The position numbers were made by a program, and so were the translations under genes. A stretch of DNA of 34,021 bases from Acidimicrobiales bacterium. Its GTDB lineage: Bacteria > Actinomycetota > Acidimicrobiia > Acidimicrobiales > Aldehydirespiratoraceae. Shown here in pieces: positions 1 through 34,021 of the stretch (position 1 is its first letter; every line of letters begins with the position of its first letter). The stretch is from assembly GCA_029263175.1 (NCBI GenBank), contig JAJCXZ010000015.1:1-34021 (forward strand), given 5' to 3'. The notes under the pieces were generated by a model. That model was not told the origin of the DNA, did not search any database, and saw only the letters and a program-made list of their open reading frames with translations.

Positions 1-54
1 GCCATGCCGCTGATTCGCGTCACCCGAATCGACCCCGCCGAGGTGTTCCGATGA
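1..54 (+). CDS. FtsX/MacB-type ABC permease, C-terminal end only
   Basis: Only the last 17 codons are in the window. They read [17 protein letters not shown] and then stop at TGA 52-54. The ending R-x-DPAEVFR is typical of FtsX/MacB-type permeases, whose last transmembrane helix is followed by a short tail such as I-x-PAEVLR. The stop overlaps the ATG of the downstream ATPase (ATGA at 51-54), so the two are translationally coupled and probably form one transporter. Family assignment rests on a short tail plus context. Confidence 0.7.
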   Translation, partial: AMPLIRVTRIDPAEVFR

Positions 55-941
55 CACCAGTCCTCAGCCTTGAAGCGGTCACGAAGACGTTCACCACCGG
101 ATCAACCACCATCGCCGCGGTCGATCACATCGACCTGACCGTCGACCCGGGCGAACTCGTCATCATCATGGGTCCCTCCGGCTCCCGAAAGTCGACACTG
201 CTCCAGATCATCGGCGCACTGCTCTCACCCACATCAGGCACCGTGAGCATCAATGGTCGTCCGTTGGGGAGCCTCACCCATCGCGAACTCGCAGACCTGC
301 GTCTGCACGACATCGGCTTCATCTTCCAGGGCTTCAACCTGCTCGACGCCCTCAACGCCACCGACAATGTCGCCGCCCCCGCGGCCCTGACTGGCATGAA
401 GCGCAGTGCCCGCCGCCTCCGGGCGCAAGTGCTGCTCGATCAGCTCGATCTCGCCGACCGTTCCCATCACCGGCCCGACCAGCTCTCCGGTGGGGAGAAG
501 CAACGGGTCGCCATCGCACGCGCGCTCATCAACAACCCGTCCCTGATCCTTGCCGACGAGCCCACCGCAAACCTCGACGCTGCCTCGGGCTACCAGGTCC
601 TCCACCTCCTCCAAGACATTGCAGCCGCCACCGGCAAGACCGTTCTGATCGTCACCCACGACCACCGCATCGCCGACGCCGCCGACCGGCTCCTCTGGCT
701 CACCGACGGCGTCCTCCACGACCGACACGCCGACTTCGCCACTGCCATCGACCCCGTCTGCGGAATGGAGATCCTCATCGAGCGTGCCGCCGCCACCCGC
801 ACATCCGGTGACAGTCAGACGTTGTCGTTCTGCTCCCAACTATGCGCTGACAAGTACGACCTGCGTCCCAACTTCTATGACCTCCCACAGGCCGGGAGTG
901 CCGTGAACCGCCCACCCATCAATCATCCCCAGCGGTCCTGA
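51..941 (+). CDS. ABC transporter ATP-binding protein with C-terminal YHS metal-binding domain
   Basis: The 296-residue protein has an ABC ATPase of the LolD/MacB type at about residues 5-225, partner of the FtsX-like permease ending just upstream. Visible motifs are Walker A at 41-49, a Q-loop (FQGFN), the signature LSGGEKQR, Walker B ([12 protein letters not shown]) and an H-loop (IVTHD). Walker A reads GPSGSRKST: the glycine before the catalytic lysine is arginine (codon cga; gga would give glycine). After the ATPase, from about residue 232, comes a YHS/TRASH-like segment starting DPVCGM and continuing with FCSQLC and a Y/F-rich end. This module binds heavy metals and often precedes copper ATPases. 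The MerR and CxxC genes that follow support a metal-export or metal-sensing role. The substrate is inferred. It overlaps the next gene by one base. Confidence 0.9.
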
Positions 942-1399
942 TGCTCATCGGAGAACTTGCCGACAAGGCCGGCGTCGGAGCAAAGACGGTTCGCTACTAC
1001 GAATCCATCGGCCTCATGCCCGAGCCCGACCGCACACCAACCGGATACCGCGACTACGCACCCGACGCCCTCGAGCGACTTCGCTTCATTCGCGACAGCC
1101 AAGCCACAGGCCTCGCCCTGGCCGAGATCCACTCCATCCTCGAGCTCAAAGCCTCAGGCGCACGGACCTGTCACCACACCCAAGAACTCCTGTCGGAGCA
1201 TCTCGCCGACATCGACCACCAGATCCACCAGCTGCAAACCACGCGGCGCCAACTCGTCGAACTCGCCGACCGAGCCGGGGGCTTGGACCCGATCGACTGC
1301 ACCGATCCCAACCGCTGCCAAGTCATCGAAACCCACCGCCACCCACCGACGCCCGTCCCACCCCGAAGAATCGAACACCAAAGGAACACCAGCAAATGA
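941..1399 (+). CDS. MerR-family heavy-metal-responsive transcriptional regulator
   Basis: The 152-residue protein has a MerR winged-helix N-terminus ([21 protein letters not shown], then GYRDY) and a long dimerisation helix. Cysteines at 77, 120 and 126 resemble the three-cysteine pattern of metal sensors such as MerR and ZntR; C120 and C126 lie in a short loop after the helix, where these proteins bind metal. It would bind the spacer of a promoter and activate the operon on metal binding. The metal (Hg, Cu, Zn, Cd or Pb) cannot be told from sequence alone. Its ATG overlaps the ABC gene stop by one base, and its own stop overlaps the chaperone gene by four, so it is probably co-transcribed. 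The tail after residue 130 is Pro/His/Arg-rich and looks disordered. Confidence 0.92.
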   Translation: MLIGELADKAGVGAKTVRYYESIGLMPEPDRTPTGYRDYAPDALERLRFIRDSQATGLALAEIHSILELKASGARTCHHTQELLSEHLADIDHQIHQLQTTRRQLVELADRAGGLDPIDCTDPNRCQVIETHRHPPTPVPPRRIEHQRNTSK

Positions 1400-1596
1400 C
1401 CACCGACACCCGCACCTACACCGTCCCAACCATCAGCTGCGACCACTGCAAGAAGGCCATCGAGGACAAAGTCACCCCGCTCGCCGGCGTCGACACCGTC
1501 ACCGTCGACGTCGAGAACAAGACCGTCACCGTCATCGGCGGCGACTCCACCGCCATCGAGGCCGCTATCACTGATGCCGGCTACGCCGTCGCGTGA
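1396..1596 (+). CDS. Heavy-metal-associated (HMA) domain protein, CopZ-like metallochaperone
   Basis: The 66-residue protein is essentially one ferredoxin-like HMA domain. The metal-binding CxxC is CDHC at residues 15-18, followed by KKAIE and the usual beta strands ending in DAGYAVA. Proteins of this size (CopZ/Atx1-like) bind Cu(I) or another soft metal and hand it to a transporter or sensor. The gene starts inside the end of the MerR gene (ATGA overlap) and ends in a GTGA overlap with the next small gene. Here the partner could be the YHS domain of the ABC ATPase or the permease, since no P-type ATPase is visible in the window. Copper specificity is a family-based guess. Confidence 0.92.
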   Translation: MTTDTRTYTVPTISCDHCKKAIEDKVTPLAGVDTVTVDVENKTVTVIGGDSTAIEAAITDAGYAVA

Positions 1597-1829
1597 CCTC
1601 CTGGGTCAACCGCACTGCCACAGCGGTCACCGACGACTTCCACGACGCCGTGCGGTTCTCAGCGGACCGACTACCTCTGGCCCAGGCACACGCGCTGTGG
1701 CTCGTCGACGTCTGCCATACCACCTACACGCAAGGAGCGATCGAAACCGGGACAACCCCAAAGCGATTCGCCAAACGGGCCCACGTCGCCCGCACCACCA
1801 TCCGCAACACCCTCCCAGGACCCACATGA
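1593..1829 (+). CDS. Small helix-turn-helix protein of unknown function
   Basis: A 78-residue protein starting with GTG in a GTGA overlap with the chaperone gene. I do not recognise a family with confidence. The C-terminal half (about residues 40-75: ALWLVDVCHTTYTQGA, then TPKRFAKRAHVARTTIRNTL) has the rhythm of a helix-turn-helix. It could be compared with sigma-70 region 4 or with an Xre-type HTH. Its stop overlaps the start of the lipoprotein gene (ATGA at 1826-1829). The coupling on both sides is the best evidence that it is real. It may be a second regulator of the operon or a remnant of a sigma factor. Confidence 0.65.
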   Translation: MTSWVNRTATAVTDDFHDAVRFSADRLPLAQAHALWLVDVCHTTYTQGAIETGTTPKRFAKRAHVARTTIRNTLPGPT

Positions 1830-2629
1830 CCCACCTTCGACCGCTCCTTGTTGTCACATCCGTGGCGGCTCTTCTCCTGTCAGCATGCGCAGCGGAGAGC
1901 CCTGAGGAAGTCCAGCCGATCAGCGCAATCCTCGACTCAGACATCAACATCGCCTTCGACGCGTCCGGCACCAGTGCGAACCTCACCGTGGACACCAACA
2001 TCCCGGTGGCCTGCGCCGTCATCTTCGGCACAGATGACTCCTACGGGTCGATTGCCGTCGACAACGACATGCAAGGAGGTGCGCACCACGATCACGGTCC
2101 CGTGCTCTCGGGGCTTCTTCCCGACACTGAGTACCAGTACATCCTCCAAGGCTCCGACGCTGCCGGCACCCTCTATCGCAGTGAGCCGCTCACGTTCCGC
2201 ACGCCACCAGCGTCGGCCGACCCCATCGACGCCGCCATCGGAAACAACGTCGCCGTGGACGGAACCGTTGTCAACGTCAGCTCTGAGTTCTCCGATGCCT
2301 TCCGCGCCGCCAACGCCATCGATGGTGACACCTCCACACAGTGGTCCACCGCAGGAGATGGCGACAACGCCTCCATCGAGATCGACCTTGGCCAAACTCA
2401 GCTCATCACTGCGGTTGCCTTTCGCACACGGCAGATGACCGACGGCACCGCGATCACCGAAACCTTCACCATCCAGATCGACGGCGAGACCCTCGGCCCG
2501 TACCCCGCCGGCCCGGAGCCGGCCGTCCTCGACCAGGCGATCAGTGGCCGCACCGTCCGAATCGACGCCGAACAAACAACCGGTGGGAACACCGGCGCCA
2601 CCGAAATCGAGATCTACGCCACCCAATGA
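1826..2629 (+). CDS. Secreted lipoprotein with Fn3-like and F5/8 type C (discoidin) domains
   Basis: I chose ATG 1826 because it opens directly into a lipoprotein signal: MTHLRP, a hydrophobic stretch, and the lipobox LLSA-C with Cys21 as the lipidated residue. This start also makes the ATGA overlap with the previous gene. The open frame continues upstream but has no signal peptide there. The mature protein (267 residues with signal) has a beta-rich domain at about 35-130, ending GLLPDTEYQY, like the Fn3/purple-acid-phosphatase N-terminal domain and carrying a GGAHHDHG histidine cluster. A discoidin-like domain follows at about 145-265 (AANAIDGDTSTQWST; IEIDLGQ). Discoidin domains usually bind glycans or lipids; the His cluster could bind metal. 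It is the last gene of the metal operon. Confidence 0.85.
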   Translation: MTHLRPLLVVTSVAALLLSACAAESPEEVQPISAILDSDINIAFDASGTSANLTVDTNIPVACAVIFGTDDSYGSIAVDNDMQGGAHHDHGPVLSGLLPDTEYQYILQGSDAAGTLYRSEPLTFRTPPASADPIDAAIGNNVAVDGTVVNVSSEFSDAFRAANAIDGDTSTQWSTAGDGDNASIEIDLGQTQLITAVAFRTRQMTDGTAITETFTIQIDGETLGPYPAGPEPAVLDQAISGRTVRIDAEQTTGGNTGATEIEIYATQ

Positions 2630-2681
2630 CCCGCGCCAGCCTGCCGGGGACCGTCGCATGATGTGTGTAACGGTGCCGTGG

Positions 2682-2703
2682 GCCGAGATCATTCACGCTC
2701 GGC
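2682..2703 (+). terminator. Weak inverted repeat after the metal operon
   Basis: GCCGAG at 2682-2687 pairs perfectly with CTCGGC at 2698-2703 around a 10-nt loop, about 50 nt after the lipoprotein stop. There is no T-run after it, so intrinsic termination is only a possibility. Confidence 0.25.
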
Positions 2704-2810
2704 AAAGCTCGGGTGCGCAAGGCCGCCGCTGGTGACGCCGAAAGTTACGTGTTGCCGTGGATCTCTTAGCAGTCGAACACCGAGCGCCGTGCAGCAGGCG
2801 TGCAACTCGC

Positions 2811-2860
2811 AGTGAACAACAGCGCACAACAGCGCACAACAGCGAGCACTACGCACAACA
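2811..2860 (+). repeat. Short tandem repeat array (AGCGCACAAC unit)
   Basis: AGCGCACAAC occurs twice in exact tandem at 2821-2840. Degenerate copies flank it (AGTGAACAAC at 2811-2820, AGCGAGCACT at 2841-2850, ACGCACAAC at 2851-2859). The array lies about 60-110 nt from the tRNA fragment. This is where arm-type integrase or excisionase sites often sit, which is an inference. Confidence 0.45.
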
Positions 2861-2920
2861 CGAGACCGCTCGTGACCTGCGTGTTCACGCGAATGTCCTG
2901 GTCGGAGCATGGCGGGATCG

Positions 2921-2966
2921 CTGCTTTGGGAGCAGGGGGTCGGGAGTTCAAATCTCCCCGTCCCGA
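2921..2966 (+). other. 3' fragment of tRNA-Pro(UGG): probable attachment site (attL/attR)
   Basis: The sequence reads as the 3' part of a tRNA. The anticodon loop is CTTTGGGAG with anticodon TGG at 2926-2928, flanked by TGC/GCA stem bases. A 5-nt variable loop follows, then a perfect T arm (GGGAG, TTCAAAT, CTCCC), then an acceptor strand CGTCCCG with discriminator A at 2966. G72 and A73 are hallmarks of tRNA-Pro. No 5' half is present: the expected CGGGACG start and a D arm are absent, and the match stops abruptly at 2921. There is no encoded CCA. This is the classic product of integrase-mediated insertion into a tRNA 3' end. The fragment is on the + strand, so the element should lie to its left and the chromosome to its right. 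The intact tRNA should lie beyond the left edge of the window. Confidence 0.8.
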
Positions 2967-3005
2967 CAAAAATCACTTCAGAGTGCCTGACTACAGTGGC
3001 GGGCC

Positions 3006-3503
3006 ATGACTGACAGCACCTCTGACGCAGCAGAGAATCCCGATGCCGAAGGCGACCTGCATCGCCATCAGGCGATCGAGGCGAACAATTCCGTCTGGGA
3101 CCTCTACGACGGCCGCACCTACGGACCCGATGATGTCGACGAGCTCCTCGGACGGGCCTACGCCGCGGCCCATCACTGGCGTCGGGCATCCGGGCGCAGT
3201 CCGGCCAATGCTGCCCGAGCGTCGTGGCTCCTTTCCCGCTGTCACGCTGTGCTTGGTCATGGCGAGCTCGCCCTCCACCACGCCGAGCAGTCCGCACGCG
3301 TCGTTGAAGGCGCGGGGCTGCACGATTTCGACCTGGCCTACGCCCACGAAGCTCTCGCCCGAGCGCTCGCCTGTCTCGGCCAGATGGACGACGCAGCCGC
3401 CGAACTGGCGCTGGCGAGGGCCGTGGTCGTTGCCCGTTCCGAGGATCGAGCGATCGTCGAGAGCGACATCAATGCTGAACCCTGGTTTGGGCTCGTCCTC
3501 TAG
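3006..3503 (+). CDS. Alanine-rich TPR-like helical protein
   Basis: A 165-residue soluble protein with no signal peptide. From about residue 45 it is almost entirely alpha-helical and Ala/Leu/Arg-rich, with helix pairs resembling tetratricopeptide repeats (around 68-100, AARASWLLSRCHAVLG and following, and around 102-140, AYAHEALARALACLGQMDDAAAEL). Repeats of this kind usually mediate protein contacts; no catalytic motif is visible. A GGCGGG stretch precedes the ATG. It is the first gene to the right of the tRNA fragment, so it probably belongs to the resident chromosome. The next gene starts only 9 nt after its stop, suggesting co-transcription. The partner and process are unknown. Confidence 0.75.
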   Translation: MTDSTSDAAENPDAEGDLHRHQAIEANNSVWDLYDGRTYGPDDVDELLGRAYAAAHHWRRASGRSPANAARASWLLSRCHAVLGHGELALHHAEQSARVVEGAGLHDFDLAYAHEALARALACLGQMDDAAAELALARAVVVARSEDRAIVESDINAEPWFGLVL

Positions 3504-3512
3504 GCTCACCCA

Positions 3513-4142
3513 ATGCTCACGCGACTCAAGGCGGAGGTTGCCTGGTTCGGACGAACCGTCTCCCCCGCCGAACGACGTTTCGCGGGTTGGCTCGGCTGGG
3601 CTTCTGTGCTTGTCATGGTCGGCCTGACCCTCACCGGTGCCTGGCAGTTCTTTCGCCACGAGCCCGACCCTGACTGGTTCAGCTACACCACCGAGGGTGG
3701 ACTCACTGGCGCCAGCAAACCATCCACCGGCGGGGCAGAACTCCACGCACTGTTCGGTGATGCCGCGTTCGTTCTCGCCCTGTTCGGTGGCGCGTGGTTT
3801 GCCTACAAGATCGTGTTCCGCGTTCCGAAGTTCGCCGCTCTTGCCGCGCTCGTGGCCCTTGCGGCCAACATCACGGGGTCGGTGATCCGGTTCAACGCCG
3901 TGAAGATCAACGGTCGCACTCTCGAGCAGGCCGATGACGGCTACCTCCAGATCTTCACGGGCGACGTGGACTTCGTGGTCAACGGTCGTCAGGAACTCGG
4001 GCCGACCGCGATACGGCTCTTCACCTTCGGGCACATCGCCACGGTGCCGGTGCTGCTGATTGCCGGCTGGTTCATGCTGACCCGATCGCGCCAGGCCAGA
4101 GAGAGTGAGCAGTCAGCTACCGCTCACCCCAGCTCTGCATGA
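3513..4142 (+). CDS. Four-helix integral membrane protein, possibly cytochrome-b-like
   Basis: A 209-residue protein with four clear hydrophobic segments at about 24-46, 76-98, 101-125 and 168-190. Between helices 1 and 2 is a polar loop (about 50-74). Histidines sit at the start of helix 2 (GAELHALFGDAAF) and helix 4 (FTFGHIATVP). The arrangement recalls small four-helix b-type cytochromes, but I cannot show heme ligands in the right register. The function is left open. It follows the TPR-like gene by 9 nt. Its last 26 nt overlap, tail to tail, the end of the minus-strand nitronate monooxygenase gene. Confidence 0.75.
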   Translation: MLTRLKAEVAWFGRTVSPAERRFAGWLGWASVLVMVGLTLTGAWQFFRHEPDPDWFSYTTEGGLTGASKPSTGGAELHALFGDAAFVLALFGGAWFAYKIVFRVPKFAALAALVALAANITGSVIRFNAVKINGRTLEQADDGYLQIFTGDVDFVVNGRQELGPTAIRLFTFGHIATVPVLLIAGWFMLTRSRQARESEQSATAHPSSA

Positions 4143-5208
4143 CCGACTCGGCCTCGCTCACGAGGTCATTCATCACCGCGGCCACCGGCCGAACCTCCTT
4201 GGCATAGCCGATCCCCTGGCCGGCGCCTGAATGCAACAGCGGCTCGACACCGTGTTCGTCGATCGCACCGAGCAGGTCGCCGACCAGGACGTCCTGGTAC
4301 GGCATCTTGAGCGGAGAGGGTGCCCCCTCGGCCTCCCATTCATCACTCCACGCGCTACGGATCTGGCGGAACGTCTTGCCGCTCTCGCTGCGAGTGATCA
4401 CGGTGTCAGCCGATGTTGCTCGGAGAAGCTTGTCGACGAGCGCCGGTTGCATATGGCCAGTGTGCTCATCGGTGGTGAGCCAGATCGTGCCCGTCCAGAC
4501 ACCTGCTGCACCCATCGCCAGTGCAGCCGCCACATGACGCCCGGTCGCAACCCCGCCGGCGGCAAGCACCGGGATGTCGCCGCACGCATCGACGATCTGG
4601 GGAACCAGCGTGAAGGTACCGATCGTGCCGGTGTGAGCCCCCGCCTCGGCGCCCTGAGCAACGATGAAGTCGACTCCCGAACTCACCGCTCGGCGCACAT
4701 GGCGCGGACTGCCGATGAGGGCCGCAGTCATCTTGCCCAACTCCTTGGCCTTGTCGACGGCCGGCCGCGGGGCACCGATGCCGCAGGCGAAGAGATCGAC
4801 TTCGCTCGCCATCACCGCTTCGAGTTGCTCCGCTTCGATCTCGGCGGACCGGATGAAGCGGGTCCGCATACCCGGTCCGCTCGGTTCAGGGACCTCGTAC
4901 TTGTCGACGAGTCCCTCCACAAACGCTCGATGGCCATCGGGAATGTGGGCCTCGATGGCGTCTCGGCTGTTGTGCTCGGGCATGCCGTCGGGCAGGACCA
5001 GATCGACACCGAACGGCTTGTCGCCGACCAACCGTCGAATCTCGGCAAGCTCATCGGCGATCTCGTGGGGGAACCGGCGAGTGGCGCCATAGACACCGAT
5101 ACCGCCGGAATTCGTCACGGCCGCCACCGTGGCGATGTCGTGGGCGAATCCGAAGATCGGATACTCGATTCCGAGCCGATCGGACAGGGCAGTTGACAGG
5201 GTGCCCAT
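4117..5208 (-). CDS. Nitronate monooxygenase-like (2-nitropropane dioxygenase family) flavoprotein
   Basis: The 363-residue protein is an FMN-dependent TIM barrel of the NMO/2-nitropropane dioxygenase family. It starts with LGIEYPIFG, carries the family motif QGAEAGAHTG at about 185-194 (catalytic-type His192; most relatives have EAGGH), and the phosphate-binding stretch IPVLAAGGVATGRHV at about 212-226 followed by GAAGVWTGT. Characterised relatives oxidise alkyl nitronates; many of unknown substrate act as enoyl reductases or oxidases in acyl-CoA catabolism. It is the last gene of a three-gene minus operon, and its ATG overlaps the acyl-CoA dehydrogenase stop by one base. A role in fatty or alicyclic acyl-CoA breakdown is therefore more likely than nitronate detoxification, but this is inference. 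Confidence 0.88.
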   Translation of the reverse strand: MGTLSTALSDRLGIEYPIFGFAHDIATVAAVTNSGGIGVYGATRRFPHEIADELAEIRRLVGDKPFGVDLVLPDGMPEHNSRDAIEAHIPDGHRAFVEGLVDKYEVPEPSGPGMRTRFIRSAEIEAEQLEAVMASEVDLFACGIGAPRPAVDKAKELGKMTAALIGSPRHVRRAVSSGVDFIVAQGAEAGAHTGTIGTFTLVPQIVDACGDIPVLAAGGVATGRHVAAALAMGAAGVWTGTIWLTTDEHTGHMQPALVDKLLRATSADTVITRSESGKTFRQIRSAWSDEWEAEGAPSPLKMPYQDVLVGDLLGAIDEHGVEPLLHSGAGQGIGYAKEVRPVAAVMNDLVSEAESVMQSWGER

Positions 5209-6404
5209 CAGGCATGCCTCCGTAGTTCTCGGCGGGCTATGCCCATCAGGTGTACTTCGTCCGGCCCATCAGCGATACGCAGGCCACGAAGGGACGCGTA
5301 CCAGCGCGCCAGCGGAGTGTCATCCGACACTCCGGCCGCACCGAAGACCTGAATCGCCCGGTCGACCACGGTGGTCGCCGAACGCATGACCTGCACCTTG
5401 ATCTGTGACATGTGCGGAGCGGATGCCTTGTCGCCCTGAGTGTCCATCAACCAAGCAGTTCGGAGGACCATGAGCCGTGCCGCCTCGATCTCGATACGAG
5501 CCTCACCGATCCAGTCCATGACGTTGGATCGAGTGCTGACCGCGGCACCGAAAGTGGAACGACTCGGCGCTCGTTCACACATCAAGCGAAGCGCCTCCTC
5601 GGTGATGCCGATGATCCGCATGCAGTGCTGAACCCGGGCCGGTCCGAGTCGAGCCTGGCCGATGGCGAATCCTCCGCCGATGTCACCCAACACATTGGCA
5701 TCGGGCACTCGGACATCCTCGAGGGTCAGCTCGACATGGCCGTCCTCATCGAGGTAGCCGAATTTCGGGAGGTTCCGGATCACGGTCACTCCTGGTGTGT
5801 CCACCGGCACGATGAACTGAGTGTGCCGGCCGTGAGCGGGACCATCGGGTGCCGTGTTCGCAACTGTCATCATGTAGGTGCACTTGGGGTGCAGGACCCC
5901 GCTGATGTACCACTTGCGCCCGTTCAGCACCCAGTGGTCACCGTCCGGCACGGCCGTGGTGGCGATGTTTCCCGCGTCGCTCGACGCAACTGCCGGTTCG
6001 GTCATGGCGAAGGCGGACTTGATCTGCCCGTCCAGCTGAGGCTCGAGCCACTGCCCCTTCTGATCCGGGCTGCCGTAGGTGATCATCGCGTCGCCGTTGA
6101 TGTTGGACGGTGCATCACAGTTCGTCACCTCCTGGGCCAGCGGATGAGGACCCAGGTATTCCGCCAACTGCGCATACTCGGTGAACAGCAGCCCTGGCCC
6201 GTAGTCAGGGTGGCGAACGCAGAGGTTCCAGAGTCCTGCAGCCTTCGCCTCTGCGATCAGTCGCTCCGTCGTCGCTGACGGCGCACCCGGATTGGCGACG
6301 CGCTCGGCGGCCACCGTGTCGATCGCGGGGTTGACCCGAGATTCGACGAAGTCACCGAGCTGGGCGTGATACTCATTGCTCCGTGTCGACTGGGCGAAGT
6401 CCAT
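5208..6404 (-). CDS. Acyl-CoA dehydrogenase (ACAD10/11-like)
   Basis: The 398-residue protein is a flavin-dependent acyl-CoA dehydrogenase that would introduce a 2,3-double bond into an acyl-CoA. It contains the FAD-binding stretch AFAMTEPAVASSD (131-143), the WYISG motif near 165-169, a C-terminal four-helix domain, and a terminal ADGPDEVH segment. In this segment Asp replaces the Glu that serves as base in the YEG-type enzymes; ADGPDEVH is, from memory, common in ACAD10/11-like members. I chose ATG 6404 (MDFAQSTRSNEYH) over a start 52 codons upstream because the extra residues are Arg-rich, unrelated to the family and overlap the preceding gene. It sits 35 nt downstream of the CoA-transferase gene and couples to the flavoprotein gene. 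Confidence 0.93.
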   Translation of the reverse strand: MDFAQSTRSNEYHAQLGDFVESRVNPAIDTVAAERVANPGAPSATTERLIAEAKAAGLWNLCVRHPDYGPGLLFTEYAQLAEYLGPHPLAQEVTNCDAPSNINGDAMITYGSPDQKGQWLEPQLDGQIKSAFAMTEPAVASSDAGNIATTAVPDGDHWVLNGRKWYISGVLHPKCTYMMTVANTAPDGPAHGRHTQFIVPVDTPGVTVIRNLPKFGYLDEDGHVELTLEDVRVPDANVLGDIGGGFAIGQARLGPARVQHCMRIIGITEEALRLMCERAPSRSTFGAAVSTRSNVMDWIGEARIEIEAARLMVLRTAWLMDTQGDKASAPHMSQIKVQVMRSATTVVDRAIQVFGAAGVSDDTPLARWYASLRGLRIADGPDEVHLMGIARRELRRHA

Positions 6405-6439
6405 AGCGACGGAGTCTCGCGCAGCTGCTGACGTCCGAC

Positions 6440-8890
6440 CTACTGAAGGACGCCGGCATCGCCAAGCGCGTCGACCTCGGCGGCGCTGAAGCCGAGCAGT
6501 TCCCGCAGGACGGTGTCGTTGTGTTGCCCGACGGTCGGCCCTGCAGCATGGGCTGCCCACGGGGTTTCGGAGAATTCGGTGACCGGGCCGTCGTACCGGG
6601 TTTCCATGAGCGCGTGCGGAAGTGCCGTGAAGAAGCCTCGGTGTTCAAGCTGCGGGTCTCTGATCAGATCGGTGGGCCGAAGCGTCGCATAGGCAGGGCA
6701 ACCGGCCTCGAGAAGGGATCGAGCGATGGTGAAGACGTCGTGGCCGCGGACCCACTCCGCGAAAACGTTCTCGATCTCGGATCGACGGGCGAGTCGCACC
6801 GCGTCGGAGAGGTCGTCGAACGTCGGCGTGGCGAGCGGTGTGACGACCGTGCGCAGCGCCCGCCAGTTCTGCTCGGTGATTGCTGAGACCGCTATGTATC
6901 GCTCGGTGCCCCTGCCCGCGAAGACACCACTCGGAGCGCCACGCTCCCCCGACGCTCCCGGGCGGATGAATGTCGACTCATTCACCACATGATCGAGGAC
7001 CATCGGGCCGAGGAAGTGAATGCCGGTCTCGTTCTGCGACACATCGATGTATTGACCGATTCCGGAGCGTTCACGTTCGCGGAGGGCCGCCACCAACGCA
7101 GCCAACCCGAAGCGCGGCGACACGAAGTCGGTGTATGCACCCCATGGACTGATGGGCGCCCTGTCGGGCCACCCCGTGATGTCCACAAAGCCACCCAGCG
7201 CCGCACCCTGGACTCCGAAGCCGGTCGCTCCGGCTTCGGGGCCCGTCTGCCCCCGCATCGACGTCGACAGCATGACGACACGAGGGTTCAGTTCGTGAAC
7301 GCGCTCCCAGCCGAAGCCGGCCTTCTCCGCGACGCCTGGCCGGAAGTTCTCGACGACGACATCCGCCCAGCGAATCAGCCGGTCGACCAGTACTCGAGAT
7401 TCCGGCCGACTCAGATCACACGCCACGCCGAGTTTCGATTGATTGACGTTGGCCGCCGGGATACTGCCGGCCGGCGTACCCGCCGGATCGTTGAACGGCG
7501 GAAGCAGACGCATACTGTCGATCCGGTTGGCCGACTCGGTGTGGATGACCGTGGCGCCGTGATTCGCGAGTTCGCGCGTGACAATCGGACCGGCGGCCAT
7601 CCAGGTGAAGTCAGCGACCTTCAGGCCGTCATAGATCCGGCCCCGCTCCCGGGTGACCGCCGGTGCCGGCCTCGGCACAATCGACTCGACCATTGCCTGA
7701 TCAGCACCTAGGCCAGGTGCAGGCCGGTCGTAGCTGATCGGCGTGCGGCTGAGGATGGCGAACGGTCCCGGGTGCGACTCACCATCGACCTCGACCCAGA
7801 AGTCCCGGGCCTGAAGCTGCGGATCGGCCAGCAGATCCGCAGCGTTGTTGCACGGAGCCATCAGCAACTTGTCGGCGAGCGATCGGTCGTGGAGCTCGAT
7901 CTTGGTCTTGGTCTTCAAGAACTCGAGGACGGCATCCACGGCTCGGGAACCGACCTCGACCGGCAGCTCACCCGACTCCATTCGTTCGACCCAACCAGCC
8001 CAGTCCTGCCCACAAAGGTCTACGTCGAGTTCACCTTCCTCCTCGGCCCATCTCAGGACTCCGGAGAACGCCGTTTCGCCCTGCTTCCCCAGCACGAAGA
8101 CCACCGCGACATGGCCTTCGGCGCATGCTTCGATTTTCGGGCTGCGAAGGCCGGGCACGATCTCGGTGCCGCGTGGGTCGGGCGCATCGGCGCGGTCATC
8201 GCCGAGGAACCGAGGGTTCTTGTCGAGCACCGCATACGACGACGTCCACAACAGACAACCGACCACACCTGCCTGCATCGACGAGTCGAGATGCTGGCCG
8301 AGCCCGGAGTGGTCTCGTTCGTACAGGGCGCCGATGGCGTCGGCCGCCGCCTGGACAGCTCCATGGTTCGCCGATTCGGGAAAGCCGATCGGTATCGGAG
8401 GTCGATCCTTGTCTCCCTGACCGATCAAGAAGCCACCCGCCGCGGAGAGCGTGAGGTCCGATGCCGGCGCACCAGCGAGAGGGCCCGTCGACCCGAAGGG
8501 TGTGACCGACACGTGCACCAGGCCGGGATTCCGGGCGCGCAGCGCCTCGGCGTCGAGTCCGAACTCAGTCAGACCATCGGGCCCCCACGACTCGATCAGG
8601 ATGTCGGCGCCGTCGACGAGGCGGTTCAACGTCGAGCGCCCGACCGCAGTCGAGAGATCGAGGACCACGCTGTGCTTGCCTCGTCCCCAGATCCGCCAGT
8701 ACAACGACTCGCCAGTCGTTCGATCGAAGGGGCCCCGAGAACGGGATTCACAGCCCTCCGGAGGTTCGACCTTGATGACCGTGGCCCCGAGGTCGACCAG
8801 AACTCTCCCGGTGGCCTCGGCGAGGTGGCCCCCGAGGTCCACGGCGATGATGTCTCCCAAGAGGCCCGGTTCGCCACCGCTTGCGTCCAC
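6440..8890 (-). CDS. Tandem-duplicated type III (CaiB/BaiF) CoA-transferase
   Basis: The protein has two complete class III CoA-transferase domains in one chain. Copy 1 begins LLGDIIAVDLGGHLAEATGRVLVDLGATVIKVEPPEG and includes GLGQHLDSSMQ. Copy 2 begins RIYDGLKVADFTWMAAGPIVTRELANHGATVIHTES and includes GIGQYIDVSQNE. The GQ-x-x-D-x-S regions lie near the active site of the family. Normal members are about 400 residues, so about 816 residues is two domains. They move CoA between carboxylic acids, so this would activate the substrate of the downstream dehydrogenase. The start is uncertain. GTG 8890 follows a purine-rich AGGGGGAG and lies just before the first domain. The frame stays open to GTG 8995, but the extra 35 residues match nothing familiar. 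Confidence 0.85.
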   Translation of the reverse strand: MDASGGEPGLLGDIIAVDLGGHLAEATGRVLVDLGATVIKVEPPEGCESRSRGPFDRTTGESLYWRIWGRGKHSVVLDLSTAVGRSTLNRLVDGADILIESWGPDGLTEFGLDAEALRARNPGLVHVSVTPFGSTGPLAGAPASDLTLSAAGGFLIGQGDKDRPPIPIGFPESANHGAVQAAADAIGALYERDHSGLGQHLDSSMQAGVVGCLLWTSSYAVLDKNPRFLGDDRADAPDPRGTEIVPGLRSPKIEACAEGHVAVVFVLGKQGETAFSGVLRWAEEEGELDVDLCGQDWAGWVERMESGELPVEVGSRAVDAVLEFLKTKTKIELHDRSLADKLLMAPCNNAADLLADPQLQARDFWVEVDGESHPGPFAILSRTPISYDRPAPGLGADQAMVESIVPRPAPAVTRERGRIYDGLKVADFTWMAAGPIVTRELANHGATVIHTESANRIDSMRLLPPFNDPAGTPAGSIPAANVNQSKLGVACDLSRPESRVLVDRLIRWADVVVENFRPGVAEKAGFGWERVHELNPRVVMLSTSMRGQTGPEAGATGFGVQGAALGGFVDITGWPDRAPISPWGAYTDFVSPRFGLAALVAALRERERSGIGQYIDVSQNETGIHFLGPMVLDHVVNESTFIRPGASGERGAPSGVFAGRGTERYIAVSAITEQNWRALRTVVTPLATPTFDDLSDAVRLARRSEIENVFAEWVRGHDVFTIARSLLEAGCPAYATLRPTDLIRDPQLEHRGFFTALPHALMETRYDGPVTEFSETPWAAHAAGPTVGQHNDTVLRELLGFSAAEVDALGDAGVLQ

Positions 8891-9075
8891 CACTCCCCCT
8901 CGGTCGAAGACAGGATCATCGCGTCCGGACTCTCTCGACGCAATCTGTCCACTGGTCGCCTGTACGGTCGCTCGATGACATCCGATGACCGACACCGCCT
9001 GGCGCTGAATGGCGCCGATGGCTGCGTCGCCGCCGTTGGCCGAGTAGAACCTCAGCAGTGTTGAAGGTTCGACTC

Positions 9076-10089
9076 ATGTCCCGCTCTTCCCCGACCATCC
9101 CCGCGGACCCGTGGCGTCGCGTCCGGGTAGGCCTCGCCATTCTCGGCCTGGTCATGACGGTCGGCGTGATCGGCTATCGAATTCTCGGGCTCGACTTCTT
9201 CGACGCGTTCTATCAAACGGCCATCACGGTCACCACCGTCGGCTTCGAGGAGATCGGCCCCGAAGAAGAGATCGACCGGGCGTATCGCACCTTCACGCTC
9301 TTGCTGGTGTTCTTCGGAGTCAGCGGGGCGCTCTACACGCTGAGCGTCATGGTCGAAGCCGTCGTCGAGGGAAGCATCAACGACGGATTTCGTCTGCGGA
9401 AGGACTATCGCATGATCCAACACATGAGTGACCACGTCATCCTCGCCGGCGCCGGGCGCGTCGGACGAGCCATCAGCCACTACGTCGGTCTACACGACGC
9501 CGACCTGGTGATCGTCGACCGCGCCTATCGCCCCGATGGCGACCAACCCGTGATTCTCGCCGAAGCGACGGAGGACGAGACGCTCATTCAGGCCGGCGTC
9601 GAACGTGCTCACACGCTCATCGCCGCCCTGGACAGCGATGCGGACAATCTCTACGTGACCCTTTCGGCCCGCGCGCTCAACCCCAACCTCTTCATCGTGG
9701 CCCGGACCAACTCGCAAGCCAACGAAGCCAAGTTCTTCCAAGCCGGTGCAGATCGGGTGGTCAACCCCCATGAGATCGGCGGGTCACGGATGGGTGCGCT
9801 TGCACTGCACCCCTCCCTGGCGGAGTTTCTCGACGAGGTGCTTCATGACGAGTCGCACGGCGTTCGCATCGCGGAAGTTGTCCTCCCCGCCAGCTCTGCC
9901 GCCATAGACGCACCCCTCAGCTCGCTCATGGAACGTTGCCACCATTCGCCGTTGATTCTCGCGGTGCGAAATCAACAGCACGGATACGACGTCAACCCCT
10001 CGAGCGACACGCCTCTGAACACCGGCGACGTGCTCGTCGTTCTCGGACACCCCGCCGAGGTGGACGACCTGCGCCGGGCAGCGAACTGA
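9076..10089 (+). CDS. Potassium channel with RCK (TrkA-N/TrkA-C) regulatory domains
   Basis: The 337-residue protein has a two-helix pore module followed by a cytoplasmic RCK domain. Helix 1 spans about 16-37, the pore loop carries the selectivity-filter sequence TTVGFEE (53-59), and helix 2 spans about 71-93. The RCK N-lobe starts near 119 with VILAGAGRVGRAI (nucleotide-binding GxGxxG at 125-130) and acidic residues after the next strand. A TrkA-C lobe ends the chain. It should form a tetrameric ligand-gated K+ channel of the MthK/YugO type. ATG 9076 is preferred: AAGG lies 8 nt upstream and the protein then begins like relatives. A GTG at 9058 adds six residues. It is divergent from the CoA-transferase gene and ends 10 nt from the convergent GT2 gene. 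Confidence 0.9.
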   Translation: MSRSSPTIPADPWRRVRVGLAILGLVMTVGVIGYRILGLDFFDAFYQTAITVTTVGFEEIGPEEEIDRAYRTFTLLLVFFGVSGALYTLSVMVEAVVEGSINDGFRLRKDYRMIQHMSDHVILAGAGRVGRAISHYVGLHDADLVIVDRAYRPDGDQPVILAEATEDETLIQAGVERAHTLIAALDSDADNLYVTLSARALNPNLFIVARTNSQANEAKFFQAGADRVVNPHEIGGSRMGALALHPSLAEFLDEVLHDESHGVRIAEVVLPASSAAIDAPLSSLMERCHHSPLILAVRNQQHGYDVNPSSDTPLNTGDVLVVLGHPAEVDDLRRAAN

Positions 10090-10099
10090 CCCACGCCCT

Positions 10100-11095
10100 T
10101 CACCCGCGCCGCACGGCTCGGCGAAGCGCCGCGCGACCACCGAGTTCGTCAGCGGCAGCCTGGTAGAAGCCGATGTTCTGAATCACGCTGCAGGCTGCAC
10201 TGGTCAGCCATCCCGCTCCGAGTCGGTTCGCCGTCCGTGCCCCGATTCTCGAAATCACCAGAACCGGCTTCTGCAGGACCGGGAGATCGATGCAGGCGAC
10301 AAGAAGAAGCTTCACGAAGGGATGCCGTTCGTCGAAGAACCGGGCGAAGTCGGCGAGCCCGGGGTCGTGCCCGCGATCTCGGCCGAAGATCACGGCAGTT
10401 GATCCGTAGGACCGAGCGATGGCACACCATGATTCGAACGAGCGTTCTGCGTGGTGGTAGCCGATGGCCGCATTGCAGAACGCGAACAGGGTGCCTTCCT
10501 GGCCCATTCGCCAGGCGAGCTCAGTGTCCTCATCCCGGCGAAGCGCCTCGTCGAACCCGCCAACGGCAACGACGGCAGCGGTCGGCACGGAGGCATTGCC
10601 GGTGTAGAACTGCCGACTCGTGGCTTCCCAGTCACCGCGATCCATTGCCGCGTATTGCTTTTCCAGGTTCTCCTGCTCCCACTGAACCCAAAAGCTCAGC
10701 CCGCCCGCCGGCGGAGTCATCATGGGGCCGATCACCGCGGTGTTCTGACGGCCAGATTGCTCGGCGAGATGGGTCGAGAGGAGTGATGGCGCGGCGACCA
10801 TGTCGTCGTCGAGAAAGACGATCAGGTCAGAGTTGGCCGAGGCGATCCCCCGGTTCCTCGCCGCTCCTGCTCCCGCGTTGTCCTGTCTGAGCGCGATCAG
10901 CGAGAAGTCCCACTGGCCGGGGTCGGCCAGCATGTCGTCGGTGCCGTCGGTGCAGCCGTCGGAAACGACGATCACCTCGAATCGGCCCGCGATGTCCTGC
11001 CCGTTCAACGAATCGAGTGTGCGCTCGAGGCTGACTCGGCGTTGGAAGGTCGGGATCACCACACTCATGACGACCTCGTCATCTTCTTGCGTCAT
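10100..11095 (-). CDS. Family 2 glycosyltransferase
   Basis: The 331-residue protein is a GT-A fold transferase. It starts MSVVIPTFQRR, has the nucleotide-sugar motif VSDGCTDGT (45-52), the NAGAGAARNRGI stretch, and the metal-binding DDD at 96-98 (FLDDDMV). A later GGFDEALRRDEDTELAWR matches the acceptor/catalytic region of GT2 enzymes. It would transfer one sugar from a nucleotide donor onto the polysaccharide repeat unit on the cytoplasmic face. The donor and linkage are unknown. It is the last gene of the polysaccharide operon and shares a 4-nt ATGA overlap with the polymerase gene, which decides the start at 11095. A weakly hydrophobic stretch after residue 240 may touch the membrane. Confidence 0.92.
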   Translation of the reverse strand: MTQEDDEVVMSVVIPTFQRRVSLERTLDSLNGQDIAGRFEVIVVSDGCTDGTDDMLADPGQWDFSLIALRQDNAGAGAARNRGIASANSDLIVFLDDDMVAAPSLLSTHLAEQSGRQNTAVIGPMMTPPAGGLSFWVQWEQENLEKQYAAMDRGDWEATSRQFYTGNASVPTAAVVAVGGFDEALRRDEDTELAWRMGQEGTLFAFCNAAIGYHHAERSFESWCAIARSYGSTAVIFGRDRGHDPGLADFARFFDERHPFVKLLLVACIDLPVLQKPVLVISRIGARTANRLGAGWLTSAACSVIQNIGFYQAAADELGGRAALRRAVRRG

Positions 11096-12591
11096 GCCTC
11101 GGGGTCCACGGCTTCAGGTTCTGTGAGCTTGTCCGTGCGCACCACCATCGCGAACGCAATCGACAGCAAGACCATCGACTCGGTTTCCCACGCGATGTCG
11201 ACGTAGGCGAAGGCGAGGAACATGGCGATGAAGGTGGCACCGACCGTGGCCAGCACCGCGGTCTCGGCGTCTTTCGCTCGAATGGCCGCACGCACACCGA
11301 CGGCCACACCGCGGCCGAGCACATACAGCAATGACACGAATCCGATGATGCCGGTCTTCATCCAGATGTAGAGGATCGAGTTGTGGGTGACATATCGCCA
11401 CAAGACGAACGCGCTCCCCAAATCAGGAAGCGGGATCGCTTGCAGGTACGGCTTCCCGAAGCCGATGCCGAGTAGCGGGTTGGTTCGAAGGGTTGCCAAG
11501 ATGTTGATGTTCTCGACAGTGCGGTACGCGTTGCTCGACTCGTCGAGCCCCTCGGAGCCGATCAGTTGACCCTTGATTGCCTGTGCGGGGAAACCGGGTC
11601 CGCTGTCGACGTTCCAGAATGCAGCCGTGTACCCGAGAACCAGGAATGCCACCAGTGGAACGATCGAATAGAAGCGTGCCCGGTCCCGGCGGTACAAGAT
11701 GATCGACAAGAGCACCGCGGCGACGATCAGTGCACCAATGGCCGAGCGTCGCTCACTGAGGCCGTAGACCCAGAAGATCGGCACCAGTATGAACGGCAGC
11801 ACGAGTCGTTTCGCAAAGCTGCCGCGCCGCGTGAGCCAAGCGGATGCAAAGGTCACCAGCGCCACATTCGCGTGAACCGAAGCCGAGTGGACGTTGAGGC
11901 TGTCGGTGGCGACGCGTTCAGCCGCATCGATCTGCCGGTAGTACCAGTCGAGACTCAGAATCGAGTCGACGAACACCGCAGCAATGATGATCCAGAGCGC
12001 CGTGTTCAAATGGCGTCGTTCGGTGAAGAGATTCACCGCCAGGATGGTGAGTACCGGCAGAGCGAAAAGCGCCCTGCTCTCATGGACCGCGACGAAGTTG
12101 CTTCCTCCCGTACCGAGTCCGTACATCACACCAAGCAGCACGGCTGCGGTGAAGACCATCAGGGGGCGAATCAGCTCCGGTCGATGCGTGACCTCGAGGC
12201 GCCCGCGGGCAACGTGGACCACCATGGCGACAAGCGTCACTCCGAGATAGCCCTCCATGGGAGAGACGATGATCGAGTCGGCAACGAAGAGGATCGACTC
12301 GCGGCTCGACACACCCTTGGTGAATGGCCACCACGGTGACACGAAGGGATCACCGGCGAGAGAGAAGAAGATCAGGCTGTAGACCCCGATCACCGGGCGC
12401 CACAAGATGAGCGGAATACCGAGCAAATAGATTCCCGCCGCGACAGGAAACGGAACATGGCCCGAGCGCAGAGCCAGCCCCGCGACGACCAAGGCCACGA
12501 ACAACACCGCGAGGTAGACGAAGAGGTCGTCTGCTCGCTGTCGCCGCCGGGCGCTGCGAATGTTGCTCACCGGTGAGTCGAGGAGCAACAT
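11092..12591 (-). CDS. O-antigen ligase/polymerase-like membrane protein (Wzy/WaaL family)
   Basis: The 499-residue protein is a polytopic membrane protein with about a dozen hydrophobic segments. The C-terminal half contains a large external loop with an R-x-N-I-x-I-L-x-x-L-R-x-N-P-L-x-G-I-G-F-G-K-P pattern. The NPLLGIGFG region and the following HNSILYIWMKTGIIG are the signature of the Wzy_C/O-antigen ligase family. In a Wzx/Wzy pathway it joins lipid-linked repeat units outside the membrane. I chose ATG 12591 (MLLLDSPVSN) because it lies 1 nt after the stop of the small membrane gene. The longer frame would read antisense through that gene region without family similarity. It overlaps the downstream GT2 by 4 nt. 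Confidence 0.9.
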   Translation of the reverse strand: MLLLDSPVSNIRSARRRQRADDLFVYLAVLFVALVVAGLALRSGHVPFPVAAGIYLLGIPLILWRPVIGVYSLIFFSLAGDPFVSPWWPFTKGVSSRESILFVADSIIVSPMEGYLGVTLVAMVVHVARGRLEVTHRPELIRPLMVFTAAVLLGVMYGLGTGGSNFVAVHESRALFALPVLTILAVNLFTERRHLNTALWIIIAAVFVDSILSLDWYYRQIDAAERVATDSLNVHSASVHANVALVTFASAWLTRRGSFAKRLVLPFILVPIFWVYGLSERRSAIGALIVAAVLLSIILYRRDRARFYSIVPLVAFLVLGYTAAFWNVDSGPGFPAQAIKGQLIGSEGLDESSNAYRTVENINILATLRTNPLLGIGFGKPYLQAIPLPDLGSAFVLWRYVTHNSILYIWMKTGIIGFVSLLYVLGRGVAVGVRAAIRAKDAETAVLATVGATFIAMFLAFAYVDIAWETESMVLLSIAFAMVVRTDKLTEPEAVDPEA

Positions 12592-12592
12592 T

Positions 12593-12733
12593 TCAGACGA
12601 ACCGATAGTTGAACAGCAATATGGTGGCCACCAGTGCGACGCCGAGAACCGCCAGCCGAGACCACTTCTCATTCTTGGCGGATCTCGCGCCGATCAGGCC
12701 CGAGACCACAAGAAAGAGAACGACGACCTGCAT
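12593..12733 (-). CDS. 46-residue two-helix membrane protein
   Basis: A short frame between the BY-kinase-like and polymerase genes encodes 46 residues. It has two hydrophobic helices (residues 2-16, QVVVLFLVVSGLIGA, and about 27-43, LAVLGVALVATILLFNY) joined by a basic/polar turn (RSAKNEKWSR) and ends FV. It begins 6 nt after the TAA of the upstream gene and stops 1 nt before the ATG of the polymerase gene, so translation coupling is likely. No Shine-Dalgarno sequence is obvious. I do not recognise a family. The hydrophobic pattern, exact fit into the gap and positively charged loop argue that it is a real gene. It may help the adjacent Wzy-like polymerase or the flippase. Confidence 0.65.
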   Translation of the reverse strand: MQVVVLFLVVSGLIGARSAKNEKWSRLAVLGVALVATILLFNYRFV

Positions 12734-12739
12734 GGAGTG

Positions 12740-13426
12740 TTAACTGGCCACCATCGGGTCGACCAACCACGATGGCGCCTTGATGGCAGCGTCGTTGAGG
12801 ACGATTCCACCCAGACGATCGCGCCCAAGGTCATCAAGGGCGACACGGATCTGTTCGATCGGCGCACCACCCTGACGAACGACGACGAACGTCTGACCCG
12901 CCAGTCCGGTGAGCGCAAGCGAATCGGAGGTTTCGCCGACTGCAGGAATATCGAGGATCACGATGTCGAAGTTGTCGCTGACGTCGTCGATCACCTGTCG
13001 TAGTTCTGCTGAGCGAGCGAACCCGGCCCGTTCCATCAAGGGGATTTCGCCGGCGGGGAGCAAGAAGAGACGATCGTGGTCGGTGGGAATGAGGGCTTCA
13101 TCGAGGTAGGCCTCGCCGGAAGCCACGTCCACGATTGAACTGCCTTCGCCGGAGTCGCCCTTCGACCAATCGAGCGACACGACGCAGACTCGCCGCTCGG
13201 TGTCGTGTACAGCGGTCACAGCCAACGCGTTGGTGATGTAGGTGACCCCTTCTCCGCTCACCGCCGACGTGATCGCAACCACCGCTGGGTGGCTCTCGAG
13301 AAGCTCGGAGCGCCGCATGAGAATACGCATCTGCTCGGCGACCACGTAGGGCGCGCGAATGACCTCGCCGTCCTTGGTCTCGGCTCGGAGTTCGGCTCTG
13401 TCCTTCTTGCGGAACGGCACTCTCAT
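12740..13426 (-). CDS. BY-kinase/CpsD-like ATPase lacking the Walker A lysine
   Basis: The 228-residue protein aligns with bacterial tyrosine kinases and MinD-like ATPases of polysaccharide clusters (CpsD, CapB, Wzc C-terminus). An early region contains YVVAEQMRILMRRSELL (27-43), then ITSAVSGEGVTYITNALA (52-69), where relatives have GEGK-S/T. The lysine is valine 61. A Walker A'-like strand VCVVSLDWS (80-88, Asp86) and Walker B IVILDIPAV (Asp159) remain. There is no tyrosine-rich C-terminal tail. It probably pairs with the separate Wzz-like protein, as CapA/CapB do, but ATP hydrolysis and kinase activity are doubtful. Its ATG overlaps the flippase stop by 4 nt. It ends 6 nt before the tiny membrane gene. 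Confidence 0.85.
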   Translation of the reverse strand: MRVPFRKKDRAELRAETKDGEVIRAPYVVAEQMRILMRRSELLESHPAVVAITSAVSGEGVTYITNALAVTAVHDTERRVCVVSLDWSKGDSGEGSSIVDVASGEAYLDEALIPTDHDRLFLLPAGEIPLMERAGFARSAELRQVIDDVSDNFDIVILDIPAVGETSDSLALTGLAGQTFVVVRQGGAPIEQIRVALDDLGRDRLGGIVLNDAAIKAPSWLVDPMVAS

Positions 13427-14979
13427 GAGTTGGGCTCTTTTCCTTCGCCCGGAGAATCCGAGCGATCAAACTTGCTGCTGATTACGTCGGCGACCCGGTC
13501 ATGGAATCGAGAGATTCTGTCGAACGGAGGACCCAGCGTGGCGACTTCGTCGAAGTCGATCACCCGGAGGATCAGCACCAACGCAGGATAGATCAGCGCT
13601 CCGGCCAATACGGGCCACACGAGAGCGAAGTCGGACAAGGCGTACACGAAGACCCCCATGACTGCGGCCGCCAGAGCGGCCTTGGCCACTTGCACGGCCG
13701 TTGTACGGTCGATCAGACCTCTCACCATGAAGAACAAGCCGAAGATCAGAGCGCCGGCTTCGGTGAAGACGTAGGCCAAGGCGCCGGCGATTGCGGGGTT
13801 GTCGTAGGTGTCCCGGGTCCACGGCACAAGTACCAGATCCAGCGGAATCGTGGCCGCAGCAGATGTGAGCAGGACGAACGACCACACCACCTGTCGGTTC
13901 GATGCCGTCGCGAAATAGCCAAGCAGGATCGTGACCGAGACCGGAATGAGAACGACGGCGTAGACCTGCAGGACATCGCCCGTTTCGGCGAACTCATCAC
14001 CGAACAACAAGAGGGCAAATTGATCGCCCAACACCACGACGCCGGCCGTGAGCGGAAGCACGACCAGCATCATGATCATCGTTCCCTTCCGGAGTAGCGC
14101 GAGCGCCGAGTCGAAGTCGCGTTCAACCTCGCGAGTGAGCCGGGGGAAGAGCGCGGCGCCGACCGCGACCGGGAGGAAAAGCATGTTGCCGAAGAGTCGA
14201 TCCGCTGCCGCATAGTGGCCGACGGCCTCTTCGTTGACCAGCGCCGCGATCACGATCACGTCCACCTGCTGGTAGAGGATCAATGAGCCGATCAGCAAGA
14301 GATAGGGCAGGCACTGCCGCAGCAACTGTGGCAATCCCGGGCGAACCAGCTTCACCCAAAGACGTGTGTCCTGGCGGAAGATCACGATCGACCCGATGAG
14401 CGTGGCAATTGCGCTCACGATCGACACCGAGGCGATCGCGTAGATTTCTGCGTTCAGCGCGACCAGCGCGATGATCAGGCCGCCGTGCACGTAGCGGCTG
14501 ATCACCGACACAATCGACGTGGCGCGCATCCGTTCTCGCCCTTCAACGGCTGCGATCAGCGATGACGCCGGGGCGAGGATGATCCAGGACACGCCCACGA
14601 TGAGGATCAACCAGCGGGCGCGGGCTTCCAACCCTGCTGCGAATGAATACAGGGCCACACCACCCGCGGCAACGACGAACAACGTCGCTTGCATCGTGAG
14701 AACCCGACCGAGAAGGGCGGAGCCGGCATCCGGATCTCGGGCGACCTCACGGCTCACGAGCCGATTCGAACCGAACTCGATTACCGGCGCCGCCACCATC
14801 CAGATCGCGATGGCGAGGCTGATCTCGCCCATCCCGGCGGGGCCGAGATGGCGCGGCAGAACCACCAGGACGACAGTGCCGATCGTCCAGGTCAGCGCTT
14901 GCGCGGTGAGGAGGGAGAGGACGTTTCGACCGACGACCCGGGCCGATGACTCGTCTTCGTCCGGGGGTGCAGGTCCCAT
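13423..14979 (-). CDS. Polysaccharide flippase (Wzx/MOP superfamily)
   Basis: The 518-residue protein has the 12-14 hydrophobic helices of MOP-superfamily flippases. The start (ARVVGRNVLSLLTAQALTWTIGTVVLVVLPRHLGPAGMGEISLAIAIW) is typical of oligosaccharide flippases, and later come a central VDVIVIAALVNEEAVGHYAAADRLF stretch and FPRLTREVERD. It would move the undecaprenyl-linked repeat unit across the membrane. ATG 14979 lies 22 nt after the Wzz stop and directly before the first conserved segment. The frame extends 32 codons upstream into the Wzz gene, but that part is Arg-rich and has no family similarity. It is followed by an ATGA overlap with the BY-kinase-like gene. Confidence 0.92.
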   Translation of the reverse strand: MGPAPPDEDESSARVVGRNVLSLLTAQALTWTIGTVVLVVLPRHLGPAGMGEISLAIAIWMVAAPVIEFGSNRLVSREVARDPDAGSALLGRVLTMQATLFVVAAGGVALYSFAAGLEARARWLILIVGVSWIILAPASSLIAAVEGRERMRATSIVSVISRYVHGGLIIALVALNAEIYAIASVSIVSAIATLIGSIVIFRQDTRLWVKLVRPGLPQLLRQCLPYLLLIGSLILYQQVDVIVIAALVNEEAVGHYAAADRLFGNMLFLPVAVGAALFPRLTREVERDFDSALALLRKGTMIMMLVVLPLTAGVVVLGDQFALLLFGDEFAETGDVLQVYAVVLIPVSVTILLGYFATASNRQVVWSFVLLTSAAATIPLDLVLVPWTRDTYDNPAIAGALAYVFTEAGALIFGLFFMVRGLIDRTTAVQVAKAALAAAVMGVFVYALSDFALVWPVLAGALIYPALVLILRVIDFDEVATLGPPFDRISRFHDRVADVISSKFDRSDSPGEGKEPNS

Positions 14980-15001
14980 GGTGTGTACTTGCCGCCGGCC
15001 T

Positions 15002-15958
15002 CTACTTCGCTCGCGGCACGAGCGCCAGAACCTCGGTGCCGAGGCGTTCGCGTACCTCGATCGGGAAACGGACACTGGTGTCGACGACCGTCGAGATCAA
15101 CAGCGCAGCGGCGCTCATGGCCATACCCATGATCGCGAAGAGGGCGACGCGAAGTGCCGTGTCGAAAATGCTGGAGAGCGGCTCGGTCGGAAGCTTTGGC
15201 GCATCCTCCACCCTGAAGGCGGAACGCACGTTGATCTCGGCCTGCGACGTGAGCAGCTCGGCTGATTCCAGAGCCTGTACCGCCTGGTCGTATTTTGCCT
15301 GTGCTGCCGTCACCGAGTCACTGAGAATGGTGAGGTCGATCGTTTCCTGGGTCGAGCGGTCGCCGACGAGGGGGTCGGGGTTCAACACCAGGAAGTCATC
15401 CACCGCGGCGCGCGCTCGCTGAAGTTCGTCCAACTCCAGAGCGACCTGCTGGGCCAGGAACTCTTCGGCCGCCAGAGTTTCGGTGAGGTCTGCCTCGATC
15501 AGCCAGCCGATGTAGGCATCGAGGGTGGCGGTCGCCAGTGCCTGCGCCGATCCAGGGCTGGTGGTCGTCGCCGACACATCGAGGAACGAGCCGCTCGAGA
15601 CAGACGTGGAGATCGCCTGACGGGCAGCATCGACCACCACGGGATCTCGCGGTGCTTCGCCGGCGGAACCGGCCTCGTCCAAGACATCGTTCATGAACGA
15701 ATCGGTTTGCATCAAGCCGAACAGCTGCTCCTGCGCCGCCTCAGCGGCGGAGAGAAAACTGAAACCGTCGGCACTCACCTCGGTGAGATCGGCGATCACA
15801 GAGCTCTCGTCGACGAATACCACGCCGGTTGACTCGAACTCGTCGGCGGTGGACAGCGAAAGGAAGCCGATGGCTGCGAAGAGCGTGACCGGGAGGGCAT
15901 AGCGGACCGGGTGCCGGAACAGGTTGTCGATGATCCTGATGAGCAGCGTAAACGTCAT
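15002..15958 (-). CDS. Wzz/CapA-like polysaccharide chain-length or co-polymerase protein
   Basis: The 318-residue protein has the Wzz layout: a short cytoplasmic N-terminus, a first transmembrane helix (about 19-36), a long external alpha-helical region rich in Glu/Gln/Ala (about 37-262, coiled coil around 160-235), and a second helix (about 265-290). It ends with a short cytoplasmic tail. Members control polymer length or couple polymerisation to export. It lacks a kinase domain. The separate ATPase-like gene two genes downstream would be its partner, in the CapA/CapB style of Gram-positives. Its start overlaps the WecG-STAS stop by 4 nt (ATGA). The low sequence conservation of the family limits the call to fold and context. 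Confidence 0.88.
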   Translation of the reverse strand: MTFTLLIRIIDNLFRHPVRYALPVTLFAAIGFLSLSTADEFESTGVVFVDESSVIADLTEVSADGFSFLSAAEAAQEQLFGLMQTDSFMNDVLDEAGSAGEAPRDPVVVDAARQAISTSVSSGSFLDVSATTTSPGSAQALATATLDAYIGWLIEADLTETLAAEEFLAQQVALELDELQRARAAVDDFLVLNPDPLVGDRSTQETIDLTILSDSVTAAQAKYDQAVQALESAELLTSQAEINVRSAFRVEDAPKLPTEPLSSIFDTALRVALFAIMGMAMSAAALLISTVVDTSVRFPIEVRERLGTEVLALVPRAK

Positions 15959-16977
15959 GACTGAGCGCTTTCAGATGAAGGGGGATTCGTTGAGGGCGAA
16001 ATGGGAGCGATTGAAACAAGGGTGTCGAGCTGGAGGTCGGCCAGTTGTGCACCGAGTCCCTCGCTGATCCCGACGTACTGCACATGATTGCCGGTCCGGC
16101 GCGCGATTGTGGTGAGAGACGAGAGGCGGACAGCAGTAGCCCGGTCGAGCCGGTTGACCTCTGACAGATCGATGATGCCGTCGTTGCTCGCCAAGGAGCC
16201 CATGTGGTGCGACGAGCGGCGGGTGCGTCGCCACTGGCGGGCGATGGCGGGAGCGAACACAGCGAGGTCTCGAGCGTAACGACGGGCGAGGCGACGAGGA
16301 TCGCGGCTCATGCGGTACAACCACTCAAAACCAGTGCGTTGCATCACCGCGGGAGCCCTACGGACATCTCCGGCCAGGAACTCGAAGGTCCCACCGACGC
16401 CTATCGAGACAGGGACGCCAAGATTCGACGCGTAGCGGTCGATGAACTTCTCCTGTTTCGGGTTTCCGAGTCCCACACACAAGACGTCGGGCGCAAATGC
16501 CTCAATTTGACTGATTTCACCCGCTGCGGTCGTCCCGTCCGAATCGACCAGCGCCGTGGCCGTCCCGATTTCGAGACCGGGATGCACAGTCCGCATCAGC
16601 TCCGCGGCCTCCGCCGCCGCATCATGGGCGCCGCCGAAGAACATAACCCGGTGTCTCATGGCTGCCGCTTGTGCACAGAGCGCCGGAACGAAGTCCGCGC
16701 CGGCAACGCGTTCGGGAAGCCGGTGGCCGAGCAGCTTCGACGCCCATACCACCGGCATCCCGTCGGCGAAACAAAGATCGGCGTTTCGCAGGATGCGATG
16801 TAGCTCCGCATCGTCGGTTGCGTTGACCAGAAAGTCAGTGTTGACGGTGGCGATCTGATGCGAGGCGCCTGAGTCGCGGGAGTGTTCCACCATTTGCGCG
16901 ACGCGCTCGCGGGCCTCGTCGAAGGTGACGTTGTGGATCGGTATGCCAAGGATCGGCACCGAGTGGACGGCGGTCAT
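15955..16977 (-). CDS. WecG/TagA/CpsF glycosyltransferase fused to a STAS-like domain
   Basis: Residues 1-255 form a WecG/TagA/CpsF (GT26) transferase, with VNTDF (45-49), ADGMPVVW (71-78), GNPKQEK (171-177), GVGGTFEFLAGDVRRAP (193-209) and FEWLYR (217-222). These enzymes add N-acetylmannosamine, its uronic acid or related sugars to a lipid-linked first sugar. After a basic linker, residues 264-325 read as a STAS domain: IIDLSEVNRLDRATAVRLSSL, then helices and VQYVGISEGLGAQL. In anti-sigma antagonists the motif is D-S-S/T-G; here it is D-R-A-T, so the phosphorylatable serine is absent. I chose ATG 16977 (MTAVHSVPILGIP), in an ATGA overlap with the upstream GT2. The upstream frame extension is antisense artefact. 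A regulatory or scaffolding role of the STAS domain is inference. Confidence 0.9.
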   Translation of the reverse strand: MTAVHSVPILGIPIHNVTFDEARERVAQMVEHSRDSGASHQIATVNTDFLVNATDDAELHRILRNADLCFADGMPVVWASKLLGHRLPERVAGADFVPALCAQAAAMRHRVMFFGGAHDAAAEAAELMRTVHPGLEIGTATALVDSDGTTAAGEISQIEAFAPDVLCVGLGNPKQEKFIDRYASNLGVPVSIGVGGTFEFLAGDVRRAPAVMQRTGFEWLYRMSRDPRRLARRYARDLAVFAPAIARQWRRTRRSSHHMGSLASNDGIIDLSEVNRLDRATAVRLSSLTTIARRTGNHVQYVGISEGLGAQLADLQLDTLVSIAPISPSTNPPSSESAQS

Positions 16978-18218
16978 GCAGGATCCTCGTTTCGCGTCGT
17001 GCGAACCCAGCGATCGGGACCGCGGCGAATGATCATGCGAACCACGAGCCGGACCTTCCAAGCGATCTGTCCCGGAACGCTCAGCAGCGCCCGATAGACG
17101 GCCGGAGGGGCGCCCACCATGCGAAGAGCGGAGAGGACGTGGCCCATCTGTACGACGAGCGAGACCACGCCAACGGCCAGGCCCAGCTTGGCACTGCGTC
17201 CGCGGGCGAACAGTCGCACAACTCCCGCGCTGGCGCCCGTGGCCGCGACCAGCAGCGTGATGGGCGGAAGCGTGAGGTCGAGCAGGGCATCCACATAGGG
17301 CCAGCGCCGGCCGTGTCGTTTGTGACGAGCAGCCTGGATCAATCGCGGACCGAAGGAGGCCATGATCTGCGCCCGGCCCGCCTCCCACCGCTGATTCTGA
17401 CTATCTGCATCCTCGAGGATGACTGGCATCTCCGCCTCGACGACCGCGTCAGCCGCGTAGGCCACCGCTCCACCTTCGAGAAGGATGCTCAACCCCATCT
17501 CGATGTCTTCGACCAGATGGTCGCTCCAGATGTGCGTTCGGGCGACGGATTCGCGGAACGCCATACCGTTGCCGAACAGACCCGAGGAGCCGCCGAGTTC
17601 GGTACGCCCGAGCGGGCGCACGTAGTGCCGCACTGCCAGCGCGGCCGCCCGAAAGCCGACATTGCCGCCGGCATCCGCGTCGCGAACGGCGTAGTAGCCC
17701 TGGATCACATCGTCGCCGTTGACGAGCCGACCGTCGAAGACGCGCAGAATACCGGCATCGACGATGGTGTCGGCGTCGATCAGCACGATCGAGGCCTCGG
17801 GGCGATCGTCGACCGGCAACTCATCCAGGAGCCATCCCAACGCAGGCCCTTTGCCGGGGCTGTCGAGGTCGTGGCGCTCGTGGGCATGGAAGCCGTGTTC
17901 GCGAACGATGTCGGCGGTCTCATCGGTGCAGTTGTCGGCGACGACGTGCACGTCGAAGAGATGGCCGGGGTAGTCGACCGCGGCGAGATGCTTCATCGTC
18001 TCGGCGATGAGTTGTTCCTCATTGTGGGCCGGCACGAGCACACGGATGGGTGTCGTGGCCAGGGCCTGCATCGGGGTGGTGTCACGTCCGGCGCGACGCG
18101 CACGCCAAGCCGCGAACGTCATCAGGGCGAGGTAACCGCTCCACAAAGCAGTGAGAGCGCTGACGATTCCGGCCCCCGCCGCGATGCCGAATCGAATCCG
18201 CCGCAGGAAGGTGATCAC
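16974..18218 (-). CDS. Membrane-bound processive-type family 2 glycosyltransferase
   Basis: The 414-residue protein has an N-terminal membrane helix (about 11-36), a GT-A catalytic core, and C-terminal membrane helices (about 310-370). The core shows VLVPAHNEE (60-68), VVADNCTDET (92-101), the DAD metal site (148-150), VEDIEMG (236-242) and QNQRW (274-278). The D, DxD, ED, Q-x-x-RW pattern is that of cellulose-synthase/hyaluronan-type and related GT2 enzymes. It may build a backbone or add a sugar to the repeat unit. The start is a GTG (18218) within a GTGA overlap with the GT4-GT4 stop, and its own stop overlaps the WecG-STAS ATG. Donor sugar unknown. Confidence 0.92.
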   Translation of the reverse strand: MITFLRRIRFGIAAGAGIVSALTALWSGYLALMTFAAWRARRAGRDTTPMQALATTPIRVLVPAHNEEQLIAETMKHLAAVDYPGHLFDVHVVADNCTDETADIVREHGFHAHERHDLDSPGKGPALGWLLDELPVDDRPEASIVLIDADTIVDAGILRVFDGRLVNGDDVIQGYYAVRDADAGGNVGFRAAALAVRHYVRPLGRTELGGSSGLFGNGMAFRESVARTHIWSDHLVEDIEMGLSILLEGGAVAYAADAVVEAEMPVILEDADSQNQRWEAGRAQIMASFGPRLIQAARHKRHGRRWPYVDALLDLTLPPITLLVAATGASAGVVRLFARGRSAKLGLAVGVVSLVVQMGHVLSALRMVGAPPAVYRALLSVPGQIAWKVRLVVRMIIRRGPDRWVRTTRNEDPA

Positions 18219-20404
18219 GGACGGGCCTGCTGTCGCGCAACGGCATCGGCGAACACCGACGCGTAGAAACGCACATCCATCCGAGCGACGGCGTCTTCAC
18301 GGGCTTTCTTGCCGAGCCGCTCGGCTTGGTCGGGATCGACGAGGAGTTCCTCGAGCACCCTTCGCATGGACTCGGGGTCGCCAGGCTCGACATAGCGCCC
18401 GTTCTCGCCGTCGACGATGACATCGGTCTGGCCCTCGGTTCGCGACACGACCACAGTCTTGCCCATCGCCATCCCCTCGAGAATGGTGGTGATACCCGCT
18501 TGAAAGTCGGTCTCGAGCACCGGAACCACCACGAGGGCGGAGCGGTCGATGGTGTCGCGCAGTTCGGACTGGCTCAGCTTCGTGACGATGACGTTGTCTG
18601 GAATGTCGTTGCCGGAGCCGGCGTTGTCGTCTCTCTTCGACCATGGGCTGGCGGACGCAACGAGCACATCGGCCTCGAGACCACGCACCGCGTCGAGCAT
18701 GGTCGGATAATCGCGGAACTCACGGCCCGCGGTGCTGATCAAGGGGCGGCCAGCGGGAGCCGGGAGCTCCTGGGGCGAGAAGAACTCCGTGTCAACCATG
18801 AAGTCGATGAGCCGGATCTTCGACTGGGGAAAGCCGATGAGATCACGGGACAACTCGACCTGTTTCGACGAGTAGAGAAACACCTCGTCGATCGTGTGGA
18901 AGAGGCCGAGCCTCTTCGCCCCGAGGACCTTGCTACGGCTGGTGAGACGATGCCCGATCATGAGGTGGCGCATGCCGCGCCGACCGCCGAGTCGCATCAT
19001 CAGGGCGAGCGGGTACCCCACCTGTTCCCCATCGGTGATGACGACATCGAGGTGCCGGCGACGACCGAACAGATGCCACGCCATGGCGACATCGGGACCT
19101 GCCACACGGCGGATCAGTTTCCCGGTCGGACCAGCGTGCGCCGCGACGAGAGGGCGATCGACGAGTTCGGCGCCACATTCGTCGGCGATGGCCAGATAGT
19201 CGGTGAGCGGCCGCTCGCTTCGGTCGATCTGGGAGCGGAGATCGGCCGGGATGTCGCCGGAGACGCAGAGGGTGACGGGCCGGGGGCGAGCACGGTCGGC
19301 GTGCTCCACCAGGCGATCGAGAATTCGGCGGGCGTTGACGCGAGCATCGAGAACGGCATCGGCATGAGCCGCGGCCTGACGACCGAGCTTGTGGCGATAG
19401 TCCCGGTCGATGACCAACGGGACGAGCGACTCTTCGATCGACTCGACGGTGGGCTCGACGATGTGACCGGTCTTGCCGTCGAGAACGATCTCGGGGATGG
19501 CGCCGACGGCGGTCGATACGAGAGGGAGCTGGCACACGGCGGCTTCACCGAGCACCATCGGCAAGCAGTCGCCGAAGGTGGGCAGGGCGAAGACGTCGCT
19601 CTGGTGGTAGAGCGCGATGAGCTCGGGGCTGTTGGCCGTGAGCCCGTTGTGCACGATGATCCCGGGCTCGTTCGCCATGGTGGCACCGGTGGCGAGATGC
19701 AGTTCCACCTCGAGTCCGGCCGCGGTGATGTCCGGCCGTTCCCGAAGTCTCCGTACCGCATCGATCAGTAGGTCGCCGCCCTTGCGGGGCAGGTCACCGC
19801 CAACGAACAAGATCTTGATCGTCGACGAATCAGGTTTCGGTTCACTCCGCCGCCAGGCATCGGGCACGACACCGGGATGCAGCACGTCGATCTTCGATCG
19901 GTCGATGCCGTACTCGTTCTCGAGTCCGTCAGCGGCCCATGCGGACCACGCCACCAGCGAGGCCGCATGCTCGAAGCACCGACGGTTGGCACGGAACTTC
20001 AGGTCTTCGACCCGATCGCTCCCCTGCTCGTGGTTGTAGTGGATCCCCAATGAGTCGATTTGTTTCGGCGTGGCGTCGACCGACACGATCGTCGGCACCC
20101 GGTCCATTACTCGACCGAGCAGCACCGCCGGCACCTGGGTGTGGACGAAGAGCGCACCGGCACCGTCGCTCTCCAGTTCCTTTGCCGCCCGTCGGGCGTG
20201 GCGTCCGGCGCGGACTGTCCAGTTGGAACGGGGCGGATAGCGGTCGAGCCACCCGGTGGGTTCATACTCGATATCGCGGAACTCCACGTCAACATCGCCG
20301 ACGTCGGACAGTGACAACCGCAGGTTCGCAGCATGGGTCACGTGCCCAAGCGTTTGCTCGAGTAGGAATCCGATTCGCGGCCTCGCCGCATGGGGGGGTT
20401 TCAT
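18215..20404 (-). CDS. Tandem GT4-GT4 glycosyltransferase (two GT-B units in one chain)
   Basis: The 729-residue protein holds two GT-B glycosyltransferases. Unit 1 (about 8-370) has an N-lobe with GFLLEQTLGHVTHAANLRL and a C-lobe with ILFVGGDLPRKGGDLLIDAV (198-216) and ALPTFGDCLPMVLGEA (273-288). Unit 2 (about 377-729) has LISTAGREFRDYPTMLDAV (555-573) and VVPVLETDFQAGITTILEGMAMGKTVV (626-652). Each carries the E-x7-E-like donor-binding region of GT4 enzymes. The frame is open further upstream, but that part lies antisense to the dioxygenase gene and is compositionally random, so I start at ATG 20404 (MKPPHAARPR), preceded by AAGGCG. It is the first gene of the polysaccharide operon and may add two successive sugars. 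Confidence 0.88.
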   Translation of the reverse strand: MKPPHAARPRIGFLLEQTLGHVTHAANLRLSLSDVGDVDVEFRDIEYEPTGWLDRYPPRSNWTVRAGRHARRAAKELESDGAGALFVHTQVPAVLLGRVMDRVPTIVSVDATPKQIDSLGIHYNHEQGSDRVEDLKFRANRRCFEHAASLVAWSAWAADGLENEYGIDRSKIDVLHPGVVPDAWRRSEPKPDSSTIKILFVGGDLPRKGGDLLIDAVRRLRERPDITAAGLEVELHLATGATMANEPGIIVHNGLTANSPELIALYHQSDVFALPTFGDCLPMVLGEAAVCQLPLVSTAVGAIPEIVLDGKTGHIVEPTVESIEESLVPLVIDRDYRHKLGRQAAAHADAVLDARVNARRILDRLVEHADRARPRPVTLCVSGDIPADLRSQIDRSERPLTDYLAIADECGAELVDRPLVAAHAGPTGKLIRRVAGPDVAMAWHLFGRRRHLDVVITDGEQVGYPLALMMRLGGRRGMRHLMIGHRLTSRSKVLGAKRLGLFHTIDEVFLYSSKQVELSRDLIGFPQSKIRLIDFMVDTEFFSPQELPAPAGRPLISTAGREFRDYPTMLDAVRGLEADVLVASASPWSKRDDNAGSGNDIPDNVIVTKLSQSELRDTIDRSALVVVPVLETDFQAGITTILEGMAMGKTVVVSRTEGQTDVIVDGENGRYVEPGDPESMRRVLEELLVDPDQAERLGKKAREDAVARMDVRFYASVFADAVARQQARP

Positions 20405-20505
20405 CGCCTTGGCCTCACCCCACGAATCGGCACCCGCCGGCGATTCTTCAGGGATAGTCGTGCGGGACCTTCGCCCCGCGAGTTCCACCTCAACTGCCAC
20501 GCTAG

Positions 20506-20522
20506 CTGTTGATCTGCAACAG
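20506..20522 (+). promoter_or_regulatory. Palindrome in the divergent GT4-GT4/TauD intergenic region
   Basis: CTGTTG and CAACAG form a perfect 6-bp inverted repeat with a 5-nt spacer. It lies in the 145-nt gap between two divergent operons, 28 nt from the dioxygenase ATG. Size and place suit a dimeric repressor site or promoter element. No convincing -35/-10 pair could be fixed by eye. Confidence 0.3.
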
Positions 20523-20549
20523 TGAGCCTCATCGAGAAGACTGGGGCTC

Positions 20550-21593
20550 ATGGCTGAATCACACACAGATTTCGGAGCACCACCGCGAGCGACTCTCTGG
20601 TGCAGCGCCGACCACGACCTGGCCACCTTTCGGCGGTCTCTTCCGGTAGGAGCCATGGCCACATTGGTCGATGCTGTCCGTGAGACAATCGCAGCCTCAC
20701 GCCCCGTGGAGAGCCTGACGACCGATGATCTGCCGCTGGGCGAGTTGGCCGAGGCACTCACAGAGCTGCGTTCCGAACTCGTCGACGGCTCCGGGTTTGT
20801 CATCCTCGACGGCATCCCGGTCGACGACCTCACCGCTGACGAGACCGAGCGTGTTTTCTGGGGGATCGGGCTCCGGTTGGGTACGCCAGTGTCCCAGTCA
20901 GTGATGGGCGAGCGTCTCGGTCACGTCCGTGACGTCACCGCTGTCGATCCCAACGCTCGGGCCTATCGCAACAAGAGCGAACTCACGCCGCACTCAGACC
21001 CCGCCGACCTCCTCACGTTCCTGTGTATCCATCCGGCCGCGAACGGTGGCGTGAGTCGCTTTGTCAGCTCGATGGCCATTCACGAGCAGATGAGGGCCGA
21101 GCGGCCCGATCTCCTCGCCCGGCTCTACCGGGGATTCCGCTATCACCGCCTCGGTGAGCACCGACCTGGCAGCTCGCCGATCACGGAACACCGAGTGCCC
21201 GTTTTCAGCACCATCGACGGCTTCACGAGTTGTCGGTACGTGCGCGTCTACTTCGAGGAGGCGGCGGCCGACGATTCAACGATCGAGATCACCGTTCTCG
21301 ATCGTGAGGCCATCGAGATGTTCGAGGCGCTCGCCGCAGACCCTGCGCTGCACCACGAGTTCACCCTCAGTTCTGGCGAGGCCGTGTTCGCCAACAACTT
21401 CACTGTGCTACACGCCCGCTCGGGCTTCGAGAACGACCCGGAGCTTCCACCGCGACACCTTCTTCGTCTGTGGCTCTCCACGAACCCGCCACGCCCGATT
21501 CGCCCCGAGGTCCTTCACTTCGATGGTGAACCGGGTGTGCCGAAGGTGGAAGGACGAACGCCGTCCTACGAGTACACCGTTGATGTCCAGTAG
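20550..21593 (+). CDS. TauD/TfdA-family Fe(II)/2-oxoglutarate-dependent dioxygenase
   Basis: The 347-residue protein is a 2-oxoglutarate-dependent oxygenase. The iron facial triad is visible: PHSD gives His148 and Asp150, and NNFTVLHARSGF gives His288. The 2-oxoglutarate-binding arginine follows in PRHLLRLW (Arg302 or Arg306). SGFVILDGIPVDDL (81-94) is a usual family start. Such enzymes hydroxylate substrates such as taurine, phenoxyacetates, carnitine precursors or other small acids; this one's substrate is unknown. It is divergent from the polysaccharide operon, and its stop is only 2 nt from the convergent hydrolase. The long N-terminal 80 residues precede the core and are Asp/Glu-rich. 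Confidence 0.9.
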   Translation: MAESHTDFGAPPRATLWCSADHDLATFRRSLPVGAMATLVDAVRETIAASRPVESLTTDDLPLGELAEALTELRSELVDGSGFVILDGIPVDDLTADETERVFWGIGLRLGTPVSQSVMGERLGHVRDVTAVDPNARAYRNKSELTPHSDPADLLTFLCIHPAANGGVSRFVSSMAIHEQMRAERPDLLARLYRGFRYHRLGEHRPGSSPITEHRVPVFSTIDGFTSCRYVRVYFEEAAADDSTIEITVLDREAIEMFEALAADPALHHEFTLSSGEAVFANNFTVLHARSGFENDPELPPRHLLRLWLSTNPPRPIRPEVLHFDGEPGVPKVEGRTPSYEYTVDVQ

Positions 21594-21595
21594 CG

Positions 21596-22372
21596 CTACC
21601 CGAGCGCGTGGATGAATCGCACCATGTGGTCGGCAACCAGAGCGCCGGCTTCCAGCAGGATCGAGTGCTTGTACCCGGGCAGGATCACGAGCTCGGAGTT
21701 CGGGAGCGCCTCGTCGATCTGATGGTTGAGCCGCGGACTGCAGCCACCATCGTTCTCCCCGGTCAGCACCAGCGACGGTGCCGTGACCTCATGGATCCAC
21801 GGTGCCATCTCCACTGCGGCGTAGATGCGGAAGACATTGAGGAAAACCTCCGGGTCGCACGCAATGACCTGATCGAGGCGGCGACGGACCACCTCAGGGT
21901 TCTGCTCGATGAACTCATCGGTGTACCAGCGGTCGGTCAGGGTTTCGAGTACGTCGGGAACGCCGCGTTTCTCCATCGCGGTGACGACGCCTTTGACCTT
22001 GGCACTGTCGTCGTCGGTGCGAAACGCGGCCGTTGACAGGAGCCCGAGGGACTGCACTCGATCCGGGTACCGGCGGGCGTAGGCCGGTCCGATCATGCCG
22101 CCAAGTGAATGGCCGGCAAAGTGCGCCCGTTCGATGCCGGTTCGGTCGCGGACACGTTCGAGATCGTTGACCAGCTCGTCGAGGCCGAACGCGCCATCCG
22201 GCATGGGCGAAGAGCCGTGGCCTCTGAGGTCGTAGCTCACGACGGTGAAGTACCGGTTGAGCAGAGGTGTCATGTGGCGCCACGTGTCACGGGCTGCGCC
22301 GATGCCATGGATCAGGAAAAGCGGCGGGCCCTCACCCTCGACGGTGTATTCGCACTCAACGGTGTCGCTCAC
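21596..22372 (-). CDS. Alpha/beta hydrolase
   Basis: The 258-residue protein is an alpha/beta-hydrolase of the 3-oxoadipate enol-lactonase/haloperoxidase-like group. Motifs are LFLIHGIG (18-25, oxyanion hole), GHSLGG with nucleophile Ser89, Asp208 in LVLTGENDGG and His236 in GYKHSILLE, forming a complete triad. The substrate cannot be read from sequence. In aromatic or kynurenine-type catabolic clusters, hydrolases of this type cleave ring-fission products or lactones, which would suit the neighbouring dioxygenase and dehydrogenase genes. The gene points away from the aldehyde dehydrogenase, with a 139-nt divergent gap. It ends 2 nt from the dioxygenase gene. Confidence 0.9.
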   Translation of the reverse strand: MSDTVECEYTVEGEGPPLFLIHGIGAARDTWRHMTPLLNRYFTVVSYDLRGHGSSPMPDGAFGLDELVNDLERVRDRTGIERAHFAGHSLGGMIGPAYARRYPDRVQSLGLLSTAAFRTDDDSAKVKGVVTAMEKRGVPDVLETLTDRWYTDEFIEQNPEVVRRRLDQVIACDPEVFLNVFRIYAAVEMAPWIHEVTAPSLVLTGENDGGCSPRLNHQIDEALPNSELVILPGYKHSILLEAGALVADHMVRFIHALG

Positions 22373-22422
22373 CGCTGTACGGTCGCCGGAACCCTGTCCC
22401 TCGTCAAGTCACGGTCGGAGTC

Positions 22423-22442
22423 CCATATCGTTCCTGGTATGG
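22423..22442 (+). promoter_or_regulatory. CCATA-N10-TATGG inverted repeat between hydrolase and aldehyde dehydrogenase
   Basis: CCATA (22423-22427) and TATGG (22438-22442) are perfect inverted 5-bp arms with a 10-nt spacer, in the 139-nt divergent intergenic region. It is a candidate operator for a dimeric regulator such as the nearby LysR protein. This is inference. Confidence 0.28.
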
Positions 22443-22469
22443 AGATGCTTCCAATCGGCACTGGATTGC

Positions 22470-22483
22470 GTCACCACGGTGAC
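22470..22483 (+). promoter_or_regulatory. GTCACC-AC-GGTGAC palindrome upstream of the aldehyde dehydrogenase
   Basis: A perfect 6-bp inverted repeat with a 2-nt centre lies 28 nt before the GTG start of the dehydrogenase gene. It is suitable for a protein-binding site. Function not shown. Confidence 0.28.
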
Positions 22484-22511
22484 CCATGATCAACAGGACT
22501 GAGGAGAGTGT

Positions 22512-23948
22512 GTGACGAGTTACCCGGACCTCCAGCTGTACATCGACGGCGCGTGGCGAAAGACGGCCGAGGAGATGCCGGTCGTCAACCCCGCCACCGA
22601 AGACGTCATCGGTCGACTTCCGGTCGCCGGGAGACGAGATCTCGATGGCGCGCTGGAGGCGGCCGCCAAGAGTTCCTCCGTATGGCGCAAGACCGCTCCC
22701 CGTGACCGGGCCGATGTCATGGTGCGAGCCGCGGCGATCATGCGTGCTCGCCAGGACGAAATCGCTCACTCCATCACCATGGAGCACGGCAAGCCGTATC
22801 GACAGGCCCAACTCGAGGTCATCCGGGGCGCGGAGTTCTTCGAATGGGACGCCGGCGAAGCCGTGCGCACCTATGGCCGCGTCATTCCCAGCGGACCAGG
22901 CGTCGACTACATCGTCCACCATCAGCCGATCGGTGCAGTGGCTGCGTTCTCGCCGTGGAACTTCCCGATGAGCCAACCGGCCCGCAAGATCGCCGGCGCC
23001 ATCGCTTCGGGCTGCTCGATCATCTTGAAGGCCGCGGAGGAAACCCCGGCCGGAGCTCTGCACATCGCTCGGGCGTTCCACGACGCGGGGCTTCCTGCCG
23101 GAGTCCTCAACTTGGTCTTCGGCGTACCGGCTGACATCTCCGGATACCTCATCCCCCATGACACCGTCCGCATGGTCGCCTTCACCGGATCGACCACTGT
23201 CGGCCGCCATCTCACAACCCTGGCCGCAGAGCACATGACCCCCGTCCTCATGGAGCTCGGCGGTCACGCCCCCGTCATCGTGTGCGAAGACACCGATGTC
23301 AAGGCAGCGGCGATCACCGGCGCGGTCCGCAAGATGCGAAACGCCGGACAGGTGTGCACTTCGCCGACCCGGTTCTTCGTCAACGACAGCATCTTCGAGG
23401 AATTCCTCGGCCACTTCACCGATCGAGCCGCCGCCACAGCGGTCGGCGATGGAATGGAACCCGGCGTGGAGATGGGCCCGCTCGCAAACGATCGACGGGT
23501 CATGGCGCTCGCTGATCTCGTCGACGATGCCCGAGCCCGGGGTGCCGAGGTGATGACCGGCGGCTCACGACTGAACGAGAAGGGCTACTTCTTCGAACCG
23601 ACCGTTCTCGCCAACGTCCCCGCCGAGGCACGGGTGATGCAGGAAGAACCGTTCGGACCGCTCGCCATCGTCAACCCGGTGAGTTCGCTCGACGAGGCGA
23701 TCGACCAAGCCAACTCCGTGCCCTACGGACTCGCCGCCTATGGATTCACGAACCGTGCCGACTACGTCAACCGGATGGTCGAAGGAGTGGAGGCCGGCAA
23801 CCTCTCCATCAACACCCTTGAGGCGTCTCTTCCCGAAACCCCCTTCGGCGGCGTGAAATCCAGCGGCTACGGCCGCGAAGGCGGCACCGAGGGTCTCCAC
23901 CACTACATGGTGGTCAAGAACGTGTCTCACAGCTATTCGATCGTCTGA
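22512..23948 (+). CDS. NAD(P)-dependent aldehyde dehydrogenase
   Basis: The 478-residue protein is a full-length ALDH. The conserved residues are Asn150 in AAFSPWNFP, Lys173 in IILKAAEETP, the FTGSTTVGR nucleotide loop (224-232), general base Glu248 in LMELGGHAPVIV and nucleophile Cys282 in NAGQVCTSPTRFF. It oxidises an aldehyde to a carboxylate, most like succinate-semialdehyde or 2-hydroxymuconic-semialdehyde dehydrogenases. The 3-hydroxyanthranilate dioxygenase gene downstream makes 2-aminomuconic semialdehyde, or a related semialdehyde, a plausible substrate. The start is GTG 22512, with GAGGAG at 22501-22506 as a strong ribosome-binding site. The next gene starts 16 nt after its stop. 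Confidence 0.94.
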   Translation: MTSYPDLQLYIDGAWRKTAEEMPVVNPATEDVIGRLPVAGRRDLDGALEAAAKSSSVWRKTAPRDRADVMVRAAAIMRARQDEIAHSITMEHGKPYRQAQLEVIRGAEFFEWDAGEAVRTYGRVIPSGPGVDYIVHHQPIGAVAAFSPWNFPMSQPARKIAGAIASGCSIILKAAEETPAGALHIARAFHDAGLPAGVLNLVFGVPADISGYLIPHDTVRMVAFTGSTTVGRHLTTLAAEHMTPVLMELGGHAPVIVCEDTDVKAAAITGAVRKMRNAGQVCTSPTRFFVNDSIFEEFLGHFTDRAAATAVGDGMEPGVEMGPLANDRRVMALADLVDDARARGAEVMTGGSRLNEKGYFFEPTVLANVPAEARVMQEEPFGPLAIVNPVSSLDEAIDQANSVPYGLAAYGFTNRADYVNRMVEGVEAGNLSINTLEASLPETPFGGVKSSGYGREGGTEGLHHYMVVKNVSHSYSIV

Positions 23949-23964
23949 CTGGAATCCTGAACTC

Positions 23965-24921
23965 ATGAAGTACTCACGCAGCGACGCCAAGTCGTACGCC
24001 ATGGAGCACATGAAGGGCATCTGGGCCGCCGCTCTCATGCCGTTCACCGAGGACCTGCAGATCGACGAAGACGGCTTTCGCGACAACGTCCGCCACTGGA
24101 CTCAGGAACTCGGCATCGAGGGACTCTTCATCACAGGTAAGCAGGGTGAGTTCTTCTCGATGACCGTCGAGGAACGCAAGCGCACATTCGATCTGGCTGT
24201 CGAGGCGACGGGCGATCACGGTCAGACGATCATGTCCTGCTCTGACCAGAACGTGGACGTGGTGCTCGATCTGGCTCAGCACGCCCAGGACAACGGGGCG
24301 GACTACATCGTCGTCCACGCCCCCACCCTGCACTTTTCGACCGAGCAGGACGAGACGCTCCTCAACTACTACAAGACGGTGTCCGACAGCGTCGACATCG
24401 GAATCGCCTTGTGGAGCCATCCCGACAGCGGCTATCTGATGTCGCCGGAACTCTGCAACCGACTGGCCGATATCGAGAACGTCGTCGCCATCAAGTACAG
24501 CGTTCCTCGACCCATGTACACCGAACTGACCCATCTGGCGTCGGATCGCATCCAGGTCAGCACCGCGGCCGAACACGAATGGCTCGACAACATCCTGGAA
24601 CTGAATTGGGAGCTCTATCTCTGCTCCTCCCCACCGTTCCTCCTGCAGTCGGCCGCAGACCGCCGCATGCACGACTACACCGAGGCGGCGTTTGCGGGCA
24701 GGGCCGACGAGGCCCGCGCGATCAGCGCCAGCCTCGATCCGGTCCGTGATGCTCTGAAGCGCACCCGGCCCCCCGAGAAGCCCCACGCCCATCAGAAGTA
24801 CTGGCAGGAGCTCCTTGGTCAGGTCGGTGGCCGCGTCCGGCGACCCTTGCTGGAACTGACCGATGCAGAGAAGGCCGCCACCCGCGAAGCTTTCGAGCAG
24901 TGCGGACTCAAGCTCGCCTAA
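23965..24921 (+). CDS. DapA/NAL-family lyase (aldolase or hydratase-aldolase)
   Basis: The 318-residue protein is a class I aldolase-type TIM barrel. The Schiff-base lysine is Lys177 in VVAIKYSVPR. The substrate-carboxylate loop reads TGKQGEF (57-63) where DapA has GTTGE. The catalytic tyrosine of DapA (in IYNNP) is replaced: the strand reads ALWSHPDSG with Trp150. It is therefore probably not dihydrodipicolinate synthase. Members of this superfamily act on pyruvate-type aldol substrates, including hydratase-aldolases of aromatic degradation. Co-operonic with the aldehyde dehydrogenase and 3-hydroxyanthranilate dioxygenase. Its TAA stop is inside a 15-bp hairpin. Confidence 0.85.
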   Translation: MKYSRSDAKSYAMEHMKGIWAAALMPFTEDLQIDEDGFRDNVRHWTQELGIEGLFITGKQGEFFSMTVEERKRTFDLAVEATGDHGQTIMSCSDQNVDVVLDLAQHAQDNGADYIVVHAPTLHFSTEQDETLLNYYKTVSDSVDIGIALWSHPDSGYLMSPELCNRLADIENVVAIKYSVPRPMYTELTHLASDRIQVSTAAEHEWLDNILELNWELYLCSSPPFLLQSAADRRMHDYTEAAFAGRADEARAISASLDPVRDALKRTRPPEKPHAHQKYWQELLGQVGGRVRRPLLELTDAEKAATREAFEQCGLKLA

Positions 24922-24953
24922 CGCACACTGGGGACAGACCCCAGCGTGCGTTA
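24919..24953 (+). repeat. REP-like hairpin containing the stop codon of the DapA-like gene
   Basis: TAACGCACACTGGGG (24919-24933), loop ACAGA, and CCCCAGCGTGCGTTA (24939-24953) form a 15-bp stem with one G-T/A-C type mismatch. The stop codon TAA is its first three bases. The core GGGGACAGACCCC resembles, from memory, palindromes scattered in many bacterial genomes and linked to REP-type transposases. There is no T-run, so it is not a classic terminator. It separates two co-directional genes and may stabilise or attenuate the mRNA. Confidence 0.7.
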
Positions 24954-24970
24954 GAGACCACCGACATTGA

Positions 24971-25540
<570 letters not shown>

Positions 25541-25547
25541 GCCCGAC

Positions 25548-26354
25548 ATGACAACACATCGGCGACGCCTGCGGGTGGTGTTCATCGGCTGGGGGGCGAT
25601 CTCGCGCTCAGCCAGCCAGCTTCTCCACGACGCTCCGGTTGACATCGTCGCCGTCGCGGTCCGATCAGCCATCGAGCACGACGATCTCCCTACCGGCGCT
25701 CGGCTCATCAGGCACCCCGACGAGTTGGCCACAATCGATGCCGATCTCGTGGTCGAGGCAGCCAGTCGGGAGGGCGTGCCCCAATGGGGTCGAGCGGCGC
25801 TCGGAACCGGGATGGACTTCCTCGTCTCATCCGTCTCGGCCTTCGCCGACGCCGCTCTGCTCGTCGAGCTCAGAGATCTCGCCGCCCGAAATGACGCTCA
25901 GCTCGAGATTCACGCCGGCGCGCTCGGCGGCGTCGACGCGCTCTCCGCCGCGAGCGTGCTCGGCATCGATGCCGTCGAGCATCGGATCGTCAAACCACCC
26001 CACGCATGGAGCGACACACCGGCAGCGCACCTCTGCGATCTCGAAAGCCTCACCGAAGCCACCACCTTCTTCACCGGATCGGCAGCGGACGCGGCGTCGG
26101 AATTCCCGAAGAACGCCAATGTCGCCATGACGACGGCCCTGGCCGGCATTGGTCCCGACAAGACCCGAATCACCCTGGTTGCGGACCCTGTCGCCACCAC
26201 CAACCGTCACGAGATCTCGGCCTCCGGGGCATTTGGTGAACTGGCCGTGACGATGAGCAACAAGCCGCTCGAGGCAAATCCGAAGACGTCGGCGATGACC
26301 GCACTCAACCTCGTCCGAGCGATCCAGAACCGGGTTGGGCCACTGGTTATCTGA
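25548..26354 (+). CDS. L-aspartate dehydrogenase-like protein (NadX family)
   Basis: The 268-residue protein has an N-terminal Rossmann fold (VVFIGWGAISRS, 10-21) and the C-terminal domain of aspartate dehydrogenase. GALGGVDAL (124-132), HRIVKPPHAW (145-154), FPKNANVAMTTALAGIGPDKT (186-206) and NRHEISASGAFGEL (219-232) are the family motifs; His221 is the likely catalytic histidine. Characterised enzymes convert aspartate to iminoaspartate for NAD synthesis or run a related reaction in catabolism. ATG 25548 lies 7 nt after the dioxygenase stop. The longer upstream frame is antisense-like and rejected. Its neighbour makes a quinolinate precursor, so a link to NAD or aminomuconate metabolism is plausible. 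It ends 1 nt before the convergent LysR stop. Confidence 0.88.
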   Translation: MTTHRRRLRVVFIGWGAISRSASQLLHDAPVDIVAVAVRSAIEHDDLPTGARLIRHPDELATIDADLVVEAASREGVPQWGRAALGTGMDFLVSSVSAFADAALLVELRDLAARNDAQLEIHAGALGGVDALSAASVLGIDAVEHRIVKPPHAWSDTPAAHLCDLESLTEATTFFTGSAADAASEFPKNANVAMTTALAGIGPDKTRITLVADPVATTNRHEISASGAFGELAVTMSNKPLEANPKTSAMTALNLVRAIQNRVGPLVI

Positions 26355-26355
26355 G

Positions 26356-27291
26356 CTAGGAATCCAGCCGGTCCGCCACTGCCCCTCGCAGGGCATCAAC
26401 CAGCCCGGCCGCACTCGAGGTCAGCTCGGCGCCGGCCCGGCTAACGATCCCCACCGCCACAGGCGCTCCGCCGACCTTGATCGGGAGGGCGACCAGCGAA
26501 CCGCGCTCGAGTTCGTCGGTGAAGATGCCGGATGGGACGACGCCGAGCAGTTCGCCACCAAGGACAAGCGACCGCAACGGCATCGCCGCCACGCACTCGA
26601 TCACGCTGACCGGGGTGCGGCCGCAGTCGCGAATGAAGTCTTCCTCGATCTGGCCGCGCAGCGACGTGTCACCGGGCGGGAGCACCCATGCATCGTCGAC
26701 CAACTCGCCGAGCGTGCCCGTATGCGATGCCCGCGGATGACCTGGCGTGCACACCACCCTGACTTCATCATCGTAGAGCCGCTCGGACTCGACGCCGGCC
26801 ATCGACGCCAACGGCATCACCCGACCGACAACGAAGTCGACGTGGCCGAACATGAGGCTCTGGTAGAGGCGATCGGGGGTACCTTCGGAGACCTCGACCT
26901 GAATCTCGGGGAACTGGCGGGTGAGCGCCACGAGCGCGCTGGGCAACACATCGGCCGCTCCCGCGAGCAGCGTGCCCACACGCACCTTTCCGCGACCACC
27001 ATTGACGATTTCCTCGGCGTGCCGAGCGAGCGACCCGACCTCGGACACGACCACGTGCATGTGGGCAATGAGCGCTGATCCGGCGTCGGTGAGCGTCATG
27101 CCCTTCGGTCCGCGTTCGAAGAGCTGCACTCCCAGGATCTCCTCCAACTCGGCGAGTGAACGCGACGCTGCCGGCTGAGTGAGGTGCAGAACCTCGCCGG
27201 CCTCCCGCACGGAACCATGGTGAGCGACCGTGGTCGCCACGATCATGTGGCGCAACCGAATGCGGCGAGAGAGCAGCGATGCGGGGTGCAC
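26356..27291 (-). CDS. LysR-family transcriptional regulator
   Basis: The 311-residue protein has a LysR winged-helix at about 13-72 (IRLRHMIVATTVAHHGSVREAGEVLHLTQPAASRSLAELEEILGVQLFERGPKGMTLT). A periplasmic-binding-protein-like effector domain follows, with VRVGTLLAGAADVLPSALVALTRQFPEIQVEVSEGT. Its segments recall GbpR/PcaQ-type regulators of aromatic and sugar-acid catabolism. It likely responds to an intermediate of the neighbouring dioxygenase/dehydrogenase pathway and may bind one of the palindromes upstream of the dehydrogenase gene. The start is GTG 27291, 2 nt after the stop of the upstream SDR gene on the same strand, so the two are probably co-transcribed. No strong ribosome-binding site is seen. 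Confidence 0.92.
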   Translation of the reverse strand: MHPASLLSRRIRLRHMIVATTVAHHGSVREAGEVLHLTQPAASRSLAELEEILGVQLFERGPKGMTLTDAGSALIAHMHVVVSEVGSLARHAEEIVNGGRGKVRVGTLLAGAADVLPSALVALTRQFPEIQVEVSEGTPDRLYQSLMFGHVDFVVGRVMPLASMAGVESERLYDDEVRVVCTPGHPRASHTGTLGELVDDAWVLPPGDTSLRGQIEEDFIRDCGRTPVSVIECVAAMPLRSLVLGGELLGVVPSGIFTDELERGSLVALPIKVGGAPVAVGIVSRAGAELTSSAAGLVDALRGAVADRLDS

Positions 27292-27293
27292 CG

Positions 27294-28121
27294 CTAGGAG
27301 CCGGTGAGCCAGTTGGCAGGCTGTTTGTCATCGGGGAACATGCCGGCCTGCCAACGCTGCATGCCACCGATCCAACGATCGACGTCGGCCCCCTTGCGCT
27401 CCACGTACTTGGCCACTTCCGGGTGGGGCAGCACGTGGAAACGTTCCTCCCGCAGGGTCTCGATCACCACATCAGCGGTGTCTTCGGCGCTCATGGTGCC
27501 GTCCGCGCCGGCCACATCGGCACCGCGTTCGGCGAGCTGGTCAGCGCTCGGACTGTTGGCCCCGATGTTGGTGGCGACTGCCTGCGGACACAGCACCGAG
27601 ACCTTGATGCCCTGGTGACCGTGGGTGATCGCAATCCATTCGGCCAATGCGACAGCGGCGTGTTTGGTGACCGCGTAGTGGAGCGAACCGAACTGCGAGA
27701 GCAGACCGGCCGCCGACGCCGTGTTGAGCAGGTACCCGCTGCCCCGGTCGGCCATGTGAGGGATCACGGCCCGCGCCGCGTACAGATGAGCGAGCACATG
27801 GACTTCGAACATGCGGATGAGGTCGTCAACCGGCGCCTCGAGGCCGCCGAGCGTGACGTAGCCGGCGTTCGACACGAAGAGATCGATCGGACCGATGTCT
27901 CGCTCGGTGTCAGCCACCAGCTTCTTGATCGCCGCCTCGTCGGTCACATCACAGGCGACGCCCGTACCCCCGACGCTCTCGGCCACTGCCATCGCGCCGG
28001 CCTCATCGCGATCGACGACCACCACGTGGGCCGCACCGTCGCGGTGGAAGCGTTCGACGAGCGCCTGGCCGATACCGCTCGCTCCCCCGGTGACGACTGT
28101 GATCTTTCCCTGAATGTCCAT
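27294..28121 (-). CDS. Short-chain dehydrogenase/reductase
   Basis: The 275-residue protein is a classical SDR. It has TGGASGIG (11-18), Asp at the second strand end, NAG (85-87), Ser136 in NTASAAG, Tyr149 and Lys153 in HYAVTKH. It would oxidise or reduce an alcohol/ketone with NAD(P). The substrate is not readable. A much longer frame upstream is a product of antisense sequence across the transporter gene; ATG 28121 (MDIQGKITVVTGG) is the only start that fits the family. It is followed 2 nt later by the LysR gene and is divergent from the EamA transporter gene. Confidence 0.92.
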   Translation of the reverse strand: MDIQGKITVVTGGASGIGQALVERFHRDGAAHVVVVDRDEAGAMAVAESVGGTGVACDVTDEAAIKKLVADTERDIGPIDLFVSNAGYVTLGGLEAPVDDLIRMFEVHVLAHLYAARAVIPHMADRGSGYLLNTASAAGLLSQFGSLHYAVTKHAAVALAEWIAITHGHQGIKVSVLCPQAVATNIGANSPSADQLAERGADVAGADGTMSAEDTADVVIETLREERFHVLPHPEVAKYVERKGADVDRWIGGMQRWQAGMFPDDKQPANWLTGS

Positions 28122-28148
28122 TCGGGCGAACTTACACGGCTGGTCGGC

Positions 28149-28167
28149 ACGGCTCCCATGCAGCCGT
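28149..28167 (+). promoter_or_regulatory. ACGGCT-N7-AGCCGT inverted repeat ahead of the EamA gene
   Basis: Perfect 6-bp arms (28149-28154 and 28162-28167) sit in the 57-nt gap between the divergent SDR and transporter genes, ending 11 nt before the GTG start. CACGGCT is repeated in direct orientation just upstream (from 28135). It could be an operator or a leader hairpin. Confidence 0.25.
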
Positions 28168-28178
28168 AGGGTCCCCGG

Positions 28179-29096
28179 GTGAGCTCTGCCCCGACCACGC
28201 ACCCGACCCGCGATATCGGCGAGTCCAGGCTCCCGTACGCGGCGCTCCTGGCTGTTGTGTTCTTGTGGGGCGCCGGCCCGGTCGTCACCAAGTTGATCAG
28301 TGTCCCGCCGGTGACCGGCGCGCTGATCCGTTTCGGAATCAGCATCCCTGTCCTGCTCGCCATCGTGTTCGCGACCGGTCGCCGGTTGTCTCGATCCACC
28401 GTGCGCGCCGCGGCCGCGCCCGGTGCCGCCTTCGGCATCAACCTCGTGCTGGTCTTTGCCGCCCTTCAGGAGGCGACCGTGGCTGTCCTGGTGGTCGCGG
28501 TATCGCTGCAGCCGGCAGCCATCCTGATCATCGCGGGCCCGATGTTCGGCGAACGCCCGACACGAGCCCACTTCGCATGGACCTTCGTGGCAATTGGTGG
28601 AGCATCGTTCGTGATCCTCGGGGCCGGCAGCGAGCTTCGGACTTCTGGCTTCGGGGTGGTGCTCGCTTTGACCGCTGTGGCCATGTTCACCGGGTACTTC
28701 GTTCTCACCCGCGCCGTTCGGCTCAACACAGCCGTTGATCCGATCGAGTGGATGGCGGCGATCAACATCTGGGCCTTCGCGGCCGTCGCCCCGATCGCGC
28801 TGTTCGTTTCGAAGTGGTCCGATGTCACTGCGCTGGAGGGTCCGGATTGGTTCTGGTTGGCGGTCCTGGCCTATCTGACCGGCGTGCTCGGGCATGTGTT
28901 GATGAGCTGGGTCCACGGCTATGTCGAGGCGTCACGGTCGTCTCTGTCGATGCTGCTCATGAACGTCGTCGCGGTGAGCTTGGCCTGGCCGGTCCATGAC
29001 GAACCCATGAACTGGATTCAGGGATTCGGCGGCGTGATCGTGGTCGGTGCCGTCACCGCGGTCCTACGAATCCCGCCTGCCCCCATTCGAAAGTAG
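28179..29096 (+). CDS. EamA-family (DMT) transporter
   Basis: The 305-residue protein has about ten hydrophobic helices in two EamA repeats. The first begins LPYAALLAVVFLWGAGPVVTKLISVPPVTGALIRF (about 20-54), and the second near LRTSGFGVVLALTAVAMFTGYFVLTRA. DMT/EamA proteins export or import small metabolites such as amino acids and their derivatives. The start is GTG 28179 with a divergent SDR gene 57 nt away. Location suggests it transports a substrate or product of the adjacent aromatic/amino-acid pathway. Its last 33 nt overlap the end of the convergent acyltransferase gene. Confidence 0.9.
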   Translation: MSSAPTTHPTRDIGESRLPYAALLAVVFLWGAGPVVTKLISVPPVTGALIRFGISIPVLLAIVFATGRRLSRSTVRAAAAPGAAFGINLVLVFAALQEATVAVLVVAVSLQPAAILIIAGPMFGERPTRAHFAWTFVAIGGASFVILGAGSELRTSGFGVVLALTAVAMFTGYFVLTRAVRLNTAVDPIEWMAAINIWAFAAVAPIALFVSKWSDVTALEGPDWFWLAVLAYLTGVLGHVLMSWVHGYVEASRSSLSMLLMNVVAVSLAWPVHDEPMNWIQGFGGVIVVGAVTAVLRIPPAPIRK

Positions 29097-30131
29097 CGCC
29101 TGGCGGTCGTCGATCCAGGCGTCGACCTTGGCCCATTCTCCGAAGAGCCAGGCACTGAGTTGGGTGGGGTCAGTGGGCATCTGGTCGCGCGGCACCGACC
29201 AGTACTCCACCTCCACTCGGCGCCGAATGGGGACCTTCTCCCATAGTTGGCCGATCGAGAAGAGGTCATCCAACCCGGCGTGGGCGATGAACACGACCGT
29301 CACGTCGTCGCGAGCACGGAGCGCAGCCACCGCGCCGGCGGTGCGCGGAGGAAGCACATGGGTCATCGCTGCGGCAAGCTCTGCCTGATCGTGTCGGCCG
29401 CGAGACTCGAGCCGTTCGATCGCTTCGTTCCACCGCCCGGGCGTCCAGTTGCCACCTTCGGGGCAGATGATCATGACACTGTCGTCCGCCATGGTCCGGC
29501 ACAGCTCGGAAATCTCGTGGAGGCAGGCAGACGCGTCCACCGGGTTCTGGGAGATGAAGAGCGACGGCGACCGCCGCACGACCCGATCGAAGAATGGGTC
29601 CAACAGCAACTTGCTTGCCCCGATGGTGACCAGCTGCCGTTCGTACGTCTGGATCAGGGTGTGCGCCAGGAGAAAGACATCCCCAGGGCCGACATGGCGA
29701 GCGAAGGCCAGCACCGGTCCCTCGATTCGATCGCCGCGGACGACGAAGTCGAAGCCGAGGTAGAAGCGAAGCGCACGGGTGACGAGCTCCAGCCACCACC
29801 CGAAGAGACGATTGTGGGCGCGCTGAAACGTGCGAGAGCGGATCTTCCAGCCGAACCCTGATGCCACCCACAGTCCAAAGGCCAGCGTCAGGCCGATGAA
29901 TTCGGTGACACAGAATGCGATGCCGATCCCGCCGAGTCGGCTGAACCGCCACCCCTTGCCGTCGGCCCATCGCTTGCGATCAACAAGATCGAGGAGGGCC
30001 AGGATCAGGTGGAGGAGCGGCGACAGCAGCGTGACGATGAGTGCACCGATCCACGCGAGCGGGGTCAGCACGAGCAGCCGAACCCACGCGGGAGGCACCC
30101 ACATCCCGGATTTCGTTGACAATTGTCGCAT
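29064..30131 (-). CDS. PlsC-like acyltransferase, membrane associated
   Basis: The 355-residue protein has hydrophobic helices at about 17-50 and 68-92, then the acyltransferase core. The HX4D catalytic motif is HVGPGD (His146, Asp151), and the phosphate-binding motif is CPEGGNWTPGR (223-233). These are features of 1-acyl-glycerol-3-phosphate acyltransferase-type enzymes, which transfer an acyl group to a lysophospholipid or glycolipid. The chain is longer at the N-terminus than E. coli PlsC (about 245 residues), so the acceptor may differ. It is divergent from the patatin gene (98-nt gap) and convergent with the EamA gene. Confidence 0.88.
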   Translation of the reverse strand: MRQLSTKSGMWVPPAWVRLLVLTPLAWIGALIVTLLSPLLHLILALLDLVDRKRWADGKGWRFSRLGGIGIAFCVTEFIGLTLAFGLWVASGFGWKIRSRTFQRAHNRLFGWWLELVTRALRFYLGFDFVVRGDRIEGPVLAFARHVGPGDVFLLAHTLIQTYERQLVTIGASKLLLDPFFDRVVRRSPSLFISQNPVDASACLHEISELCRTMADDSVMIICPEGGNWTPGRWNEAIERLESRGRHDQAELAAAMTHVLPPRTAGAVAALRARDDVTVVFIAHAGLDDLFSIGQLWEKVPIRRRVEVEYWSVPRDQMPTDPTQLSAWLFGEWAKVDAWIDDRQALLSNGGRRDS

Positions 30132-30229
30132 CCCGTCCAGCTCGGCCAGGTCTGAGTGAGCCTAGGACAGGAGGCGGGACCGGTCACGCGGACATGGCAT
30201 CGACGGGGGCGAGACCGTAGCCTCCGCAC

Positions 30230-31108
30230 ATGGTGACCAGCAGCAGTGCGGGGTCCGGGCCGGGAGCCGGCGTCGCGTTCGTTCTCGGCGGCGGAGGTCT
30301 GCGCGGGGCGGCCGAGGTCGGCATGATCAAGGCCCTCGCCGAGACCGAGATTCGTCCCGACATGGTCTTCGGCACATCGATCGGATCCGTGAACGGAGCG
30401 ATCATTTCGTCCGGTCCGTTCGACGAGACTGCGGCGCTACTCGAATCGCGCTGGGTCAACGAGCTCGCGTCATCGAGCATTCTGCGCGAGAGCGTGTGGG
30501 GCCGCGTGGCGAACATGGTCCGCCACCGGACCCATCTCCACTCGAACCAGGGACTTCGAGAACTCCTCGACAAGTGGCTGCCGCACCAGTCATTCGACGA
30601 TCTACCGGTGCCGTTCCAGTGCTCGGCGGCATGTATCGAGACGTCGTCGGAAGCGTGGTTCGAATCAGGATCGCTGGTCGACGCAGTTCTCGCCTCGTGT
30701 GCGGCGCCGGGACTGATGCCCCCGGTCGAGGCGAACGGCCTTCACTACATCGATGGCGGAGTGGTGAACTCGATTCCTGTGTCCCGAGCCGTCGAGATGG
30801 GCGCCACCACGATCTATGTGATGCATGTCGGCAATATCGACACTCCATTGCGACTCCCCCGGCACGCCTGGGATGTGGCGTTCGTGTCCTTCGAGATTGC
30901 AAGACGGCACCGATTCCATCGCGACATGGAGAATCTCCCGGATCACGTCACCGCCCACGTGCTCCCGACCGGAATCGACACGAGCTACAAGTTCAACGAT
31001 CCCGCCAAGCTGCGCTACAACAATCGCCGGTCGATTCCGGCAAGCATCGAACGCTCATACAACGCGAGTGCTCAGTACCTCCGCGGCGCTCGATCTCAGC
31101 AGCGGTAG
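30230..31108 (+). CDS. Patatin-like phospholipase
   Basis: The 292-residue protein has the patatin catalytic layout. The oxyanion motif is GGGLRG (21-26), the nucleophile is Ser50 in GTSIG, and the catalytic Asp175 lies in YIDGG. It would hydrolyse acyl esters of phospholipids or related lipids with a Ser-Asp dyad. It has no signal peptide, so it acts at the inner face of the membrane or in the cytoplasm. The next gene starts directly after its TAG stop, with no gap (TAGATG), so translation is coupled. Together with the divergent PlsC-like gene and downstream DedA protein, it suggests membrane-lipid remodelling. Confidence 0.92.
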   Translation: MVTSSSAGSGPGAGVAFVLGGGGLRGAAEVGMIKALAETEIRPDMVFGTSIGSVNGAIISSGPFDETAALLESRWVNELASSSILRESVWGRVANMVRHRTHLHSNQGLRELLDKWLPHQSFDDLPVPFQCSAACIETSSEAWFESGSLVDAVLASCAAPGLMPPVEANGLHYIDGGVVNSIPVSRAVEMGATTIYVMHVGNIDTPLRLPRHAWDVAFVSFEIARRHRFHRDMENLPDHVTAHVLPTGIDTSYKFNDPAKLRYNNRRSIPASIERSYNASAQYLRGARSQQR

Positions 31109-31720
31109 ATGCTCGACGACTTGCTGGCCCGCGTGGCTGAGCTTGATCTGGGGTGGCTGGCCGCGCTCGCGTTCTTTCTCCCCTTTGGCGAGACTGTCGC
31201 GCTGCTCGATGTGCTCGTTCCCGGCGAGGTCGGGCTCGTGCTGGTCGGCGCCGCGGCCGGCACTCCGCCCCGCGTGCTGGTCGTCTTTGCGATGGGCGCT
31301 CTCGGCGCATTCTGCGGCGACTCGGTGAGTTGGTTCGTCGGGCATCGCTGGGGCACTTCTGTCCTCCAGCGGTGGCCTCGCGTTTGGCGTCACGCGGAGC
31401 CGGCGCTGGGCCGAGCGTCGGACCATTTCAGCCGCCACGGCGGACGATCGATCTTCTTCGCCCGATTCATCGGCGCGTTGCGGGCCCTCGCCCCGCTCGT
31501 CGCCGGTGCCGCGGGGCTGCCGTTTCGCGCCTTCGCCCCCTGGAACGCCGCCGCCTCTATCACCTGGGTCGGGTTGATGGTGCTGCTCGGCGCAGTTGTC
31601 GGCGACAGCGTCGTGTCGTTTGTGGACCGTTTCGGCCGATTGCTCTCGGCGGTGGCGGTCCTGGCCCTCGTGATCTGGTTCGTTCGGCGACGTCGTGACA
31701 GGACGGCCCGAGGAAGGTAA
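31109..31720 (+). CDS. DedA-family (SNARE-associated/VTT) membrane protein
   Basis: The 203-residue protein has four to five hydrophobic helices. The DedA/VTT signature is visible as GALGAFCGDSVSWFVGHRWG (about 67-86) and FFARFIGALRALAPLVAGAAGLPFRAF (about 115-142), with a conserved R-x3-RALAPLVAG core. DedA proteins translocate phospholipids or undecaprenyl phosphate and affect membrane homeostasis. Its ATG follows the patatin stop directly. The C-terminus ends in a basic RRRRDRTARGR tail. The link to the polysaccharide operon (undecaprenyl recycling) is only an idea. Confidence 0.92.
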   Translation: MLDDLLARVAELDLGWLAALAFFLPFGETVALLDVLVPGEVGLVLVGAAAGTPPRVLVVFAMGALGAFCGDSVSWFVGHRWGTSVLQRWPRVWRHAEPALGRASDHFSRHGGRSIFFARFIGALRALAPLVAGAAGLPFRAFAPWNAAASITWVGLMVLLGAVVGDSVVSFVDRFGRLLSAVAVLALVIWFVRRRRDRTARGR

Positions 31721-31752
31721 CGTCAATTGTCCGCCGTGGTTCGGAGGACACC

Positions 31753-32592
31753 ATGACCCAGGTGAGAGCCGCAATCCTGCAAACGGACTGGACCGGCGAC
31801 AAAGAGTCAATGATCGCCAAGCACGAGAAGTACGTGCAGGAAGCCGCGGCCGCCGGCGTGCAGGTGATGTGCTTCCAGGAGCTCTTCTACGGGCCGTACT
31901 TCTGCCAGGTGCAGGACGCCGAGTTCTATTCCTATGCCGAGGCGATCCCCGACGGGCCGATCGTGAAGCGGTTCCAGGAGTTGGCCGCCAAACACCACAT
32001 GGTCCTGATTCTCCCGATGTACGAAGAGGAGAAGCCCGGGTTCCTCTACAACACCGCGGCGGTCATCGATGCCGATGGGACGTACCTCGGCAAGTACCGC
32101 AAGACACACATCCCCCAGGTCAAGGGGTTCTGGGAGAAGTTCTATTTCCGGCCCGGCAACCTCGGATATCCGGTGTTCGACACCGCGGTCGGCAAGGTCG
32201 GTGTCTACATCTGTTACGACCGGCACTTCCCGGAGGGATGGCGTGCCCTCGGCCTCAATGGGGCGTCGATCGTCTTCAACCCGTCGGCGACAAGCCGCGG
32301 ACTGTCGGCTTACCTCTGGCAGCTCGAGCAGACAGCCGCCTCCGCCGCCAACATGTACTACGTCGGCGCAATCAACCGGGTTGGCATCGAGGATCTCGGC
32401 GACAACGATTTCTACGGCACCTCATACTTCTCGAACCCGCGTGGCCAGTTCGTCGACGGCACGGCCTCCGATACCGAGAGCGAGTTGGTGATCCGTGATC
32501 TCGACCTCGCGTTGATCGACGAGGTCCGATCGCAGTGGGCCTTCTATCGAGATCGTCGCCCCGACATGTACGGCCCCCTGACCGAGGCCTGA
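31753..32592 (+). CDS. Carbon-nitrogen hydrolase, beta-ureidopropionase/N-carbamoyl amidase-like
   Basis: The 279-residue protein is a nitrilase-superfamily amidohydrolase with the full Glu-Lys-Cys triad: Glu43 in CFQELF, Lys117 in KYRKTHIP and Cys154 in ICYDRHFPE. It lacks a signal peptide. The adjacent dihydropyrimidinase yields N-carbamoyl-beta-alanine (or N-carbamoyl amino acids), so this gene probably catalyses the next step, releasing ammonia and CO2 to give beta-alanine. GGAGG at about 31741-31745 is a strong ribosome-binding site, and the ATG is 33 nt after the DedA stop. N-carbamoylputrescine amidase is an alternative. Confidence 0.92.
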   Translation: MTQVRAAILQTDWTGDKESMIAKHEKYVQEAAAAGVQVMCFQELFYGPYFCQVQDAEFYSYAEAIPDGPIVKRFQELAAKHHMVLILPMYEEEKPGFLYNTAAVIDADGTYLGKYRKTHIPQVKGFWEKFYFRPGNLGYPVFDTAVGKVGVYICYDRHFPEGWRALGLNGASIVFNPSATSRGLSAYLWQLEQTAASAANMYYVGAINRVGIEDLGDNDFYGTSYFSNPRGQFVDGTASDTESELVIRDLDLALIDEVRSQWAFYRDRRPDMYGPLTEA

Positions 32593-32607
32593 CCCCCGAG
32601 GAGAATC

Positions 32608-34020
32608 ATGACAACCCTTATCAAGAATGGCACGGTTATCACGTCGACGGGTGCTGATGGGGCCGATGTGTTGATTGATGGTGAGCAGATTGTTGCGGTT
32701 CTTCAGCCTGGTTCTGATGTTGCTGTGGCGGCTGAGGCGGGTGCGGAACGGGTCATCGATGCTGCCGGGGTGTATGTGATTCCTGGTGGTGTCGATGGCC
32801 ATACGCATATGGAGTTGCCGTTTGGTGGCACGAATGCGTCTGATGATTTTGAGAACGGGACTCGGGCGGCGGCGTGGGGTGGTACGACCACGATTGTCGA
32901 TTTCGCGGTGCAAAAGGAGGGTGAGGCGGTTCGTGATTGTCTCGAGACGTGGTTTGCCAAGGCGGAGGGCAATTGTGCGATCGATTATGGTTTTCATCAG
33001 ATCATTGGTGGTGTTGATGACCAGTCGTTGAAGGACATGGACGCGTTGGTTGATGAGGGCATCACCAGTTTCAAGTTGTTCATGGCCTATCCGGGGGTGT
33101 TCTATTCCGATGACGGCAAGATTCTGCGGGCCATGCAGCAGGCGGCGGGTAACGGCGGGCTGATCATGATGCATGCCGAGAACGGCATCGCTATTGACGT
33201 GTTGGCCGAACAGGCTGTTGAGCGGGGCGAAACCGCTCCGGTCAATCATGGGCGGGTGCGGCGGGCGGAGTTCGAGAGTGAGGCAACGCATCGTGCCATT
33301 CAGTTGGCCAAGGTGGGGGCGTGTCCGCTGTACATTGTTCACTTGTCGGCATCGGAGGCTCTTGAGCAGGTGATGATCGCGCGTGACAGGGGCGCCAACG
33401 TGTTTGCCGAGACCTGCCCGCAGTACCTGTATCTCAACCTGGAGGACCATATGGGTCGGCCCGGGTTCGAGGGCGCCGGCTATGTCTGTTCCACACCGTT
33501 GCGCACCAAACATGCCCATCATCACGAGGATCTCTGGCAGGGTCTTCGTACCAACGATTTGAGCGTGGTGGCCACCGATCACTGCCCGTTCTGCATGAAA
33601 GACCAAAAGGAACTCGGACTCGACGACTTCCGGGCCATTCCCAACGGAATCGGCGGGGTCGAACACCGCATGGACCTGCTCTACCAAGGCGTCGTCAACG
33701 GCGAGATCTCCCTACCCCGCTGGGTCGAGTTGTGCTCCACCACCCCGGCCCGCATGTTCGGCCTCTACCCCCGCAAAGGCACCATCCAAGCCGGCGCCGA
33801 CGCCGACATCGTGCTCTATGACCCCAACCACACCTGGACCATCAGCGTCAACAACCACCACATGACCATGGACTACTCGGCCTACGAAGGCACCGAGATC
33901 AACGGCCACGTCCACACCGTGATCTCACGAGGCCGCACCATCATCGAAAACGGCACCTACACCGGATCAGCCGGCCACGGACAATACCAACGCCGCGGCC
34001 TCTCCCAATACCTCATCTGA
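32608..34020 (+). CDS. hydA: Dihydropyrimidinase/hydantoinase
   Basis: The 470-residue protein is a cyclic-amidohydrolase with the complete binuclear metal site: HTH (His65, His67), Lys156 in SFKLFMAYPG (the carbamylated lysine), His189 in MMHAENG, His245 in YIVHLSA and Asp324 in VATDHCPF. It hydrolyses 5,6-dihydrouracil or hydantoins to N-carbamoyl amino acids. GAGGAG lies 5-10 nt before the ATG and the gap to the amidase gene is 15 nt, so the two form an operon. The gene is complete, ending at TGA 34018-34020. Base composition changes abruptly at about 33580: codons before end mostly in G or T, those after in C or A. The dihydrouracil dehydrogenase expected upstream is not in the window. 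Confidence 0.94.
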   Translation: MTTLIKNGTVITSTGADGADVLIDGEQIVAVLQPGSDVAVAAEAGAERVIDAAGVYVIPGGVDGHTHMELPFGGTNASDDFENGTRAAAWGGTTTIVDFAVQKEGEAVRDCLETWFAKAEGNCAIDYGFHQIIGGVDDQSLKDMDALVDEGITSFKLFMAYPGVFYSDDGKILRAMQQAAGNGGLIMMHAENGIAIDVLAEQAVERGETAPVNHGRVRRAEFESEATHRAIQLAKVGACPLYIVHLSASEALEQVMIARDRGANVFAETCPQYLYLNLEDHMGRPGFEGAGYVCSTPLRTKHAHHHEDLWQGLRTNDLSVVATDHCPFCMKDQKELGLDDFRAIPNGIGGVEHRMDLLYQGVVNGEISLPRWVELCSTTPARMFGLYPRKGTIQAGADADIVLYDPNHTWTISVNNHHMTMDYSAYEGTEINGHVHTVISRGRTIIENGTYTGSAGHGQYQRRGLSQYLI

Positions 34021-34021
34021 T

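Follow-up and report, generated by a model that had tools for sequence, protein, structure and literature searches.

A displaced tRNA-Pro(UGG) fragment as the probable right attachment site of a copper-rich genomic island split over two contigs

Described islands at tRNA genes and the present locus

In the part of the Islander report on which we rely, a regenerated tRNA gene at one end and a displaced fragment at the other mark the limits of an island; the fragment is a 3′ piece of the gene in the same orientation, and a tyrosine integrase is encoded inside (PMC4383910). TIGER2, as outlined in the corresponding part of its report, treats islands that are split over scaffolds, as well as attP types from terminal segments (PMC9580842). 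A further group are the actinomycete integrative and conjugative elements (AICEs), such as pSAM2, whose core functions are listed in the section of PMC3218068 drawn upon here and which use a tyrosine integrase and insert at the 3′ end of a tRNA gene. A literature search on genomic islands and integrases in Acidimicrobiia returned, at the level of listings, only papers on wider subjects, which is no proof of absence.

The window, that is, the whole stretch of 34,021 bases analysed here, is contig C15 of its genome. An intact tRNA gene, a displaced fragment in the same orientation (50 of 50 bases identical) and a tyrosine integrase gene within the element were all found. In comparison with the islands described in the consulted part of the Islander report, the only difference found was that the present element is split over two contigs, such that a single-replicon search would miss it. 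Like the AICEs, the element combines a tyrosine integrase (the AICE definition admits a tyrosine or serine enzyme) with insertion at a tRNA 3′ end. In contrast to the AICEs as described in the same section of PMC3218068, it has a copper-rich cargo and no FtsK-type transfer, Prim-Pol or RepAM gene in 36 reading frames. An FtsK/SpoIIIE-domain transfer protein (PF01580), part of the AICE definition, found no match in these frames, and neither did RepSA, RepAM or Prim-Pol in a Pfam search that left out the shortest frames, the RepSA model of PMC3218068 not being from Pfam.

Integrases of the same family, with 35-58% identity, stand beside tRNA-Gly in 15 loci from Streptomyces and other actinobacteria. 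In those loci the integrase gene runs towards a tRNA-Gly gene on the opposite strand, whereas in the present element it runs away from tRNA-Pro, in the direction of the tRNA. Among all 22 loci of integrase relatives, tRNA-Gly was found in 15, no tRNA in six, and tRNA-Pro in one only, in a genome of another genus (G022). pSAM2, for its part, uses a tRNA-Pro gene.

Two copies of the tRNA-Pro 3′ part and a contig joint

Window positions 2921-2970 (plus strand) are identical to C26:166468-166517 at 50 of 50 bases. Window 2800-3100, searched against the own genome, gave this exact 50-bp match (E = 3.8e-19) and the query itself; the one other match was a single stretch of 36 bp, 86% identical, to a different part of the query. 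A repeat of 50 bp is far beyond chance. ARAGORN called no tRNA anywhere in the window, and no likeness to a tRNA 5′ half was seen, on reading by eye, in the bases just 5′ of 2921. The remnant extends from tRNA position 29 to A73 (window 2966) and is followed by CAAA. The initial annotation had described it as a 3′ remnant of tRNA-Pro(UGG) lacking the 5′ half and left as a duplicate when an integrase inserted at the tRNA 3′ end, and had placed the element to its left. These points hold, and a second copy and an integrase gene do lie on another contig, C26, whose end overlaps the left end of the window. The segment of identity is 50 bp, however, and not the approximately 46 nt then given, and the anticodon arm, although it is within the repeat with its TGG, lacks the first stem base, position 29 being read as the second. 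The chromosome had been said to resume near 2967; the flank to the right is indeed chromosomal, but the repeat ends at 2970 and the crossover can be placed only to within window 2921-2970.

The G+C content was 63.4% and 64.2% in the two pieces of the element versus 64.0% and 64.5% in the flanks, with no step at 2921, and the GC skew shifted at the boundary, from -0.22 in window 142-2920 to -0.01 after 2970. A promoter scan of window 2600-3010 gave none; thus, a right-end promoter driving the integrase gene in a circular form is unsupported here.

The intact tRNA-Pro gene, with anticodon TGG, was located by ARAGORN at C26:166440-166514 (L002 1473-1547), in the same orientation as the remnant, and the two copies of the repeat diverge after base 50. 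When the own genome was searched for the tRNA sequence, three matches were listed: the intact gene, the remnant and a 76% match on C77. A tyrosine-integrase frame of 377 residues (C26:166620-167753; Pfam Phage_integrase, E = 1.5e-9; Phage_int_SAM_3, E = 4.3e-8), for which we chose a TTG start codon, begins 106 bp beyond the end of the tRNA gene and points away from it, in the direction of the tRNA itself. The tRNA promoter may thus provide transcription that reads into the integrase gene.

The last 141 bases of C26 are identical to the first 141 bases of the window, and this stretch occurs at full identity in the own genome only at these two places, which puts the contig of the intact tRNA to the left of the window. 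The number 141 is also the k-mer size (k141) in the contig name of a sister MAG. An end overlap of this length is what would be expected of neighbouring contigs of a k141 assembly, if, as we infer, the own genome was assembled in the same way; the link is an assembly overlap, not read evidence. The joint falls in a gene pair: the FtsX/MacB-type permease gene (C26:191959-193062; Pfam FtsX and MacB_PCD) ends on the plus strand at window 1-54, with its stop at 54, within the 141-bp overlap, and this stop overlaps the start of the ABC transporter ATPase gene. From repeat to repeat there are 26,682 bases on C26 and 2,779 on C15. The exact overlap thus supports the reading that C26 and C15 bound one element of 29,461 bp, with attL at the intact tRNA gene and attR in the window.

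Cargo, flanks and competing explanations

We scanned 36 reading frames of the element with Pfam (25 + 10 + 1; all but a few short ones, and, since some overlap, not every one a gene). Among the cargo that could be named in this way, copper handling stands out. A first P-type ATPase carries cupredoxin and HMA domains, and there are a metal-sensitive repressor of family PF02583 (CsoR), a multicopper oxidase and a CopC-CopD fusion. A second P-type ATPase is followed by the FtsX permease, the ABC ATPase, a MerR regulator and an F5/8C protein. Both P-type ATPases scored above the NCBIfam cut-off of the copper-translocating family TIGR01511 (613 and 566 bits versus 397). The ABC transporter ATPase (window 51-941, plus strand; ABC_tran, E = 9.5e-32) is DevA/LolD/MacB-like, its best NCBIfam models, DevA and LolD, both remaining below their cut-offs. 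The MerR-family regulator (941-1399, plus strand; MerR-DNA-bind, E = 4e-17) was below the cut-off in all 17 NCBIfam models that it matched, of which CadR-PbrR and CueR were the best. The last cargo gene (1574-2629, plus strand) codes for an F5/8 type C domain protein (F5_F8_type_C, E = 5.1e-13) with no NCBIfam family. Other Pfam matches were to signal peptidase II, LVIVD/PA, AAA, DUF3105, alpha/beta hydrolase, FG-GAP and thioredoxin-fold families. The initial annotation had taken the metal operon at window 1-2629 to be probable mobile cargo; it does lie inside the bounded element, where it forms the end of a copper-rich island that spans about 29.5 kb.

Some match to the cargo DNA (window 142-2900) was found in 341 of 397 genomes of the order, a set that excludes the genus relatives G001-G003; those listed were short, with identities mostly of 66-79%, and of the other genomes among them G300, which belongs to a different family, came closest, at 83% (384 bp) and 76% (571 bp). 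In the genus itself, the absence of cargo rests on the P-ATPase/FtsX operon stretch C26:189799-193149, for which G001 and G003 had matches of at most 366 bp at 65-75% identity and G002 had none. The metal operon, in this part, is therefore not syntenic in all relatives. The best integrase matches in G001-G003 were 27-33% identical.

The chromosome extends to the right of the element over window 2971-34021 (plus strand), and homology to relatives begins at 2985. DNA of this flank is 77-79% identical to G002:C245 from window 2985, to G001:C143 from 3069 and to G003:C306 from 3512, and the gene order agrees with that of G001:C143 over window 4.1-10.1 kb and 21.2-25.5 kb. The first chromosomal gene to the right of attR (3006-3503, plus strand) has no Pfam family; its product has proteins 80% and 77% identical in G002 and G001, respectively, and it had matches in 10 of 61 genomes searched, the own genome included. 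On the other side, collinearity up to the tRNA gene was found with G001:C1 (from about C26:150 kb), G003:C74 (about 154.5 kb) and, in part, G012:C126 (about 158 kb); G001:C1 stops inside the tRNA gene. Bordering this right flank on its left, G002 has a frame of 329 residues that is unrelated and has no Pfam family; in G001 a piece of a transposase (rve, E = 9e-11) lies there, close to the end of the contig. The right-flank stretches of G001, G002 and G003 held no att-like sequence (best 28 of 46 bases). The flanks were never joined on one contig in the regions examined, in searches with the right-flank protein (61 genomes), the tRNA (51 family genomes) and 4 kb of right-flank DNA (four genus genomes, own included). 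The comparison with a genome lacking the element that the initial annotation had proposed thus found an apparent empty site for a sister island (G018, see below), but no joined empty site at the own locus.

Two other observations concern the right flank. The genes at 9058-10089 and 21154-21615 have neighbouring counterparts less than 1 kb apart in G001:C143; the approximately 11 kb at window ~10.1-21.1 kb, absent from G001 here, could be a second insertion, or a deletion. The sequence TGACTACAGT occurs at window 2988-2997, L088 1679-1688 and L139 1204-1213, immediately ahead of the start of the first right-flank gene in the own genome and G002 and, in G003, ahead of the gene that follows; possibly, it is a shared promoter element.

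We conclude that window 2921-2970 is, very probably, the attR of a 29,461-bp integrative genomic island inserted by tyrosine-integrase recombination at the 3′ part of a host tRNA-Pro(UGG) gene. In the proposed mechanism the recombination would take place between attP of the island and the 3′ part of the host gene. The tRNA gene at the left end (attL) would have stayed intact because the island supplied a tRNA 3′ part of its own, and the original 3′ part would have been displaced to the window, where the chromosome resumes. Presumably, the island's integrase carried out the insertion. The 36 frames gave no conjugation or replication gene, and movement between cells would therefore depend on outside machinery. 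The evidence for the island consists of the exact repeat, the intact tRNA gene with its adjacent integrase frame, the contig-end overlap, the flanks of relatives without the tested cargo and the related arms elsewhere; it also supports the interpretation of the initial annotation. On the other side stand a contig link by assembly overlap, the even G+C content across the boundary and the result that no relative showed left flank, tRNA and this right flank joined.

We weighed three other explanations. Two islands could lie in tandem at one tRNA gene, the integrase belonging to the left island and the copper operon of the window to the other. The consulted part of PMC4383910 does describe tandem arrays at tRNA genes, and in G027 a word resembling a left end was noted by eye after a remnant. 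However, a third att copy was found neither among the matches listed in the own-genome searches nor in an ungapped scan of both strands of the element (best 24 of 46 bases), and the joint lies within a gene pair whose stop and start overlap. Although an old, decayed middle copy could still escape detection, we regard a tandem as improbable. That the element is a prophage or phage satellite instead of a plain island is less probable still. In favour of this are the integrase matches to PHROG 1 (integrase, E = 5.5e-57) and PHROG 216 and the match of one other protein to a PHROG of unknown function. Among 10 element proteins compared with PHROGs, the integrase alone matched a family of known function and no structural match was seen; nor did Pfam find phage structural, Rep, FtsK or relaxase families in the 36 frames. 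In viral contigs the integrase had a single relative, 35% identical, and its relatives in plasmids, from 87 records, all stayed below 60% identity, with 44% the highest value listed.

It is, lastly, highly improbable that the remnant stems from an old tRNA duplication with no relation to the copper genes and that the contig link arose by accident. The assembly does give C26 and C15 as separate contigs, but an exact overlap of the k-mer size in the sister MAG's contig name argues against accident, the 50 identical bases show no decay, and the adjoining right end has a homologue at the end of another island. With the integrative island as the preferred explanation, a copper-rich island of an uncultured actinobacterial lineage is now bounded to within 50 bp. 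The boundary is well resolved but ordinary, its biology otherwise textbook, and it shows cleanly how an island divided between two contigs can be recovered via a tRNA remnant and a contig-end overlap.

Attachment arms and tRNA-Pro sites in other genera

The right arm of the attachment region (window 2637-2920, plus strand) is common to the right end of an island in G018 and, in part, to a right end in G027, both of other genera and both at tRNA-Pro remnants. It is 83% identical to G018:C36 over 200 bp (E = 2.0e-50). A search with the G018 arm found the own right end (E = 2.5e-50) and that at the G027 remnant (68%, E = 4.3e-8). Other arm matches in the 51 genomes were short, to the left arms of G018 (both searches) and G022 (G018-arm search); the search with the own arm also gave two weak matches, of 35 and 22 bp, in G004 and G068. 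G001-G003 had no match to the right arm.

Within the arm, window 2799-2860 (plus strand) holds candidate arm-type sites of the integrase: CGTGCAACT at 2799-2807 and repeats at 2810-2844 and 2852-2860. Related words occur in the left end beside the integrase gene. The two ends of the element have in common seven 12-mer pairs that overlap, differ by no more than one mismatch and are each in direct orientation; 60 single-base shuffles gave 0.05 on average and 2 at most. The word CTGGTC is found 9-10 bases into the left-end stretch scanned in the own genome, G027 and G018, being absent in G022, and 23-24 bases before the repeat at the right ends of the same three. The GTGCAAC/GCACAAC words near both ends may well be the arm sites of the integrase.

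The tRNA query gave some match in 49 of the 51 family genomes. In G022, of another genus, an integrase 91% identical to ours lies at tRNA-Pro(UGG) in the same arrangement. The DNA similarity, 88%, begins shortly ahead of the tRNA and breaks off where the integrase gene ends, with 14 kb of contig remaining; parts of the left flank match as well. The genes beyond the integrase differ (of three proteins scanned, one was Fic-type, one gave weak regulator matches and one had no family). An integrase piece in G023, 61% identical, also follows tRNA-Pro(UGG). Other integrase relatives stand beside tRNA-Ala, tRNA-Gly or tRNA-Pro(GGG), or had no tRNA in the stretch examined. A home-made profile for an integrase 3′ of tRNA-Pro, run on 30 loci of up to ~1.5 kb each (L063, with 12 bases, and L067, with 53 bases, being discounted), gave a valid hit in three: L056 (own), L060 (G022) and L066 (G023). 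An integrase-like start noticed by eye in G012 was supported neither by this profile nor by a Pfam scan of picked frames.

At least four tRNA-Pro 3′ fragments without a 5′ part were found, in G018, G027, G002 and G012; G003 (C135) has a further, less good candidate that stays below 36 of 46 bases. In G018, an 11.2-kb island lies at tRNA-Pro(UGG) (C36 ~36630-47840; L096 ~6680-17841). Contig C73 of the same MAG is 92% identical to C36 over 2,221 bp to the left of and through the tRNA, and 90% over 1,837 bp to the right of the remnant; the 11.2 kb between the aligned blocks are present in C36 only, and farther right C36 holds another ~2.4 kb absent from C73. C73 is thus an apparent empty site for the G018 island, and its presence with C36 in one bin could reflect a strain mixture or a duplication. 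The island includes a frame of 2318 residues with CBM (CBM6) and RHS matches, the SpvB match being below cut-off, and a transposase with an rve domain at its right end; a suspected kinship of this right-end protein with the last cargo protein of our element did not hold, the two being unrelated on comparison. No tyrosine integrase was seen among six frames of the island scanned with Pfam, and the integrase search gave no match on C36 and two partial matches elsewhere in G018, one with a stop.

The G018 island thus shares the arms but not the integrase, which suggests that such islands may move in trans. Tentatively, islands of at least three genera could form a set with one type of attachment arm at tRNA-Pro(UGG), some of them (e.g., that of G018) without a tyrosine integrase and moved in trans by an enzyme like ours, the tRNA being a shared dock for interchangeable cargo; this reading is doubtful, and plain loss of the integrase explains the G018 island as well. 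The locus indicates tRNA-Pro(UGG) as an insertion hotspot in the family.

In G027, an intact tRNA-Pro and a 3′ remnant lie 123 kb apart (C17:8111 and 131126; L093 and L094), and to the eye the bases past the remnant resemble the left end of another island; several islands may lie there in a row. The own genome, at L054 (G000:C58), has a further integrase, 32% identical, which runs towards a tRNA-Pro(GGG) on the opposite strand, possibly a second tRNA-Pro island.
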